64,000 bases of DNA, taken from NCBI RefSeq assembly GCF_030604785.1, contig NZ_JAUVVF010000011.1, positions 1 to 64,000 on the forward strand, given 5' to 3'. The notes under the pieces were generated by a model, which was not told where the DNA came from, searched no databases, and saw nothing but the letters and a program-made list of their open reading frames with translations. Position 1 is the first letter of the stretch. The number at the start of each line of letters is the position of its first letter. This stretch comes from Paracoccus sp. (in: a-proteobacteria) (lineage in GTDB: Bacteria; Pseudomonadota; Alphaproteobacteria; Rhodobacterales; Rhodobacteraceae). Below, piece after piece: positions 1-64,000 of this stretch. The position numbers and the translations under genes are program-made.

Positions 1-1031
1 CCGCAGATCACCATATTGGCCCGCGGCTTCTGATGTGCCGCAAACCGAGGCCTGAAAGAAGTTCGCACTCGATCAAAAGCCACCGGGGTCTGAAGCCTCT
101 TGCATCACGGGCGGCAACCAAAGAAGAGGCTGAAACAAGTGATGGTTGCGCCGGTCGATTACCGTCACGGCGATTCCGGCGTGACCAAGGCGCTTGGCCA
201 CTTCGAGCCCGGCGAAGCCCGCGCCGATGATCACCACGTCACGAAAAACCGATCTCGCTCATCTTGCAGGCCTTGCGTTTTCGCTTCTTCGGGTGATTGG
301 CTTACGACGGCCCAACAAGTGCACCCGCTGCCGGTAGCATGAGCCAACTGCAAGCCGCGACGATTGTTCCGAAGGCCGGTGAAGCATTCCCGGTCGCGTC
401 GGGCGGCGCCGTGGGTGAGCGCCGCGTCAGATTGCCAAGCAGTAATCCCCAGTTGAGCGCGCGACACTAGGAACGGCCAAGTAGCTCATCTTGTGCCAGA
501 TCCTCAGCGGACATCCGTGCCATGCCTGCGCCGACGCATAACCAGCTGGCGCATCAGCCGTTCATCAATGCTCGTTACCAGAGGTTGATCTCGAAAATCT
601 CGCGTATCAAGCAAAGCGAATAGCGGGCAGTTCGAGCGGTCCGCTCTCGCGCCGATATTTCCACACGGCGACTAACAGCAATGCTGTGTTGCCGGGATAG
701 CGTGACAAAAGCTAGGGCCCAGTCCGGAATACCAAGGCGGATGTCAACCGGCGGCGGCACCGGATTACTATAGTTGTCAGTGGTGGCGAGTCGCGCGTAG
801 CCATGCGCGCCTTTGCCTTCTGGTCAGCTCCGTCCAGCTCTTCGCCCGTGTTATCATCAGGTCGACCTGCAGCGTAGCGACAGAATGAACGGAACGCTGC
901 CGGATAGTGGGCGAAGTCTTGACCGCAGGGAGCGGGGTTTGTCACGCCCTTGAACAAGGCAAGACGCTGCTCGAAATACGAAACGCGCCAGATCTTCGCG
1001 ACCCGATCGTCGTTTTTGGCGATGCAGGGCC
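1..1031. other. Poorly coding, decayed region beside tRNA-Arg
   Basis: No convincing intact gene is visible in this first kilobase. The listed ORFs are short, overlap each other on both strands and match no family I recognise. The base composition is visibly less GC-rich than the rest of the window, especially around 480-760. One gene remnant can be read on the minus strand (see 118..245). The block lies immediately beyond the 3' end of tRNA-Arg, the usual side for an integrated element. I infer a degraded island edge or old deletion scar, but I see no integrase, att repeat or transposase. Confidence 0.5.
118..245 (-). pseudogene. Remnant of a type II NADH dehydrogenase-like flavoprotein N-terminus
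   Basis: Minus-strand translation gives DVVIIGAGFAGLEVAKRLG followed by a stretch ending RRNHHLFQPLL. This is the FAD-binding Rossmann start (GxGxxG) and the conserved HHLFQPLLYQVAT region of NDH-2 type enzymes. After QPLL the expected YQVAT sequence is lost and a stop follows within about 15 codons, and there is no ATG start ahead of the fragment. The remaining roughly 350 residues expected of the family are absent. I call it a truncated, frameshifted fragment; the family call is good but the exact ends are approximate. Confidence 0.6.
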
Positions 1032-1108
<77 letters not shown>

Positions 1109-1176
1109 CTGCGGGCGTAGATACAGGCGCGGCAGGTCAGGCGCAATGCCGAAATGATCCCGCCACGCCGAAGCTG

Positions 1177-1923
1177 TCAGGCAGCCGACAGGGCCGCCAC
1201 GATCGGCCCGAAATCGGCGGCTTTCAGGCTGGCGCCGCCGACCAGCGCCCCGTTCACGTGCGGGATCGCGAAGATCTCGGCCGCGTTCGAGGGCTTGACG
1301 CTGCCCCCATAAAGCAGCGCCACATCCGCGCCGTCGGACAGGCGCTTGCCCAGATCGGCGCGCAGAAGAGCGTGAACCTCGGCGATCTGCTCGGTGGTGG
1401 GGGTGCGGCCGGTGCCGATGGCCCAGACGGGCTCGTAGGCGATGACGGTGTTCGCGGCTGTGGCTCCCTCGGGCAGCGAGGCCGCAAGCTGCGCGGCGAT
1501 CACATCCAGCGTCTCGCCCGCGTCGCGCTGCGCCTCGGTCTCGCCCAGGCAGATGATGGCGACGAGGCCCGCCTCATGCGCGGCGCGGGCCTTGGCGGCG
1601 ACCATCTCGCTGGTCTCGCCGTGATCGGCGCGGCGTTCGGAATGGCCGAGGATGACATGGCTGGCCCCGACATCCGCCAGCTGCGCGGCCGCCAGATCTC
1701 CGGTATGCGCGCCCGAAGCCTTGGCATGGCAATCCTGCCCGCCGAGCTTGATGCCACGTCCCTCGATGCGGGCCGAGAGGGGATGGATCAGAACCGCGGG
1801 CGGGCAGATCAGGACATCGCAACCGGGTGCGGGATGAGCCTCGGCCAGGGCCTCGACCTCGGCTAGGGCGGCGAGGGTGCCGTTCATCTTCCAGTTGCCT
1901 GCTGCCAGCTTGCGCGGTGCCAT
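1177..1923 (-). CDS. tpiA: Triosephosphate isomerase (housekeeping)
   Basis: This is a full-length 248-residue TIM-barrel enzyme that interconverts dihydroxyacetone phosphate and glyceraldehyde 3-phosphate in glycolysis and gluconeogenesis. Visible signatures are the N-terminal NWKMNG with the catalytic Lys (about residue 12), GHSERR with the catalytic His (94), [11 protein letters not shown] with the catalytic Glu (164) and the phosphate-binding GGSVKPSN near the C-terminus. It stands alone between tRNA-Arg and an Fe-S assembly gene. The window holds a second tpiA-like gene (19816..20577) inside the erythritol cluster. This copy, outside any catabolic operon, is the likely glycolytic enzyme. 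Confidence 0.97.
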
Positions 1924-1993
1924 GTCGTTCCTCCGTTTGACTGCGTCAGCAGTTAAGCGGAGGCGGAGGGCCGCGCAATACTCTTGTGGCCGC

Positions 1994-2368
1994 TCAGCCC
2001 TGTGCGGCGCGGCTGCCTTCCAGCGGCTCGAAACGCACGGATTCGCCGCAGCCGCAACTGTCGGTCACGTTCGGATTGCGGAAGCGGAAGCCCGAATCCA
2101 GCAGGCCGGTTTCGTAGTCGATCTCGGTGCCGAAAAGGAACATCTGCGCCATCGGCGCGATCAGCACGCGGGCGGCGCCCTGTTCCACGACCTCTTCGGC
2201 GGGGGCGGCGGCCTCGGCCAGTTCCATCGTGTATTCCATGCCCGCGCAGCCGCCCTTCTTCAGCCCGATCCGCAGGCCATAGGCGCCCTTGCCCGCCATC
2301 AGGCGGGCGATCTGCGCCTCGGCGGCGGGGGTGATGGTCACGGGTGCGGTTCCGGGCAGGGCAAACAT
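1994..2368 (-). CDS. Iron-sulfur cluster assembly accessory protein (IscA/SufA/ErpA type)
   Basis: This 124-residue A-type carrier protein would hold or deliver Fe-S clusters to apoproteins in the cytoplasm. It carries the three conserved cysteines of the family: one in [10 protein letters not shown] and the C-terminal pair in the CGCGES motif. The start begins [16 protein letters not shown], matching the family's typical opening, where a short lead precedes the ITPAA strand. It is followed upstream (at higher coordinates, same strand) by a DUF59 protein of the SUF system, so the two probably serve one Fe-S maturation step. The subtype (SufA, IscA or ErpA) cannot be decided from sequence alone. 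Confidence 0.93.
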
Positions 2369-2477
2369 GGATGCGTTCCTCGACTACGTCCTGCAAGAGA
2401 TAGGCGTCCGGACCCGGTCGCTCAAGGCGCGGGGGCGGGGCAGGGTGCCCGATCCCGCCCGCGCAGGGCGCCGGATG

Positions 2478-2834
2478 CTACATGAAGCCCAGTTCCAGAC
2501 GGGCCTCGTCCGACATCATGTCCATGCCCCATTGGGGCTGAAAGGTCATCTCGACATCGACCTGCTTGACGCCCGGCACTGCCTCGACCGCGTCGGCGAC
2601 CCAGCCCGGCATCTCGCCCGCGACGGGGCAGCCGGGGGCGGTCAGGGTCATGATCACCTTGACCTCGGCGGCGTCGTTGATCTCGACCGTGTAGATCAGG
2701 CCCAGATCGTGGATGTTGACCGGGATCTCGGGGTCATAGACCGTCTTGCAGGCCTCGACGACCGCCTCGTAAAGCGGGTGATCGGTGGTCGAGGGCGCGA
2801 TCAGGGGCGCGCCCTCCATCAGGGGTTCGGTCAT
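2478..2834 (-). CDS. SUF-associated DUF59 (MIP18-family) Fe-S assembly protein
   Basis: The protein is 118 residues when started at the ATG giving MTEPLMEG. The ORF track extends it to 221 residues, but the extra part is antisense to tgt and does not resemble the family. The DUF59 core is clear: [16 protein letters not shown], then [16 protein letters not shown] with the conserved TxxxCP cysteine, and a C-terminal [12 protein letters not shown]. Homologues act in Fe-S cluster assembly or transfer alongside SUF proteins. It lies in the same orientation as the A-type carrier next door, about 110 bp upstream of it. It is divergent from tgt, and the 121-bp spacer between them contains an AT-rich stretch (AAATATATAGGG) suitable for a promoter. 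Confidence 0.9.
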
Positions 2835-2955
2835 CGCTTCATCCTTCAATTCCGACCAAATATATAGGGCAGCCCTTGCCCCCGGTCCAGTGGCACGCGC
2901 ATTGCGCCCGCGCCCGGCCAAGGCTACAAGCGGCCGCTTCCAGAGGTCAGGCACA

Positions 2956-4089
2956 ATGAACAGCACCCGTTTCGGATTCACACTCCATGCCACGGACGGC
3001 AAGGCGCGCACCGGCGTCATCGACACGCCGCGCGGCCAGATCCGCACCCCGGCCTTCATGCCGGTGGGCACGGCGGCGACCGTCAAGGCGATGCTGCCCG
3101 ACAGCGTGGCCGCGACCGGGGCAGACATCCTGCTGGGCAACACCTATCACCTGATGCTGCGGCCCACCGCCGAACGCGTCGCGCGGATGGGCGGGCTGCA
3201 CCGCTTCATGAACTGGCAGAAGCCGATCCTGACCGACTCGGGCGGGTTTCAGGTCATGTCTCTGGCCGGTCTGCGGAAGCTGACCGAGGAGGGCGTGACC
3301 TTTTCCAGCCATGTCGACGGATCGAAGCACCACCTGACGCCCGAACGCAGCATGGAGATCCAGCGGCTTTTGGGCAGCGACATCGTGATGTGCTTTGACG
3401 AGTGCCCCGCGCTGCCCGCGACCGAAGCCGAGGTCGCGGCCTCGATGCGGCTGTCGATGCGGTGGGCGCAGCGGTCGCGCGATGCGTTCGGCGATCGGCC
3501 GGGCCATGCGCTGTTTGGAATCATGCAGGGCGGCGTCACCCGCGACCTGCGTGAGGAATCCGCCCAGGCGCTGCAGGCGATCGGCTTTGACGGCTATGCG
3601 GTTGGCGGCCTGGCCGTGGGCGAGGGGCAGGAGGCCATGTTTGGCGTTCTGGATTACGCCCCGGGCTTTCTGCCCGAGGACAGGCCGCGCTACCTCATGG
3701 GCGTGGGCAAGCCCGATGACATCGTGGGCGCGGTGCAGCGCGGCATCGACATGATGGATTGCGTCCTGCCCTCGCGCTCGGGGCGGACGGGGCAGGCCTG
3801 GACGCCGCGCGGGCAGGTCAACATCAAGAATGCCCGCCACCAGGACGATCCGCGCCCGCTGGACGAGACCTGCACCTGTCCGGCCTGCACCGGCTATTCG
3901 CGCGCCTATCTGCACCACGTCTTTCGCGCGAAGGAGATGATCAGCGGCATGCTGCTGACCTGGCACAACCTGCATTACTACCAGCGCCTGATGGAGGGGC
4001 TGCGCGGCGCCATCGCCGAGGGGAGGCTGGACGCCTTCGTCGCCGATTTCCACGCCAGACGGGCCGAAGGCGACATCGAGCCGCTCTGA
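2956..4089 (+). CDS. tgt: Queuine tRNA-ribosyltransferase
   Basis: The enzyme swaps guanine-34 of GUN-anticodon tRNAs for the queuosine precursor base. From the ATG giving [10 protein letters not shown] it has 377 residues, the usual length of bacterial Tgt; the longer ORF start at 2785 overlaps the divergent gene and is rejected. It shows the substrate-pocket motif [19 protein letters not shown], the catalytic region [13 protein letters not shown] with the nucleophilic Asp, and the zinc site [16 protein letters not shown]. The riboflavin regulatory segment follows directly downstream. Confidence 0.97.
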
Positions 4090-4123
4090 TGTCGTTTTTT
4101 GCCGCTGGTCTGCCGCTTGGGCC

Positions 4124-4152
4124 TTGGCGCCGCTTTTCGGAATGCCTATTCT
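4124..4152 (+). promoter_or_regulatory. Sigma-70-type promoter for the FMN riboswitch / ribH
   Basis: TTGGCG and TATTCT are separated by exactly 17 bp and lie just after the tgt stop codon. Transcription starting 7-8 bp downstream would begin at about 4160, which is where the FMN aptamer starts. Position and spacing fit well, but it is a motif call only. Confidence 0.55.
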
Positions 4153-4159
4153 GCAAGTG

Positions 4160-4283
4160 TTCTCAGGGCGGGGTGCAATTCCCCACCGGCGGTGACAGCC
4201 CGCGAGCGCCTTTCCCGTCGGGAGAGGGTCAGCAGATCCGGTGAAATTCCGGGGCCGACGGTATAGTCCGGATGGAAGAGAAC
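4160..4283 (+). promoter_or_regulatory. FMN riboswitch (RFN element)
   Basis: The aptamer consensus is nearly complete: AGGGCGGGGTGCAATTCCCC, ACCGGCGGT, GCCCGCGAGC, GGTCAGCAGATCCGGTG, AAATTCCGGGGCCGACGGT and ATAGTCCGGATGGAAGAGA. It binds flavin mononucleotide and turns down expression of riboflavin genes when FMN is plentiful. The roughly 75 nt between aptamer and ribH start would hold the expression platform. I see no clear U-tract terminator there, so translational control by sequestering the ribosome site is more likely, though unproven. Confidence 0.96.
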
Positions 4284-4358
4284 CGCTGCGGGCGTCCCCA
4301 TGCGCCCGTGGTGGTATGCCTTGGGGGCCTGACGCAGCTAACGTAAGGTTCCTGAAAG

Positions 4359-4829
4359 ATGACCAAATCTCCTCGTATCGCCTTCATCAAGGCCCGCTGG
4401 CACGCCGATGTCGTGGACCGCGCGCATGACGGTTTCGTCGCCGAGGCCGCCGGCCTGATGCCCGGCGCCCAGGTCGAGGCCTGGGACGTGCCCGGCGCCT
4501 TCGAGATGCCGCTGCTGGCCAAGAAGCTGGCCCAGACCGGCAAATATGATGCCGTGGTCGCGGCGGCGCTTGTCGTCGATGGCGGCATCTACCGGCATGA
4601 TTTCGTGGCGCAGGCCGTGGTGTCCGGGCTGATGCAGGCGGGCATGGAAACCGGCGTTCCGGTCTTCTCGGTCTCGCTGACGCCGCATAATTATCAGGAG
4701 ACCGAGCTTCTGACCGGCTTCTACCGCGAGCATTTCGTGAAGAAGGGCGCCGAGGCGGCCAATGCCGTCGCCCAGATGCTGGCGGTCGAGACCCGTCTGG
4801 CCCGCCTGGATCAGGCCGAGGCCGCCTGA
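4359..4829 (+). CDS. ribH: 6,7-dimethyl-8-ribityllumazine synthase, RibH2 type
   Basis: Lumazine synthase condenses the pyrimidinedione and butanone-phosphate precursors in the penultimate step of riboflavin synthesis. The 156-residue protein has KARWHADVVDRAHDGF, WDVPGAFEMPL, GGIYRHDFVAQAVVSG and SVSLTPHNYQE. The RWHAD opening and the IYRHDF segment match RibH2 of Brucella and rhizobia rather than the common RibH1 (which has a GxxHF-type motif). RibH2 genes in those organisms are also riboswitch-controlled and stand alone, as here: no ribA, ribB, ribC or ribD lies nearby. The 3' end overlaps the convergent dehydrogenase gene by 19 bp. Confidence 0.94.
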   Translation: MTKSPRIAFIKARWHADVVDRAHDGFVAEAAGLMPGAQVEAWDVPGAFEMPLLAKKLAQTGKYDAVVAAALVVDGGIYRHDFVAQAVVSGLMQAGMETGVPVFSVSLTPHNYQETELLTGFYREHFVKKGAEAANAVAQMLAVETRLARLDQAEAA

Positions 4830-6463
4830 TCCATCCGCAGGCGGTGCCGCGTCAGCAGCATCGCCTGCGTCTGCCGCAATTCGGCCGCGCGATGGGCGTC
4901 GTCCCAGCCAAGCGCCTGCGCGCAGAGATCGGCCACCCGCGACAGGTCGCGCGCCGAAAGCCGCCCCGTTACCGCCAGCGCCGTGCGGCGCATGACCAGA
5001 TCGGCCAGCGTGCCGACCTGTTCGTTGCGGATGACCCAGTCCAGTTCCTGTTCGCTGTGATCGCTGGCCTCCAGCATCACCGGCGCTGCGCCCTCGGCCT
5101 GCAGGATGGCCTCGGCCGTCGTGCCGTAGCGCGCCAGAAGCTGGCGCGCGCGGGCGGGCGCGGCGAGGCTGCAGCGGGCCGCGTCGTCGCTCCACGCGCC
5201 CGGATCAGCCGGGTAATCGCGGCCACCGCCGATGGGTAGCAGGGCCGTGTCGCGGCGGCGCGTGACGCCCAGGCGCGCCATCAGGTCATCTGCGACCTCG
5301 GCGGCAAAGCCGCGGAAGGTCGTCCATTTGCCGCCCACCAGCGATATGATCGGCCAGCGGCGCGCGCCCTCGGGGGTGATCTCGGGGGCGGAATGGTCGC
5401 GGCTGATCAGGCCGGGATTGGCAGCATTCGAGGCGGGCAGGGGCCGGATGCCGGAATAGGCATAGACGATCTGGCTTTCGTCGAAATCGAGACCCGGCAG
5501 CAGGCCGCGCAGCGCGCCAAGGAAGTAGGCGATTTCGGCATCGTCGCAGGCCACGTTGTCGGGGTCGTCCGCGCGGATATCGGTCGATCCGACCAGCGCC
5601 CGGTCCAGATAGGGAAAGACCAGGCAGATGCGTCCGTCATCGGCCTCGAAATAGATCATCCGGCCCTTCAGCGCGGCCAGCAGTTCGGGATGGTCCAGCA
5701 GGATATGCGACCCCCTTGTGCCGCCGATCAGCCGCGACGGCGCGCCGAGCGCCGCGTTCACCCGGTCGATCCACGGGCCCGCCGCGTTCACCACGATGCG
5801 CGGGCGCAGGGCCAGCGGCCCGGACGGGCCGTCGAAGCGGATCACCTGGCCGTCCGTCCCCGCCAGGGTCGTGTGGTTCCGCGCCAATGCCTGTGGATGG
5901 GCGCTGAGCCCGTCCGCGACCAGCTCCCAGACCAGCCGTTCGGGCAGCGTCACCGCCGCGTCGTAATATTGCCCCGCCGCCCGGATGCGCGGTGTCAGGG
6001 GCGGGATTTCACGCAGCGCACGGGCCCGCGACCAGAGCTGGTGGCGCGGCATGACCCGGTGGCGGCGGCCGTAGAAATCATACATCGCCAACCCCGCCTT
6101 CATCAGCACTGCGCCGCGGCTGCGCGGGGCGGTGGTCGATCCCATCAGCGTCCGCAGGGCCGGGCCGATGCCGCGCAGCCATGAGAAGATCGGGATCACC
6201 GTCGGCAGCGGCCTGACCAGATGCGGCGCGTTCTTCAGAAGCAGGTTCCGTTCCAGCGTCGATTGCGCCACCAACCGCAATTCACCGGTTTCCAGATACT
6301 TGATGCCGCCATGGATCAGCCGCGAGGGCGCAGCCGAGGTGCCGCCGCCGTAATCGCCCTTGTCGATGATGGCGCAATCGATTCCCTGCTCGCAGAGGTC
6401 GCGGAAAAGACCCGCCCCGTTGATGCCCGCGCCCAGGATCAGCACATCGATATCGCGGATCAT
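4811..6463 (-). CDS. FAD-dependent polyol-phosphate (glycerol-3-phosphate type) dehydrogenase
   Basis: This 550-residue GlpD-family flavoprotein oxidises a polyol phosphate to the keto-phosphate and passes electrons to quinone. The FAD site is clear (LILGAGINGAGLFRDL), followed by the GlpD signature GGTSAAPSRLIHGGIKYLETGE, an FPYLDRALVGSTD segment and SLVGGKWTTFRGFA. A C-terminal helical domain is present as in GlpD. It is the last gene of the leftward operon and overlaps the upstream FGGY kinase by 4 bp, so kinase and dehydrogenase act in series. It is clearly distinct from EryB at 14259..15776. The substrate is unknown: glycerol 3-phosphate, erythritol phosphate or another tetritol or pentitol phosphate are all possible. 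Confidence 0.88.
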   Translation of the reverse strand: MIRDIDVLILGAGINGAGLFRDLCEQGIDCAIIDKGDYGGGTSAAPSRLIHGGIKYLETGELRLVAQSTLERNLLLKNAPHLVRPLPTVIPIFSWLRGIGPALRTLMGSTTAPRSRGAVLMKAGLAMYDFYGRRHRVMPRHQLWSRARALREIPPLTPRIRAAGQYYDAAVTLPERLVWELVADGLSAHPQALARNHTTLAGTDGQVIRFDGPSGPLALRPRIVVNAAGPWIDRVNAALGAPSRLIGGTRGSHILLDHPELLAALKGRMIYFEADDGRICLVFPYLDRALVGSTDIRADDPDNVACDDAEIAYFLGALRGLLPGLDFDESQIVYAYSGIRPLPASNAANPGLISRDHSAPEITPEGARRWPIISLVGGKWTTFRGFAAEVADDLMARLGVTRRRDTALLPIGGGRDYPADPGAWSDDAARCSLAAPARARQLLARYGTTAEAILQAEGAAPVMLEASDHSEQELDWVIRNEQVGTLADLVMRRTALAVTGRLSARDLSRVADLCAQALGWDDAHRAAELRQTQAMLLTRHRLRMDQAASA

Positions 6464-7950
6464 AGCTCGCCCAAGGCCTCGATCCGTGGCCAGAGCGGCG
6501 TCAGCGCCGCCGCCAGATCGGATAGAACGGCATGGCGCGCGGCCAGATCAGCGGCGCGGGCGGGATCGGGGTGATGCGTCACGCCGTCCGGTCCGTCGCG
6601 CGGATCCGGCTGGGGCGAGGCAAAGAGCCCCACACCCGCACCCGCGCAGCGTGCCGCGCCCCAGGCGGCGGCCTCTTCCACAGCCGAGGTGGTGACGGGC
6701 ATGTCCAGCGCATCGGCGAAAAGCTGCGCCAGCAGCGGCGCGCGCGAGATGCCTCCGGTCAGGCGGGCGTGGCGGGGGGCAAACCCCTCGCGCAGGGCCT
6801 CGACATGGTGGCGGTGGTTCAGGGCGATCCCCTCGACCACGGCGCGCAGAAGGGCGGGGCGATGCTGCCAGCCGCGCAGGCCGAAGAAGGCGCCGCTGGC
6901 CTGCGGCCCGTGGGGCGATCCGAAGAGATAGGGATGAAAGAGGGCCGTCGAGGGGCGGCTCAGCGCGGCCTCGATCTGCGGGATGGCCTGCAGATGAAGC
7001 GGCGTGCCAGAACCGTCATCGGCGCAGAGATTGTCCAGAAACCAGTCGTAGTTTGCTGACGAGGCCGGCGAAATCGACATGGCGTTCCATTCGCCGCGGG
7101 CGATGCCGTTGCGGCAGAACCAGCGCGGATCGGTCAGGGGCTGACGGGTGACAGTCTCGTTGATCGAATAGGTCCCGGCGACGATGGCGACGATCCCTTC
7201 GCCGTAGCCGCCCGAACCGAGCGCCGAGGCCGTCACGTCATGCAGCCCCGCCGCGACCGGCGTGCCGGGCAGAAGGCCGGTCATCGCGGCGGCCTCGGGT
7301 GTCACATGGCCCACGATCTGATCGGGCGGCGCGATCTCGGGCAGGGGCAGGGGGCCAAGGCCGAACAGGTCCGGGATGTCGGGCGCGTAGTCCTGGGTCT
7401 GCATATCGGTGAAGGATGTGCTGGCCTCGGTCAGGTCGGTGCCGATCCGGCCGGTCAGGCACAGGGTCAGCCAATCCTTGCAGGCAAGGACATGGCCGAT
7501 GGCGGCAAAGCGGTCGGGCTGGTTGGCGCGGATCCAACCGAGGATCGCGGACGGGGCCGAGGCATGGGGCATCTGCCCCGTCCGCGCCACGGCCCGCGCG
7601 GCGGTTCCGTCGCGCGCCCAGTCCTCGGCGACGCTGCCTGCGCGGCTGTCCAGCGACAGGATGCCCGGGCCAAGCGGCGCGCCCGCGCGGTCCAGCAGAT
7701 AGAGCCCGTCGCCATGCGCGGTCGCGGCCACGCCGGCGATCCGCGAGGCGGGCTGACCCGAGGCCGCGATGGCTTCGGAAATGGCGGCGGCGGTCTGGCG
7801 CCACAGATCGGCCATGTCGCGTTCGACATGGCGGGGCTGCGGCATGGATTGCGCGACGCGCCGCCGGGCGGTGGCCAAAACCCGGCCCGAGGCGTCGAAG
7901 ATCACCGCCTTGGTGACGGTCAGGCCGTTGTCGATGCCCAGCAGCAGCAT
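6460..7950 (-). CDS. FGGY-family carbohydrate kinase
   Basis: A 496-residue sugar or polyol kinase of the xylulokinase/glycerol kinase superfamily. It begins LLLGIDNGLTVTKAVIFDA (phosphate loop of the ASKHA fold), has GVAATAHGDGLYLLD and KDWLTLCLTG in the first domain, VAAGLHDVTASALGSGG between domains, and the C-terminal FGGY-type signature LTGGISRAPLLAQLFADAL. It sits between the ABC importer genes and the GlpD-like dehydrogenase, and overlaps the latter. Its likely role is ATP-dependent phosphorylation of the imported polyol before oxidation. It differs markedly from EryA across the divergent promoter, so it probably acts on another substrate. It resembles xylulose- or ketogulonate-type kinases but I cannot name the sugar. 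Confidence 0.87.
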   Translation of the reverse strand: MLLLGIDNGLTVTKAVIFDASGRVLATARRRVAQSMPQPRHVERDMADLWRQTAAAISEAIAASGQPASRIAGVAATAHGDGLYLLDRAGAPLGPGILSLDSRAGSVAEDWARDGTAARAVARTGQMPHASAPSAILGWIRANQPDRFAAIGHVLACKDWLTLCLTGRIGTDLTEASTSFTDMQTQDYAPDIPDLFGLGPLPLPEIAPPDQIVGHVTPEAAAMTGLLPGTPVAAGLHDVTASALGSGGYGEGIVAIVAGTYSINETVTRQPLTDPRWFCRNGIARGEWNAMSISPASSANYDWFLDNLCADDGSGTPLHLQAIPQIEAALSRPSTALFHPYLFGSPHGPQASGAFFGLRGWQHRPALLRAVVEGIALNHRHHVEALREGFAPRHARLTGGISRAPLLAQLFADALDMPVTTSAVEEAAAWGAARCAGAGVGLFASPQPDPRDGPDGVTHHPDPARAADLAARHAVLSDLAAALTPLWPRIEALGEL

Positions 7951-8013
7951 GCGCGTTCCGGTTCCGTGAGAAGGGTCGGCGGCAGGGGCAGGGCGCCCCC
8001 GCCGCCAGAGGGC

Positions 8014-8964
8014 TTATTGATCCAGCACGAAGGGCGCGCTGTAGAGATGCGCGTTCTCGGCGGTGATCAGCAGGCAGTCGAACAGCTGCTTTTCGCTGTC
8101 GGCGCCGGTCTCGCCGGTGCGGATGTAGCTGTCGGCCTGACGCACGGCCTCGGCCGCGAAGACCGCCACGGGTTGCAGGACGGTATAGGCCATCTCGCCC
8201 GCCTTAACGGCCTCGACCGCGTCGGGGCTGCCGTCGAAGCCGCCGACGACGATGCCGTCCAGACGCCCGGCCTCTTTCAGCGCGGCGATGGCGCCAAGGG
8301 CCATCTCGTCATTGCCCGAGATCACGCCGGTGATGTCGGGGTTCGCCTGCAACAGCGACTGCATGCGCTGGAAGCCCTGCGTACGGTCCCAGTTCGCGAC
8401 CTCCTGGCCGACCTTCTCGAATTCGGGATACTGGCTCAGCACGGTCTCGAACCCGTTCGAGCGGGTCTGCGCGTTGTTGTCGGCGGGGTTGCCGAACAAT
8501 TCGACGAACTGGCCGCCCTCTTCGCCCATCGCCTCGACCCAGGCCTGTGCGCCAAGCGCCGCGCCCTGGGCGTTGTTCGACACGAGCTGCGCCTTGGCCA
8601 GACCTTCCTGGTTGATCTCGGCATTCACCAGGAAGACCGGGATGCCGGCATCGACGGCCTTTTGCACCGCGCCGATCGAGCCGTCGGCATTGGCCGGGTC
8701 GAGGATGATCGCCACCGACTGGTTGGTGATCGCGGTGTCGATCAGTGTGCTTTCGGTATTGGTGTCGCCGCGATGGGCGGCCACGTTGGCGGAATAGCCC
8801 AGTTCCTCGGCGGTGGCGCGGGCGACCTCGCCTTCGGTGAACCAGTAGGGGTTGGCGGGGTCGTTCACGATGATCGTGATCAGCCCTTCGGCCCAGGCCG
8901 AGCCGGCCATCAGGGGGGCGCTTGCCACGGCGGCCATCAGCATCCGGCGGGTCATCTTCAGCAT
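8014..8964 (-). CDS. Periplasmic sugar-binding protein of ribose-type ABC importer
   Basis: The 316-residue protein starting MLKMTRRMLM has a standard signal peptide ending SAWAEG, preceded by a purine-rich ribosome site (GGGAGAGAGAGA). The ORF track's longer start adds an unsupported 40-residue N-terminus. The mature part is a periplasmic-binding-protein type 1 fold of the RbsB class: NDPANPYWFTEGE, AIILDPANADG, VFLVNAEI, ISGNDEMALGA and VVGGFDGSPDAVEAV. It gives the importer its specificity. Position opposite eryABC and general similarity to EryG-type proteins suggest erythritol or a related polyol, but the ligand is inferred. Confidence 0.92.
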   Translation of the reverse strand: MLKMTRRMLMAAVASAPLMAGSAWAEGLITIIVNDPANPYWFTEGEVARATAEELGYSANVAAHRGDTNTESTLIDTAITNQSVAIILDPANADGSIGAVQKAVDAGIPVFLVNAEINQEGLAKAQLVSNNAQGAALGAQAWVEAMGEEGGQFVELFGNPADNNAQTRSNGFETVLSQYPEFEKVGQEVANWDRTQGFQRMQSLLQANPDITGVISGNDEMALGAIAALKEAGRLDGIVVGGFDGSPDAVEAVKAGEMAYTVLQPVAVFAAEAVRQADSYIRTGETGADSEKQLFDCLLITAENAHLYSAPFVLDQ

Positions 8965-9061
8965 TCTCTCTCTCCCTTTGGGTTGGTGGTCTGCCCCTTG
9001 CGGGGGTCTTTCCGCGCGGCCCGCCCTCTTTCCGGGCCGTGCGGGGAAGGTCGGGGCGGCC

Positions 9062-10099
9062 TCAGCCCTTGCGGGGGCCGCCATATTGAAGCGAGTTCAT
9101 CAGCACGGCCAGCACGATCACGGCGCCGGTGAACACGGTCTGCCAGTAGGAACTGACCCCGATGATCACGAGGCCCGCCGACAGGAAGCCGATCACGAAG
9201 GCGCCCAGCATCGTGCCGCGCACCGTCCCGCGCCCGCCGGTCAGCGCCGCGCCGCCGATCACGACCGCCGCGATGGCGGTCAGCTCGTAGGTCATGCCCG
9301 CCGTGGGACCGGCCGAGGTCAGCTGCGACGCCAGCACCAGGCCCGCCACCGCCGACAGCATCCCCGAGACGACATAGACGGTGATCTTCACGCGCTTGAC
9401 CGGCACGCCCGACAATTCCGCCGCGCGTTCATTCCCGCCCGAGGCATAAAGCCAGCGCCCGAAGGCCGAGCGCGACAGCATCAGCCCCGCGACGATGGCG
9501 ATGCTGGCCAGCACGATCACGCTGATCGGAATGCCCCACAGCCGGTTGAAGCCCAGCCAGGCAAAGCCGGTATTGCCCAATTCCTCGCGGCCGCGCAGGT
9601 TGTTGTAGGTCAGCCCGTTCGTCATCAGCAGCGCGATCCCCCGCGCCACATACATCACGCCAAGCGTGGCGACGAAGGGCGGCACCTTGAAGATGGCGAC
9701 CAGCACGCCGTTTACCGCGCCCACCGCCGCGCCCACGCAGAGCGTCAGCACCACGACCGCCCAGACCGGCGGATAGAGGATCACGCCAAGCGCATCCAGT
9801 TCCACCCCCTGCATCATCGCGCCCGCCACGACGCCGGACAGCGCCAGGATCGATCCCACCGACAGGTCGATCCCGCCATTCAGGATCACCAGAAGCATGC
9901 CGATGGACAGGATGCCGAAGATCGCCACCTGGCTGGACATGATCAGGAAGTTCGCCACCGTGAAGTAATTGGGCGACAGCGACGAGAAAACCGCGATGAT
10001 CGCGATCAGCGCGAAGAAGGCGCGGCCCTCCAGCAGGATGCGGGTCAGGTTCAGCGAACGGCGCTTGGGCGAGGCGGGGTTGGTGGTTGATGCGGACAT
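9062..10099 (-). CDS. Ribose-type ABC transporter permease
   Basis: A 345-residue hydrophobic inner-membrane protein starting MSASTTNPAS, after an SD-like GAGGAAACC; the ORF track's extra 65 residues are out of character and overlap the ATPase gene. It shows the RbsC-family features: PNYFTVANFLIMSSQVAIFGILSIGM, NGGIDLSVGSILALSGV, GRWLYASGGNERAAELSGV and a C-terminal VIIGVSSYWQTVFTGAVIVLAV. It forms the membrane channel of the importer with the neighbouring ATPase and binding protein, and lies between them in the operon. Confidence 0.93.
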   Translation of the reverse strand: MSASTTNPASPKRRSLNLTRILLEGRAFFALIAIIAVFSSLSPNYFTVANFLIMSSQVAIFGILSIGMLLVILNGGIDLSVGSILALSGVVAGAMMQGVELDALGVILYPPVWAVVVLTLCVGAAVGAVNGVLVAIFKVPPFVATLGVMYVARGIALLMTNGLTYNNLRGREELGNTGFAWLGFNRLWGIPISVIVLASIAIVAGLMLSRSAFGRWLYASGGNERAAELSGVPVKRVKITVYVVSGMLSAVAGLVLASQLTSAGPTAGMTYELTAIAAVVIGGAALTGGRGTVRGTMLGAFVIGFLSAGLVIIGVSSYWQTVFTGAVIVLAVLMNSLQYGGPRKG

Positions 10100-10115
10100 G
10101 GTTTCCTCTTCGCGC

Positions 10116-11618
10116 TCAGGCGGCCACGGACTCGCCCGAGGCGGCCATGATCTTTTCCTTCGAGACGCTGCTGTCGAATTCGGCCGAGATGCGGCCCTTG
10201 TGCATGACGATGATCCGATGGGCGATGGACAGGCATTCGCTGACCTCGGATGTCGAATAGAGAACGGCCAGACCCTGCCGCGCGCCTTCGGCAAGCAGGC
10301 GGAAGACCTCGGCCTTGGCGCCGATGTCGATGCCGCGCGATGGCTCGTCCAGCATGATGACGCGGGGCTGCGTGGCCAGGATCTTGCCGATCACGACCTT
10401 CTGCTGGTTGCCCCCCGATAGCGAGCCGATGGCCGCTTCCCCGCCCGAGGTCTTGACCGTGACACGGCGGATGCTGTCCTCGATCAGGGCGCGTTCGGCG
10501 CGCGTGTCGGTGAAGAAGCCCCGCGTGAAGCGCGCGATCGAGGCCAGCGACAGGTTCTGGCCTACGCTCATTGTCTGGACCAGCCCATCGCGCTGGCGAT
10601 CCTCGGGGACCAGTGCAAGGCCCCGTGCGATGCGGTCCGCGATGGACAGATGGCTGACCTCTTGCCCGTCCAGCACGATCTGCCCGCCGCTGGCGCGCAA
10701 GCGTCCCGCGACGGTTTCCAGAAGCTCGGTCCGGCCCGCGCCCATCAGGCCGTAGATGCAGACGATCTCGCCCGCGCGGATGTCCAGATCGAGGCCGCGC
10801 ACCAGATCCTGCCCGGTCGCATCCGGCACGGACAGGCCCCGGATCGACAGGGCCACGTCGCCCGGCGTCGTCTTGGGCGGGCTGCCCAGATCGTAATTCT
10901 CGCCGACCATGTTGCGGACGATCCATTCCAGGTCGATCCGGTCGCGCGGCGCGCTGGCGGTCATCACGCCGTCGCGCAGGACGACGGCATGGTCGGTGAT
11001 GGTAAGCGCCTCTTCCAGATGGTGCGAGATATAGACGATGCTGACGCCGCGCGCCTTGAGGTCGCGGATCACCTTGAACAGCACCTCGACCTCGCTGGCC
11101 GACAGCGCGCTGGTCGGCTCGTCCATGATCAGGATGCGGCTGTCCACGGACAGGGCGCGGGCGATCTCGACGATCTGCTGCTGGCCAAGGCGCAGATCCT
11201 CGACCGGGGTCTGGGGGTCGATATCCTCTTCCAGCTCGGTCATCAGCAGGCGGACCTGCCGTTCCTCTTCGGCGTAGTCCACGCCGAAGGGGGTCATGAT
11301 CTCGCGGCCCATGAAGATGTTGTCGCGCACCGACAGATTGGGCGCGAGGCTCAGTTCCTGATGGATGATCGAGATGCCGCGCGCCTGCGCCTCGGCGGCA
11401 TTGGCGAACCGGGCGGGCTGGCCGTCCAGCACGATCTCGCCCGACGAGGGCTGGATGACGCCCGACAGGATCTTCATCAGCGTGGACTTGCCCGCGCCGT
11501 TTTCCCCGAAGAGCGTCGTCACCTCGCCCCGGCGGATGTCGAAATTCACGCCCTTGAGGGCATGGACCTGCCCGTAGGACTTGGCGACGTTGCGCGCGGC
11601 AAGGACGATGCCGGTCAT
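10116..11618 (-). CDS. Sugar ABC transporter ATP-binding protein (tandem domains)
   Basis: This 500-residue ATPase carries two ABC domains, as in RbsA/MglA/EryE. Domain 1 has Walker A GENGAGKSTLMKIL, signature LRLGQQQIVEIARAL and Walker B ILIMDEPTSAL. Domain 2 has a degenerate Walker A (GLMGAGRTELLE), signature GSLSGGNQQKVVIGK and Walker B VIMLDEPSRGID. Its ATG overlaps the stop of the DUF2291 gene (ATGA), so translation is coupled. It energises uptake through the adjacent permease. Confidence 0.95.
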   Translation of the reverse strand: MTGIVLAARNVAKSYGQVHALKGVNFDIRRGEVTTLFGENGAGKSTLMKILSGVIQPSSGEIVLDGQPARFANAAEAQARGISIIHQELSLAPNLSVRDNIFMGREIMTPFGVDYAEEERQVRLLMTELEEDIDPQTPVEDLRLGQQQIVEIARALSVDSRILIMDEPTSALSASEVEVLFKVIRDLKARGVSIVYISHHLEEALTITDHAVVLRDGVMTASAPRDRIDLEWIVRNMVGENYDLGSPPKTTPGDVALSIRGLSVPDATGQDLVRGLDLDIRAGEIVCIYGLMGAGRTELLETVAGRLRASGGQIVLDGQEVSHLSIADRIARGLALVPEDRQRDGLVQTMSVGQNLSLASIARFTRGFFTDTRAERALIEDSIRRVTVKTSGGEAAIGSLSGGNQQKVVIGKILATQPRVIMLDEPSRGIDIGAKAEVFRLLAEGARQGLAVLYSTSEVSECLSIAHRIIVMHKGRISAEFDSSVSKEKIMAASGESVAA

Positions 11619-12295
11619 TGGACCTCCAGCGCGACGGGGGTGATCATCCAGTTCGTCGGGTTGATCAGGCGGAAGGCGCCGGTCACGGTCAGGGTGCGGC
11701 CGGTCAGGTTGGCGGTGTCGATGGGCCCCAGAACCTCGGCGGCCATGGCGCGGTTGATGCCCGATCCGGCATCCTGAAACTCGATCTGGTTGCGGAAGGC
11801 ACCAAAGGCGATGTCGCCCGGCGCGTCGCGCAGGTCGGTGCCGTTGATCGCGGGGCCGGTCTGCACGCGGATCACCTGACCTTCGGGCATGCCCTCGACC
11901 TCCAGCGGGTAGACGCCCGCGCGGGGGGTGCCTGCCACGCCAGTGACGCTAACCATGAGGATCGCCCCGGTCGAGGCCGGTGTGCCGTATTCGGCGATGG
12001 CGGCCTGCTGGTCGGCGGCGATGGCGGCGTGCAGGACCTGCGCCTCGACCGCGCGGCTGATGACGAAGTCGCGGATGCGCGGGAATTCCTGCTGGCCATA
12101 GGCGTCGGGCGAAAAGGCCTGCTGGCGGACATCCGCATCCGAGCCGACATGAACGACGGTCGTGTCCAGCGCGATGGCCCCGAGGACCAGCACACCGGCG
12201 GCCAGAGACAGCCACAGGCCGCGCCGGGACGAGGGCGCCGCCTTGGGGGCCTCGGGGCGGGGCGTGGTCCGGGGGCTTTCGGCTTCTGCGCTCAT
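11615..12295 (-). CDS. DUF2291-family membrane-anchored protein of the importer operon
   Basis: A 226-residue protein from the ATG giving MSAEAESPRT; the upstream extension in the ORF track is not supported. One N-terminal transmembrane segment (LWLSLAAGVLVLGAIAL, about residues 27-43) is followed by an extracytoplasmic domain. The domain has FPRIRDFVISRAVEA, VYPLEVEGMP, VQTGPAINGTDLRDA, IEFQDAGSGINRAM and LTVTGAFRLINPTNWMITPVALEV, which matches DUF2291 as I know it. Such proteins travel with ribose-type ABC importers but their role is not established. It is the first gene of the leftward operon. A periplasmic accessory or sensor role is possible. Confidence 0.8.
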   Translation of the reverse strand: MSAEAESPRTTPRPEAPKAAPSSRRGLWLSLAAGVLVLGAIALDTTVVHVGSDADVRQQAFSPDAYGQQEFPRIRDFVISRAVEAQVLHAAIAADQQAAIAEYGTPASTGAILMVSVTGVAGTPRAGVYPLEVEGMPEGQVIRVQTGPAINGTDLRDAPGDIAFGAFRNQIEFQDAGSGINRAMAAEVLGPIDTANLTGRTLTVTGAFRLINPTNWMITPVALEVQ

Positions 12296-12654
12296 GGGCG
12301 GCCTCTCTGGTCCTGTGTTCTGCGGGAGGAGCGGGCGATTCGCGGCGCGTCCGTGCGGGCGGCAGCCCGGCCACCGCGAACGGGGGCCGCGTGCCTGATC
12401 GCGGCAAGGCGCTGGAAAAGCGGTGTATTCATGACCACGGCGCCGACCTCCCCTTCGGCTTCGCCGGTCTTGCCCCGTGCTGCCGGACCGCGACATCGCG
12501 TCGTCTGTTCCGGCGCCGGATTGCGGCGAACAGGATCAGCTTAGATGAAATATTTTGCGCTGTCCGTAAAAAAATTCGTTTATCAACCCGGATGCGTGCT
12601 ATATCGAACTAGGCGGCGGGCCGCCTTGCGGCGCCGCAAGCGAGGGGGAAGCAG
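12296..12654. promoter_or_regulatory. Divergent promoter region between importer operon and eryA
   Basis: This gene-free 359-bp spacer separates two divergent operons. The eryA-proximal part is strikingly AT-rich for this genome (GATGAAATATTTTGCG, then GTAAAAAAATTCGTTTATC and TATATCGAACT) and includes the 8-bp palindrome AAATATTT. It ends in a strong ribosome site, GAGGGGGAAGCAG, before the eryA ATG. EryD, the SorC-family regulator at the operon's end, is the natural candidate to bind here, but I cannot define its operator. The importer-proximal half shows nothing recognisable. Confidence 0.6.
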
Positions 12655-14262
12655 ATGGTCGAAGCGGGCGCCTTCAGCGGTGGTGCGCCAGGCGGGCGCG
12701 ATGTCCTGATCGGTGTCGATGCAGGCACCTCGGTGATCAAGGCCGTGGCCTTCGATCTGGCCGGGCATCAGCTTGGCGCGGCCGCAGTTCCGAACAGCTA
12801 CCGCAGCGGGGCCGACGGATCGGCGGTGCAGGACATGGCACGGACCTGGGCCGATTGCGCGGCCGCTCTGCGCGGTCTGGCCGATCATGTGCCGGGCCTC
12901 GCTGCGCGCACGGCGGCTTTGGCGGTGACGGGGCAGGGCGACGGGACGTGGCTTGTGGGCCGGGACGGGCCTGTCGGCGATGCCTGGCTGTGGCTGGACG
13001 CCCGCGCTGCGCCGACCGTGACGCAACTGGGTCAGGACCGCGCCCGGTTCGAGGCGACCGGGACCGGCCTGAACACCTGCCAGCAGGGCGCGCAGATGGC
13101 GCATATGGACGCCCACCACCCCGATCTGCTGGACCGGGCCGAGATCGCGCTGCATTGCAAGGACTGGCTTTACCTGAACCTGACCGGCGTCCGCGCGACC
13201 GATCCGTCGGAGGCCAGCTTCACCTTCGGCAATTTCCGCAGCCGCACCTATGACGACGCGGTGATCGCGGCCCTTGGCCTGACGCATCGCCGCGCCTTGC
13301 TGCCGCCGATCGTCGAGGGCACCGAGACCACCCATCCGCTGACAGCCGAGGCCGCCCGCGCCACCGGCCTTCTGGCGGGCACGCCTGTCTGTCTGGGCTA
13401 TGTGGACATGGTGATGACGGCGCTCGGCGCGGGCGTGCTGGGCGGCCATGATGAAAGCGGGCCGGGCGATGTCGCCTGTTCGACCATCGGCTCGACCGGG
13501 GTGCACCTGCGCGCTGTTCCGGCGGAGCGGGTGCATCTGAACGATCAGGGCACGGGCTATGTGATCTGCCTGCCTGTGCCGGGCATGGTCACGCAGGTCC
13601 AGACGAACATGGCGGCGACGCTGAACCTCGACTGGGTTCTGGGGTTGGCCGCGGGCCTGCTGTCCGAGATGAGCCATCCGGTCGGCCAGCGTGATCTGGT
13701 CGCGCGGCTGGACGGCTGGCTCGCGCAGGCCGCGCCGGGGCGGGTGCTTTATCATCCCTACATCTCCGAGGCGGGCGAGCGTGGCCCCTTCGTCGATGCC
13801 GATGCGCGGGCGGGTTTCACGGGCCTGTCGGCAGCGCATCGCTATCCCGATCTGGTCCGCGCCGTGGCCGAGGGGCTGGGCATGGCCATGCGCGATTGCT
13901 ACGCCGCGATGGGGCCGCTGCCGTCGGAGCTGCGCCTGACCGGGGGTGCTGCGCGCTCGCCGGGTCTGCGTGCGATCCTCTCGGCCTGCCTGAACGCGCC
14001 GCTGCGCGTCTCGGCCCGCGACGAGGCCGGGGCGGCGGGTGCCGCGATGATGGCCGCCGTCGCCGTCGGCGCCATGCCCGACATGCGGACCTGCATCGAC
14101 CGTTGGGTGACGCCGCTTCTGGGTGCCCCCGAGAGGCCCGACCCCGATCTGGCCGCGACCTATGCGCGGCTTTACCCCGCCTTTGCCGCGACCCGCGCCG
14201 CGATGCCGCCCGTCTGGGCCGCCTTGGCACGGTCGCGCCCGACGACAGGAGAAGCACGATGA
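12655..14262 (+). CDS. eryA: Erythritol kinase
   Basis: A 535-residue FGGY-family kinase that phosphorylates erythritol to D-erythritol 1-phosphate with ATP, the first step of the Brucella/rhizobial pathway. It shows VLIGVDAGTSVIKAVAFD at the N-terminal phosphate loop, ALAVTGQGDGTWLVG, HCKDWLYLNLTG, STIGSTGVHLRAVP and the C-terminal ELRLTGGAARSPGLRAIL. The strongest support is context: it directly precedes eryB, eryC and eryD in the order known from Brucella. The eryB start codon overlaps its stop. The first 15 or so residues are extra relative to most FGGY kinases, so a slightly later start is possible, though a good ribosome site supports this one. Confidence 0.9.
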   Translation: MVEAGAFSGGAPGGRDVLIGVDAGTSVIKAVAFDLAGHQLGAAAVPNSYRSGADGSAVQDMARTWADCAAALRGLADHVPGLAARTAALAVTGQGDGTWLVGRDGPVGDAWLWLDARAAPTVTQLGQDRARFEATGTGLNTCQQGAQMAHMDAHHPDLLDRAEIALHCKDWLYLNLTGVRATDPSEASFTFGNFRSRTYDDAVIAALGLTHRRALLPPIVEGTETTHPLTAEAARATGLLAGTPVCLGYVDMVMTALGAGVLGGHDESGPGDVACSTIGSTGVHLRAVPAERVHLNDQGTGYVICLPVPGMVTQVQTNMAATLNLDWVLGLAAGLLSEMSHPVGQRDLVARLDGWLAQAAPGRVLYHPYISEAGERGPFVDADARAGFTGLSAAHRYPDLVRAVAEGLGMAMRDCYAAMGPLPSELRLTGGAARSPGLRAILSACLNAPLRVSARDEAGAAGAAMMAAVAVGAMPDMRTCIDRWVTPLLGAPERPDPDLAATYARLYPAFAATRAAMPPVWAALARSRPTTGEAR

Positions 14263-15776
14263 CCCATGACCCCGAGATGATCGACCTGTTCGTGATCGGC
14301 GGCGGCATCAACGGCGCGGGCGTCGCCCGCGACGCGGCCGGGCGCGGCCTGTCGGTCGTGCTGTGCGAAAAGGACGATCTGGCGCAGGGCACCTCGTCGA
14401 GGTCGGGCAAGCTGGTTCATGGCGGGCTGCGTTATCTGGAATATTACGAATTCCGCTTGGTCCGCGAGGCGCTGATCGAACGCGAGGTGCTGCTGCGCGC
14501 CGCCCCGCACATCATCTGGCCGATGCGCTTCGTTCTGCCCCACAGCCCCGATGACCGGCCCGCCTGGCTGGTCCGGCTGGGGCTGTTTCTATACGACAAT
14601 CTCGGGGGCCGGCGAAAGCTGCCCGGCACGCGGGTGCTGGACCTGCGCCGCGACCCCGAGGGCGCGCCCCTTCTGGACAAGTATAACAAGGGGTTCGAAT
14701 ACAGCGATTGCTGGGTCGACGATGCGCGGCTCGTGGTGCTGAACGCGCTGGACGCGGCCGAACGCGGCGCGACGGTGCTGACCCGCAGCCCCTGCATCTC
14801 GGCCCGGCGCGAGGACGGGGCCTGGTCCGTCGCCACCCGCGACAGCCTGACCGGCGAGACGCGCCATTTCCGCGCCCGCTGCCTGGTCAATTGCGCCGGG
14901 CCCTGGGTCAGCGACGTGATCACGCGGGTCGCGGGCTCGAACTCGGCCCGCAATGTGCGGCTGGTGAAGGGCAGCCACATCATCGTCCCGAAATGGTGGG
15001 AGGGGCAGAACGCTTATCTCGTCCAGAACCACGACAAGCGGGTGATCTTCATCAATCCCTACGAGGGCGACATGGCGCTGATCGGCACGACCGACATCGC
15101 CTATGAGGGCAGGGCCGAGGACGTGACCGCCGACGAAGCCGAGATCGAGTATCTGCTGGCCGCCGTGAACCGCTATTTCAAGGAGAAGCTGCGGCGCGAG
15201 GATGTGATCCACGCCTTTTCGGGCGTGCGTCCGCTGTTCGATGACGGGCAGGGGAACCCCTCGGCCGTGACGCGGGACTATGTGTTCGACCTGGACCGCA
15301 ATGGCGGCGCGCCGATGTTGAACATCTTCGGCGGCAAGATCACCACCTTTCGCGAACTGGCTGAACGCGGGATGCACCGGCTGGCCGAGATCTTTCCGCA
15401 GATGGGCCCGGACTGGACCGAGACCGCGCCCCTGCCGGGCGGCGAGATCGCCAATGCCGATTACGAAAGCTTCGCCGCGCTGCTGCGCGAGCTGCATCCG
15501 TGGATGCCGCGCGGGCTGCTGCGCCATTACGGGCGGCTCTACGGGGCGCGGACGCGCGACGTGCTGGCGGGGGCGATGGGGCTTGCGGATCTGGGGCGGC
15601 ATTTCGGCGGCCAGCTTTACGAGGTCGAGGCGCGCTATCTTGTCGCCCGCGAATGGGCGCGCACACCCGAGGATATCCTGACCCGCCGCACCAAGCATTA
15701 CCTGCATCTGAGCGCCGCCGAGCAGGCCGCCTTCGCGGAATGGTTCAACGCCTCTGATCTGGCTCGCGCGGCCTGA
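14259..15776 (+). CDS. eryB: D-erythritol 1-phosphate dehydrogenase (GlpD-like flavoprotein)
   Basis: The 505-residue protein starts MTHDPEMIDL and overlaps eryA by 4 bp; the 626-residue ORF is an unsupported extension through eryA. It is an FAD enzyme with FVIGGGINGAGVARDAAGRG, the GlpD-type SSRSGKLVHGGLRYLEYYEFRL, a second FAD contact LVNCAGPWVSDV, and IFGGKITTFRELAERG. It oxidises D-erythritol 1-phosphate to D-erythrulose 1-phosphate and would pass electrons to the quinone pool from the inner face of the membrane. Length and operon position match Brucella EryB. Glycerol 3-phosphate dehydrogenase is the alternative by homology, but context favours EryB. Confidence 0.92.
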   Translation: MTHDPEMIDLFVIGGGINGAGVARDAAGRGLSVVLCEKDDLAQGTSSRSGKLVHGGLRYLEYYEFRLVREALIEREVLLRAAPHIIWPMRFVLPHSPDDRPAWLVRLGLFLYDNLGGRRKLPGTRVLDLRRDPEGAPLLDKYNKGFEYSDCWVDDARLVVLNALDAAERGATVLTRSPCISARREDGAWSVATRDSLTGETRHFRARCLVNCAGPWVSDVITRVAGSNSARNVRLVKGSHIIVPKWWEGQNAYLVQNHDKRVIFINPYEGDMALIGTTDIAYEGRAEDVTADEAEIEYLLAAVNRYFKEKLRREDVIHAFSGVRPLFDDGQGNPSAVTRDYVFDLDRNGGAPMLNIFGGKITTFRELAERGMHRLAEIFPQMGPDWTETAPLPGGEIANADYESFAALLRELHPWMPRGLLRHYGRLYGARTRDVLAGAMGLADLGRHFGGQLYEVEARYLVAREWARTPEDILTRRTKHYLHLSAAEQAAFAEWFNASDLARAA

Positions 15777-15786
15777 AGGAACGACG

Positions 15787-16716
15787 ATGCTGACGCTTTC
15801 GCTGAACACCAACCCTCTGGTCAACCGCATCGCTGATCCCGATGATCTGATCGACACGGTCGCGCGCGACATCCGCATCCGCGACCTGCAACTGACGCAT
15901 GAATTCATCAATCCCTCTTGGCCCGCGCCTCTGATCCGCCGCCTGACCCGGCAGATGCGCGCCGCGCTGGACCGGACGGGGGTGCGCGTGACCAGCGGGA
16001 TGACCGGGCCTTACGGGCGGCTCAATCATTTCGGCCATCCCGATGCCGAGGTGCGGCGCTACTATATCGACTGGTTCAAGACCTTCGCCGACATCACCGC
16101 CGAACTGGGCGGGCGGTCGGTGGGCACGCAATTCGCGATCTTCACCTGGCGCGATTACGATGATCCGGCCCGCCGCGAGGCGTTGATCGATGTCGCGCTG
16201 GAGTGCTGGGCCGAGGTCGCGGACCATGCCCGCGCCGCCGGGCTGGATTACCTCTTCTGGGAGCCGATGAGCATCGGGCGCGAATTCGGCGAGACGATTC
16301 CCGCCGCGATGGCATTGCAGGACCGGATTGCGGCGGCGGGCATGGCCATCCCGATGTGGATGATGGCCGATATCGATCATGGCGACGTGACCAGCGCTGA
16401 CCCGGCCGATTACGACCCCTATGCCTGGGCGCGCGCCGTGCCGCGCGTCAGTCCGATCATCCATATCAAGCAATCGCTGATGGACAAGGGCGGGCACCGG
16501 CCCTTTACTTCCGAATTCAACGCCTTGGGCCGCATTCACCCCGAGCCGCTGCTGGCCGCCCTGGCCGCGGGCGGCGCCGCCGACAACGAGATCTGCCTGG
16601 AGCTCAGCTTCAAGGAGCGCGAGCCCAACGATCGGCAGGTCATCGCGCAGATCGCCGAAAGCGTGGCCTTCTGGGCGCCCCATATCGACACCGGCGCCGA
16701 TAAGCTGAATATCTAG
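15787..16716 (+). CDS. eryC: Erythrulose 1-phosphate 3-epimerase (TIM-barrel)
   Basis: A 309-residue sugar-phosphate isomerase/epimerase-like TIM barrel. In the published Brucella pathway EryC inverts D-erythrulose 1-phosphate to L-erythrulose 1-phosphate. Readable landmarks are TLSLNTNPLVNRIADPDDLI, GMTGPYGRLNHFGHPD, FWEPMSIGREFGET, MWMMADIDHGD, IHIKQSLMDKGGHRPF and CLELSFKEREPND. The Glu, Asp, His and Glu in these motifs fit a divalent-metal site of the xylose-isomerase-like fold. It follows eryB after 10 bp with a GGAACGACG leader. The assignment rests on both sequence feel and operon position. Confidence 0.88.
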   Translation: MLTLSLNTNPLVNRIADPDDLIDTVARDIRIRDLQLTHEFINPSWPAPLIRRLTRQMRAALDRTGVRVTSGMTGPYGRLNHFGHPDAEVRRYYIDWFKTFADITAELGGRSVGTQFAIFTWRDYDDPARREALIDVALECWAEVADHARAAGLDYLFWEPMSIGREFGETIPAAMALQDRIAAAGMAIPMWMMADIDHGDVTSADPADYDPYAWARAVPRVSPIIHIKQSLMDKGGHRPFTSEFNALGRIHPEPLLAALAAGGAADNEICLELSFKEREPNDRQVIAQIAESVAFWAPHIDTGADKLNI

Positions 16717-16742
16717 CGGATTGTCACAGCAGGAATTCGATC

Positions 16743-17891
16743 ATGCCCAGCCCGTTCGCCTTTGCCACAGCCACGGAGATCCTGTTCGGCCGCGGCCAGG
16801 TGGCGGGTGCCGCCGCCCGTGTGGCCCCGATGGGACGGGTGGTGCTGCTGGTGCAGGGATCGACGGGCGCGCGCGCCGACGGGCTGGCCCGGGCGCTTGA
16901 GGAACAGGGCTGTTCGCTGATCCGGCTGTCCGTGGGGCGTGAGCCCGATCTGCCGATGATCGAGGACGCGCTGCGGCTTGGGCGGGGGGCCGAGGTTGTC
17001 GTGGCCATGGGCGGCGGCGCGGTCATCGATGCGGGCAAGGCTCTGGCGGCCTGCCTGACCATGACGCGGCCGCTGATGGATCATCTGGAAGTCGTCGGCC
17101 AAGGGCTGCCGCTGGATCACGCGCCCTTGCCCTTTGTCGCGATCCCGACCACCGCGGGGACCGGCGCCGAGGTGACGCGCAATGCTGTGATCGGCGTGCC
17201 CGAGGCGCGGCGCAAGGTCAGCCTGCGCGACGCGCGGATGCTGCCCCGTCTGGCCATCGTGGATCCGGCCCTGACGGATGGCTGCCCGCGCGGCGTGACG
17301 CTGGCTTCGGGTCTGGATGCGATCACGCAGGTGATCGAGCCCTATCTCAGCACGCGGGCCAATGCGATGACCGATGCCTTGTGCCGCGATGCGATCCCGC
17401 AGGGGCTGGCGGCGCTGATGCGGCTGATGAAGGCCGAGGACATGGCGGCCCGCGACCGCATGGCCTGGGTCAGCCTGTGCGGCGGGCTGGCGCTGGCCAA
17501 TTCGGGGCTGGGGGTCGTGCATGGGCTGGCGGGCCCCCTGGGTGGGCTGACCGGGGCGGCGCATGGCGCGATCTGCGGCGCGCTTCTGCCCCATGGGCTG
17601 GTCGCGAACCGGGCGGCTGTGAACAACCCGGCCTTGGCCGCGCGAATGGACGAGGTGGCGGGCTGGATCGGCGCGGCCTTCGGCGAACCCGGCGCGGATA
17701 TGGACCGGGCTGCGGGCCTGCTGGCGGGCTGGTCGCGGTCCTGCGGCCTGCTCGGCCTTTCCGCGCTTGGCATCGATGCGCAGTCGCGGGCGCAGGCGGC
17801 CGAGGCGGCGGCGGCCTCGTCCTCGATGAAGGCCAATCCGGCGGTGCTGGATCCCGAGGCCTTGCGCACCCTGATGGAGGCTGCGGGCTGA
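16743..17891 (+). CDS. Iron-containing alcohol dehydrogenase family protein
   Basis: A 382-residue group III (Fe-type) alcohol dehydrogenase. Features: FGRGQVAGAAARVAPMGRVVLLV, the NAD-site motif VVAMGGGAVIDAGKALAA, PFVAIPTTAGTGAEVTRNAVI, ASGLDAITQVIEPYLS and VVHGLAGPLGG...AHGAICGALLPHG, which contain the expected Asp and His metal ligands. It sits between eryC and eryD, and its stop codon overlaps the eryD ATG (TGATG), so it belongs to the ery operon. It is not part of the classical eryABCD set as I know it. It could oxidise a free polyol or reduce an aldehyde or keto intermediate such as erythrulose or erythrose; the substrate is unknown. Confidence 0.9.
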   Translation: MPSPFAFATATEILFGRGQVAGAAARVAPMGRVVLLVQGSTGARADGLARALEEQGCSLIRLSVGREPDLPMIEDALRLGRGAEVVVAMGGGAVIDAGKALAACLTMTRPLMDHLEVVGQGLPLDHAPLPFVAIPTTAGTGAEVTRNAVIGVPEARRKVSLRDARMLPRLAIVDPALTDGCPRGVTLASGLDAITQVIEPYLSTRANAMTDALCRDAIPQGLAALMRLMKAEDMAARDRMAWVSLCGGLALANSGLGVVHGLAGPLGGLTGAAHGAICGALLPHGLVANRAAVNNPALAARMDEVAGWIGAAFGEPGADMDRAAGLLAGWSRSCGLLGLSALGIDAQSRAQAAEAAAASSSMKANPAVLDPEALRTLMEAAG

Positions 17892-18841
17892 TGGCGCGGC
17901 GCGGTCCGGTGGACCCCGAGCAGAGCTTGGCGATCCGCGCGGCCTGGCTGCATTATGCGGGCGGCCTGACCCAAGCGGCGGTGGCCAAGCGGCTGGGCCT
18001 GCCGGGCGTCAAGGCGCATCGCCTGATCGCCCGGGCGGTGGCCGAGGGCGTGGTCAAGGTCTCGATCGATGGCGAGATCGTCGAATGCGCCATTCTTGAA
18101 GACCGGCTTTGCGCGCGTTTCGGGCTGGATCATTGCGAGGTCGCCCCCGATCTGGGCGAGGAGGACATTCCGCTGCGCGCCCTCGGGCTGGCCGGCGCGG
18201 GCTTTCTGCGCCGCGAGATCGAACGGGGCGAGCATCAGGTGATCGGGCTGGGCCATGGCCGCACGATGGCGGCGGCGGTCCAGAACCTGCCGCGCTTCGA
18301 TGCGGGGCGGGTGCGGTTCGTCTCGGTCCTGGGCGGGCTCACGCGGAATTACGCGGCCAACCCGCATGACGTGATGCACAGCCTTGCGGAAAAGACCGGC
18401 GCGCAGGCGTATGTCCTGCCGGTGCCGTTCTTCGCCAACAGCGAAAGCGACCGGGCGATCCTGCTGGCCCAGCCCGGCGTGCGCGAGATCTTCGATCTGT
18501 CCAACAGCGCCACGCTGAAGCTGGTGGGAATGGGATCGGCGGATGCGGGCGCGCAGCTTGTCGCCTCGGGGATGATCGAGCGCCATGAGATCGACGAGAT
18601 CAACGCCGCCGGCGCGGTGGGCGAGATGATGGGGCATTTCTTCGATGCCGAGGGCCGGGTCCTGACCACGACGCTGAGCATGCGGACGCTGTCGGTCGAT
18701 CTGGACCGCCCGCAGGGCCACCGGATCGTCGTGATCGCGGGCGGCGCGCAGAAGATCGCCGCGATCCGAGCCGTGCTGAACAGCGGCCATCTGTCGGGCC
18801 TGATCACCGACGAGACGACGGCCCGCAGCCTGCTGTCCTGA
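17891..18841 (+). CDS. eryD: SorC/DeoR-family sugar-binding regulator, erythritol repressor
   Basis: The protein is 316 residues from the ATG giving MARRGPVDPE; the 486-residue ORF reads out of frame through the upstream gene. An N-terminal helix-turn-helix (GLTQAAVAKRLGLPGVKAHRLIARAVAEG) precedes a sugar-phosphate-binding domain of the SorC type (IGLGHGRTMAAAVQNLP, VSVLGGLTRN, VLPVPFFANSESDRAILLAQPGV, GMGSADAG, VVIAGGAQKIAAIRAVL). EryD in Brucella represses eryABCD and is relieved by erythritol. Here it is the last gene of the same operon, coupled to the dehydrogenase by a 1-nt overlap, so it would regulate its own expression. Confidence 0.92.
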   Translation: MARRGPVDPEQSLAIRAAWLHYAGGLTQAAVAKRLGLPGVKAHRLIARAVAEGVVKVSIDGEIVECAILEDRLCARFGLDHCEVAPDLGEEDIPLRALGLAGAGFLRREIERGEHQVIGLGHGRTMAAAVQNLPRFDAGRVRFVSVLGGLTRNYAANPHDVMHSLAEKTGAQAYVLPVPFFANSESDRAILLAQPGVREIFDLSNSATLKLVGMGSADAGAQLVASGMIERHEIDEINAAGAVGEMMGHFFDAEGRVLTTTLSMRTLSVDLDRPQGHRIVVIAGGAQKIAAIRAVLNSGHLSGLITDETTARSLLS

Positions 18842-18869
18842 CCATCTCCCGGCTGCCCGCATCGGGGGA

Positions 18870-18892
18870 CGGGCCGGGCAAAGCCCGGCCCG
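18870..18892 (+). terminator. Strong hairpin after eryD, possible terminator
   Basis: A perfect 10-bp inverted repeat, CGGGCCGGGC / GCCCGGCCCG, with an AAA loop lies 28 bp after eryD. It has no U-tract, so it is not a textbook intrinsic terminator. It may assist Rho-dependent ending or protect the transcript 3' end. Confidence 0.45.
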
Positions 18893-18953
18893 GACGCTGC
18901 CGCTTGGCCTCGCGCCGCGCTGCGCGCGGCTGTTGTAACACGAAATCGTCACA

Positions 18954-18971
18954 GAATCACATGATTCATGT
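18954..18971. promoter_or_regulatory. Overlapping palindromes, candidate operator upstream of deoR-type gene
   Basis: Two interlocked perfect palindromes share the sequence GAATCACATGATTCATGT: GAATCA-CA-TGATTC and ACATGA-T-TCATGT. They lie in an unusually AT-rich spacer about 50 bp ahead of the regulator gene. TGTAACAC and GTGTTATG flank them as a further wider inverted pair. A dimeric regulator, either the adjacent DeoR-type protein or EryD, is a plausible binder. Confidence 0.5.
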
Positions 18972-19021
18972 TTCAAGCGGCGATCATTGTGTTATGAGCG
19001 GCGGCAAAGGGGGCGCCGGCG

Positions 19022-19819
19022 ATGAAGCGGGACGAGAGACGACAGGCGATCATGGATCTGCTGGTGGCCGACCGCGCCGTCGATCTGGACGCGCTGGCGA
19101 CGCGGTTCGACGTCAGCCGCATGACCATCCACCGTGATCTGGACGACCTGGCGCAGGCGGGGCTGCTGCGCAAGGTGCGCGGCGGCGCCACGATCGAGGC
19201 GGGCACCCAGTTCGAAAGCGATTTCCGCATCCGCGAATTGCAGGATGGCGAGGCCAAGGGCCGGATGGCCGAGGCCGCCATGGCGCTGGTCGAGCCGGGC
19301 ATGACGGTGATGGTCAATGACGGCTCGATGGCGGCGCTGCTTGGGGCGCGCCTGGGCGGGCTTGCGCCGCTGACCGTCATCACCAACAACGCCGCCGTGA
19401 TCGAACGGCTGAAGGACGCGCCCGGCGTCACGCTGATCGCGCTTGGCGGCACCTACAGCGCCAAGTTCAACGGCTTCTTCGGGATGGTCACGGAAAACGC
19501 GCTGGCGGGCCTGCGCGCCGATCTGGCCTTTGTTTCGACCCCGGCCGTGGCGGGGCTTCAGGCCTTTCATATGGACGGGGACGCGGTGCGCACCAAGCGC
19601 GCCATGATGCGGGCGGCAGGGACCAGCGTGCTGCTGGTGAACCATCGCCGCTTCGGGCGGAGCGCGCTGCATCTGCTGGCCGACCTGGCGGATTTCGACG
19701 CGATCATCACGGATGCGGCGCCCGTGCCCGACCATCTGGCGGCGCTGGAACGCGGTGGAATCGCGCTGATTGTCGCCGAGGACGCCACGAGTTCACAGAA
19801 CAGGGGAGGAAAGCGATGA
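19022..19819 (+). CDS. DeoR/GlpR-family transcriptional regulator
   Basis: A 265-residue repressor with the classic N-terminal DeoR helix-turn-helix (RRQAIMDLLVADRAVDLDALATRFDVSRMTIHRDLDDL, then LLRKVRGGA) and a DeoRC sugar-phosphate sensor domain (VMVNDGSMAALLGARL, TVITNNAAVIERL, LIALGGTYSAKFNGFFG, TSVLLVNHRRFGRSALHLLADL, ITDAAPVPDHLAALE). It is the first gene of the second ery operon, and its end overlaps eryH by 4 bp. In Brucella, as I recall, a DeoR gene likewise precedes the tpiA2 and rpiB homologues. It probably answers to a phosphorylated tetrose or triose and controls its own operon. Confidence 0.92.
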   Translation: MKRDERRQAIMDLLVADRAVDLDALATRFDVSRMTIHRDLDDLAQAGLLRKVRGGATIEAGTQFESDFRIRELQDGEAKGRMAEAAMALVEPGMTVMVNDGSMAALLGARLGGLAPLTVITNNAAVIERLKDAPGVTLIALGGTYSAKFNGFFGMVTENALAGLRADLAFVSTPAVAGLQAFHMDGDAVRTKRAMMRAAGTSVLLVNHRRFGRSALHLLADLADFDAIITDAAPVPDHLAALERGGIALIVAEDATSSQNRGGKR

Positions 19820-20577
19820 CCACATTCTGGATCGGCACCAGCTGGAAGATGAACAAGAGCTTGCCCGAGGCGCTGGCCTTTGCAGAGGGGCTGCGCGCGG
19901 CGGCGCCCTTGCCCGGCATCCAGCGCTTCGTCGTGCCGCCCTTCACCGCCTGCCGCCAGGTCAAGGCGGCGCTGGCAGGCACCGACGTAAAGGTCGGCGC
20001 GCAGAACATGCACTGGCAGGACGAGGGCGCCTGGACGGGCGAGATCAGCGCGCCGATGCTGGTCGATTGCGGCCTCGACCTGGTCGAGCTGGGCCATAGC
20101 GAGCGCCGCGCCCATTTCGGCGAGACCGACGAGACGGTCGGCCTCAAGACGGCAGCCGCCGTGCGGCATGGGCTGATCCCGCTGATCTGCATTGGCGAGA
20201 CCCTGGCCGAACGCGAGGCGGGCCGCGCGGCCGAGGTTCTCGCGGCGCAGGTCCGCGCCGCGCTGGACCCCGTGGCGGGGGCCGAGGCGACGATCCTTCT
20301 GGCCTATGAACCCGTCTGGGCCATCGGCGCGGGGGGCATCCCCGCCACGGCCGATTACGCCGATGCAAGGCAGGCCGAGATCGCTGCCGTCGCGCGCGAG
20401 GTCATGGGGCGGCACATCCCGTGCCTCTATGGCGGGTCGGTCAATCCGGGCAATTGCGCGGAACTCATCGCCTGCCCGCATGTGGACGGGCTGTTCATCG
20501 GACGCTCTGCCTGGGACGTGGCGGGCTATCTGGACATTCTGGCGCGCTGCGCCGCAACCATGGGAGAGACGGCATGA
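19816..20577 (+). CDS. eryH: L-erythrulose 1-phosphate isomerase (TpiA2-like)
   Basis: A 253-residue triosephosphate-isomerase homologue. It keeps the TIM catalytic set: TSWKMNKS (Lys about 11), [11 protein letters not shown] (His 94), [13 protein letters not shown] (Glu 166) and YGGSVNPGN. The opening TSWKMNK, rather than NWKMNG, separates it from the housekeeping TpiA at 1177..1923 and is typical of the EryH group as I know it. In Brucella, EryH converts L-erythrulose 1-phosphate to D-erythrulose 4-phosphate. Overlap with the deoR gene before it and with eryI after it makes a tightly coupled unit. Confidence 0.9.
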
Positions 20578-21035
20578 AACTGGCCATTGCAGGGGACAGC
20601 GCGGGCGAGGGGCTGGCAAAGGTGCTGGCCGATCATCTGAAGGACCGCTTCGACGTGTCCGAGATCAGCCGCACGGATGAGGGGCCGGACGCATTCTATG
20701 CCGATCTGTCGGACCGCGTCGCCTCGGGCGTGATGAACGGCACCTTTGACCGCGCTATCCTGGTCTGCGGCACCGGGATCGGGGTCTGCATCGCGGCGAA
20801 CAAGGTGCCGGGCATCCGCGCGGCGCTGACCCACGACACCTATTCCGCGACCCGCGCGGCGCTGTCCAACAACGCGCAGATCATCACGATGGGAGCCCGG
20901 GTGATCGGGCCGGAACTGGCCAAGGCCATCGCCGATGCCTGGCTGGCCGAGACGCTGAATTTCGACGCTTCGGGCAAATCCGCAGGCAATGTCGCCGCCA
21001 TCGACGCGGTCGATGCTAGATACAACAAGGCCTGA
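20574..21035 (+). CDS. eryI: D-erythrulose 4-phosphate isomerase (RpiB-like)
   Basis: A 153-residue RpiB/LacAB-family sugar-phosphate isomerase from the ATG giving [13 protein letters not shown]. The catalytic segment [27 protein letters not shown] includes the conserved Cys and substrate loop, followed by [20 protein letters not shown]. In Brucella, EryI turns D-erythrulose 4-phosphate into D-erythrose 4-phosphate, completing the pathway. It overlaps eryH by 4 bp and the fbp-like gene by 1 bp. Ribose 5-phosphate isomerase B activity is the alternative, but the erythritol operon context argues for EryI. Confidence 0.91.
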
Positions 21036-22006
21036 TGCTGCGACTTCCCATCGACGGGGCCGCGACCGGCCCCCGCCTGTCCGAGGCGCTGGAGGGCGCC
21101 CCTGCAGGCCCCGTCATCGCGGCCATCGCCGGCGGGGTGCCGCCCCTTGCCGCGCGGCTGGCGGCGGGGCGCCTGCATGGAGACCCCGAAACCGTGGTCG
21201 GCACGAATGACAGCGGCGACCGGCAAAAGGCGCTGGATCTGGCCGCCCATCACCACATGCTTGCGGCCCTGCGCAAGGCGGGCGTGCGCCGCGTCCTGTC
21301 CGAAGAGGCCGAGGCCGTCATCCCCCTGAACGAGGGCGGCGAATTCGATGTGGCGATCGACCCGATCGACGGCTCGGGCAGCATCGGGATCGGCGCACCC
21401 TTGGGCCTGCTGTTCAGCGTCCTGCCATCGGCGCCGGACAGCTTCCTGCGGCCGGGCCGGACGGCGGTGGCGGCAGGCTATGCCTCCTTTGGCCATTCGG
21501 TCGATTTCGGCTTTTCGACCGGGCAGGGCGTGCATGTCGCAACGCTGGAGCCGGGCGGTGATTTCCGCATCGCGCATGAGGGGCTGCGCCTGAAGTCACA
21601 GGCCTCGACCATCGCCTACAATGCCTCGAACGAGCGGCACTGGGCGCCCGGCTTGCGCGACTGGGCGGCCGATCTGCGCGCAGGCGCCGACGGGCCGCGC
21701 GGGCGGGACTTCAACATGCGCTGGCTGGCCGCAGCCGTTGGCGAATTGCACCGCATCCTGCTGAAGGGGGGCGTGTTCCTTTACCCTGACGATGCGCGGC
21801 CCGGCTATGGCCGGGGACGACTGCGCCTGATCTACGAGGCCGCACCCATCGCCTTTCTGATCGAACAGGCGGGCGGGCAGGCGACCGACGGGCGCCGACC
21901 GATCTTGGATCTGGCAGCCGACAGCCTGCACCAGATGACGCCCCTGATCTTTGGCGCCGCCGACGAGGTGGCGACGATCCACACCTATCTTGCCCGCAAA
22001 GGATGA
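21035..22006 (+). CDS. fbp: Fructose-1,6-bisphosphatase class I (possibly also sedoheptulose-bisphosphatase)
   Basis: A 323-residue class I FBPase-fold enzyme. Metal- and phosphate-binding motifs are present: GTNDSGDRQKALDLAAHHHM, RVLSEEAEAV and FDVAIDPIDGSGSIGIGAPLG (family consensus DPxDGSS). NMRWLAAAVGELHRIL and GGVFLYPDDARPGYGRGRLRLIYEAAPIAFLIEQAGG form the substrate side. It starts within the eryI stop (TGATG) and is followed by an aldolase, so it belongs to the tetritol operon. It may support gluconeogenesis on erythritol. If it also accepts sedoheptulose 1,7-bisphosphate, it would finish an aldolase-based route for erythrose 4-phosphate. Confidence 0.9.
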   Translation: MLRLPIDGAATGPRLSEALEGAPAGPVIAAIAGGVPPLAARLAAGRLHGDPETVVGTNDSGDRQKALDLAAHHHMLAALRKAGVRRVLSEEAEAVIPLNEGGEFDVAIDPIDGSGSIGIGAPLGLLFSVLPSAPDSFLRPGRTAVAAGYASFGHSVDFGFSTGQGVHVATLEPGGDFRIAHEGLRLKSQASTIAYNASNERHWAPGLRDWAADLRAGADGPRGRDFNMRWLAAAVGELHRILLKGGVFLYPDDARPGYGRGRLRLIYEAAPIAFLIEQAGGQATDGRRPILDLAADSLHQMTPLIFGAADEVATIHTYLARKG

Positions 22007-22012
22007 CGCCTG

Positions 22013-23047
22013 ATGGCCATGATCACCCTCCGCCAGCTTCTGGACCATGCCGCCGAGCATGGCTATGCCGTGCCGGCCTTCAACATCAACAACATGGAAC
22101 AGGGCCTGTCGGTCATGCAGGCCGCCGCCGCCACCGACAGCCCGGTGATCCTGCAGGCCAGCCGGGGCGCGCGCGCCTATGCCAATGACGCGGTTCTGGC
22201 GGGGCTGATCACGGGGCTCGCCCGCGCCTTTCCCGACATTCCGCTCTGCATGCATCTGGACCACGGCAACGGTCTGGCGACCTGCGCCACTGCGATCCAG
22301 AACGGGTTCACATCGGTGATGATGGATGGGTCGCTGAAAGCAGACGGCAAGACACCCGCCGATTACGCCTACAACGCCGACATCACCCGCCGCGTGACCC
22401 AGATGGCCCATGCCTGCGGCGTCTCGGTCGAGGGCGAGCTGGGCGTGCTGGGCAGCCTGGAAACCGGCATGGGCGATCAGGAGGACGGCCACGGCGCGAC
22501 CGAAAAACTGTCCGAGGATCAGCTGCTGACCGACCCGGACGAGGCCGTGCGCTTCGTCGAGGAGACCGGAGTCGATGCGCTGGCCATCGCGATGGGGACC
22601 AGCCACGGCGCCTACAAGTTCACGCGCAAGCCCGATGGCGACATTCTGGCCATGCATGTGATCGAGGAAATCCACCGCCGGCTGCCGAACACGCATCTGG
22701 TCATGCACGGGTCATCCTCGGTCCCCGAGGACCTGCAACAGATCATCAACGATCATGGTGGCGACATCCGCCCCACCTGGGGCGTCCCGGTCGAGGAGAT
22801 TCAGCGCGGCATCCGCCACGGCGTGCGCAAGGTGAATATTGACACGGACAACCGGCTGGCGATGACGGCTGCGATCCGCAAGGTCTTTGCCGAACGTCCC
22901 GAGGAATTCGATCCGCGCGCCTATCTGAAACCCGCCATGGCCGCCATGTCGGATATCTGCCGCGCCCGGTTCGAGGCCTTCGGCACGGCGGGCCATGCCA
23001 GCCGCATCAAGCCGCTGCCGCTGTCCGCGATGGCCGCGCGCTACTGA
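22013..23047 (+). CDS. fba: Class II fructose-bisphosphate aldolase, Calvin-cycle subtype
   Basis: A 344-residue zinc aldolase that splits or forms fructose 1,6-bisphosphate; many enzymes of this subtype also join dihydroxyacetone phosphate to erythrose 4-phosphate. Readable motifs are [94 protein letters not shown] and [14 protein letters not shown], covering the zinc histidines and phosphate loops. It ends the deoR-eryHI-fbp-fba operon. Convergent gene 23066..24238 follows after a hairpin. Confidence 0.95.
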
Positions 23048-23055
23048 CCCGCGCG

Positions 23056-23079
23056 CCGGGCGCGTTCAGGCGCGCCCGG
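23056..23079. terminator. Hairpin between convergent fba and flavoprotein genes
   Basis: CCGGGCGCG and CGCGCCCGG form a perfect 9-bp stem with a 6-nt loop, nine bases after the fba stop and reaching into the last codons of the opposing gene. A hairpin between convergent genes can serve both strands, but there is no U-tract on either side. I therefore call it only a probable transcription-end structure. Confidence 0.4.
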
Positions 23080-24238
23080 CCGCATCGGCCGAGGCCCAGG
23101 CCCACTGGAAGTTGTAGCCGCCCAGCCAGCCGGTCACATCCACGCATTCCCCGATGAAATGCAGCCCCGGCAATGCGCGCGCCGCCAGCGTGCGCGCATC
23201 CAGATCGCGCGTGTCCACCCCGCCAAGCGTGACCTCGGCGGTGCGGTAGCCCTCGGTCCCGACGGGGGTGATGCGCCAGCGATTGACCCGCGCGCCAAGC
23301 GCGTCAAGGCGGGCATTGTTCTGGTCGGCCAGCCGCGCCTGCGCCAGCCCCGTCTCGGCCGCGACGGCCTGCGCCAGACGTTCGGGCAGCATCGCGCCAA
23401 GCGCCGTCGCCACCTGCTGGCGGCCATTGCGGCCCCGGGCCTCTTTCAGGCGCGCGGCAATGTCGTGATCGGGGCAGAGGTCGATCTGAAGCACGTCGCC
23501 GGGTTTCCAGAAGCTGCTGATCTGCAGGATCACCGGCCCCGACAGGCCCCGATGCGTGAAGAGAAGCGCATCGCGGAACACGCCGCCGCCATGGGCGATG
23601 CGCGCCTCGACCGCGACGCCCGCCAGCGGGCGGCAGAGCGCCAGATCCTGCTCGGCGAAGGTCAGCGGCACCAGGGCGGGGCGCGTTTCGATCAGGCGCA
23701 GCCCGAACTGGCGCGCCAGATCATAGGCAAAGCCCGTCGCGCCGATCTTGGGAATCGACTTGCCGCCCGTCGCCACCACCACCCGCGCCGCCGTCAGCGC
23801 CCCCCATGGTCCGGTGATCTGGAAGCGGTCCGCCTGACGGGTGAGGGTCTCGATCGCGGTCTCCATCCGCAGATCGGCACCGCGCATCCGCGCCAGCAGC
23901 ATGTCGGTGATCTGCGTGGCCTTGCCGTCGCAGAAAAGCTGGCCCTGCGTCTTCTCGTGCCAGGCGATGCCCGCGCGATCGACCAGCGACACGAATGCGC
24001 CGGCCGGATAGCGGACCAGCGCGCTGGCGGCAAAACGCGGATTGGCCGACAGGAACCGGTCGGGCGCGGTAGCCAGATTCGTGAAGTTGCAGCGCCCCCC
24101 GCCCGAGATGCGAATCTTCTCGCCCGGGCTGCGCGCGTGATCCAGCACCGCGACGCGCCGACCCTGCGCCAGGGCCGAGCCCGCGCAGAAAAGACCGGCC
24201 GCCCCGGCGCCAAGAATGACAAGGTCGAAATGCTCCAT
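23066..24238 (-). CDS. NAD(P)/FAD-dependent oxidoreductase, BaiN/HI0933 (YhiN) family
   Basis: A 390-residue flavoprotein. The FAD site is DLVILGAGAAGLFCAGSALAQGR at the N-terminus. The family hallmark SPGEKIRISGGGRCNFTN follows, with WHEKTQGQLFCDGKA, VVVATGGKSIPKIGATG, LLFTHRGLSGPVILQISSFW and a C-terminal LHFIGECVDVTGWLGGYNFQWAWASG-like end. Members are widespread but the physiological substrate of most is unknown; a few reduce steroids or flavin-linked substrates. It stands alone, convergent with fba. I can place the family with confidence but not the reaction. Confidence 0.92.
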   Translation of the reverse strand: MEHFDLVILGAGAAGLFCAGSALAQGRRVAVLDHARSPGEKIRISGGGRCNFTNLATAPDRFLSANPRFAASALVRYPAGAFVSLVDRAGIAWHEKTQGQLFCDGKATQITDMLLARMRGADLRMETAIETLTRQADRFQITGPWGALTAARVVVATGGKSIPKIGATGFAYDLARQFGLRLIETRPALVPLTFAEQDLALCRPLAGVAVEARIAHGGGVFRDALLFTHRGLSGPVILQISSFWKPGDVLQIDLCPDHDIAARLKEARGRNGRQQVATALGAMLPERLAQAVAAETGLAQARLADQNNARLDALGARVNRWRITPVGTEGYRTAEVTLGGVDTRDLDARTLAARALPGLHFIGECVDVTGWLGGYNFQWAWASADAAGRA

Positions 24239-24333
24239 GACGGCCGGTTAACCCGCCAGACGGGACAGGGCAAGATTTCTGCATTTTCGGTCTTGCACCC
24301 GCCTGCGGGCTTGGGTAATCACCCTCCCACAGT

Positions 24334-24408
24334 TGGGGCGTGGCCAAGTGGTAAGGCATCGGTTTTTGGTACCGTGTACCGTAGGTTCGAATCCTACCGC
24401 CCCAGCCA
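24334..24408 (+). tRNA. tRNA-Gln (anticodon TTG)
   Basis: The sequence begins TGGGGCGTGGCCAAGTGG and ends GGTTCGAATCCTACCGCCCCAGCCA. Acceptor arms TGGGGCG / CGCCCCA pair and CCA is encoded. The anticodon loop TTTTGGT gives anticodon TTG, reading CAA and CAG, and the overall sequence resembles bacterial tRNA-Gln. Confidence 0.95.
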
Positions 24409-24429
24409 AATCTTCCTGATCCAGCATTA

Positions 24430-25929
24430 TCAATGCCTTGCAGGGCGCAGTTCCCGTGCTTGCGGTGACGCCATGCGCCGCCAGACGACCAGAGCGGCCG
24501 CTGCCACCATCACTGCCGCCAGCGCAAGAACCCCCGCAAAGGCCTGATCGAAGGCGCCGCGCGCCTGCACGACCAGGGCTTCGGCCTGCGGCGAGGCAAG
24601 GTCGGATGCGACCATCAGCGCCTCGTCCAGGCTGTCGCCCACGCGCGGCGGAAGGCCTTGGGGCACGAACATCGCGCGCGCATAGATCGCGGTCATTGCG
24701 CTGCCCAGGGCCGCGATGCCAAGGGCGCCGCCCAGCTCGAACGAGACCTCCTCGACCGAAGCCGCCATGCCCGCGCGGTCCTCGGGGGCGGACATCATGA
24801 TCACGGTCGAGGCCGCCGCCATGGTCGCGCCGACGCCGAAGCCCATCACCGCCAGCGCGCCCAGCCACAGCCAGATCGATTGCCCCAGCAGCGCGAGGCA
24901 GGCCAGCAGCGCCACCGCGGTCAGCGCCAGCGCCCCCGGCAGCAGCCGCCCCGCACCGATGCGCGGCAGGGCCAGACCGGCCAGCGGCCCCGCCACGAAC
25001 GAGGCCAGCGGAATCGGCAGGATCATCAGACCCGCCTCAAGGGGCGTCAGGCCCATGACCAGCTGCAGGCGCTGGCTGAAGACCAGCTCTACCCCGATCA
25101 GCGCGGCCGAGGCGACCAGCGCGGCCACGACACCGCTGGCAAAGCGCGGATGGGCGAACAGGGTCAGGTCGATCAGCGGGTCCGCGCAGGTCCTCTGGCG
25201 CCGGATGAACGCGGTGATCGCCACCACGCCCACCGCCAGCGCCAGCGCGGCGACCGGCCAGGATGGCGTGCGCTGGCCTGCCTCCTTGATCGCATAGACC
25301 AGCCCGACCAGCCCCGCCATCGCTTGGGCCGAGCCGATCAGGTCGAAGGGATGGGCCCGCGCGGCGGGCCTGTTGACCAGCAGCACGGCCGCGGCCGCCA
25401 GCGCAACCAGCACGACCGGCACGTTGATCAGGAAGACCGAACCCCACCAGAACCATTCCAGCAGCAGGCCACCCACGACCGGCCCCATTGCGGCCCCGCC
25501 CGAGGCGACCGCAGCCCAGATGCCGATGGCCAGCGCGCGTTCCGATTCGTCGGTGAAGGTCAGCCGGATCAGCGACAGCGTGGCGGGCATCATCATCGCC
25601 GCGCCCACGGCCAGCACGACCCGCGCCGCGATCAGCGATTGCGGATCGGGCGAAAAAGCCGCCGCCAGCGAGGCCAGGCCGAACACCGCCAGCCCGCCCA
25701 TGAACATCCGCTTGTGCCCGAAGCGGTCGCCCAGACCGCCCAGCCCCGGCAGAAGCCCCGCGACGACAAGCGGATAGGCGTTGACGATCCACAATTTCTG
25801 CTTGGCCGTCGCCTGCAGGTCCAGCGTCAGGCGCGGCAAGGCGGTGTAGAGCACCGTCATGTCGATCACGATTAGGAACAGGGCGCTGGACAGGATGGCC
25901 AGGACCAGCCACCGGTTCGGAGAAGACAT
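24430..25929 (-). CDS. MFS multidrug efflux transporter, DHA2 (EmrB/QacA) type
   Basis: A 499-residue membrane protein with about 14 hydrophobic segments. Motif D1-like FLIVIDMTVLYTALPRL opens the protein, followed by WIVNAYPLVVAGLLPGLGGLGDRFGHKRMFMGG (motif A, GxxxDRxGxKR) and motif C-like GAAMGPVVGGLLLEWFWWGSVFLINVP. It is most like SmvA/QacA proton-driven drug exporters. A TetR-family gene is divergently transcribed across an 86-bp spacer, the usual arrangement for a substrate-induced efflux pump. The 3' end lies 21 bp from tRNA-Gln. Confidence 0.93.
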   Translation of the reverse strand: MSSPNRWLVLAILSSALFLIVIDMTVLYTALPRLTLDLQATAKQKLWIVNAYPLVVAGLLPGLGGLGDRFGHKRMFMGGLAVFGLASLAAAFSPDPQSLIAARVVLAVGAAMMMPATLSLIRLTFTDESERALAIGIWAAVASGGAAMGPVVGGLLLEWFWWGSVFLINVPVVLVALAAAAVLLVNRPAARAHPFDLIGSAQAMAGLVGLVYAIKEAGQRTPSWPVAALALAVGVVAITAFIRRQRTCADPLIDLTLFAHPRFASGVVAALVASAALIGVELVFSQRLQLVMGLTPLEAGLMILPIPLASFVAGPLAGLALPRIGAGRLLPGALALTAVALLACLALLGQSIWLWLGALAVMGFGVGATMAAASTVIMMSAPEDRAGMAASVEEVSFELGGALGIAALGSAMTAIYARAMFVPQGLPPRVGDSLDEALMVASDLASPQAEALVVQARGAFDQAFAGVLALAAVMVAAAALVVWRRMASPQARELRPARH

Positions 25930-25978
25930 CGGGAAAATCCTTGGTCGATTCGGTCTGGATGAGAAAGGTGATCCCGGA

Positions 25979-25997
25979 TATTTAAATACAGTCGTAT
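25979..25997. promoter_or_regulatory. Candidate TetR operator / divergent promoter
   Basis: The spacer contains the 10-bp palindrome TATTTAAATA, overlapped by ATACAGTCGTAT (arms ATAC/GTAT), only 18 bp from the regulator start. It is the only AT-rich patch between the efflux gene and its regulator. Binding is inferred from position and symmetry. Confidence 0.45.
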
Positions 25998-26015
25998 CGT
26001 AATGGAATAGGCAGA

Positions 26016-26573
26016 ATGGCAGGACGCCCCCGCAGCATCGACCGTGATCTTGTTCTGGACGCCGCTGAGCGGATCGTGCTGGCCTCGGGTGCGGCGGGGC
26101 TCAGCTTCGACGCGGTCGCGCGCGAGGCGGGCGTGACCAAGGGCGGCGTGCAATACGCCTTTGGCACGCGCGACAACCTGATCCGCGCGATGATCGCCCG
26201 GTGGGGCGAGGCCTTCGATGCCGATGTCGCCGCGCGCAGCGGCGATGCGCCGACGCCGCGCGACACGATCCGCGCGCATCTGGCCGCCACCCGCGACGCC
26301 GACGAGGCCGAGCATTCGCGCTCGGCGGTGATGATGACGGCGCTGGTCCAGCATCCCGGCCAGTTGTCGCAGACGCGCGACTGGTACAATGCCCGCCTGG
26401 CCGCGCTGGATCTGGACGATCCGCAGAACCGCCGCTTCGCCCTGGCCTTTCTGGCGGGCGAGGGGGCGTTCCTGCTCAAGGCCTTCGGGCTGGTCGATCT
26501 GGACGAGGATCAGTGGCGCAAGCTGTTCGACGACATGCTTGCCACGATCCCGGTGTCGAACGGCTCTTGCTAA
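26016..26573 (+). CDS. TetR/AcrR-family repressor of the adjacent efflux gene
   Basis: A 185-residue regulator. The N-terminal helix-turn-helix reads GRPRSIDRDLVLDAAERIVLASGAAGLSFDAVAREAGVTKGGVQYAFGTRDNLIRAMI, a standard TetR DNA-binding domain. The C-terminal ligand domain (SRSAVMMTALVQHPGQL ... FALAFLAGEGAFLLKAFGL) is of the TetR_C type common in pump regulators. It is divergent from the MFS gene and very likely represses it and itself until the drug or metabolite ligand appears. Confidence 0.92.
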   Translation: MAGRPRSIDRDLVLDAAERIVLASGAAGLSFDAVAREAGVTKGGVQYAFGTRDNLIRAMIARWGEAFDADVAARSGDAPTPRDTIRAHLAATRDADEAEHSRSAVMMTALVQHPGQLSQTRDWYNARLAALDLDDPQNRRFALAFLAGEGAFLLKAFGLVDLDEDQWRKLFDDMLATIPVSNGSC

Positions 26574-26869
26574 GGGCGAGGAAGGCGCGATGTGCTTCCG
26601 TGACGACCAGACGGATGGACTGCCCCGATCACGTCGATCATCGCGCCTCGCAGTCGGAGAAGCTGCCCGGCCCGGGGCGGACTAGGCTGCGCCCGACCCA
26701 CTTTAGGCAGTGACGAGCATGTAGTCGCAAGTCCGGCAGCAGGGCCGCAGATCGAGCGGCTGGTTCGCCTGTCATCTCATCGCCGCAGGACTCTATCAGC
26801 CAGACTTGTCGTCAGTCTCGACCGCCCAATCCTGTCCGGACGCGCCGCGCGCCCGGGTTCCGGCGTTTC
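26574..26869. other. 296-bp intergenic stretch, nothing recognised
   Basis: This spacer lies between the convergent TetR and diguanylate cyclase genes. I see no tRNA, terminator with U-tract or coding frame with family similarity. The ORF at 26389..26685 is a shadow that runs out of the TetR gene. The composition is a little less GC-rich than its neighbours, so it could be the scar of a lost gene. Confidence 0.4.
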
Positions 26870-27925
26870 TCAGAGCGGCGCGTCTCCAGGCGCTGCCGCC
26901 GCGGGAGGCATGTCGTCGATCGTTGCGCAGCCGCGCCCGGCGTCTTTAGCGCGGTAAAGCGCCCGGTCCGCCGCCGCCAGGATCGTCTCTGCATCATGGC
27001 CCCAGCTTCCGTCGCAGATCACGATGCCGAGGCTTGCGCCGACCGTCAGGGGCGCGATTCCGGCTGGGCTGCGGGCGCGGATGGCCTCGATGATGCGAGA
27101 GGCCATGCGCTCAAGCTGGTCGCGGCAGGTCATGTCGCGCAGGATCACGACGAATTCGTCACCGCCCAGCCGCGCCGCCGTGTCGGCCTGTCGGATGGTC
27201 TGGCGCAGCGCCGACGCGATCTCGGCCAGCAATTCGTCGCCCGCCTGATGGCCCAGCCGGTCGTTCACCGGTTTGAAATGGTCAAGGTCCAGCTGCACCA
27301 GCGCGAAGGGGCGCGGCGCCTCCGACGGGCCGGGCCGCAGCAGCGCGGCCAGTGCCAGCGTCAGCCCCCGCCGGTTCAGAAGCCCCGTCAGCGGGTCGCT
27401 ATGCGCCTCGGACAGGGCCATCCGGCGGGCGGTTTCCAGATGGGCGCTGAAGCGCGACAATTCCGACAGCACGCCGCGATTGGCCTCGTGCAGGAACAGG
27501 AACTCCATCACAAGATCCGTCGGCGGAAAGTCGGCATCCGTCAGATCGCAGGCCGCGATCGCGCGGCGCAGCGACAGGCCGAAGCCCAGATTGAGCAGGA
27601 TCGTCCCGTCCAGCGCTCCCACCGCATGGCCGCGCAACACGATGCCGGGATCGTGGACGAGGCCCAGAAACAGCCGCCGCCCCTCGGAGGCGGCCATATG
27701 CGCGGCCTCGACCACGTCCCGGCCGTCATGGGCGCGCAGCGGCGCGAGCCTGCCCCTGATCCCGTCAGCAAGTCCGGGAACGATCTTGAGCAGCGTCTGC
27801 CCCGCCGATAGCACCTGCCCCGCATGGTCGAGACGCAGATGCATCGGCAGGATGCGCGACAGCGCCGCAGGCGACAGGGTCAGACCGCCCGCAGGCGCGG
27901 CGACAGCGGAGGGGGTGCCGATCAT
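26870..27925 (-). CDS. HNOBA-GGDEF diguanylate cyclase
   Basis: From the ATG giving MIGTPSAVAA the protein has 351 residues; that ATG overlaps the stop of the H-NOX-like gene, and the 498-residue ORF is an unsupported extension. Residues about 17-165 match the H-NOX-associated (HNOBA) domain: ALSRILPMHLRLDHAGQVL, LKIVPGL, LRGHAVGALDGTILLNLGFGLS, DLTDADFPPTDLVMEFLFLHEANRG. A helical linker leads into a GGDEF domain with DPLTGLLNRRG, LDLDHFKPVNDRLGHQAGDELL and an intact ARLGGDEFVVI. The RQAD five residues before GGDEF fits an inhibitory I-site. It should make cyclic di-GMP under control of its partner. Confidence 0.9.
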   Translation of the reverse strand: MIGTPSAVAAPAGGLTLSPAALSRILPMHLRLDHAGQVLSAGQTLLKIVPGLADGIRGRLAPLRAHDGRDVVEAAHMAASEGRRLFLGLVHDPGIVLRGHAVGALDGTILLNLGFGLSLRRAIAACDLTDADFPPTDLVMEFLFLHEANRGVLSELSRFSAHLETARRMALSEAHSDPLTGLLNRRGLTLALAALLRPGPSEAPRPFALVQLDLDHFKPVNDRLGHQAGDELLAEIASALRQTIRQADTAARLGGDEFVVILRDMTCRDQLERMASRIIEAIRARSPAGIAPLTVGASLGIVICDGSWGHDAETILAAADRALYRAKDAGRGCATIDDMPPAAAAPGDAPL

Positions 27926-28491
27926 GCCCGTTCCCCTTGGGCCGCCACTTCGGAACTGAGGCGGAAATTGCGCCCTTCGGCAAAGCGCTCTTCCCAGATC
28001 TCGACCCGGATGTCTGGACCCTCGGCATCGATCAGGCACAGCGCCCCGTAATCGTCGGCCATGCCGCGCAGCAGGCCGATCAGCACCGGCTGCCAGTCGC
28101 GATCCTCGGCCCGGACCGTGATGACGATGGCGCCGTGCCTGCGCGTGATGACCAGATCCGGCACGGCGAGATGGGGCAGGACCAGATGCGCCCGGCCCGG
28201 CAATTCCTCGAGCCCCAGAAGAAAGTCGCGGAAATCGCGGCCCGAAAAGCGCAAGAGCCTGCGGATCGGCTCGAGGCGCGTCAGCCACGCGCCTATATCC
28301 TCGAACATCTCGGCCTGCGACTTGGCCATCTGCGCCGCGACCAGCGCCAGAGCCTGCCTGCCGCATCCCTGCAGATCGTCCCGCGGCAACCCCTCCCGCA
28401 GGGCCAGCTCGTCCGCGAGCACCCGCACGAGGTCGTCGCCATAGGTCATGCGCAGGAATTCCTCGATCGTGCGGTCAACCAGCCTGTTCAT
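27922..28491 (-). CDS. H-NOX-like sensor domain protein lacking the heme histidine
   Basis: This 189-residue single-domain protein starts MNRLVDRTIEEFL, with AGAGG five bases ahead of the ATG; the ORF track's GTG start lies inside that ribosome site. Fold landmarks match H-NOX: LVDRTIEEFLRMTYGDD, LALVAAQMAKSQAEMFEDIGAWL, and LLGLEELPGRAHLVLPHL. Aligned to the proximal segment of guanylate cyclase (LDALHDHLATIYPGM), the heme-ligating His is Pro98; a His occurs four residues later (H102). The YxSxR heme-propionate motif is also absent (VRAED at that place). It overlaps the HNOBA-GGDEF gene by 4 bp, the standard partner of H-NOX. It may sense something other than NO, or use another ligand. Confidence 0.8.
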   Translation of the reverse strand: MNRLVDRTIEEFLRMTYGDDLVRVLADELALREGLPRDDLQGCGRQALALVAAQMAKSQAEMFEDIGAWLTRLEPIRRLLRFSGRDFRDFLLGLEELPGRAHLVLPHLAVPDLVITRRHGAIVITVRAEDRDWQPVLIGLLRGMADDYGALCLIDAEGPDIRVEIWEERFAEGRNFRLSSEVAAQGERA

Positions 28492-28705
28492 ATGCACCTC
28501 TTTCCCGGGCGATCATAGCCCACAGAGGTAAAGAACCGGTAAGCGGCGCTGCGGATGCGGCGGATTCCCATGGGCGGCCAAAACCGAGGCCGGGTCAATC
28601 GGCCGCGCCCCCTGGCGGCGATTGGCGCTTGATCGGCGGGACGTCCGGCGCAACGCTTCACCAGGTGCCGCCGGGCTTGCGCGGCGTTTGCAGGAGGGTG
28701 CTGGA

Positions 28706-29239
28706 ATGGCCGCAGCCAAGGCGCGCAAGGGCGCCCGGATCGTTGATCGCCCTGAATATGCCAGCAAGTTCGGCCCCTTGACCGGCCGCGCCGACAGCAC
28801 CGTGTCCGAGGCGGTCGCCGCGATGAAGGCGCGCAATTACGGCTGCATCGTGATCACCGATGCCGAGGACCGCGTCGAGGGGATCGTGACCGAGCGCGAC
28901 ATCATGTTCAAGCTGGTCGCGCATAACCTTGACCCGGACAGGGTGCGCCTGTCCGAGATAATGACCCGCGAGATCCGCACGGCGAAGGAAACCGACAACG
29001 TACTGGACTGGCTGCGGATCATGTCGAACGAACGGTTCCGCCGCCTGCCGGTCGTGGACGAGCAGGGGCGGCTGCAGGCGCTGCTGACACAGGGCGATTT
29101 CGTCAGCTACACATGGCCCGACCTGTTCTATCAGGCGGGCGGGCTGGCCAAGGCCACGATCCTCGGTCAGCTGCATCTGGTGGTGATCGGGTTTCTCGCC
29201 TTCGTGCTGGCGCTGGTCGCGCTGCTGACGCTTGGTTGA
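28706..29239 (+). CDS. Paired CBS-domain protein with C-terminal membrane anchor
   Basis: A 177-residue protein from the ATG giving MAAAKARKGA, preceded by CAGGAGGG; the ORF's earlier start is less likely. Two CBS motifs form one Bateman module: STVSEAVAAMKARNYGCIVITDAEDRVEGIVTERDIMFKLV and RTAKETDNVLDWLRIMSNERFRRLPVVDEQGRLQALLTQGDFV. Such modules usually bind adenine nucleotides. The last 22 or so residues (LHLVVIGFLAFVLALVALLTLG) form one hydrophobic helix ending the protein, so it is tail-anchored with the CBS module in the cytoplasm. The client is unknown. It is divergent from the H-NOX-like gene. Confidence 0.87.
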   Translation: MAAAKARKGARIVDRPEYASKFGPLTGRADSTVSEAVAAMKARNYGCIVITDAEDRVEGIVTERDIMFKLVAHNLDPDRVRLSEIMTREIRTAKETDNVLDWLRIMSNERFRRLPVVDEQGRLQALLTQGDFVSYTWPDLFYQAGGLAKATILGQLHLVVIGFLAFVLALVALLTLG

Positions 29240-29257
29240 GCGTTCGAGGGCAAAGGT

Positions 29258-29357
29258 GAGAGGCTGGACAACGACCCAAGCGGGGCTCGTTACGGCTGCT
29301 TCCTTCCGGACCTGACCGGGTTGGCGAGGCGCCTGCCCGCGCCAACCTCTCGGGGGG
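29258..29357 (-). ncRNA. ffs: 4.5S RNA of the signal recognition particle
   Basis: The minus strand carries GGTCAGGTCCGGAAGGAAGC followed by AGCC, the universally conserved SRP RNA apical loop that binds Ffh. The flanks GAGAGGTTGG and CCAGCCTCTC pair to close the long hairpin, giving a small RNA of about 100 nt. It lies between two genes and overlaps neither. Exact ends are approximate. Confidence 0.93.
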
Positions 29358-29414
29358 AGAGATAGGACGAAACCGGGCGGGTTGCAACCCGTCACCGCGC
29401 GTTTCGCGGGCGGA

Positions 29415-31331
29415 TCACAGCAGGATGCGGATCAGGCGGAAGCCGTCGGGCGTCAGGCCGGCGCACTGGGCCGGGTGGGACAGGACCGCCTCGGGTTCGG
29501 CCAGGGGCGAGGTCGGCAGCAGGGCGCTGCTGCCCGGCTGCGCGACAAAGTGCCAGGCGGGCGTCTCGGACGGGGAGACATGGCGCCGTCTGCGGATATA
29601 GGCGCGCAGCACGTCCCGCGTCAGCAGCCCGCTCTTCATCAGGACGGGTCGGTCATGGACCAGCGGGCTGAACAGGCCGCAACTGGCCAGGCGATAGGTG
29701 TTGGTCGCCAGAACGAAGGGCGCCTCGGGGCGGATCGGGCGCCCGCGGAACGTCAGTGCCGTGATGCGACGCGATTGCGGATCGGCGAGGCTGCCATCGA
29801 CACGATAGCGCGCCGGGCGCGACAGGTCGATCTGCCAGCGGAGCCCGTCGATCATGTCGAACTGATAGGCCGGGAAGTCCGGGTCCAGCAGCGCGATGTC
29901 CCGGGCACCCGCCGGCACGCGTGCGAACAGGCTGGCCGAGCGTTCCAGCCATTCGGCGACATCCGCGCCGGTCAGCAGGATCGCCGCAATCCGGTTGGGA
30001 AAGGCGTAGAGCGCCGAGACATGGCGCAGGCTCAGCGCGCCGGGGGGGATGTGGGTGAAGTGATCCGGCCCCGCGCGGCCTCCGGCGCGAAAGGGGGCGG
30101 CGGCGGAAAGAATCGGCAGCGACTGCCAGGGCGTGCCGTCCAGCGCCTTGCGGACATGCCAGCGCTGCGCCTGACAGATCAGGCGCAGGCCAGCATCCTG
30201 TCCCAGCAGCGTGAACTGGCTGCTCAGCGTCACGGCCGAGCGCCCGATCCGGCCGCCCAGATGACGGCGCGTCGCGCGATGGGCACGCAGAAGCGGCTGC
30301 TGCATCTCTGGCAGCGAGGGCAGCGCAGGGTCGACCGACTCGCACCGGACCCTGAAGCCTGTCACGCACAGGCCCCGATCCGGGCCTTGGCCGAACGGCG
30401 TCAGTTCAAGGTCGATCAGTCCCAGATGCGAGCCGCCGAAGCCCGGCATGACCGCCGGCTTGCCCGCCAGCGTCCCGCGCTGCGGATCGATGCCGGGGCC
30501 GGGCCTGACATGCGGGCCGGGAAAGACCTCGTGCGTGTGGCCCGCGATCACGACGTCGATGCCGGGCAAAGCCGCCAGAGCGGTGGCGGCATGTTCCATC
30601 CGGGGCGAGGGCTCCAGCGGGCCGATGCCGCTATGGGCCAGCGCGATCACGATTTGGGCGCCCTCGGCGCGCATGGCGGGCAGGGCCGCGCGCGCGGTCT
30701 CGATGATGTCGTCGCAGGCGATGGCGCCGGTCAGGTCCTGGTCCCAATCCACCGTCTGGGGCGGCAGGAAGCCGATTACGCCGATCGTCACCTGATGCAG
30801 GGCGCCGTGCTGGTCCGCGATGGCGCGCCGCAGCATCGTCCAGCGCGCAGGACCGTTGCGCATCCGAAGATTGGCCGCCAGAACCGGAAACCGGGCCCGC
30901 GACAGGGCATTGCGCAGGCCCGCCAGACCATAGTTGAAATCGTGGTTGCCAAGCGCTGCGGCGTCATAGCCAAGCACGTTCATGGCGGCGATGGCGGGAT
31001 GAATCTCGGCGCGCGGGGCGCGCGCCGCCACGTCGCCCATGGGCGAGCCCTGCAGGAAATCGCCATTGTCCAGCAGCAGGCAGGCGGACGCCTCGGCGCG
31101 GCGCCGGGCGATCAGGCTTGCCGTCCGGGCCAGCCCCAGCCGCCGGCTGGGCGTGCCGGTCAGGTAATCATGGGGCAGCAGGTGCATATGCACGTCAGAG
31201 GTCGCAAGCACCCGCAGCGACAGGCGCGGCGTCTCGTCGGAGTGGTTCGGTCCGGGCGACGTCGCGGCCGAGCCCGGCCCGGCGGGAAGGGCGCCCCCCT
31301 GGGGGCCTGCGCTGTCGCTGCATCGATCCAT
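29415..31331 (-). CDS. 5'-nucleotidase / 2',3'-cyclic phosphodiesterase (CpdB-like)
   Basis: A 638-residue enzyme from the ATG giving MDRCSDSAGP; a longer ORF start at 31448 is possible. The N-terminal calcineurin-like metallophosphatase domain has the ligand motifs SDVHMHLLPHDY, LLLDNGDFLQGSP, ALGNHDFNYG, VIALAHSG and VVIAGHTHEVFPG. The C-terminal 5'-nucleotidase domain has FRAGGRAGPDHFTHIPPG and VLATNTYRLASCG. Family members release nucleosides and phosphate from nucleotides, normally in the periplasm. I see no clear signal peptide with either start, so its location is uncertain. The start codon itself is weakly supported, as the ribosome site sits very close. Confidence 0.87.
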   Translation of the reverse strand: MDRCSDSAGPQGGALPAGPGSAATSPGPNHSDETPRLSLRVLATSDVHMHLLPHDYLTGTPSRRLGLARTASLIARRRAEASACLLLDNGDFLQGSPMGDVAARAPRAEIHPAIAAMNVLGYDAAALGNHDFNYGLAGLRNALSRARFPVLAANLRMRNGPARWTMLRRAIADQHGALHQVTIGVIGFLPPQTVDWDQDLTGAIACDDIIETARAALPAMRAEGAQIVIALAHSGIGPLEPSPRMEHAATALAALPGIDVVIAGHTHEVFPGPHVRPGPGIDPQRGTLAGKPAVMPGFGGSHLGLIDLELTPFGQGPDRGLCVTGFRVRCESVDPALPSLPEMQQPLLRAHRATRRHLGGRIGRSAVTLSSQFTLLGQDAGLRLICQAQRWHVRKALDGTPWQSLPILSAAAPFRAGGRAGPDHFTHIPPGALSLRHVSALYAFPNRIAAILLTGADVAEWLERSASLFARVPAGARDIALLDPDFPAYQFDMIDGLRWQIDLSRPARYRVDGSLADPQSRRITALTFRGRPIRPEAPFVLATNTYRLASCGLFSPLVHDRPVLMKSGLLTRDVLRAYIRRRRHVSPSETPAWHFVAQPGSSALLPTSPLAEPEAVLSHPAQCAGLTPDGFRLIRILL

Positions 31332-31481
31332 GCCCTCATTAAGGCGAGGGTCTGGAAGAAAACAACCGGAGATTGAGCATGACCAAAGGGTTGGGCGCCA
31401 TCCGAGTGTCTTCGCTGCAACGCACCCGAACTGCCCGCCATGAGGCAAAGCGGCTCAAATCCTGCCGAGCCTGTTGAACCT

Positions 31482-31509
31482 CTGTCGTGAAATGGACTAT
31501 CCACGACAG
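31482..31509. repeat. Inverted repeat upstream of the SRPBCC gene
   Basis: CTGTCGTG and CACGACAG form a perfect 8-bp inverted repeat around a 12-nt loop, extendable to CCT/AGG with one bulge. It lies about 50 bp before the next start codon, in the gap between divergent genes. It could be an operator or a leader hairpin; there is no U-tract. Confidence 0.4.
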
Positions 31510-31556
31510 GAGGCCGGAACGTCTCTGGCGTCGCCGTCACGATAAGCAGGCTGTTT

Positions 31557-32015
31557 ATGAAGTTCTCGACGCGAATCGATACCGATCTGGCTGCCGAGCA
31601 GCTTTTCGACATGGTGGGCGATTTCGACGCGCTCGAGCGGACGCTGATCGGACGCGGCGCAAGCGTCAAGCGCATCGACCCGGCGCAGGATCCGGGCATC
31701 ACCATGGGCTGGAAGATCGGTTTCGACTGGCGCGGCAAGGCCCGCAAGCTGCTTCTGGTGGTCAACCGCTTCGACCGTCCGGAACAGATCGCGATGGCCG
31801 GAAACTCGGATGCGCTGGACATCACGGTCAAGGCAACCTTCGTGGCGCTAAGCCGCACCAAGTCGCGCCTGATCTTTGAGACCGAGCTGAAGCCCCGCAA
31901 CATGCGGGCGCGGCTGATGATGCAGACCGCAAAGCTGGGCAAGGCGCAGCTGGACCGCCGCTATGCCCGCCGGATCGAGGAATATGTCCGCAGCGCGACC
32001 GGCGGGGCCGCCTGA
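31557..32015 (+). CDS. SRPBCC (START/Bet v1-like) family protein
   Basis: A 152-residue protein of the helix-grip fold: MKFSTRIDTDLAAEQLFDMVGDFDALERTLIGRG at the N-terminus is the typical SRPBCC opening (ligand-cavity strand and helices), followed by GITMGWKIGFDWRGKARKL and a long C-terminal helix (KLGKAQLDRRYARRIEEYV). There is no signal peptide or membrane segment, so it is cytoplasmic. Members bind hydrophobic ligands, but this one shows nothing more specific. It is alone on its strand, divergent from the nucleotidase and convergent with pheA. Confidence 0.8.
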   Translation: MKFSTRIDTDLAAEQLFDMVGDFDALERTLIGRGASVKRIDPAQDPGITMGWKIGFDWRGKARKLLLVVNRFDRPEQIAMAGNSDALDITVKATFVALSRTKSRLIFETELKPRNMRARLMMQTAKLGKAQLDRRYARRIEEYVRSATGGAA

Positions 32016-32034
32016 CCCCGCCCGCGACCCACGC

Positions 32035-32889
32035 CTATTCCGCGGGCATCCGCTGGCTTTCGCGCAGCGGATCGGCCGGATAGGTCCCCAGCAGCGTCAG
32101 CATCGAGGTGAAGTAGCCAAGCTCCTCCAGCGCGCGGCGGACATGGGCGTCGTCAGGATGCCCCTCGATATCGGCATAGAACTGGGTGGCGGTGAAGACC
32201 CCGTCCACCATGTAGCTTTCCAGCTTGGTCATGTTCACGCCGTTCGTGGCGAAGCCGCCCATCGCCTTGTAGAGCGCGGCGGGGATGTTGCGCACGCGGA
32301 AGACGAAGCTGGTCAGCATCTGCTCGGCCCGGCGGCTGTGGTCAGGGGCGGGGGCCATGATCAGGAAGCGCGTCGTGTTGTTCTGGCGGTCCTCGATCTG
32401 GTCGGCCAGCCGTTCCAGCCCGTAGATCTCGGCGGCCAGCGGTGCCGCCAGCGCGGCCAGCGACGGATCGCCGCGCCGGGCGACCTCGGCGGCCGATCCG
32501 GCCGTGTCGGCGCCGGTGATCGTGCGGATGCCGTGCTGGCGCAGGAAGCCCCGGCACTGGCCCAGCAGGACCGGATGGCTCATCGCCTCGCGCACCTGGT
32601 CCAGCGCCGTGCCGGGCAGGGCCAGCAGGCTGATGTGGACGCGCACGAAGGCCTCGTCGATGATGTGCAGCCCGGATTCCGGCAGCAGGTGGTGGATATC
32701 GGCCACCCGGCCATAGGTCGAGTTCTCGACCGGCAGCATCGCCAGATCGGCCTCGCCGCCGCGCACGGCCTCGATCACGTCCTCGAAGGTGCGGCAGGGC
32801 AGGACCTCCATTCCGGGCCGTGCGGCCTTGCACGCCTGATGGCTGTAGGCGCCCGGTTCCCCCTGGAAGGCGATGCGGTTGGTCAACAT
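32035..32889 (-). CDS. pheA: Prephenate dehydratase
   Basis: A 284-residue monofunctional enzyme that converts prephenate to phenylpyruvate in phenylalanine synthesis. The catalytic domain shows RIAFQGEPGAYSHQA, LPVENSTYGRV, HPVLLGQCRGFL, GSAAEVA and the catalytic NTTRFLI. The C-terminal ACT domain (TSFVFRVRNIPAALYKAMGGFATNGVNMTKLESYMV) would bind phenylalanine for feedback control. The usual ESRP signature of the ACT domain reads ESYM here. No chorismate mutase domain is present, so that step is encoded elsewhere. It is divergent from the cytochrome gene. Confidence 0.96.
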   Translation of the reverse strand: MLTNRIAFQGEPGAYSHQACKAARPGMEVLPCRTFEDVIEAVRGGEADLAMLPVENSTYGRVADIHHLLPESGLHIIDEAFVRVHISLLALPGTALDQVREAMSHPVLLGQCRGFLRQHGIRTITGADTAGSAAEVARRGDPSLAALAAPLAAEIYGLERLADQIEDRQNNTTRFLIMAPAPDHSRRAEQMLTSFVFRVRNIPAALYKAMGGFATNGVNMTKLESYMVDGVFTATQFYADIEGHPDDAHVRRALEELGYFTSMLTLLGTYPADPLRESQRMPAE

Positions 32890-33010
32890 GACGCGGCCCC
32901 GAATGGTCGAAATTTGACTGTCCGGCGGTAACTATACCTTGATCCCCGAAAGCGAAAGCGGATAGATACGCCACGACTTGACGAGCTTACCAAGGCGGGG
33001 ACCGCACGCG

Positions 33011-33532
33011 ATGTTTGACACCATGACCCTGACCAAGGCAGCCGGCGGCTTTATCGGCGCCCTGCTTTTCCTGATGCTGGCGCTTTGGGGCGCCAGCGAG
33101 CTGTATCGCGTGGGTCACGACCACCACGGCGACGAGGAAGTCGCGCAGGCCTGGACGATCCCCGTGCCCGAAAGCGACGGCGCCGCCGAGGCCGAAGTGG
33201 TCGAGGTCGATTTCGAGGCGCTGATGGCTTCGGCCGATCTGGCCCAGGGCGAGCGTGAATGGGCCAAGTGCCGGTCCTGCCATCAGCTGAACGGCAGCGA
33301 TGGCGTCGGCCCGCACCTGAACGGCGTCGTGGGTCGCGACAAGGCCTCGGTCGCGGGCTTCAACTATTCCTCGGCCGCGCAAGGCATGCCCGGCGTGTGG
33401 GAGCCCGAGAACCTGTTCGACTTCCTCGCGAACCCGCGCGGCTACATGCCCGGCACCACGATGAGCTTCGCGGGGATCCGCGACGACCAGGCCCGCGCCA
33501 GCCTGATTGCCTTCCTGGCAAGCAATCCCTGA
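33011..33532 (+). CDS. cycM: Membrane-anchored cytochrome c (c552, CycM type)
   Basis: A 173-residue protein from the ATG giving MFDTMTLTKA; the ORF's earlier ATG adds 11 unconserved residues. An uncleaved N-terminal helix (GGFIGALLFLMLALWGAS) anchors it to the inner membrane, followed by an acidic linker (GHDHHGDEEV ... VVEVDFEAL). The heme domain has CRSCHQLNGSDGVGPHLNGVVGR (CxxCH) and a Met ligand in YMPGTTMSFAG. It is very similar to Paracoccus denitrificans CycM as I remember it, which carries electrons from the bc1 complex to the aa3 oxidase. It is followed by a strong terminator. Confidence 0.95.
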   Translation: MFDTMTLTKAAGGFIGALLFLMLALWGASELYRVGHDHHGDEEVAQAWTIPVPESDGAAEAEVVEVDFEALMASADLAQGEREWAKCRSCHQLNGSDGVGPHLNGVVGRDKASVAGFNYSSAAQGMPGVWEPENLFDFLANPRGYMPGTTMSFAGIRDDQARASLIAFLASNP

Positions 33533-33558
33533 TCGCGGCCTTTCGGCTGCACGTGATG

Positions 33559-33592
33559 CGCGCGTCCTTCGGGGCGCGCGTTTTTCATTTTG
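33559..33592 (+). terminator. Rho-independent terminator after cycM
   Basis: CGCGCGTCC and GGGCGCGCG form a 9-bp stem (one T-G pair) with a TTCG tetraloop, followed by TTTTTCATTTT. It lies 27 bp after the cycM stop. Confidence 0.92.
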
Positions 33593-33696
33593 TGCAAAGG
33601 GGTTGCGCGCAGGCACGGGGGACAGTGCTCACGAAAACGCGGCTTGATCGGCGGGGGTCTGCTGCCCTAGCCTCACCCTGCCCTCAGGAGAGTTCC

Positions 33697-35565
33697 ATGC
33701 GCCAGAAATCCCCGACCGCCGCCCTTCTGTCCGTGATGCTTGGCCTTGCCGTCACCGGCCCCGGCCTTGCGCAGCAGGACGACGAGGTGACGCGCGCGCA
33801 TGGAATCGCCATCTTCGACGAATTGCGCCTGCCGCCCGATTTCACGCATCTGTCTTATGTGAACCCGGATGCGCCCAAGGGCGGCGAGATGTCGCAGGCG
33901 ATCCCGAACGCGACGGGCTTCGACAATTACAATCCCTTCACCTTTCGCGGGCGGGCGGCGGCCCTGTCCTCGATCATGCTGGAATCCATCCTCACCGGCA
34001 CCGCCGACGAGATCGGCGCCGCCTATTGCCTGCTGTGCGAAAGCCTCGAATATCCCGAAAGCCGCGACTGGGTGATCTTCAACCTGCGCCCCGAGGCGCG
34101 TTTCAGCGACGGCACGCCCCTGACAGCCCATGACGTGCTGTTCAGCTACGAGACGCTGCGCGACCAGGGCCTGTCCAGCTTTCGCATGGTGCTGGCCCAG
34201 CAGGTCGCCGGCGCCGAGGTGCTGGACGATCACCGCATCCGCTTCGACTTCACCCCCGACTTTCCGCGCCGCGACCTGATCCAGTCGGTCGGCGGCCTGC
34301 CGGTCTTCAGCCGCGCCGATTTCGAGGCCAATGACCGCAATCTGGAACAGCCCTCGCAGGTGCCCTTCGTCGGATCCGGGCCGTACCGGTTCGACCGCGC
34401 CGACACGAACCGCTTCGTCGCCTATCGCCGCGATCCCGATTACTGGGGCGCCGATCTGCCGATCAATCGCGGAAGGCACAATTTCGACGTGATCCGCTAT
34501 GAGTATTTCTCGGATTACGACGCCGCTTTCGAGGCGTTCAAGGCCGGCGTCTACCATTTCCGGCGCGAGGTCAGCAGCCGCAGCTGGGCAACGGGCTACG
34601 ATTTCCCCGCGATCAACAATGGCTGGGTCCTGCAGGAGACGCTGCCCGACGGAACGGTCGCCTCGGGTCAGGCCTGGGTGCTGAACCTGCGCCGCCCGAA
34701 CTGGCAGGACCCGCGCGTTCGGCAGGCGATCGGGCTGATGTTCAACTTCGAATGGTCGAACCAGGCGCTGTTCTTCGGCCTTTACGAGCGGGTCGAGAGC
34801 TTCTGGGACAACAGCGATCTCAAGGCGATGGGCGCCCCCTCGCAGGCTGAACTGGCCCTCTTGGAGCCTCTGGCGGGCGATCTGCCCGAGGGGATCCTGA
34901 CCGAGGATGCCGTGACCGCCCCCGTCAGCGGCGAACGCCAGCTTGACCGCGGCAATCTGCGCCGCGCGGCAGCCCTGCTGGACGAGGCGGGCTGGACGAC
35001 CGGCGCCGACGGGATGCGCCGCAACGAGGCCGGGCAGGTCCTGCGGCTCGAGATCCTGAACGACAGCCAGACCTTCGACCGCGTGATCAACCCCTTCGTC
35101 GAGAACCTGCGTGCCCTGGGCATCGACGCCCGCAACAGCCGTGTGGACAATGCCGAATACGAGAACCGCAAGCGCAGTTTCGATTTCGACATGATCGGCG
35201 GGCATCTGGGCCAGTCGGAAATTCCCGGCTCGGGGTTGCAGCAATATTTCGGCTCGGCCGCAGTGGGCGACGCCTTCAACGTGGCGGGCGTGGCCAATCC
35301 CGCCATCGACCGCCTGATCGCCCATGTCGAGGCCGCTTCGACCCGCGAGGAGCTTGTTCCCGCTGTCCATGCGCTGGACCGCGCGCTGCGCAGCCTGCAT
35401 TTCTGGGTGCCGCAATGGTTCAACCCGAACCATCTGGTCGCCTATTACGATCTGTATGGCAGGCCCGCCGAATTGCCGCCCTATGCGCTTGGCGAGATGG
35501 ATTTCTGGTGGTTCGACGAGACCAAGGCCCAGGCGCTGCGCGCGGCGGGGGCGATCCGGCGCTAG
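33697..35565 (+). CDS. yejA: Extracytoplasmic peptide-binding protein, family 5 (YejA-like)
   Basis: A 622-residue binding protein from the ATG giving MRQKSPTAAL, with CAGGAG six bases ahead; the 768-residue ORF is an unsupported extension through cycM. A signal peptide (LLSVMLGLAVTGPGLAQQ) is followed by the family-5 pattern LSYVNPDAPKGGEMSQAIPNATGFDNYNPFTFRG, WVIFNLRPEARFSDGTPLTAHDVLFSYETL, VPFVGSGPYRF and IGLMFNFEWSN. The HLSYVNPDAPKGG and FDNYNPF motifs are typical of YejA, whose transporter takes up oligopeptides such as microcin C in E. coli. The permeases and ATPase follow. Confidence 0.92.
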   Translation: MRQKSPTAALLSVMLGLAVTGPGLAQQDDEVTRAHGIAIFDELRLPPDFTHLSYVNPDAPKGGEMSQAIPNATGFDNYNPFTFRGRAAALSSIMLESILTGTADEIGAAYCLLCESLEYPESRDWVIFNLRPEARFSDGTPLTAHDVLFSYETLRDQGLSSFRMVLAQQVAGAEVLDDHRIRFDFTPDFPRRDLIQSVGGLPVFSRADFEANDRNLEQPSQVPFVGSGPYRFDRADTNRFVAYRRDPDYWGADLPINRGRHNFDVIRYEYFSDYDAAFEAFKAGVYHFRREVSSRSWATGYDFPAINNGWVLQETLPDGTVASGQAWVLNLRRPNWQDPRVRQAIGLMFNFEWSNQALFFGLYERVESFWDNSDLKAMGAPSQAELALLEPLAGDLPEGILTEDAVTAPVSGERQLDRGNLRRAAALLDEAGWTTGADGMRRNEAGQVLRLEILNDSQTFDRVINPFVENLRALGIDARNSRVDNAEYENRKRSFDFDMIGGHLGQSEIPGSGLQQYFGSAAVGDAFNVAGVANPAIDRLIAHVEAASTREELVPAVHALDRALRSLHFWVPQWFNPNHLVAYYDLYGRPAELPPYALGEMDFWWFDETKAQALRAAGAIRR

Positions 35566-35660
35566 GGCAATGCGCTTGATTTCCGGGGACGGAAGACCGA
35601 CAAGGCGGATCAACCAGACGACCCGCCAAGGGGTCGCGGCCTGAAAAGGGGCAGGGAAAG

Positions 35661-36737
35661 ATGGGCGCCTATATCCTGCGGCGTTTGCTGCTGATCATCC
35701 CGACCTTGTTCGGGATCATGCTGGTCAACTTCACGCTGACCCAGTTCGTGCCGGGCGGCCCGATCGAACAGATCGCCGCCCAGATCCAGGGCGAGGGCGA
35801 CGTCTTCCGCAACATCTCGGGCGGGGGCGCCGAGGCGGGCCAGCAGGCGCCCTCGGGCTACGAGGGCGCGCGGGGCCTTCCGCCCGAATTCATCGCCCAG
35901 CTGGAACGCGAATTCGGTTTCGACAAGCCGCCGGTCGAACGCTTCTTCCAGATGCTGTGGAACTACCTGCGCTTTGATTTCGGCACGTCCTGGTTCCGGT
36001 CGATCAGCGTCGTGGATCTGGTGGTCGAGAAGATGCCCGTCTCGATCACGCTTGGCCTCTGGTCCACGCTGATCGCCTATATCATCTCGATCCCGCTCGG
36101 CATCCGCAAGGCGGTGCGCGACGGCACGCGGTTCGACACCTGGACCTCGGGCATCATCATCATGGCCTATGCGATCCCGGCCTTCCTGTTCGCGGTGCTG
36201 CTGATGGTGCTGTTCGCGGGCGGCAGCTACTGGCAGATCTTTCCCCTGCGCGGCCTGACCAGCGAGAATTTCGCCGACCTCACGCTCTGGGGCAAGATCA
36301 AGGATTACGCTTGGCACGCCACGCTGCCCGTCGCCGCCGCCACGATCAGCAGCTTCGCGACGCTGACGCTGCTGACCAAGAACAGCTTTCTGGACGAGAT
36401 CAACAAGCAGTATGTCATCACCGCCCGCGCCAAGGGTCTGACCGAGGGCCGCGTGCTCTACGGCCACGTCTTCCGCAACGCGATGCTGATCGTGATTGCG
36501 GGCTTTCCGGCCATGTTTCTGGGCGTCTTCTTCGGTTCGTCGATCCTGATCGAGACGATCTTCTCGCTGGACGGTCTGGGACGCTTGGGCTTCGAGGCCG
36601 CCGTGCAGCGCGATTATCCGGTGATCTTCGGCACGCTCTATGTCTTTGGCCTGATGAGCCTTGTCGTCGGCATCCTGTCCGACCTGATGTATGTCTTCGT
36701 CGATCCCCGCATCGACTTTGAGAAGAGGGCGGGCTGA
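35661..36737 (+). CDS. yejB: Peptide ABC transporter permease (YejB-like)
   Basis: A 358-residue inner-membrane permease of the DppB/OppB family. It begins [37 protein letters not shown] and has a long periplasmic insert before the transmembrane core, as YejB does. The cytoplasmic EAA loop is [32 protein letters not shown], and the end is the standard [16 protein letters not shown]. The start of yejE overlaps its stop codon. Confidence 0.93.
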
Positions 36738-37840
36738 TGGCCATGTCCGAACTGAACCGCCGCCGCTGGCGCAATTTCCGCAACAACGGGCGGGCCTTCT
36801 GGTCGCTGGTGATCTTCTCGGTCCTGTTCGTGGTGGCGATGCTGGCCGAGATCGTGGCCAATGACAAACCAATCGTCGTGCGCTTCCAAGGCGAGCTTTA
36901 CTGGCCCGCCTACCAGTTCTACCCCGAGACCGCCTTCGGCGGCGATTTCGGCACCGAGGCCGTCTATCGCGAGGCCGAGGTCCAGTGCCTCATCGTCTCG
37001 GGCGGGCGCGAGGATTGCTGGGACGACCCCGAGGGCTTCATGGCCGATGTCCGCGCGGGCCTGACCGATGTGCCCGCGGCCGAGCAGGGCTGGATGATTT
37101 GGCCGCCGATCCCCTATCACTACCGCACGATCAACAATGTCGGCACCGCGCCAAGCGCGCCGGATGCGAACCACTGGCTGGGCACGGATGACACCGCGCG
37201 CGACGTGACGGCGCGGGTGATCTACGGGTTCCGGACCTCGATCCTGTTCACTCTGATCGTGACGGTCATCGCCTCGACCATCGGCATCGCGGCCGGGGCG
37301 ATCCAGGGATATTTCGGCGGGCGGACCGATCTGGTCTTTCAGCGCATCCTGGAAATCTGGGCCTCGACGCCGGGTCTTTACGTCATCATCATCCTGTTCG
37401 CGATCCTCGGGCGAAGTTTCTGGCTGCTGGTCTTCGTGACGATCCTCTTCGGCTGGCCCGCGCTGGTCGGCGTCGTCCGGGCCGAGTTCCTGCGGGCGCG
37501 CAACTTCGAATATGTCCGCGCCGCCCGCGCGCTGGGGGTCAGCGACCGCAAGATCATGTTCCGCCACATCCTGCCCAACGCGATGGTCGCCACCTTGACC
37601 ATGCTGCCCTTCGTCGTGACCGGCACGATCAGCGGGCTGGCGGCGCTGGACTACCTGGGCTACGGGCTGCCCGCAGGCTCGGCCTCGCTTGGCGAGATGG
37701 CGCTGCAGGCCAAGCAGAACCTGCAGGCGCCCTGGCTGGCCTTCACGGCCTTCTTCACCTTTGCTATCATGCTGTCGCTGCTGGTCTTCATCTTCGAGGG
37801 CATCCGCGACGCGTTCGATCCGCGAAAGACCTTCCGATGA
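36737..37840 (+). CDS. yejE: Peptide ABC transporter permease (YejE-like)
   Basis: A 367-residue DppC/OppC-type permease. It starts LNRRRWRNFRNNGRAFWSLVIFSVLF, carries the YejE-specific periplasmic insert (LYWPAYQFYPETAFGGDFGTEAVYREAEVQCLI and IPYHYRTINNVGTAPSAPDANHWLGTDD), and has the EAA loop FEYVRAARALGVSDRKIMFRHILPNA. It ends in the DAFDPRKTF tail usual for the family. Both ends overlap neighbouring genes, so yejB-E-F are translated together. Confidence 0.94.
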   Translation: MAMSELNRRRWRNFRNNGRAFWSLVIFSVLFVVAMLAEIVANDKPIVVRFQGELYWPAYQFYPETAFGGDFGTEAVYREAEVQCLIVSGGREDCWDDPEGFMADVRAGLTDVPAAEQGWMIWPPIPYHYRTINNVGTAPSAPDANHWLGTDDTARDVTARVIYGFRTSILFTLIVTVIASTIGIAAGAIQGYFGGRTDLVFQRILEIWASTPGLYVIIILFAILGRSFWLLVFVTILFGWPALVGVVRAEFLRARNFEYVRAARALGVSDRKIMFRHILPNAMVATLTMLPFVVTGTISGLAALDYLGYGLPAGSASLGEMALQAKQNLQAPWLAFTAFFTFAIMLSLLVFIFEGIRDAFDPRKTFR

Positions 37841-39561
37841 GCCAGCCGCCCCTCCGCCCGCATCCGGTTCCGGGCGCGCCCGCGGGCGCCCCCCTGCCGC
37901 TTGAGGAACGCCATGGCGGCACGATCCCCGGCGCACCCCGGACCGAGGCAAGGCCCGCCCCCGCTTCGGATGCGGTCCTGTCGGTCAGCGATCTTCGCAT
38001 CGGCTTTCGATCCGAGGGCCGCGTCCATCAGGCCGTGCGCGGCGTCAGTTTCCAGATCGCGCGGGGCGAGACCGTCGCCATCGTGGGCGAATCCGGGTCG
38101 GGCAAGTCGGTGACGGCGCTGTCGACCGTGCAGCTTCTGGGCGCCTCGGCGCTGGTCGAGGGATCGGTGAAATATGCGGGCCGCGAATTGGTGGGCGCGC
38201 CGGAAAAGCTGCTGCGCCAGATCAGGGGCAATGACATTAGCTTTATCTTCCAAGAGCCGATGACCTCGCTCAACCCGCTGCACACGCTGGAAAAGCAGCT
38301 GGCCGAAAGCCTGGCCCTGCATCAGGGCCTGACCGGTGCTGCGGCGCGGGCGCGGATCGTCGAGCTTTTGACCCGCGTGGGCATCCGCGACCCGGAAAGC
38401 CGGCTGGCCGATTATCCGCACCAATTGTCTGGCGGGCAGCGCCAGCGGGTGATGATCGCCATGGCCCTGGCCAACGGCCCCGAATTGCTGATCGCGGACG
38501 AGCCCACGACCGCGCTGGACGTGACCATTCAGGCGCAGATCCTTGACCTTCTGGCGGAACTCAAGGCGGCCGAGGGGCTGTCTATGCTGTTCATCAGCCA
38601 TGATCTGGGCATCGTGCGCCGCATCGCCGACCGGGTCTGCGTGATGAAGGACGGCGAGATCGTCGAGCAGGGCCCGGTCGAGGCGATCTTTGCCGATCCG
38701 CAGCACCCCTACACGCAGAAGCTGCTGGCCGCCGCGCCTCAGGGCCTGGCCGAACCGATCCCCGCAGACGCGCCGGTTCTGGTCGAGACGCGCGATCTGC
38801 GGGTCTGGTTTCCGATCCAGCGGGGGCTTCTGCGCCGCACGGTCGGGCATGTGAAGGCCGTGAACGCCGCCAGCCTGACCCTGCGCGCGGGCGAGACGCT
38901 TGGCATCGTGGGCGAATCGGGCAGCGGCAAGACCACGCTGGCACTGGCGGTGATGCGGCTGATCGAAAGCCAGGGGCCGATCCTGTATATGGGGCAGGAC
39001 ATTTCGCGATGGGGCGGCAAGCAGTTGCGCCGCCTGCGCCGCGACATGCAGATCGTCTTTCAGGACCCCTATGGCAGCCTGTCGCCCCGCATGACGGTCG
39101 AACAGATCATCGCCGAGGGCCTGGGCGTCCACGGGGTCGAGCCGGGCCGTGACCGCCGCCAGATGGTGGCCGAGATCATGGCCGAGGTGGGGCTGAACCC
39201 CGATCTGATGCACCGCTATCCGCATGAATTCAGCGGCGGCCAGCGCCAGCGCATCGCCATTGCCCGCGCGATGATCCTGCGCCCCAAGGTCGTGGTGCTG
39301 GACGAGCCGACCAGCGCGCTGGACATGACGGTGCAGGTCCAGATCGTGCAGCTTCTGCGCGGGCTTCAGCGCAAATACGGGCTGGCCTTTCTGTTCATCA
39401 GCCACGATCTGCGCGTGGTGCGCGCCATGTCGCACAAGATCATGGTCATGCGCGCCGGCGATGTGGTCGAGCAGGGCGACACCGCGCAGATCTACGATTC
39501 CCCGCGCGAGGATTACACCCGCGCGCTTCTGGCCGCCGCCTTTCCCGTCGCGGCGGAATGA
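37837..39561 (+). CDS. yejF: Peptide ABC transporter ATPase with two ABC domains (YejF-like)
   Basis: A 574-residue tandem ATPase. Domain 1: Walker [14 protein letters not shown], signature [15 protein letters not shown], Walker [15 protein letters not shown]. Domain 2: Walker [14 protein letters not shown], signature [15 protein letters not shown], Walker [15 protein letters not shown]. About 45 residues of proline- and alanine-rich leader ([17 protein letters not shown]) precede the first domain, so a later start is possible. The first ATG overlaps the yejE stop, which favours the longer form. It drives uptake with YejABE. Confidence 0.93.
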
Positions 39562-40781
39562 GGATCCTTTTCGTTCACCAGAACTTTCCCGGCCAGTTCC
39601 CGCATCTGGCACCGGCCCTGGCCGCGCGCGGCCACGAGGTTCTGGCGCTGACGGATGAGAAGAACCAGCGCCCCAGCCCCGTCACGACCCTGCGCTACAA
39701 GGCGCCCGAGCCCGTGGCCGGGGCCAGCGCGCTTGGCCGGACCTATTCCGACTATGCCGAACGCGGTCTGATGGCGGCGCGGGGGGCGCGGGCGCTGCGC
39801 GACCGGCACGGTTTCTCGCCCGACATCATCATCGGCCATCCCGGATGGGGCGAGACGCTGTTTTTGCGCGAGATCTGGCCCGAGGCGCGCCTGCTGCTCT
39901 ATGCCGAGCTGATGTATCGCACCCGCGGCCATGACGTGGGCTTCGACCCCGAGATCAGCCCCGACCGCGACGAGACGCGGTTCCTGACGGTCGCGCGTTC
40001 GGCCCATCTGGTGCAGGCGATGGTGCAGGCCGATGCCGCCATTGCGCCGACCCGCTATCAGGCCGACAGCTTTCCGCCCGAATTGCGCGGCAAGATCACC
40101 GTGATCCACGACGGGATCGACACCGACCGTGTGCGGCCCGATCCGCAGGCCAGCCTGACCCTGCCCTCGGGGGTCTTGCTGCGGGCGGGCGACGAGGTGC
40201 TCACTTACGTCTCGCGTTCGCTGGAACCCTATCGCGGCTTTCACGCCTTCATGCGGGCCTTGCCAGAGGTGATGGCCGCCCGGCCCGGCGCGCAGGTGGT
40301 GATCGTGGGCGGGGACGGGGTCAGCTACGGGGCGGCCCCGGCCGAGGCGTCCAGCTGGAAGGCCATGCTGCTGGCCGAGCTGCAGGGCAGGCTGGACCTC
40401 TCGCGCCTGCATTTCCTGGGCCGGGTGCCCTATGGCGACTACCTGTCGCTGCTGCAGGTGGCGCGGGTCCATTGCTACCTGACCTATCCCTTCGTCCTGT
40501 CGTGGTCGCTGACCGAGGCGATGGCGGCGGGCGCCTATGTCGTGGCTTCGGATACCCAACCTGTCCGCGAACTGATCCGCGACGGCGAAAACGGGCATCT
40601 GGCGGGATTTTTCGACCGCGAAGGACTGTCGGCGGCGCTGGTCCGGGGCCTTGCGGGCGACCCTCGGGCCGAAAGCCTGCGCGAGGCCGCGCGCCGCACG
40701 ATTCTTGATGGCTATGACCTGCGCGCCCATAGCCTGCCGCGCCAGATTGCCTGGGTGGAAAGCGGCGGGACGATGCGCTAA
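39558..40781 (+). CDS. GT4-family glycosyltransferase
   Basis: A 407-residue glycosyltransferase of the GT-B fold. The N-terminal domain opens [28 protein letters not shown] and has PDIIIGHPGWGETLFLREIWPEARLLLYAELMYR. The C-terminal domain has TVIHDGIDTDRVRPD, LTYVSRSLEPYRGFHAFMRALP, VVIVGGDGVSYG, FLGRVPYGDYLSLLQVARVHCYLTYPFVLSWSLTEAMAAG (the E-x7-E region) and DGENGHLAGFFD. The sugar and acceptor are unknown. Its ATG overlaps the yejF stop, an odd partnership because peptide uptake and glycosyl transfer have no obvious link. Confidence 0.9.
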   Translation: MRILFVHQNFPGQFPHLAPALAARGHEVLALTDEKNQRPSPVTTLRYKAPEPVAGASALGRTYSDYAERGLMAARGARALRDRHGFSPDIIIGHPGWGETLFLREIWPEARLLLYAELMYRTRGHDVGFDPEISPDRDETRFLTVARSAHLVQAMVQADAAIAPTRYQADSFPPELRGKITVIHDGIDTDRVRPDPQASLTLPSGVLLRAGDEVLTYVSRSLEPYRGFHAFMRALPEVMAARPGAQVVIVGGDGVSYGAAPAEASSWKAMLLAELQGRLDLSRLHFLGRVPYGDYLSLLQVARVHCYLTYPFVLSWSLTEAMAAGAYVVASDTQPVRELIRDGENGHLAGFFDREGLSAALVRGLAGDPRAESLREAARRTILDGYDLRAHSLPRQIAWVESGGTMR

Positions 40782-40811
40782 GCCTGCCCGACCTGACGCA
40801 AGAGGCCCCAG

Positions 40812-42284
40812 ATGGTGCAGATCCGCCTGACGAATACCCGCACGCGCCGGAAAGAGGATTTCCAGCCGATCGACCCGACCAATCTGCGCCTCTATCTCTG
40901 TGGGCCGACCGTCTATGACCGCGCCCATCTGGGCAATGCGCGGCCCGTGCTGGTCTTCGACGTGCTGGTACGGCTGCTGCATCACGTCTATGGCCGCGAA
41001 GCCGTGACCTATGTGCGCAACTTCACCGACGTGGATGACAAGATCAACGCCGAGGCGCAGCGCCGCAAGGCCGCGGGCTCGGCCCTGTCGCTGGAGGCGC
41101 TGGTGGCCGAGCGTTCGGACGAGACCATCGCCTGGTATCACGCCGACATGGACGCGCTTGGCGCCATGCGCCCCCATATCCGGGGCGAGGTGACGCCCGT
41201 GGCAGAGCCTCGCGCCACCGCCTATATCGCGCAGATGATCCAGATGAACCTGGACCTGATCGCGCGCGGCCATGCCTACGAGGCCGAGGGGCATGTGCTG
41301 TTCGACGTGCGGTCCTTTCCCGATTACGGCAAGCTGTCGGGTCGTTCGGTCGATGACATGATCGCGGGTGCGCGGGTCGAGGTCGCGCCCTTCAAGCGCG
41401 ACCCGATGGATTTCGTGCTGTGGAAGCCCTCGGATGACGAATTGCCGGGCTGGGACAGCCCTTGGGGGCGGGGACGTCCGGGCTGGCATATCGAATGCTC
41501 GGCCATGTCGGCGGCGCTGCTGGGGCCGTCCTTCGACATCCATGGCGGGGGCATCGACCTGCAATTCCCCCATCACGAAAACGAGATCGCGCAGAGCTGC
41601 TGCGCCCATCCCGCCGAGGGGTTCGCCCGCTACTGGCTGCACAACGAGATGTTGCAGGTCGAGGGCAAGAAGATGTCCAAGTCGCTTGGCAACTTCTTCA
41701 CCGTCCGCGACCTGCTGGATCGCGGCGTGCCGGGCGAGGTGATCCGCTTCGTGATGCTGTCCACGCATTACCGCAAGCCGATGGACTGGACCGAAGCGAA
41801 GGCCGCCGAGGCCGAAGCCGTGCTTCGGCGGTGGCGAGGGCTTGTTGCGGGCATCGAACCCGCAACAAGCCCGGCGCCCGCGCTGGTCGAGGCGCTTGCC
41901 GACGACCTGAACACGGCGGGCGCCTTTGCGGTGTTGCACGATCTGGCGGCGCGCGGCGATGCGGCGGGGCTGCTGGCCTCGGCGCGGATGCTGGGGCTGC
42001 TTCTGCCCGAGATGTCGGAGTGGTATGAGGACGCAAAGTCGACGGAATGGATTGCGGGTTCGCTGAGTGTCGAACCTCTCGTCCGTTTGCTTGTCCAGAA
42101 GCTGGCCGAGGCACGAAAAGCGAAGGATTTCGCAACTGCAGACGCAATCCGCGCAGACTTGACCGGTATCGGCATCACCCTGAGCTATGACCCCGATGGT
42201 GGCATCACCTACAAGCGCGAGCAGCAGGCCGACTTGTCCCAAGTCTCCGCTATCGCAGCGAAGCACGGCATTTCAGCGACATGA
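40812..42284 (+). CDS. cysS: Cysteinyl-tRNA synthetase
   Basis: A 490-residue class I aminoacyl-tRNA synthetase that charges tRNA-Cys. It shows [19 protein letters not shown] (the HIGH-type site with a zinc Cys), [53 protein letters not shown] (zinc and cysteine site), and [12 protein letters not shown] (KMSKS). The C-terminal DALR-like helical part is complete. Two oddities lie in the 3' third: a 14-bp perfect inverted repeat inside the frame (41838..41872) and a shift to A/T-ending codons, notably GCA for alanine, in the last 95 or so codons. The following gene overlaps by 4 bp. Confidence 0.97.
41838..41872. repeat. Perfect 14-bp inverted repeat within cysS
   Basis: GGGCTTGTTGCGGG and CCCGCAACAAGCCC enclose a 7-nt loop (CATCGAA), giving a very stable hairpin in coding sequence. 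The frame stays open, encoding roughly [15 protein letters not shown] in the linker before the C-terminal domain. No second copy was noticed in the window. Confidence 0.8.
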
Positions 42285-43051
42285 CCCTAGAAGCCTGCAC
42301 CGAGACGCTGCGCGAGCATGACCCCCTGCGCTTCGGCGCCGTTCTGGTGGCCGATCCGCAGGACCGGCCCGCCCTCGTCACGCTCTACGCGCTGAACCTC
42401 GAGATTGCGCGGGCGCCCTTTCAATCGGCCGAGCCGATGCTGGCCGAGATGCGGCTGCAATGGTGGGTGGATAGGCTGGCCGAGATGGGGCGCGGCACCG
42501 CGCCGCCCCTGCATGACGTTCTGACCCCGCTCTGGGAGATCTGGGGCGCCGATGCCGGCACGCTGGAGCCGCTGGCCGAGGCTCGTCGTCGCGATTGCGC
42601 GCGCGAACCCTTCGAGGGGCCGGCCGAGGTGATCGCCTATGTCGATGCCACGGCGGGCGGGCTGGTCTGGGCGGCTGCCTCGCGGCTGGGCGCGCCCGAC
42701 GGCGCGCGCGAGATCGTCGCGGCCCAGGCACGGGGCGCGGGGCTGGCCGCCTGGCTGCGCGCGTTGCCGCAGCTTCAGCCGATGGGCCTGGGCCTGGCCG
42801 ATCCGGACCCGGAGGATCTGGCCCTGCTGGCCGAGGCCGCCCGCGACGGGCTTCGCATAGCTGCCCGGATGCATCGCAAGCTGCCCAAGCGCACGGCAGC
42901 GGCGCTTTATCCCGGCCCCCGCGTGCCGCGCCTTCTGTCCGAAATCGCGGCAGGGCGCATCGACGCCTTCACCGAAGTTCCCGCCATTTCGGCCTTTCAG
43001 CGCCGGGCGTCGCTGGCCCGTCTGGCGGTGACAGGGCGCTGGTGGCGGTGA
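42281..43051 (+). CDS. Squalene/phytoene synthase-like protein (NDUFAF6-like)
   Basis: A 256-residue protein with the isoprenoid-synthase (head-to-head) fold. It shows [32 protein letters not shown], then [20 protein letters not shown] and the C-terminal [23 protein letters not shown]. The two Asp-rich DxxxD substrate motifs of true phytoene or squalene synthases are not visible, and the [10 protein letters not shown] segment resembles the mitochondrial complex I assembly factor NDUFAF6. No carotenoid or hopanoid gene is nearby. I infer a non-synthase role, possibly in respiratory complex I assembly, rather than prenyl transfer. It overlaps cysS by 4 bp. Confidence 0.78.
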
Positions 43052-43143
43052 GGCCTCGCAAAAAGGCTCTTTTCCTGCCGCCCGCGCTATGGAAGGAATT
43101 GGCGGACGGGGTCGCGCAGGCGGCCATGATGGCGGGGGAATAA
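43048..43143 (+). CDS. Possible 31-residue small protein linking two genes
   Basis: A GTG-started ORF reads [20 protein letters not shown] and then 11 more residues ending MMAGE. Its start overlaps the previous stop (GTGA) and its TAA overlaps the next ATG (TAATG), so ribosomes could pass through all three. It is basic at the N-terminus and has no recognisable domain. It may be a real micro-protein, a coupling device for the following permease, or chance. Confidence 0.35.
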   Translation: MRPRKKALFLPPALWKELADGVAQAAMMAGE

Positions 43144-44012
43144 TGGCCGGACGCAGACTTGATGCCGAGGGGCGGGCAGGGCTGGCCCTGATCTCGCCGC
43201 CGCTTCTGTTCGCGCTGCTGATCCTTGCGGCGCCGCTGCTGACCATCCTGGCGACCAGCTTCCTGACCGACGGCTATCTCGAGATCATCCGCGAGCCGAC
43301 GCTTGCGAATTACACGCAGGTCTTCACCGATCCCATCGTGCGGGTGGTGATGCTGCGCTCGCTTGGCGTGGCGGCGATGGTGACGCTGGTGACGGTCGTG
43401 CTGGCCTTTCCGGTCGCCTATTACGTCAGCTTCCATGTCCGCCCGGAACGCAAGGCGATGTGGCTGTTCCTGATCACCATTCCCTTCTGGACCAGCTACC
43501 TGATCCGGGTCTTCCTGTGGAAGGTGATCCTGGGCTTCAACGGGGTGGTCAACACGACGCTGACCGGCCTTGGCATCATCGATGCGCCGCTGACCTTCAT
43601 TCTCTACAACGTCAATTCCATCGTGATCACGCTGGCCCATGCCTATGCGCCCTTTGCGATCCTGCCGATCTTCATCGCGCTGGAAAAGATCGACCGCTCG
43701 CTTCTGGAAGCCGGGCGCGATCTGGGCGAGAGCCGCCTGATGACCTTCTGGCGCGTCACGCTGCCGCTGGCCATGCCGGGGGTGATCGCGGCGGTGCTGA
43801 TCGTCTTCATCCCGACCATCGGCGATTACGTCACCCCCGAAGTGATCGGCGGCGGCAAGATCCCGATGATCGCGAACCTCATCCAGGTGCAGATGCTGGC
43901 GCTGGACAACCGGCCGCTTGGTTCGGCGCTGGCGGTGACGACGATGGTGATCGTGGCGCTGGTCAGCGTGCTGTTCCTGGCGCTGAACCGCCGCTTTCTG
44001 AGGGGGCGCTGA
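43143..44012 (+). CDS. potB: Polyamine-type ABC transporter permease (PotB/PotH-like)
   Basis: A 289-residue inner-membrane permease starting MAGRRLDAEG after GGGGGA; the longer ORF start is unsupported. About six hydrophobic segments are present, with the family landmarks TYYV-like PVAYYVSFHVRP, FLITIPFWTSYLIRVFLWKVILG, and the EAA loop LEAGRDLGESRLMTFWRVTLPLAMPG, then IPTIGDYVTPEVIGG. These are typical of spermidine/putrescine importers. It is coupled to potC by a 1-nt overlap. Confidence 0.9.
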   Translation: MAGRRLDAEGRAGLALISPPLLFALLILAAPLLTILATSFLTDGYLEIIREPTLANYTQVFTDPIVRVVMLRSLGVAAMVTLVTVVLAFPVAYYVSFHVRPERKAMWLFLITIPFWTSYLIRVFLWKVILGFNGVVNTTLTGLGIIDAPLTFILYNVNSIVITLAHAYAPFAILPIFIALEKIDRSLLEAGRDLGESRLMTFWRVTLPLAMPGVIAAVLIVFIPTIGDYVTPEVIGGGKIPMIANLIQVQMLALDNRPLGSALAVTTMVIVALVSVLFLALNRRFLRGR

Positions 44013-44827
44013 TGAAGGCCAATTCCGGGCGCGGCCTTCAGGCCTATGTGATCCTCTATCTGCTGTTTCTCTATGCGCCGATCCTGCTTCTGCCGATCTT
44101 CGCCTTCAATTCGGGAACCGTGATCGCCTTTCCGCTGCAGGGCTTCACGACGGAATGGTTCGCGCAGATGTGGGGCAATGCGACGCTGCGGCGGGCCCTG
44201 TCGAATTCGCTGACCATCGCGGTCTCGGCCTCGATTCTGGCGACCTGCCTGGGGATCTTCGCGGCGCGCGCCTCGACGCGCTATGTCTTTCCGCTGAAGG
44301 GCGGCGTGATGGGCTTCATCATGCTGCCCATGGTCCTGCCCGAGATCATCGTCGCCATGTCGCTGCTGGTCGTTCTGCTGGGCATGGGGGTGCAGCTGTC
44401 GATCCTGACGGTGATTGTCGGACATACGCTGATCTGCATGCCCTATGCGATCGCGGTCCTGTCCACGGCCTTTTCCAGCCTTGACCGCAGCCTTGAAGAG
44501 GCCGCCTATGATCTGGGCGAGACGAAATGGGGCGCCTTCCGGCTGGTCACGCTGCCCCTGGTCATGCCGGGCATCATCAGCGCGCTCTTGATCAGCTTCA
44601 CCATCAGTCTGGACGAGTTCATCATCGCCTTCTTCCTGGCGGGGAACGAGCCGACGCTGCCCACCTACATCTTCAGCCAGCTGCGCTTTCCGCGCGCGAT
44701 CCCGGTCATCATGGCGCTCGGGACCGTGCTGGTGATCCTGTCGGTCGTCCTTCTGGCGCTCGGCGAATATTTCCGTCGCCGGGGCAATGCCCGCATCGGC
44801 GGCAAGCCCACCGGAGGGTTGCTGTGA
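44012..44827 (+). CDS. potC: Polyamine-type ABC transporter permease (PotC/PotI-like)
   Basis: A 271-residue second permease starting MKANSGRGLQ. It has the PotC-type features YLLFLYAPILLLPIFAFNSGTVIAFPLQGFTTEWF, FIMLPMVLPEIIVAMSLLVVL, the EAA loop LEEAAYDLGETKWGAFRLVTLPLVMPG and SFTISLDEFIIAFFLAG. The 455-residue ORF beginning at 43460 is an out-of-place extension through potB. It pairs with PotB as the channel. Its stop overlaps the GTG start of potA. Confidence 0.91.
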   Translation: MKANSGRGLQAYVILYLLFLYAPILLLPIFAFNSGTVIAFPLQGFTTEWFAQMWGNATLRRALSNSLTIAVSASILATCLGIFAARASTRYVFPLKGGVMGFIMLPMVLPEIIVAMSLLVVLLGMGVQLSILTVIVGHTLICMPYAIAVLSTAFSSLDRSLEEAAYDLGETKWGAFRLVTLPLVMPGIISALLISFTISLDEFIIAFFLAGNEPTLPTYIFSQLRFPRAIPVIMALGTVLVILSVVLLALGEYFRRRGNARIGGKPTGGLL

Positions 44828-45921
44828 CCGAAAAGCCGATGATCCAATGCCACGGCGTCCACAAGTATTACGGCGAATACCACGCGCTGCGCGGGATCGA
44901 CCTGACCATCCGCGCGGGTGAGTTCTTCTCGCTTCTGGGGCCGTCGGGCTGCGGCAAGACCACGCTTCTGCGCACCATTGCCGGGTTCGAGGGGATCAGC
45001 GACGGCGCGATCCTGATCGACGAACGCCGCATGGACGAGGTGCCCGCGAACAAGCGGCCGACGAACATGGTGTTCCAGTCCTACGCCATCTTCCCGCATC
45101 TGGCGGTTGCCGAGAACGTGGCCTTCGGCCTTCGCCGCGATCCGAGGTCCAGGGCCGAAAAGGCGGCGGCGGTCGAAGAGGCGCTGGCCATGGTCGGCCT
45201 GCGCGGCTACGGGGCGCGGGCGGCGCATGCGCTGTCGGGCGGGCAGCGCCAGCGGGTCGCGCTGGCGCGCGCGCTGATCCTCAAGCCCAAGGTGCTGCTG
45301 CTGGACGAACCCCTGTCCGCGCTGGATCGCAAGATGCGCGAACAGATGCAGGTCGAGCTGATCAAGCTGCAACGCCAGGTTGGCATCACCTTCGTTCTGG
45401 TGACGCATGACCAAGAAGAGGCGCTGGTCATGTCCGACCGCATCGCCGTGATGTTCGAGGGCGAGATCGCGCAGATGGACAGCCCCGAGGCGCTTTACGC
45501 CCGCCCCGCCACGCGCCGCGTCGCGGATTTCATCGGCGTGATGAACTTCCTGCCGGTGACGATCCTGTCCGAGGACGGGCAGGGCGCGCTGGTCGATGTG
45601 GCGGGCCTCGGGCAGGTCCAGATCCCCGCCGACCAGATCAGCCGCGCCAGCCCCGATGATGACGGCCCCAGCATCGGCTTCCGCCCCGAGACGATGACGC
45701 TGGTGACACCGGGTCAGGCCCATAACCAACCGCGCGAATCCGAGGCCACGATCGACGAGGTCGTCTATTACGGCGACATGACCTATTACGATCTGCGGCT
45801 GGACGGGGCGGGCAAGGTCGTCCGCATCTCGATGCGCAACGTCTTCGGACGGGATGTGCAATGCGTGGGCACCCGCACCCGGCTCGCCTGGTCGCCCGGT
45901 TCGCGGGTCCTGTTCCGCTAA
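44824..45921 (+). CDS. potA: Polyamine-type ABC transporter ATPase (PotA-like)
   Basis: A 365-residue ATPase with a GTG start overlapping the potC stop (GTGA). The ABC domain has Walker A GPSGCGKTTLLRTI, signature [15 protein letters not shown], Walker B VLLLDEPLSALD and the switch His in LVTHDQEEAL. The C-terminal TOBE regulatory domain (FIGVMNFLPVTI ... IGFRPETMTLV ... YGDMTYYDLRL) matches PotA. No binding-protein gene (potD/potF) lies on either side, so the substrate-binding component must be encoded elsewhere. Confidence 0.93.
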   Translation: MTEKPMIQCHGVHKYYGEYHALRGIDLTIRAGEFFSLLGPSGCGKTTLLRTIAGFEGISDGAILIDERRMDEVPANKRPTNMVFQSYAIFPHLAVAENVAFGLRRDPRSRAEKAAAVEEALAMVGLRGYGARAAHALSGGQRQRVALARALILKPKVLLLDEPLSALDRKMREQMQVELIKLQRQVGITFVLVTHDQEEALVMSDRIAVMFEGEIAQMDSPEALYARPATRRVADFIGVMNFLPVTILSEDGQGALVDVAGLGQVQIPADQISRASPDDDGPSIGFRPETMTLVTPGQAHNQPRESEATIDEVVYYGDMTYYDLRLDGAGKVVRISMRNVFGRDVQCVGTRTRLAWSPGSRVLFR

Positions 45922-45924
45922 GCT

Positions 45925-47259
45925 CTAGCGCGGGGTCAGGCGCAGCCAGACCCCGTCCGCCGCCCGGATCGTCAGTCGTGCCACGGGGCGGGGGCGTTGC
46001 TCCGTGACCTCCATCCGGTGCGCGCCGGCGATGGCGGCCAGCATCACCGGCCCCTCGACCATGGCGAGGGCAGCGCCGGGGCAGGCGCGGGGACCGGCGG
46101 AAAAGGGCAGATAGGCCTGCCGGGCGCTGGCCTTGCCCTCGGGGCTGTCCCATCGTGCCGGGTCGAAATCGTCGGGCCGGTCCCACAGCCGCTGATGACG
46201 GTGCAAATGCCAGGGCGAGATCGTCAGCTGCGCCCCTTTCGGCACGTCACGGTCGCGGAAGCGTTCGGGCCGCGTGGCCTCGCGCGCGAACATGGCGACG
46301 GCGGGATAAAGCCGCAGTGCCTCGCGGAACACCGCCCGGCTGGCCGTCAGTCGCGAGACGCAGGCGAAATCCTCGCCCAGCAGCGCGGACTCGGCCGCGA
46401 CGCGGTCCTGCCATTCGGGATGTTCGGCCAGAAGCCACAGGGCCCAAGCCAGAACCGAGGCGCTGGTCTCGTGCCCGGCCAGAAACAGCACCGCGACCTG
46501 GTCGATCATTTCGGCCTCGGTGAAGCAGGCGCCGGTCTGGGGATCGGGCGTCGTCATGATCTTGGTCGCTAGATCGTCGGGCGCGGTCCCCGCCCGGATC
46601 GCCGCCATGCGTTCCGCGACCAGCCCCGCGATCAGGCTCCTGATGCGCCCTGCCGTCTGCCTGGTGCGGTGCGAATGGGGGCGGGGCAGCCAACGCGGCA
46701 GGGGCAGCAACGCGGCCAGATTGACCAGCGGCTGCGCCTCCTGATGCTCGCGAAAGGCGGAAAAGACCTCGGCGGCGATGCCGTGCTCGACCGGGATCGA
46801 GAACAGGCTGCGAAAGATCACATCCGCCGCCGCATGGGCGGCATGTGGTTCGACATCAACCAGACCCTCGGGCAGGCGGGCGGCGGCGGCATGGGCGGCA
46901 TCGAGGATCGCGGCATAGCTGTGCCGGACGCGTCCGCCTTCAAAGGCCGGGTCGATGATGCGGCGCTGATGCGCCCAATCCTCGCCATTCGAGATGAAGA
47001 CCCCGTTGCCCAGCAGCGGCGCCAACCCCTCGCGCATCCGGTTCGATTTCGGGAAGTCTTCGGGCCTTTCCTGAAGAATGACCTTCAACAACTTGGGATC
47101 GTTGCAGAAAAAGCTGTGGATCAGCGGATTGCGGAACTCGGCCATCCAGGCGCGGTAAAGCCGTTCGGGCAGGGCGGCCAAGAGGTCGCTCCGAAAGCCG
47201 CGCATCAGGCCCAGAAGAGTGCCGCGCCCTTCGGCGCCGCGCGGGCGCGGTGCAGTCAT
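45925..47259 (-). CDS. Cytochrome P450
   Basis: A 444-residue soluble P450 from the ATG giving MTAPRPRGAE, which overlaps the upstream stop; the 520-residue ORF is an unsupported extension. It has the I-helix oxygen site LFLAGHETSASVLAWAL, the K-helix ExxR in VFREALRLYPAV, the PERF-like region (FDPARWDSPEG) and the heme loop FSAGPRACPGAALAMVEG with the Cys ligand. NGEDWAHQRRIIDPAF resembles the C-helix WxxxRR of fatty-acid and carotenoid-type P450s. No dedicated ferredoxin or reductase is adjacent. The substrate is unknown; the coupled hydrolase gene suggests a lipid-like compound. Confidence 0.93.
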   Translation of the reverse strand: MTAPRPRGAEGRGTLLGLMRGFRSDLLAALPERLYRAWMAEFRNPLIHSFFCNDPKLLKVILQERPEDFPKSNRMREGLAPLLGNGVFISNGEDWAHQRRIIDPAFEGGRVRHSYAAILDAAHAAAARLPEGLVDVEPHAAHAAADVIFRSLFSIPVEHGIAAEVFSAFREHQEAQPLVNLAALLPLPRWLPRPHSHRTRQTAGRIRSLIAGLVAERMAAIRAGTAPDDLATKIMTTPDPQTGACFTEAEMIDQVAVLFLAGHETSASVLAWALWLLAEHPEWQDRVAAESALLGEDFACVSRLTASRAVFREALRLYPAVAMFAREATRPERFRDRDVPKGAQLTISPWHLHRHQRLWDRPDDFDPARWDSPEGKASARQAYLPFSAGPRACPGAALAMVEGPVMLAAIAGAHRMEVTEQRPRPVARLTIRAADGVWLRLTPR

Positions 47260-48440
47260 GGCCGCGCGCCGACCGGCCGGGTGATCCGTCCGGGCGAGGG
47301 TTTGCGACCCGCGAAACGCTGCGCCAGCGTCTGCGGTCCGGCGGTGATGGCAAAGTAATCGTAATCGCCCGGCCGGTCGAAGGCGCAGAGATACTGGAAG
47401 TGCAGCCTGAACCAACGGTTGTGGATCTCGCGCTGCTTTTCGGGCGACAGGGTCTGCGTATAGGCGGCCGAGATCACCAGCGGCCAAAGCTGCCCCTCGC
47501 CCCCTGCGCCGCAGACCGCGACCGGATCGCAGAGCGCAAAACAGCAGGCATCGCCCGGCGCGGTCACGTCCAGCCAGAAGATGTCGTCGCGCCGCGTCAG
47601 CCAGGCCAGATCCTCGCGCAGACGTCCCGCATCGGGCAGGAAGGCCGCCATGGGCACGACATGGCCGAGCGTCAACAGCGACAGGTCCGGCCCCTGCGGG
47701 CGGCCCTGACGCAAGAGATCGGCCAGCACCGACACCGCCAGATAGGCCCCCGACGAATGGCCGACGACCAGAACCTCGTCCAGATCCTCGGCCAGAACCT
47801 CGGTCAGGCGGGTGCGGAACTCGGCCAGCCGTTCCTCCAGCGCCTGCGGATAGGCGCCGCGATGGGCGGCGGTAAAGGCGTAATCATGCATCAGGTAATA
47901 GGCGAAAAGCCGGTGATCCAGCCGCCGCCCCAGGATCAGGATGCCGCAGAACGCGGCCAGCCCCGCGACAAGCCCGGCCCAGATCCCGGCGAGGGCCGCA
48001 ATCGCCCAGCCCGCCAGAAGCCCCGCCAGCACGGCCAGCAGGAACTGCGCCGACAGGATTGCGATCGGATAGAGCGCGGCGATGACCGGCCCCCGCCTGA
48101 GCCGCATCAGCCGCGTCAGCGTGCCAGTCGCGATATAGGTCCAAGCGGTGCGAAGAAGCTGGGCATAGGTGCCAGGAATGCCCGCCCGCATCGAGGCCTG
48201 CACGATGTCGGACCAGACCAGAACCTCGATCCGGGTCTCCGCCTCGGCGTCGCCCATGCGCGATGCGACGCCCCACGAGAAACGCTGCGGGTCGGGCCCG
48301 GTTGGCAGCATGGACAGTTCATGGCCCGAGATCCGCGCCTGTTCCGCACCCTCGCGGCGATAGAGTTCGCGGTAGCGGCGTGGCGGGATCGGGTCGAAGC
48401 CCGGCAGATACAGCACGCGGCGGCGGAAGGGGCGGGTCAT
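47256..48440 (-). CDS. Membrane-embedded alpha/beta-hydrolase-like protein
   Basis: A 394-residue protein with two long hydrophobic stretches in the middle (IAALYPIAILSAQFLLAVLAGLLAGWAIAAL and IWAGLVAGLAAFCGILIL) and a C-terminal hydrolase core containing DEVLVVGHSSGAYLAV, the GxSxG nucleophile elbow. It opens RRRVLYLPGFDPIPPRRYRELYRREG. I do not recognise a named family. A lipase- or esterase-like enzyme with a membrane anchor is the best description; the Asp and His of the triad cannot be assigned with certainty. Its stop overlaps the P450 start by 4 bp, so the two are probably one functional pair. Confidence 0.8.
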   Translation of the reverse strand: MTRPFRRRVLYLPGFDPIPPRRYRELYRREGAEQARISGHELSMLPTGPDPQRFSWGVASRMGDAEAETRIEVLVWSDIVQASMRAGIPGTYAQLLRTAWTYIATGTLTRLMRLRRGPVIAALYPIAILSAQFLLAVLAGLLAGWAIAALAGIWAGLVAGLAAFCGILILGRRLDHRLFAYYLMHDYAFTAAHRGAYPQALEERLAEFRTRLTEVLAEDLDEVLVVGHSSGAYLAVSVLADLLRQGRPQGPDLSLLTLGHVVPMAAFLPDAGRLREDLAWLTRRDDIFWLDVTAPGDACCFALCDPVAVCGAGGEGQLWPLVISAAYTQTLSPEKQREIHNRWFRLHFQYLCAFDRPGDYDYFAITAGPQTLAQRFAGRKPSPGRITRPVGARP

Positions 48441-48519
48441 CCGAAGGGCCTTTCTGTCGCCACGCAGAATAGAGCCTGCGCCCCGCGCGGCAAGCCCTCG
48501 GGACGAATTCGACGCAAAA

Positions 48520-49203
48520 TCAGCGTGCCCGCCAGCGTGCCTCCAGCGCCTCGATCGCGGCGATGCGCTGCGGGGCGGGGGGGTGCGACAGGAACCAGAC
48601 GGGCGCGCCCACGCCCTGCGCGCCGGTCAGCCGTTCAAGCTTGCGGAACAGCGATTTCTGCGGCTCGGTCCCCAGACCGGCCTTGATCATCAGGGCGCTG
48701 GCGAAGCGGTCGGCCTCGAACTCGTCCTGACGCGACAGGCGGGCCGCCACGGCTGTGGCCACCAGATTGGCGATCCATGCGCCAAGGCCGGGAAGAAAGC
48801 GCCCCAGAACCCCTGCCAGCGCCAGCCGGATGGCGTTCTGCCCCGCGAAGTCGATCATCCGCCGCCTCGCATGGCCCAGACTGACATGGCCCAGCTCATG
48901 CGCGATGACGCTGGCCATTTCCTCGGCCGTGACCTCGCAGGCATCCAGCTTGCGGATGAAGCCGCGCGTCAGGAAGATGCGGCCGTCCGGGGCGGCAAGC
49001 CCGTTCACAGGCTCGACCTCGTAGATATGGGCCTGGATCGGCGGCAGGTCCATCGCGCGCCCCAGGCGTTCCAGCATGGGCGTCAGGCGCGGATGGCGCA
49101 GTGGCGTCGATTTCTGGTTCAGTTCCTGTTTCAGGCGCCATGCGGAAAAGAACCACATCGCGGCCAGATAGAGGATCAGGAGAAGCAGGGGCAAATAGCG
49201 CAT
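48520..49203 (-). CDS. M48-family metallopeptidase
   Basis: A 227-residue zinc protease. One N-terminal membrane helix (YLPLLLLILYLAAMWFFSAW) precedes the catalytic domain. The zinc motif HExxH appears as VIAHELGHVSLGHARRR, and the third ligand lies in DEFEADRFASALM. The tail VWFLSHPPAPQRIAAIEAL matches the M48 SxHPxxxxRI signature. Members such as HtpX and BepA-like proteins act in membrane or envelope quality control. There is no TPR extension, so this is a minimal form. It lies between the hydrolase and VWA genes on the same strand. Confidence 0.92.
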   Translation of the reverse strand: MRYLPLLLLILYLAAMWFFSAWRLKQELNQKSTPLRHPRLTPMLERLGRAMDLPPIQAHIYEVEPVNGLAAPDGRIFLTRGFIRKLDACEVTAEEMASVIAHELGHVSLGHARRRMIDFAGQNAIRLALAGVLGRFLPGLGAWIANLVATAVAARLSRQDEFEADRFASALMIKAGLGTEPQKSLFRKLERLTGAQGVGAPVWFLSHPPAPQRIAAIEALEARWRAR

Positions 49204-49251
49204 GCCCGCAATATGGTCGCAACGCGCCAGCCCTGCCAGAGCCTGCGGCGC

Positions 49252-50433
49252 TTAGCCCAGAATTCGCATGGCGCGCGTCAGCCCGTCCAGCGTCAGGGGC
49301 ATCATTCGGTTCTCGAAGATACTGCCGATCATGCCGATGGATTGGGTATGCGGCCAATGCGCCTCGGGGACGGGGTTCAGCCAGACATGGTCGGGAAAGG
49401 CGCCGGTCAGGCGGCGCAGCCACGTCTCGCCCGATTCAGGGTTCCAGTGCTCGTTGGCGCCGCCCGGGACGGCGATCTCGTAGGGCGACATCGAGGCATC
49501 GCCCACAATCACGCATTTGTAATCGCGGCCAAAGCGGTTCAGCACATCGAAGGTCGGCGTCTGTTCGGTCCAGCGGCGGCGATTGTCGGTCCACAGCCCT
49601 TCATAGATGCAGTTGTGAAAGTAGAAATGCTGCATGTGCTTGAATTCGGCCCGCGCGGCGCTGAACAATTCATCCACGACGCGGATATGGTCGTCCATGC
49701 TGCCGCCCACATCCAGAAACAGCAGCACCTTGACCGCGTTGCGCCGTTCGGGCCGGGTCTGCACGTCGATATAGCCGTGATCGGCGGTGGCGCGGATCGT
49801 TGCGGGCAGGTCCAGTTCCTCGGCCGCACCGTGGCGCGCCCATTGGCGCAGGCGTTTCAGCGCGACCTTGATGTTGCGCGTGCCAAGGGCGACCGAATCG
49901 TCGAAATCGCGGAATTCGCGCTTGTCCCAGACCTTGACGGCGCGACGGTGGCGGCTGGCATCCTGGCCGATCCGCACGCCTTCGGGGTTGTAGCCATAGG
50001 CGCCAAAGGGCGAGGTTCCCGCCGTGCCGACCCACTTGCTGCCGCCCTGATGGCGAGCCTGCTGTTCGGCCAGCCGCGCGCGCAAGGCCTCCATCAGCGC
50101 CTCGAAGCTGCCGCTGCCCCGGATCGCTGCCTTTTCCTCGTCGGACAAAACCTTCTCGGCCAGCTTTTCCAGCCATTCGCGGGGCAGCGCGCGTTCGTTG
50201 ACCAGCGCCTCGAGCGGGATCTCGGCCAGCCCCGAGAAGCTTTCGGCAAAAGCCCGGTCGAAGCGGTCCAGATGCCGTTCGTCCTTGACCAGCGCCACAC
50301 GGGCAAAGTGGTAGAAGCCCTCGACCGTCCAGCCCGCGACGCCGGCCTGAAGCCCCGCGATCAGATCCAGCCATTCCCGCAGCGAGACCGGAACCCCGTT
50401 CCGGCGCAGGCTGTCAAGGAAGGGCAGGAACAT
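49252..50433 (-). CDS. VWA-domain protein (CoxE-like)
   Basis: A 393-residue cytoplasmic protein. The N-terminal half is helical (FLPFLDSLRRNGVPVSLREWLDLIAGLQ; FYHFARVALVKDERHLDRFDRAFAESFSG), and the C-terminal half is a von Willebrand A domain with a MIDAS metal site in KVLLFLDVGGSMDDHI and CVIVGDASMSPYE. This architecture is common in alphaproteobacteria, usually next to a MoxR AAA+ ATPase with which it forms a chaperone-like pair; no MoxR gene lies in this window beside it. The preceding 54-aa membrane-protein gene overlaps it by 1 bp. Confidence 0.9.
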   Translation of the reverse strand: MFLPFLDSLRRNGVPVSLREWLDLIAGLQAGVAGWTVEGFYHFARVALVKDERHLDRFDRAFAESFSGLAEIPLEALVNERALPREWLEKLAEKVLSDEEKAAIRGSGSFEALMEALRARLAEQQARHQGGSKWVGTAGTSPFGAYGYNPEGVRIGQDASRHRRAVKVWDKREFRDFDDSVALGTRNIKVALKRLRQWARHGAAEELDLPATIRATADHGYIDVQTRPERRNAVKVLLFLDVGGSMDDHIRVVDELFSAARAEFKHMQHFYFHNCIYEGLWTDNRRRWTEQTPTFDVLNRFGRDYKCVIVGDASMSPYEIAVPGGANEHWNPESGETWLRRLTGAFPDHVWLNPVPEAHWPHTQSIGMIGSIFENRMMPLTLDGLTRAMRILG

Positions 50434-50597
50434 CAGGCCATCCGGTGAATGATGATCGTGGCAAAGACCCCGATCATCGCAAGGCCCAGCCCATAGGCAA
50501 AGGCATATTGCGCCTTGTCGCGACGGTTGCCGCGCAATTGCGCGGCGCGGCGCCAGCCGAGCAGGGCTCCGAAGATGGCGGCGGCGATGACGATCAT
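50433..50597 (-). CDS. 54-residue small membrane protein
   Basis: This ORF is below the track's length cut-off. It starts MIVIAAAIFGALLGWRRAAQ, with AGGAG eight bases ahead, and continues to KAQYAFAYGLGLAMIGVFAT and a short IIIHRMA tail. Two hydrophobic helices flank a basic loop (RRAAQLRGNRRDK), so it should be a hairpin membrane protein with the loop inside. Its TGA overlaps the ATG of the VWA gene. The good ribosome site, codon use and overlap make it a likely real gene; its function is unknown. Confidence 0.75.
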   Translation of the reverse strand: MIVIAAAIFGALLGWRRAAQLRGNRRDKAQYAFAYGLGLAMIGVFATIIIHRMA

Positions 50598-50678
50598 GGG
50601 CGGCGCTCCTGTCTGTGCAGGCCGGGGATAGCTTGGCCCGCGCCTGCCCGCAACCGGGCAGGGCCAGTCAGCGGCAGG

Positions 50679-51383
50679 TCATGGGGCATCGGGCTGGCGG
50701 GCGCGGTCCAGAAGTCGTTCTACCTCGGGTCCGATGGCCGCGACGATCTGGCGCACGCCCTCGGCATTGGGATGGATGCGGTCGTCCTGCATCAGATCGG
50801 CGATGGACAGGCCCTGCGTCGCCTTTTCGCCAAGGGGGCCAAGGAAGTCGGGCACCAAGATCGCGTCATGTTCCTGGGCCAGATCGACATACATCGCCTC
50901 GAAGTCGCGGCGGAAATCGGGGCCGTAATTGCCGGGCGCGGGCAGTCCCGCCAGCAGGACAGGCACGCCCGCCGCCCCGGTCGCGGTCAGGATCGCGTCC
51001 AGATTGGCGCGGCTGGCGGCCGGGTCGATCCCGCGCAGCAGGTCATTGCCGCCAAGCGCGACGATCATGGCATCGGGCGCCTCGGCCAGGGTCCAGTCGA
51101 TGCGGGCCGCGCCGCCCGCCGTCGTGTCGCCCGATACGCCCGCATTGATCACCGTCACGTCATGGCCGCGATCGGTCAGCCAATCCTGCAGCACGGGGAC
51201 GAAACCCTCGTCCTGCGGCAGGCCGTAGCCCTGCGTCAGACTGTCGCCCAGTGCCGTCAGGACCAGCGGTTCCGCCGCTACCGGCGACGCCGCCAGCATC
51301 ACCGGCAGGATTGTGACCGCCGCGCGGTTGCGCAGCGCGCGCCGCGCCCCATATCCTGCCGCAGGTGCGAAAAGCCGAAGCAA
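50679..51383 (-). CDS. tesA: Arylesterase / acyl-CoA thioesterase I-like GDSL hydrolase
   Basis: A periplasmic SGNH hydrolase with the four family blocks: VLTALGDSLTQGYGLP (Ser), INAGVSGDT (Gly), VALGGNDLLRG (Asn) and DRIHPNAEG (Asp, His). The signal peptide core is RNRAAVTILPVMLAASPVAA. The start is uncertain: no ATG or GTG gives a full signal peptide, so I chose an in-frame TTG at 51383; the first ATG (51299) would leave a signal that is too short. It is divergent from a ybbA-ybbP pair, the same neighbourhood as tesA in E. coli. Confidence 0.88.
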   Translation of the reverse strand: MLRLFAPAAGYGARRALRNRAAVTILPVMLAASPVAAEPLVLTALGDSLTQGYGLPQDEGFVPVLQDWLTDRGHDVTVINAGVSGDTTAGGAARIDWTLAEAPDAMIVALGGNDLLRGIDPAASRANLDAILTATGAAGVPVLLAGLPAPGNYGPDFRRDFEAMYVDLAQEHDAILVPDFLGPLGEKATQGLSIADLMQDDRIHPNAEGVRQIVAAIGPEVERLLDRARQPDAP

Positions 51384-51390
51384 AGCAGGG

Positions 51391-52095
51391 ATGAACGAGA
51401 TGACCGAGCCCGTGATCCGCCTTGAAGACGCCCGATTGACGCTGCAAGGCAATGCCGGTCCGGTCGAGATCCTGCGGGGCATCACGCTGGACGTGGCGCG
51501 CGGCGAGACGGTGGGGTTGGTCGGGCCATCGGGTTCGGGCAAGTCGTCGCTCCTCATGGTCATGGGCGGGCTGGAACGCGCCACTGGGGGGCGGGTGCAG
51601 GCGCTTGGTCAGGATCTGACGGCCCTGAACGAGGACGCGCTGGCCCGCTTTCGTCTGGGCAATATGGGGGTGGTGTTCCAGTCCTTCCACCTCATCCCGA
51701 CGATGACGGCGCTTGAAAATGTCGCGACCCCGCTGGAACTGGCGGGAATGGCTGACGCCTTCGACCGCGCGGCCGAGGAACTGCGCCGTGTGGGCCTAGG
51801 CGCGCGGATGGACCACTATCCCGGCCAGATGTCGGGGGGCGAACAGCAGCGCGTCGCGCTGGCCCGCGCCGCCGCGCCGCGCCCGGCGATCCTGCTGGCG
51901 GACGAGCCGACCGGCAATCTGGACGGCGCGAACGGGCAGGCGATCATGGACCTGCTGTTCGGCCTGCGCGCCGATCACGGCGCGACCCTGGTTCTGGTGA
52001 CGCATGCTCCTGACCTGGCCGCGCGCTGTGACCGTGTCGTGCGTCTGGCCGATGGCCGGATCGATGCCTCGGCCATCCCGCAGGCCGCCGAATGA
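51391..52095 (+). CDS. ybbA: ABC transporter ATPase, YbbA/LolD type
   Basis: A 234-residue ATPase from the ATG giving [10 protein letters not shown]. It shows Walker [15 protein letters not shown], signature [14 protein letters not shown], Walker [14 protein letters not shown] and the His switch [14 protein letters not shown]. The [18 protein letters not shown] segment is typical of the MacB/LolD/YbbA group. It overlaps the 845-residue FtsX-like permease gene and is divergent from tesA, which points to YbbA rather than LolD. These complexes move or extract molecules at the outer face of the inner membrane rather than importing nutrients. Confidence 0.93.
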
Positions 52096-54629
52096 GCCTG
52101 CGTATCGCCGCCCGGATCGCGCGCCGGGAATTGCGCGGTGGCCTTGGCGGCTTCTGGATCCTGCTGATCTGCCTTGCGCTTGGCGTCGCGGCCATTGCCG
52201 GCGTCGGCACGGTCCGCGCCGCGATCGAGGCGGGTCTGGAACGCGAAGGCGCGGCGCTCTTGGGTGGCGACGCGCAGGTCAGCCTGACCTACCGTTTCGC
52301 CGACCCTGCGGAGCGTGAATGGTTCGAGGAAAACAGCCTAACCGTTTCCGAAATAGTCGATTTCCGTTCCATGGTGGTCGTGGGGGAGGGCGCCGGGGCC
52401 GAACGCGCCCTGACCCAGGTCAAGGGCGTGGACGCGCTTTGGCCGCTGGTCGGTCAGGCGGTGCTTGAGCCTGACATGCCTATCGCGCAGGCGCTCGGGG
52501 TTCAGCCTTCGGGCCTGCCCGGCGCGGTGGTCGAGCCGCTTCTGCGCGACCGGCTGGGGCTTGAGATCGGCGACCGCTTCCGGCTTGGCGTGCAGGAATT
52601 CGAACTGACCGCGGCGTTGGTCAGTGAACCCGATGCGGGGGCGGCGGGCTTCGGCTTCGGGCCGCGCACGCTGGTCCTGACCGAGGCACTGGCCAACAGC
52701 CAGCTTCTGGGCGCGGGCACGCTGTTCGACAGCCGATACCGGATGATGCTGGCGCCGGATGCCGATCCCGACGCCCTGCGCTCGGCCCTGCGCGAAGCGT
52801 TTCCCGACAGCGGCGCGCGCTGGCGCGATGCCCGCCGCGGCGCGCCGGGGATCGAGATGTTCGTGGACCGGATCGCGGCCTTTCTGGTTCTGGTCGGCCT
52901 GACGGGGCTTGCCGTGGGCGGCGTCGGCGTCTCGGCGGCGGTGCGGACCTATCTGGCGCGCAAGACCGAGGTGATCGCGATCCTCAAGACGCTCGGTGCG
53001 CCGGGGCGGACGATCTTCTGGGTTTATTTCATCCAGATCGGCGTGATGGCGCTGCTGGGGATCGCGGCGGGGCTGGTGCTTGGCGCGGGCGTGCCGCTGG
53101 CCCTGTCGCCGCTGCTGGCGGACCGTCTGCCGGTGCCTGCGGTCTTTGGCCTCTATCCCGCGCCTCTGGCCGAGGCGGCGCTCTATGGGCTTCTGACGGC
53201 CTTCGTCTTCACGCTCTGGCCGCTGGCGCGCAGTGAACAGGTCCGCGCGGCGGCCCTGTTCCGGGGTATGGGCGGCGTGGCGGAGGGCTGGCCGAGGGCG
53301 CGCTATCTTCTGGCGATGATCGCGGCCCTGGCGGTGCTTATCGGGGCTGCGGCCTGGTTCTCGGGTGTGCCGGAACTGGCGCTCGGGGCCGCGGTCGGCA
53401 TCCTCGGCGCCTTTCTCGTGCTGGTCGTCGCCGCCCTGCTGGTCCGGCGCCTCGCGCGGGCGCTGGCGCGCACGCGGCTGGTGCGGGGGCGCCCGGCCTT
53501 GCGGCTGGCACTGGCCGCGATCGGAGGCCCGCGCGAAGAGGCGATGTCGGTCATCCTGTCGCTCGGCCTGGGCCTGACGGTCCTGGCCGCCGTGGGGCAG
53601 GTCGAATCGAACCTGCGATCCGCGATCCAGAACGAATTGCCCGAACGCGCCCCGGCCTATTTCTTCGTCGATATCCAGACCGACCAGCTGCCCGAATTCA
53701 TGGCCCGGCTGGATGATGACCCCCTTGTCTCGAATGTCGAGACCGCGCCGATGCTGCGGGGCATCATCACGCGCCTTCAGGACCGTCCGGCCGCCGAGGT
53801 CGCGCCGGGCCATTGGGTGCTGCGCGGCGACCGGGGCGTGACCTATGCGGCGGCGCCTCCGCCCGGCACGGTGCTGACCCGTGGCGAATGGTGGCCCGAG
53901 GATTACGCAGGCCCGCCCCTTGTCAGCATGTCCGACGAGATCGGGCGCGAGATCGGCCTGAATCTTGGCGACACGGTCACGGTCAACATCCTCGGCCGCG
54001 ACATCACCGCGACCATCGCCAGCTTCCGCGAGGTCGATTTCAGCACGGCGGGCATCGGCTTTGTCATGGCGATGAACCCGGGGGCGCTGCAGGGGGCCCC
54101 GCATACCCATATCGCCACCGTCTATGCCCCGCCCGAGGCCGAGGCCGCGATCCTGCGCGATCTGGGCAGCCGCTTCCCCAACATCACCGCCGTTCCCGTG
54201 CGCGAGGCCATCGACCGCGCGGCCGAGGCGCTGTCGGGGATCGCCGCCGCGACATCCTGGGCGGCGGCGGCCACCCTGCTGACCGGCTTCGTCGTGCTGA
54301 TCGGCGCGGCGGCGGCGGGCGAACGCGCCCGCGTCTTCGAGGCGGCGGTGCTCAAGACGCTTGGCGCGGTGCGTGGGCGGGTGCTGGCCTCTTTCGCGCT
54401 GCGCTCGGCGCTTCTGGGGGCGGCGGCAGGGCTTGTAGCGCTGCTTTGGGGCGGGCTTGCGGGCTGGGCGGTGATGCGCTTCGTGATGGAGACCGATTTC
54501 CGCTTTGACGCGGCCTCGGCCATCGGCATCGTCGCGGGCGGCGTTCTGTCGACACTGCTGGCGGGCCTTGCCTTCGGTTGGCGGCCCCTGTCGGCGCGGC
54601 CTGCGCAGGTGCTTCGGGCGCAGGACTGA
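52092..54629 (+). CDS. ybbP: FtsX-like ABC permease, YbbP type
   Basis: An 845-residue membrane protein. One N-terminal helix (GGFWILLICLALGVAAIAGVGTV) leads into a long periplasmic domain, then a block of helices with the FtsX pattern (FLVLVGLTGLAVGGVGVSAAVRTYLARKTEVIAILKTLGAPGRTI). A second periplasmic part follows (RAPAYFFVDIQTDQLPEF, TIASFREVDFSTAGIGFVMAMNPGAL) before the final helices (AATLLTGFVVLIGAAAAGERARVFEAAVLKTLGAVRG). The two FtsX repeats and the size match YbbP. With YbbA it forms a mechanotransmission-type ABC complex of unknown cargo. Confidence 0.92.
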   Translation: MSLRIAARIARRELRGGLGGFWILLICLALGVAAIAGVGTVRAAIEAGLEREGAALLGGDAQVSLTYRFADPAEREWFEENSLTVSEIVDFRSMVVVGEGAGAERALTQVKGVDALWPLVGQAVLEPDMPIAQALGVQPSGLPGAVVEPLLRDRLGLEIGDRFRLGVQEFELTAALVSEPDAGAAGFGFGPRTLVLTEALANSQLLGAGTLFDSRYRMMLAPDADPDALRSALREAFPDSGARWRDARRGAPGIEMFVDRIAAFLVLVGLTGLAVGGVGVSAAVRTYLARKTEVIAILKTLGAPGRTIFWVYFIQIGVMALLGIAAGLVLGAGVPLALSPLLADRLPVPAVFGLYPAPLAEAALYGLLTAFVFTLWPLARSEQVRAAALFRGMGGVAEGWPRARYLLAMIAALAVLIGAAAWFSGVPELALGAAVGILGAFLVLVVAALLVRRLARALARTRLVRGRPALRLALAAIGGPREEAMSVILSLGLGLTVLAAVGQVESNLRSAIQNELPERAPAYFFVDIQTDQLPEFMARLDDDPLVSNVETAPMLRGIITRLQDRPAAEVAPGHWVLRGDRGVTYAAAPPPGTVLTRGEWWPEDYAGPPLVSMSDEIGREIGLNLGDTVTVNILGRDITATIASFREVDFSTAGIGFVMAMNPGALQGAPHTHIATVYAPPEAEAAILRDLGSRFPNITAVPVREAIDRAAEALSGIAAATSWAAAATLLTGFVVLIGAAAAGERARVFEAAVLKTLGAVRGRVLASFALRSALLGAAAGLVALLWGGLAGWAVMRFVMETDFRFDAASAIGIVAGGVLSTLLAGLAFGWRPLSARPAQVLRAQD

Positions 54630-54631
54630 CG

Positions 54632-54665
54632 CGCATCCCGGCCATGCGCGCTGGGATGCGTTTTT
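54632..54665 (+). terminator. Rho-independent terminator after ybbP
   Basis: CGCATCCC and GGGATGCG form an 8-bp stem with a 13-nt loop, followed directly by TTTTT. It begins 2 bp after the ybbP stop. Confidence 0.8.
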
Positions 54666-54715
54666 CCCCTTTTCAAGGCGCGCGGGACCGGCTATCAGGC
54701 GCGCACTGCCCGGAT

Positions 54716-54802
54716 GCGGTCGTGGCGGAATTGGTAGACGCGCAGCGTTGAGGTCGCTGTTCCTTAACCGGAGTGGAAGTTCGAGTCTTCTCGACCGCAC
54801 CA
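54716..54802 (+). tRNA. tRNA-Leu (anticodon GAG)
   Basis: The sequence begins GCGGTCGTGGCGGAATTGG and ends AAGTTCGAGTCTTCTCGACCGCACCA. Acceptor arms GCGGTCG / CGACCGC pair. The anticodon stem CAGCG/CGCTG holds the loop TTGAGGT, giving anticodon GAG, which reads CUC and CUU. A long variable arm (TTCCTTAACCGGAGTG) marks a class II tRNA. CCA is encoded. Confidence 0.95.
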
Positions 54803-54895
54803 TCTAACCCCCTGAAATAGACCTGATCGGTCTGGTCTCTTGACCTTTCGCGTGGCGGCGCCCCATCATGTGGCGCGGCTGTCCGGGGTTTTTTC

Positions 54896-56272
54896 ATGAC
54901 GACATATCGCGCCAGCGCGCGGGGCGAGACGTTCCGGTTCGACGATCTTGCGGCCGTGATGGCCGCCGCCTCGCCGGAACGGTCCGGCGACCAGCTGGCC
55001 GGCGTTGCGGCCGACAGCGCCCTGCAGCGTGTCGCCGCGCGCCGCGTGCTGATGGACCTGCCCTTGGCAAACTTCCTGAACGACGCGCTTGTCCCCTACG
55101 AGACCGACGAGGTCACGCGCCTGATCATCGACGGTCATGACCGCGCGGCCTTTGCCCCGGTCGCCTCGATGAGCGTGGGTGAATTCCGCGACTGGCTGCT
55201 CTCGCCCGCCGCCGATCGGGCGGCCCTGCGGGCGCTGGCGCCCGGCCTGACGCCCGAGATGGTGGCGGCGGTCAGCAAGCTGATGCGGAACCAGGACCTG
55301 ATCCGCGTGGCCCGCAAGATCCGCGTGGAAACCGCCTTTCGGAACCGGATCGGGGGGCCGGGGGTCATGGCCTCTCGGTTGCAGCCGAACCACCCCGCCG
55401 ACGATCCGCGTGGCATCGCCGTGGCCGTGCTGGACGGGCTGCTGCAGGGCGCGGGGGATGCGGTGATCGGGATCAACCCGGCCTCGGACAATCTGGGCAA
55501 TTGCCACGCCATGCTGACGGCGCTGGACGAGATGCGGGCGGCGCTGGATATCCCGACCCAGACCTGCGTCCTGACCCATGTGACGAACGCGCTGACGCTG
55601 ATCGAACGCGGCGCGCCGGTGGATCTGATCTTCCAGTCCGTCGCCGGGACCGAGGCCGCCAATGACGGCTTCGGCATCACCCTGGCCATGCTGGCCGAGG
55701 CGCATCAGGCAGGGCTGTCGCTGAAGCGCGGTACGGTCGGGCGCAACGTGATGTATTTCGAGACGGGGCAGGGCTCGGCCTTGTCGGCCGAGGCGCATCA
55801 CGGCGTCGATCAGCAGACGCTTGAGGCACGCGCCTACGGCGTCGCACGGGCCTTCGATCCGCTGCTGGTGAACACGGTCGTGGGCTTCATCGGGCCGGAA
55901 TACCTGTTCGACGGCAAGCAGATCATCCGGGCCGGGCTAGAGGATCATTTCTGCGGCAAGATGCTGGGCCTGCCGATGGGGGTGGATGTCTGCTACACCA
56001 ACCACGTCGAGGCGGATCAGGACGACATGGACAATCTGGCCACGCTTCTGGCGCAGGCGGGGGTGAATTTCGTGATCGCCGTGCCGGGGGCGGATGACGT
56101 GATGCTGGGCTATCAGAGCCTGGCCTTCGAGGATATCGCCTATCTGCGAGAGGTGACGTGCCTGACCCCTGCGCCCGAATTCGCGGCTTGGCTGCAGGCC
56201 TTCGGTCTGGCGGGGCGGGATGCTTTGCCCGATCCCGGTGCCATGGCGCGCAAGCTGGGCCTTCCGGCATGA
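54896..56272 (+). CDS. eutB: Ethanolamine ammonia-lyase, large subunit
   Basis: A 458-residue catalytic subunit of the cobalamin-dependent enzyme that splits ethanolamine to acetaldehyde and ammonia. It shows SRLQPNHPADDPRGIAVAVLDGLLQGAGDAVIGINPASD, the substrate pocket around PTQTCVLTHVTNALTLIERGAPVDLIFQSVAGTEAAN, MYFETGQGSALSAEAHHGVDQQTLEARAYG, and GLPMGVDVCYTNHVEADQDDMDNL. The short spacer behind tRNA-Leu has no cobalamin-riboswitch signature. No other eut gene, permease or microcompartment gene is present here, so this is the minimal eutBC form. Confidence 0.96.
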   Translation: MTTYRASARGETFRFDDLAAVMAAASPERSGDQLAGVAADSALQRVAARRVLMDLPLANFLNDALVPYETDEVTRLIIDGHDRAAFAPVASMSVGEFRDWLLSPAADRAALRALAPGLTPEMVAAVSKLMRNQDLIRVARKIRVETAFRNRIGGPGVMASRLQPNHPADDPRGIAVAVLDGLLQGAGDAVIGINPASDNLGNCHAMLTALDEMRAALDIPTQTCVLTHVTNALTLIERGAPVDLIFQSVAGTEAANDGFGITLAMLAEAHQAGLSLKRGTVGRNVMYFETGQGSALSAEAHHGVDQQTLEARAYGVARAFDPLLVNTVVGFIGPEYLFDGKQIIRAGLEDHFCGKMLGLPMGVDVCYTNHVEADQDDMDNLATLLAQAGVNFVIAVPGADDVMLGYQSLAFEDIAYLREVTCLTPAPEFAAWLQAFGLAGRDALPDPGAMARKLGLPA

Positions 56273-56997
56273 GCGCGCCCGACCCCTGGGCGCGGCTGGC
56301 CGGTCTGACCCCGGCGCGGGTCCGGCTGCGGGCGGGGATGCGGCCCGTTTCGATGGAGGAATTGCTGACCTTCCAGCAGGATCATGCCGCCGCGCGCGAC
56401 GCGATCCACGGCGCGGTGGATTGGGCGGCACTGGCCCGTGCGCTGCACTCGCTGCCGGTCCTGCACGCGGCCAGCGCCGCGACCGACCGCCCGACCTATC
56501 TGCGCCGCCCCGATCTGGGCCGCCGGCTGGCCGAGGGCGATCTGCCATGCAGCAGGCCGGATTTGCTGATCGTGGTGGGCGACGGGTTGTCGGCGCCCGC
56601 CGTGATGGCGCAGGCGGCGCCGCTGGTCCATGCGCTGGTTCGCCGCCTGCCGGAACTGGACGGGCAGCCCATCGTGCTGGCGCGGGGCGCGCGGGTGGCG
56701 CTTGGCGATGCGATCGGCCAGGCGATGGGCGCGGCCATGGTGCTGATGCTGATCGGCGAAAGGCCGGGCCTTTCGGTGGCCGACAGCCTGGGCGCCTATC
56801 TGACGCGCGCACCCCGGACGGGTCTGCGCGACAGCGCGCGCAATTGCGTCTCGAACATCCACATGAATGGCGGTCTGGATCACGAGGCCGCCGCAGACCG
56901 CCTGCTGTGGCTGATCACCGAAGCGCGGCGCATCGGCGCGACCGGGATCGCGCTGAAGGATGACAGCGCCGCCGCAACGCCGCTGCCCGGTGCCTAG
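56269..56997 (+). CDS. eutC: Ethanolamine ammonia-lyase, small subunit
   Basis: A 242-residue partner of EutB that binds adenosylcobalamin. From the ATG giving MSAPDPWARL it has ARVRLRAGMRPVSMEELLTFQQDHAAARDAIHGAVDW, YLRRPDLGRRL, LLIVVGDGLSAPAVMAQAAPL, IVLARGARVALGDAIGQAMGAAMVLMLIGERPGLSVADSLGAYLT and the C-terminal RNCVSNIHMNGGLDHEAAADRLLWLI. Its start overlaps the eutB stop by 4 bp, so the two subunits are made together. It ends 9 bp from the convergent sensor gene. Confidence 0.96.
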   Translation: MSAPDPWARLAGLTPARVRLRAGMRPVSMEELLTFQQDHAAARDAIHGAVDWAALARALHSLPVLHAASAATDRPTYLRRPDLGRRLAEGDLPCSRPDLLIVVGDGLSAPAVMAQAAPLVHALVRRLPELDGQPIVLARGARVALGDAIGQAMGAAMVLMLIGERPGLSVADSLGAYLTRAPRTGLRDSARNCVSNIHMNGGLDHEAAADRLLWLITEARRIGATGIALKDDSAAATPLPGA

Positions 56998-57006
56998 AAA
57001 CGGCGC

Positions 57007-60000
57007 CTAGAACGAGAAACGCGTGATGCGCTGCCCGGGCTGCTGGTCCACCTCCAGCGCGGCGCCAAGCTGGGCGGCGGCGCCTTCCAGCAGGACCGAG
57101 CCGAAGCCCTCATCCGGGGTCTCGGTCTCGCGGTCGGCGCTGTAGGTTTCCGCCCAGACCAGTTCCGTCCGTTCGCCGCAGGTCCAAGTCACGTCAAGAT
57201 GGCCCGGGATCGGGCCGAGAACACCGTATTTGAACGCATTCGTCGCCAGTTCGTGCAGGATCAGCGACAGCGGCACGACCTGTCCCGCCCGCACCTTGAC
57301 CGGCGGCCCCTCATGCGAGGATTTGGCCGCGTCATAGGGTGCCAGCGTCGTGCCGACCAGCTCCGCCAGATCCAGTTCGACCGAGGCGCCGCGCCGCGTC
57401 GTCAGGCTGTGCGACTGCGCCAGCGCGTTGATCCGGGCCGAGACCTCTTCGACCACCGTTTCGGCCTCGTCGGTCTCGCGCGCGGCCATCCGCAGCATCG
57501 CGGCAATCTGGGTGAAGAGGTTCTTCACCCGGTGATCCATCTCGGAGATCACCGCCTCGCGCAGTCGGGCCGAGGTCTCGACGGCGGTCACATCCAGCAT
57601 CACGCCCAGCACGCAATCCGCGTCTTCGGACAGGCGCTGGCCGGCGGCCTCGATCCGGGTCTGCGGATCGGTGGCAGGCGTCAGCACGCGGCGCAGGCTG
57701 GCGCCGGTCAGGCAGGCCTCGATATCGGCGAGGAACGCGTCGCGGTCGGTGGGATCGATCAGCGCGGCAAAGGCGGTCAGCGGCAGGTTCGCGGTGCGCC
57801 CGATGCCCAGCAGATCGGAACTGTCATCGATTGTGACGCTGCGATTGTCGGCGTCGAACTGCCAGACGGCGATGCGCGCCAGGCTGCGGACGGCAGTCAG
57901 CCGCTCGTTCTGACGCTCGACCGCCTGGCGCAGGTCGCGCAGGGCGGTGACGTCATCGAAGACCAGCATGGCGCCCTGCAGATGCCCGTCAGGGCCGCGA
58001 TAGGGCTTGACGTCGACGCGCCAGCTGCGGTGTCGGCGCGGCTCGGCGATCTCGCAGCCCTGCGCCTCGCCCTGGGTCACGACCTCGCGGGCCATGCGTT
58101 CCAGCAGGTCGCCGCCGAAGACATTGGACACATCGGCCAGCGGCCGCCCGTGATCCGACCGGCGCAGCGGAAAGATCTGCAGCGCGGCTGCGGTGAAGTT
58201 GCGCACCCTGATGTCGCGATCCACGACCAGAAGAGGGATCTTGGTGGCCGAAAAGAAGTTCTGCAGGTCAGAATTGGCCGAGGTCAGGTCGTCGATCTTG
58301 GATTTCAGTTCATCATTGACGGTGCTGAGTTCCTCGTTCGTCGACTGAAGCTCCTCGTTCATCGACATCATTTCCTCGTTCGAGGATTTGAGTTCCTCGT
58401 TCGCGGTCTCAAGCTCTTCGACGGCGCTGCGCAGTTCCATCTGGGTCAGCCGCAGCTCTTCCTCAAGCCGTTCGCTCTGGCTTTCGCCAAGCGTCAGCTC
58501 GTCGTAATCGGGCTGGCCTTCCTCGCTGGCGGCCAGCGGGCCTGTCTCGCGGAAGACCAGAAGGACCGAACGGTCAGGGAGGGGCTCGGCCGTCAGCGTG
58601 ACCGGCTGGCGGCCCAGTTCCGAACGTGCCACCAGATCGCGCATGACCAGCGGACGTTCGGTGGCGGTCACTTCCTCGATGGCGCGGGTCACGGCCTCGC
58701 GCAGGCCCTTGCTGACGACGGCGGCCGCCAGGACCGGACCGCGCGCCGCCGGATCGACCGTCACGAATCGCGCGAGCCGCCCCGAGGACCACAGCACCTC
58801 GCCCGAGCGCGACACCTGCAGCGCGGCGGGGGCGTGGCGGTCCAGCACCCGGCGCTGCGCGCTCTGCACGATCTCGGACGGAACCGGCGCGCCGCGCGGC
58901 GTGCCCTGCGTCTCGCCCGTCTTGTGGCTGCGCGCGGCGGTGAAGGGCAGGTCCAGCGGCAGGCGCGCGGGCGCCTCGTCCCGGCGGTAAAGCCGCGCCT
59001 GACGGTCAAGCTCGGTGAAATGGATCGCCTCGCGACGCACGCCCTCGGACGGGCCCAGCAGCAGATAGCCGCCCGGACGCAGCGCATAGTGGAACAGCGG
59101 CAGCACACGCGACTGCAGATCCTCGTCCAGATAGATCAGCAGGTTGCGGCACGAGATCAGATCCACCCGGTTGAAGGGCGGATCGCGCACCAGCGAATGC
59201 AGCGAGAACCGCACCCGGTCGCGCAGTTGCGGCACGATCCGCATCAGTCCGTCGCGGTGGCTGGTGTAATCGTGGCGAAGCTCTTCGGGGATATCGACCA
59301 GCGCGCTGATCGGATAGGTCCCGCCGCGCGCCACGTCGATCATGCGGCGGTCGATATCCGAGGCAAAGACGGTAAAGCGCGGCCTGCGCCCGGCAGCGCG
59401 CATCTCGGAATCCAGCAGCATGGCGATGCTGTAGGCTTCCTCGCCGCTGGAGCATCCCGGCACCCAGACGCGCAGGTCGTCGCCCTGATGCGCCTGGACA
59501 AGCGGCCGGATCGCCTTGTCCCGCAGTGCCTCGAAGGCCTCGCGGTCGCGGAAGAACCGCGTGACGTTGATCAGGAACTCGTTCAGCAGCGCCTCGCATT
59601 CGTCGGGGCTGGAATCCAGATGGCGCAGATAGGCGCGGCTGTCGGCCAGCCCGTGCACCTGCATCCGCCGCCGGATGCGCCGCAGCAGGGTCGAGATCTT
59701 GTAGCCCCGGAAATCATGCCCCGTGCGGTCGCGCAGCAGGTCGCAGATGCGGCGGGCATCGCCGATCATCGCCTCTTCGGCCATGCCCTCGTGGCTGCTT
59801 TCGAAGAATTGCAGCAGGGTGGGCACGATCTGCTCGGGCGTCAGCACGAAATCCACGAGGCCCGTCGCCTCGGCCGAAAGGGGCATGCCGTCATAGCGGG
59901 CGGTGCGCGGCTCCTGCACGACGCAGATGCCGCCATGTTCCTTGATCGCCCTGAGGCCAAGCGTGCCGTCCGCGCCCGTGCCCGACAGGATCACGCAGGC

Positions 60001-60402
60001 AGCCGCGGCACCCTGATCATGGGCGAGGCTTTCGAAGAAGTCGTCGATGGGGCGGCGCAGCCCGCGCGGCTGGTCGAACCCGGTCAGCTTCAGCCGCCCG
60101 CCCTCGATCAGCAGGCGGGCGCCGGGGGGGATCGTGTAGACATGGCCCGGCACGACCTGCGTGCCGTCGCGCGCCTGCTCGACCGTCAGTTCGGTGCGCC
60201 GGTCCAGCAATTCGGCCAGCACGCTGTCATGGGTCGGGTCCAGGTGCTGGATCACCACATAGGCGGCCGGGTCCTGACGGCGCGCGGCGCGCAGCAGATC
60301 GTGCAGCGCCTCGAGCCCCCCGGCCGATGCGCCGATCCCCACGACGGCAAAGGTCTGCGCGGCACGCTGGCCGGTCATCTCGGGCCCCGAGGCATCATTC
60401 AT
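57007..60402 (-). CDS. CheB-CheR-PAS-HWE hybrid sensor histidine kinase
   Basis: A 1131-residue fusion from the ATG giving MNDASGPEMT, which overlaps the LOV gene. Domains in order: CheB methylesterase (about 20-200; VVGIGASAGGLEALHDLL, QHLDPTHDS, VILSGTGADGT), CheR methyltransferase (about 210-480; FLINVTRFFRDREAFEAL, WVPGCSSGEEAYSIAMLL), a long coiled coil (EELETANEELKSSNEEMMSM and onward), PAS segments (NFFSATKIPLLVVDRDIRVRNFT; WQFDADNRSVTIDDSSDLLG), and a C-terminal kinase with MDHRVKNLFTQI (phospho-His), LILHELATNAFKYG (N-box) and LVWAETYS (WxE). The last features define the HWE group, which in alphaproteobacteria often feeds the PhyR stress response. No response regulator lies next to it. 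Confidence 0.93.
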   Translation of the reverse strand: MNDASGPEMTGQRAAQTFAVVGIGASAGGLEALHDLLRAARRQDPAAYVVIQHLDPTHDSVLAELLDRRTELTVEQARDGTQVVPGHVYTIPPGARLLIEGGRLKLTGFDQPRGLRRPIDDFFESLAHDQGAAAACVILSGTGADGTLGLRAIKEHGGICVVQEPRTARYDGMPLSAEATGLVDFVLTPEQIVPTLLQFFESSHEGMAEEAMIGDARRICDLLRDRTGHDFRGYKISTLLRRIRRRMQVHGLADSRAYLRHLDSSPDECEALLNEFLINVTRFFRDREAFEALRDKAIRPLVQAHQGDDLRVWVPGCSSGEEAYSIAMLLDSEMRAAGRRPRFTVFASDIDRRMIDVARGGTYPISALVDIPEELRHDYTSHRDGLMRIVPQLRDRVRFSLHSLVRDPPFNRVDLISCRNLLIYLDEDLQSRVLPLFHYALRPGGYLLLGPSEGVRREAIHFTELDRQARLYRRDEAPARLPLDLPFTAARSHKTGETQGTPRGAPVPSEIVQSAQRRVLDRHAPAALQVSRSGEVLWSSGRLARFVTVDPAARGPVLAAAVVSKGLREAVTRAIEEVTATERPLVMRDLVARSELGRQPVTLTAEPLPDRSVLLVFRETGPLAASEEGQPDYDELTLGESQSERLEEELRLTQMELRSAVEELETANEELKSSNEEMMSMNEELQSTNEELSTVNDELKSKIDDLTSANSDLQNFFSATKIPLLVVDRDIRVRNFTAAALQIFPLRRSDHGRPLADVSNVFGGDLLERMAREVVTQGEAQGCEIAEPRRHRSWRVDVKPYRGPDGHLQGAMLVFDDVTALRDLRQAVERQNERLTAVRSLARIAVWQFDADNRSVTIDDSSDLLGIGRTANLPLTAFAALIDPTDRDAFLADIEACLTGASLRRVLTPATDPQTRIEAAGQRLSEDADCVLGVMLDVTAVETSARLREAVISEMDHRVKNLFTQIAAMLRMAARETDEAETVVEEVSARINALAQSHSLTTRRGASVELDLAELVGTTLAPYDAAKSSHEGPPVKVRAGQVVPLSLILHELATNAFKYGVLGPIPGHLDVTWTCGERTELVWAETYSADRETETPDEGFGSVLLEGAAAQLGAALEVDQQPGQRITRFSF

Positions 60403-60940
60403 CGCGCACCGCAAATCTGGCAAGTGTGGTGATCGAGCGGGCGATCAGACCCGCCGAATCCGTCATGGTCAGGCCGAAATGGCCGATGGTCTGGCGCATC
60501 GTGTCCAGAGTGCCGATCAGCACCTCGTCATTGCCGGCCAGGGCGGCGGCCTGACGGGCGGTGGTGATGTCGAATTGCGAGGCGATGACGAAGCGGATCC
60601 GCCCCTGCTGGTCGCGCAGCTTCGACAGGAAGACTAGGTTCAGAAAGCCCGAACCGTCATGGCGCCGGTTCAGCACCGGAAAGCGTCCGTCATCGCGGCT
60701 GGCATCCTTCAGAAAGGCCGACATCGCGGCGATCTGGTGAACAGGGGTCGTGTCGTCCTGCAGAAAGCGGCAATTTCGCCCGAGGACGGCCGCCTGCTCG
60801 AACCCGGTCAGGCGTTGAAAGCCGCGATTGACCATGATCAGCGGCATGTCCGCCTCGGCCGTGGCAAGCGACAGCGCCACGTTGGACCGGGCGATCTGCG
60901 CGCGCAGCGGCTCGGGGGGCATCAGAGCATCCTGCATCAT
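60395..60940 (-). CDS. Short LOV-domain blue-light photoreceptor
   Basis: A 181-residue protein from the ATG giving MMQDALMPPE; an upstream TTG would add 17 residues. The LOV core is complete: NRGFQRLTGFEQAAVLGRN leads into the CRFLQ motif with the photoactive Cys (about 57), then LNRRHDGSGFLNLVFLSKL with the FMN-contacting Asn residues, and FVIASQFDIT with the signalling Gln. Light would form an FMN-cysteine adduct. About 55 helical residues follow the core, with no fused output domain, as in the short LOV proteins of Rhodobacter and Dinoroseobacter. It overlaps the CheB-CheR-HWE kinase gene by 8 bp and probably works with it. Confidence 0.92.
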   Translation of the reverse strand: MMQDALMPPEPLRAQIARSNVALSLATAEADMPLIMVNRGFQRLTGFEQAAVLGRNCRFLQDDTTPVHQIAAMSAFLKDASRDDGRFPVLNRRHDGSGFLNLVFLSKLRDQQGRIRFVIASQFDITTARQAAALAGNDEVLIGTLDTMRQTIGHFGLTMTDSAGLIARSITTLARFAVRDE

Positions 60941-61090
60941 CCGGCCGACCCTTGCCTTGGGGGCGGAATTGCCCCCGCCAAGCCTATGCAAAGACGCGTT
61001 GTCTCACAAGACCCGTAAGGTGCATATCGTGCAAACAAATGTCGCGCAGAGCGCGCAGATGCCGCTGTTGCGCGGCGTTCGGGGACGGCA

Positions 61091-61930
61091 TCACGATCCG
61101 GTCAGCCGTGCCGCGCAGGCGGCCAGCCAGCGCCGGATCGCCTCCAGCGCCTCGGGCTCGTCCAGCCAGGGGATATGCGCCCGGCCCGGCACCTCGGCCA
61201 TGATCAGGTCGGGGCGCATCGCCGCCATCCGGGCGCAGGTCGCCGGTGACAGCAGATCGGAATTCGCGCCCCGGATCAGCGCCACGGGCAGATCCCCCGT
61301 CGCCTGCCAGAGCGGCCACAGATCCGGTGCCTCGCCCTCGAAGGCAGCCAGAAAGGCTTCGCGCAGGGCAGGGTCGTAATTGATCCGCAGCCCCTCGGGC
61401 GTCTCGTGGTAATGGCGGCGCACATCCGCAAGCCAGCGGCCCTCGGGGACGTCTGAAAAGCCGTCCATCAGCGCGGGAAGCCGCTCGGCCAGTTCGGCAT
61501 GGCTGCGCGCGACGGGGTTGCGCCCGACATAGTCGAAGATCTTCTCAAGCCCCGCCCGCTCGATCTCGGGGCCGACATCGTTCAGGCAGATCCCCAGCAG
61601 CCGGTCACGGGCGGTGGCGGCCAGAAACAGCCCGTTCAGCCCGCCGCGTGAAGTGCCCAGCAGCGCCGCGCGCGCGATGCCCAGATGATCCAGCAGCTCG
61701 ACCGCGTCACGCGCCTCGCGCGGGACGGTGTAGGTCGCGGCCCCGGTCCAGTCGGACGCGCCGCGGCCCCGATAATCCATGCGGATCAGCCGCACCCCCT
61801 GCAGATGCGGGGCGACATAGTCGAAATCCGCGCCGGTCCGCGTCAGGCCGGCCAGCGCCAGAACCGGCAGGCCTTCGCCCTGATCGGTATAGGCGATCCT
61901 TGCCCCGTCGCTTGCCGTGAAACCCGCCAT
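61091..61930 (-). CDS. Alpha/beta-fold hydrolase
   Basis: A 279-residue cytoplasmic hydrolase from the ATG giving MAGFTASDGA, which has GGAAGGGCGGCGAG ahead of it; two earlier in-frame ATGs (61951, 61969) are possible. The fold is classical: PVLALAGLTRTGADFDYVAPHL (oxyanion loop), RLIRMDYRGRGASDW, LLGTSRGGLNGLFLA with the nucleophile Ser in GTSRG, LIRGANSDLLSP with the acid, and GRAHIPWLDEPEAL with the His. The substrate is not evident. It is upstream of nothing on its strand and about 57 bp downstream of fabI. Confidence 0.88.
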   Translation of the reverse strand: MAGFTASDGARIAYTDQGEGLPVLALAGLTRTGADFDYVAPHLQGVRLIRMDYRGRGASDWTGAATYTVPREARDAVELLDHLGIARAALLGTSRGGLNGLFLAATARDRLLGICLNDVGPEIERAGLEKIFDYVGRNPVARSHAELAERLPALMDGFSDVPEGRWLADVRRHYHETPEGLRINYDPALREAFLAAFEGEAPDLWPLWQATGDLPVALIRGANSDLLSPATCARMAAMRPDLIMAEVPGRAHIPWLDEPEALEAIRRWLAACAARLTGS

Positions 61931-61987
61931 CTCGCCGCCCTTCCGCGTCATGGAAACATCTTCGGGCATCCAGGGCCGCGCCGCCGC

Positions 61988-62776
61988 CTAGAGGTTCTCG
62001 CTCTGCGGCATGCCCAGCACGTGATAGCCGCCATCGACCGTCACCACCTCGCCCGTGGTGCAGGCGCCCCAATCCGACAGCAGCCAGCAGGCCGTGCCGC
62101 CGATCGCCTCCAGCGTCGCATTGGCGCGCAGGGGGGCGTTGGCCTCGGTATGGCGATAGGTCTTGCGCGCTCCGCCGATCGCCGCGCCGGCCAGCGTCTT
62201 CATCGGACCGGGACTGATCGCGTTCACGCGGATGCCGTCGGGGCCAAGGTCGTTGGCCAGATAGCGCACGCTGGATTCCAGCGCCGCCTTGGCCACGCCC
62301 ATCACGTTGTAGAACGGCGTCACCCGGTTCGAGCCGCCATAGGTCAGCGTGATGATCGAGCCGCCCGCACCCATCAACGGATGCGCGCGCCGCGCGACCT
62401 CGATCAGCGAATAGCAGCTGATCTCGAGGCTGTGCTTGAAGTTGGCGCGGCTGGTATTCATGAACCGGCCGGTCAGCTCGTCCTTGTTCGAAAAGGCGAT
62501 GGCATGGACCAAGAAATCCAGCCGGCCCCAACGCTCGGTGATGGCGGCGAAGGCCGCGTCCAGCGAGGCGTCGTCGGTCACATCGACATCGACCAGAAAA
62601 TCCGACCCGACCGAGGCGGCCAGCGGCTCGACCCGCTTGCCGAACCCCTCGCCCTGATAGGAAAAGGCCAGTTCGGCCCCCTCGGCGGCAGCCGCCTTCG
62701 CGATGCCCCACGCGATGGAGCGCTCATTCGCGACCCCCATCACAAGCCCGCGCTTGCCCTTCAGAAGATCGCCCAT
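61988..62776 (-). CDS. fabI: Enoyl-[acyl-carrier-protein] reductase (NADH)
   Basis: A 262-residue short-chain-dehydrogenase-type enzyme that performs the last reduction of each fatty-acid elongation cycle. It has the FabI-specific cofactor site GLVMGVANERSIAWGIA, FLVHAIAFSNKDEL, the catalytic region LTYGGSNRVTPFYNVMGVAKAALE (Tyr-x6-Lys), and VNAISPGPMKTLAGAAI. It follows fabB in the same direction with a 20-bp gap, an arrangement usual in this group (fabA-fabB-fabI). FabI is the target of triclosan-type inhibitors; no resistance feature can be judged from sequence reading. Confidence 0.96.
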   Translation of the reverse strand: MGDLLKGKRGLVMGVANERSIAWGIAKAAAAEGAELAFSYQGEGFGKRVEPLAASVGSDFLVDVDVTDDASLDAAFAAITERWGRLDFLVHAIAFSNKDELTGRFMNTSRANFKHSLEISCYSLIEVARRAHPLMGAGGSIITLTYGGSNRVTPFYNVMGVAKAALESSVRYLANDLGPDGIRVNAISPGPMKTLAGAAIGGARKTYRHTEANAPLRANATLEAIGGTACWLLSDWGACTTGEVVTVDGGYHVLGMPQSENL

Positions 62777-62796
62777 GAATGCCCTCGGCCCTTATG

Positions 62797-64000
62797 TCAC
62801 TCGATATAGCGCGACATCAGCAGCGTCGCATTGGTGCCGCCGAAGCCGAAGCTGTTCGACAGGACCGAATCCAACCCTGCATTGTCAACGCGGGTCGTGG
62901 CAATCTCGCCCGGTTGAATCTCGGGGTCCAGAGTGGCGACATTCGCCGAAGCCGCGATGAAGTCATTTTGCAACATCAGCAGGCTGTAGACCGCCTCGTG
63001 CACGCCGGTCGCGCCAAGCGAATGGCCCGTCAGCGACTTGGTCGAGCTGATCGGCGGGGTCGAGCCCTCGCCCCAGATGCGCCGGATCGCCTTGACCTCG
63101 CCGATATCGCCGACCGGGGTCGAGGTGCCGTGCGCGTTGATGTAGCTGACCTTGCGCCCTTCGGGCAGGGTGGACAGCGCCACGCGCATCGCACGCTCGC
63201 CGCCTTCGCCCGACGGCGCCACCATGTCGTAGCCGTCCGAGGTCGCGCCATAGCCCGTCACTTCGGCATAGATCTTCGCGCCGCGCGCCAAGGCGTGGGA
63301 CAGTTCCTCCAGCACCAGCACGCCGCCGCCGCCGGCGATGACGAAGCCGTCGCGCGTGGCGTCATAGGGGCGGGACGCGGTTTCCGGCGTGTCGTTGTAT
63401 TTCGACGACATCGCGCCCATTGCGTCGAAGAGGCAGGACAGGGTCCAGTCCAGTTCCTCGCCGCCGCCGGCAAAGACGATGTCCTGCTTGCCCATCTGGA
63501 TCAGTTCGACACCGTTGCCGATGCAATGCGCGCTGGTCGCGCAGGCCGAAGTGATCGAGTAGTTCACGCCCTTGATCTTGAACGGCGTCGCCAGACAGGC
63601 CGAGTTGGTCGAGGACATGCAGCGCGTCACCATGAAGGGACCCATCCGCTTGGGGCTGCCCTTCTCGATCACGATCTGGTGGGCGTCGAAGAAATTGCTC
63701 GTCGAGGGGCCGCCCGAGCCCATGATCAGGCCGGTGCGCGGGTTCGAGACGTCGCTGTCGTCGAGGCCGCTATCCTTGATCGCCTGTTCCATGGCGATGA
63801 AGTTGTAGGCCGCGCCCGGACCCATGAAGCGCAGGTTGCGCTTGTCGATATGGTCCTCCAGCACGATCTGCGGCTTGCCGTGGACCTGGCTGCGAAAGCC
63901 GTGTTCGGCATATTCGGGGGCGGCCACGATGCCCGAACGGCCCGCGCGCAGGCTTTCCGTGACCTCGGCCGCATTGTTGCCGATGGGCGAGACGATACCA
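62797..64000 (-). CDS. fabB: Beta-ketoacyl-ACP synthase I (partial, runs off the right edge)
   Basis: The reading frame is open to the last base of the window, beginning [25 protein letters not shown], so only about the first dozen residues are missing; the ORF track's ATG at 63927 is internal. The condensing enzyme has the Cys nucleophile in [16 protein letters not shown], the two catalytic histidines in [13 protein letters not shown] and [12 protein letters not shown], and the C-terminal [15 protein letters not shown]. It extends acyl chains, including unsaturated ones in FabB enzymes. The next gene upstream is probably fabA but lies outside the window. Confidence 0.95.

Follow-up and report, generated by a model that had tools for sequence, protein, structure and literature searches.

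In the window, i.e. the whole stretch of 64,000 nucleotides of Paracoccus DNA analyzed here, the minus strand carries an hnoX orthologue (27922..28491) encoding an H-NOX-like protein of 189 amino acids which lacks the proximal His and the YxSxR motif. Directly downstream lies a gene (26870..27925, minus strand) for a DgcA-type diguanylate cyclase of 351 amino acids, composed of an HNOBA/PAS-like domain, a helix and a GGDEF domain. The H-NOX-like protein belongs to the H-NOX type named Group 5. We consider it probable, at roughly 60%, that the window protein is a pseudo-H-NOX which serves the adjoining HNOBA-GGDEF cyclase as a regulatory subunit and works without heme, or at least without heme ligated by His.

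Pairs of this type have been described already and occur almost throughout the bacterial family, and the window pair is a further, rather divergent Group 5 member. H-NOX proteins without the axial His were reported from P. denitrificans and R. sphaeroides by Kumar & Spiro 2017 (PMC5588039). Lee-Lopez & Yukl 2022 described Group 5 as a fifth large cluster in which less than 10% of the members have the proximal His and most carry Pro, in which hinge Gly residues but no Cys are conserved and which has a GGDEF gene as neighbour; they also raised the question how these proteins sense anything (PMC8738867). Of these features, a proximal Pro, no conserved Cys and an adjacent GGDEF gene were found for the window protein and its clade. 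A first, sequence-only reading of this DNA had implied that the loss of the heme residues was new. This is not supported, since the loss is on record both for the P. denitrificans and R. sphaeroides proteins (PMC5588039) and for Group 5 as a cluster (PMC8738867).

The frame of hnoX is exact, with an ATG at 28491 and the stop codon at 27924..27922 on the minus strand, and a plausible ribosome-binding site (agagg) is located 5 nt 5' of the ATG. The divergent neighbour of hnoX (28622-29239, plus strand) encodes, as judged by eye, a protein with two CBS domains and a C-terminal hydrophobic segment. Scanned directly against the Pfam family PF07700 (HNOB), the 189-aa protein reached 25.9 bits with a cut-off of 25.5; 60 of the 61 scanned clade members matched this family, with a best E-value of 1e-29. 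A six-frame search of the window's own genome with PF07700 at E<=0.001 found no H-NOX, which reflects a limit of sensitivity because the same protein passes the direct scan. The AlphaFold2 model of the protein (mean pLDDT 89.6, pTM 0.83) contains a helix of residues 94-104 which bears Pro98, and its best 46 structural matches in the PDB were all H-NOX or sGC chains, with TM-scores up to 0.72. The protein is a member of the H-NOX fold family and is divergent, its nearest relatives being about 52-58% identical. The H-NOX-type fold proposed in the sequence-only reading is therefore confirmed by the Pfam score and the model as well as by a profile match to the Nostoc protein.

This profile was built from 61 clade members and matched the Nostoc H-NOX Alr2278 with E=8.4e-23. 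The proximal helix was aligned without gaps, the clade sequence 'Lee-lpgRarl' lying on Nostoc 'Ldn-lhaRvgl' with the consensus Pro over the Nostoc His, and no trace of YxSxR was present in the clade. A single-sequence search against solved structures gave weak matches only (E near 1), in which Pro98 (codon ccg, 28198..28200, minus strand) fell on His105 of sGC beta1, the heme-ligating position that it also occupies in the Nostoc numbering, and VRAED (residues 126-130; 28102..28116, minus strand) fell on YYSERE. As both alignments agree, Pro98 corresponds to the proximal His; V126, A128 and D130 correspond to Y, S and R of the heme-propionate motif YxSxR. Compared with a canonical sensor, the window protein thus has neither the His (Pro98) nor YxSxR (VRAED). 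The sequence-only reading had arrived at the same two replacements from an alignment by eye, for which an error of register is now rejected. Of the checks which it had proposed, the structure model bears Pro98 on the proximal helix, and the collected homologues mostly have Pro at this site.

An HNOB match was found in 223 of 298 genomes sampled from the same bacterial family. Alignment of 140 proteins from the family search and a genus search resulted in two clades. With 80 named loci added, almost all from Rhodobacteraceae/Paracoccaceae and many from Paracoccus, although P. denitrificans was not recognised among the loci, the clade of the window protein comprised 191 members, or 179 once near-duplicates were removed. 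In the canonical clade of this family the proximal His and YxSxR were each present in 28 of 29 proteins; in the clade of the window protein YxSxR is gone, and so is the proximal His in most members. The proximal residue of the 179 non-redundant members was Pro in 125, His in 18, Gln in 15, Arg in 8, Lys and Ala in 3 each, Gly and Ser in 2 each and Asn, Glu and Thr in one each. Pro98 is the rule in its clade and not the oddity of a single protein. Two hnoX copies looked broken, one being split into two matches (genome G328) and the other carrying one in-frame TAG (L049 of genome G335).

Turnover of the proximal site was computed on a FastTree tree of all 191 members, the deep branches of which are weak. 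The site underwent at least 39 residue changes (column median 48, rank 66 of 160). Switches between His and non-His numbered at least 14, compared with a mean of 21 and a minimum of 17 for shuffled labels. Small groups of members thus partly share His by descent, yet it often turns over, and the site is not kept in the manner of a ligand; it changes at roughly the average column rate, without ligand-type constraint. The proximal codons were mostly CCN, CAY, CAR and CGN, which are single-base neighbours. As a tentative extension, a gas-sensor domain may have been converted throughout the clade to a regulator that is free of heme and answers to a new ligand or signal, while its proximal residue drifts among the codon neighbours Pro, His, Gln and Arg. 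Members with His, Dinoroseobacter shibae included, would then result from drift or regain and would not be relics of heme sensing.

The stop codon of hnoX and the start codon of dgcA overlap by 4 nt (ATGA, 27922..27925, minus strand), and translational coupling of both genes is likely. Such an overlap was present in 76 of the 113 loci with a partner. Within the cyclase, all on the minus strand, we located the HNOBA/PAS-like domain (residues 19-126; 27548..27871) by the PF07701 matches of relatives, the model and the matches to sGC, a long signalling helix between HNOBA and GGDEF (residues 139-174; 27404..27511) by the secondary structure of the model, and the GGDEF domain (26930..27406) by Pfam. 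The RxxD inhibitory site (R245-D248; 27182..27193) ends five residues N-terminal of the GGDEF active-site motif (residues 254-258; 27152..27166) in the arrangement RQAD-TAARL-GGDEF, and both motifs are intact, as had been read before. The HNOBA label of the earlier reading fared less evenly. Pfam assigned GGDEF to the window partner but did not reach HNOBA (PF07701), whereas 15 of 22 scanned partner proteins matched this family (best 4e-8). In the model of the window partner (pLDDT 91.3) a PAS-like domain is followed by a long helix and by GGDEF. Its fold search listed sGC chains among the matches, with PAS-coiled-coil stretches over 334-352 columns.

Of 111 clade members, 110 had a GGDEF gene immediately downstream, whereas only 3 of 29 canonical genes did. 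The GGDEF motif was intact in all 110 clade partners and the RxxD I-site in 109 of them. On the canonical side, the H-NOX genes L001, L008 and L025 adjoin a GGDEF gene, and the partner of L001 resembles the HNOBA-GGDEF type.

In the 108 clade members compared, D65, G67, R81, F90, P111, G139 and D146 were invariant and G84 and G149 nearly so. The dN/dS ratio ranged from 0.03 to 0.25 in close clade pairs, and the hnoX genes of the clade are under purifying selection. The divergence of the window protein, with 25.9 bits to Pfam HNOB and best relatives only ~52-58% identical, might point to a pair that is degenerating and has no function. With dN/dS well below 1, intact frames, a partner that is almost always present and has an intact GGDEF and I-site, and a knock-out phenotype in P. 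denitrificans (PMC5588039), this is highly improbable. A pseudogene was rejected on the same grounds of purifying selection and conserved pairing with an intact cyclase, so that the earlier remark that the pair is not simply decaying stands.

The protein might still bind heme and sense NO via another axial ligand, such as His102, another side chain or solvent. The H-NOX fold is retained, and His102 (codon cat, 28186..28188, minus strand), which the sequence-only reading had suggested as a substitute, is located at i+4 on the helix of Pro98. However, at this position 122 of the 191 clade members have Arg and only 29 have His, by which His102 is rejected as a conserved substitute ligand, and the propionate motif is lost. 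Residue 2 could be read in 165 clade members, of which 134 have His (N-terminus MHGLINR); it may serve as a distal-side ligand elsewhere in the clade, but is Asn in the window protein. Among the aligned columns of the clade no other one exceeded 40% His, and none exceeded 30% Cys. That the H-NOX of D. shibae is counted among the NO sensors with heme (PMC8846402) speaks against the favoured reading. A five-coordinate heme with a non-His or solvent ligand keeps some plausibility, but for the reasons given we regard heme binding and NO sensing via another axial ligand as rather unlikely. Regarding residue 2, Nostoc H-NOX and sGC carry Tyr there, and it is a possible pocket residue of the Group 5 clade. 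The alternatives left by the sequence-only reading are thereby weighted: His102 is disfavoured, and the heme-independent regulator is favoured by inference.

Instead of a gas, the vacated pocket might sense labile heme or some other ligand that is bulky or hydrophobic. In favour of this, the fold, Arg81 and Arg100 are conserved in the clade, and the loss of the fixed ligand may have turned a cofactor site into an exchangeable one. We consider this quite unlikely.

Canonical NO activation of H-NOX and sGC involves rupture of the Fe-His bond. With Pro at a variable ligand site this mechanism cannot run in its usual form, and a canonical NO mechanism is not expected since the propionate motif is gone throughout the clade and the proximal site is Pro and free to change. 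As a regulatory subunit, the H-NOX-like protein would be co-produced with the downstream HNOBA-GGDEF cyclase and would most likely bind it. Docked on the cyclase it would set the cyclic-di-GMP output, probably by repression as proposed for P. denitrificans, and its input may be a ligand bound where heme used to sit, protein partners or the expression level. We favour the regulatory subunit because of the mutant phenotypes of P. denitrificans, the conserved overlap and the HNOBA domain. In that species an hnoX mutant under-produces biofilm and a double dgc mutant over-produces it, which the authors read as inhibition of DgcA by H-NOX (PMC5588039). A point against our reading is that NO, as modelled, acts on the biofilm partly via an H-NOX-linked route (PMC5588039). 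Cyclic di-GMP in P. denitrificans could later not be quantified (PMC12582929). Heme independence is what we infer, rather than observe, because work on sGC cautions that an absent His by itself is no proof of absent heme (PMC8196705).

The supply of NO was considered at the level of the genus. H-NOX was present in 57 of 61 genomes of the window's genus, 35 of which carried NirS or NirK, and 22, including the window's genome, carried neither. These numbers were tallied from tables with NirS counted over 400 bits and NirK over the cut-off, and gaps in drafts could conceal some nitrite reductases. In the window's genome (98.5% complete) no NirK was found, and a weak match to the NirS family was rejected, as it is by eye a YVTN-type beta-propeller. 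Given the 22 genomes without NirS or NirK, NO from endogenous denitrification cannot be the sole input. The genome encodes two GGDEF and two EAL proteins. Elsewhere in the window, 4811-23047 appears by eye to be a polyol (erythritol-like) catabolism island with two FGGY-type kinases, a sugar ABC transporter, two FAD oxidoreductases resembling glycerol-3-phosphate dehydrogenase, SorC-like and DeoR-like regulators, TIM, a GlpX-type FBPase and a class II aldolase.

In the bacterial family of the window's host, Group 5 predominates among the H-NOX types. To the published description our census adds that the proximal site is without ligand-type constraint, and that the only clade member with reported NO binding, that of D. 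shibae, is among the few which keep the His. NO sensing by the Pro-bearing members is an assumption in the P. denitrificans literature.

The P. denitrificans H-NOX-DgcA system (Pden_3719-Pden_3720) resembles the window pair in that it stems from the same genus and has overlapping hnoX and dgc genes and an HNOBA-GGDEF-like partner; like most Group 5 members, which have Pro, it has no proximal His, and it has no conserved Cys (PMC8738867, PMC5588039). The reported numbers of GGDEF and EAL proteins are also equal in both genomes. It differs in that the window protein is divergent (~52-58% to its nearest relatives) and its genome is without recognisable NirS or NirK.

The D. shibae H-NOX-Dgc1 pair (Dshi_2815/2814) shares the clade and the operon with the window pair. 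According to reviews its H-NOX is a heme NO sensor, the NO-bound form of which inhibits Dgc1 (PMC8846402, PMC7232146). One sampled genome (G035) contained a 190,506-bp plasmid identical to D. shibae NC_009955 over the 6 kb tested, and its clade member (L111), identified as that of D. shibae via this plasmid, keeps the proximal His (DLHDRARLAV). The NO data of D. shibae therefore do not carry over to members with Pro. A genome with a plasmid matching Cereibacter sphaeroides 2.4.1 carried a member with Pro (L113), in agreement with the published remark.

With the canonical H-NOX proteins of Nostoc (Alr2278), Shewanella and Thermoanaerobacter/Caldanaerobacter the window protein shares the fold and the order of helices, but these carry the heme-ligating His and YxSxR. 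The pseudo-H-NOX domain of sGC alpha, a heme-free H-NOX fold in a cyclase assembly with an HNOBA/PAS domain, which is without the His in human and without YxSxR in the moth (PMC8196705), appears to be the nearest functional analogue. In sGC alpha, however, an N-terminal extension blocks the pocket, whereas the window protein has no extension, the clade profile meeting Alr2278 from residue 1. Unlike the window protein, the sGC alpha domain is moreover fused to its cyclase, and its partner is a beta subunit that bears heme.
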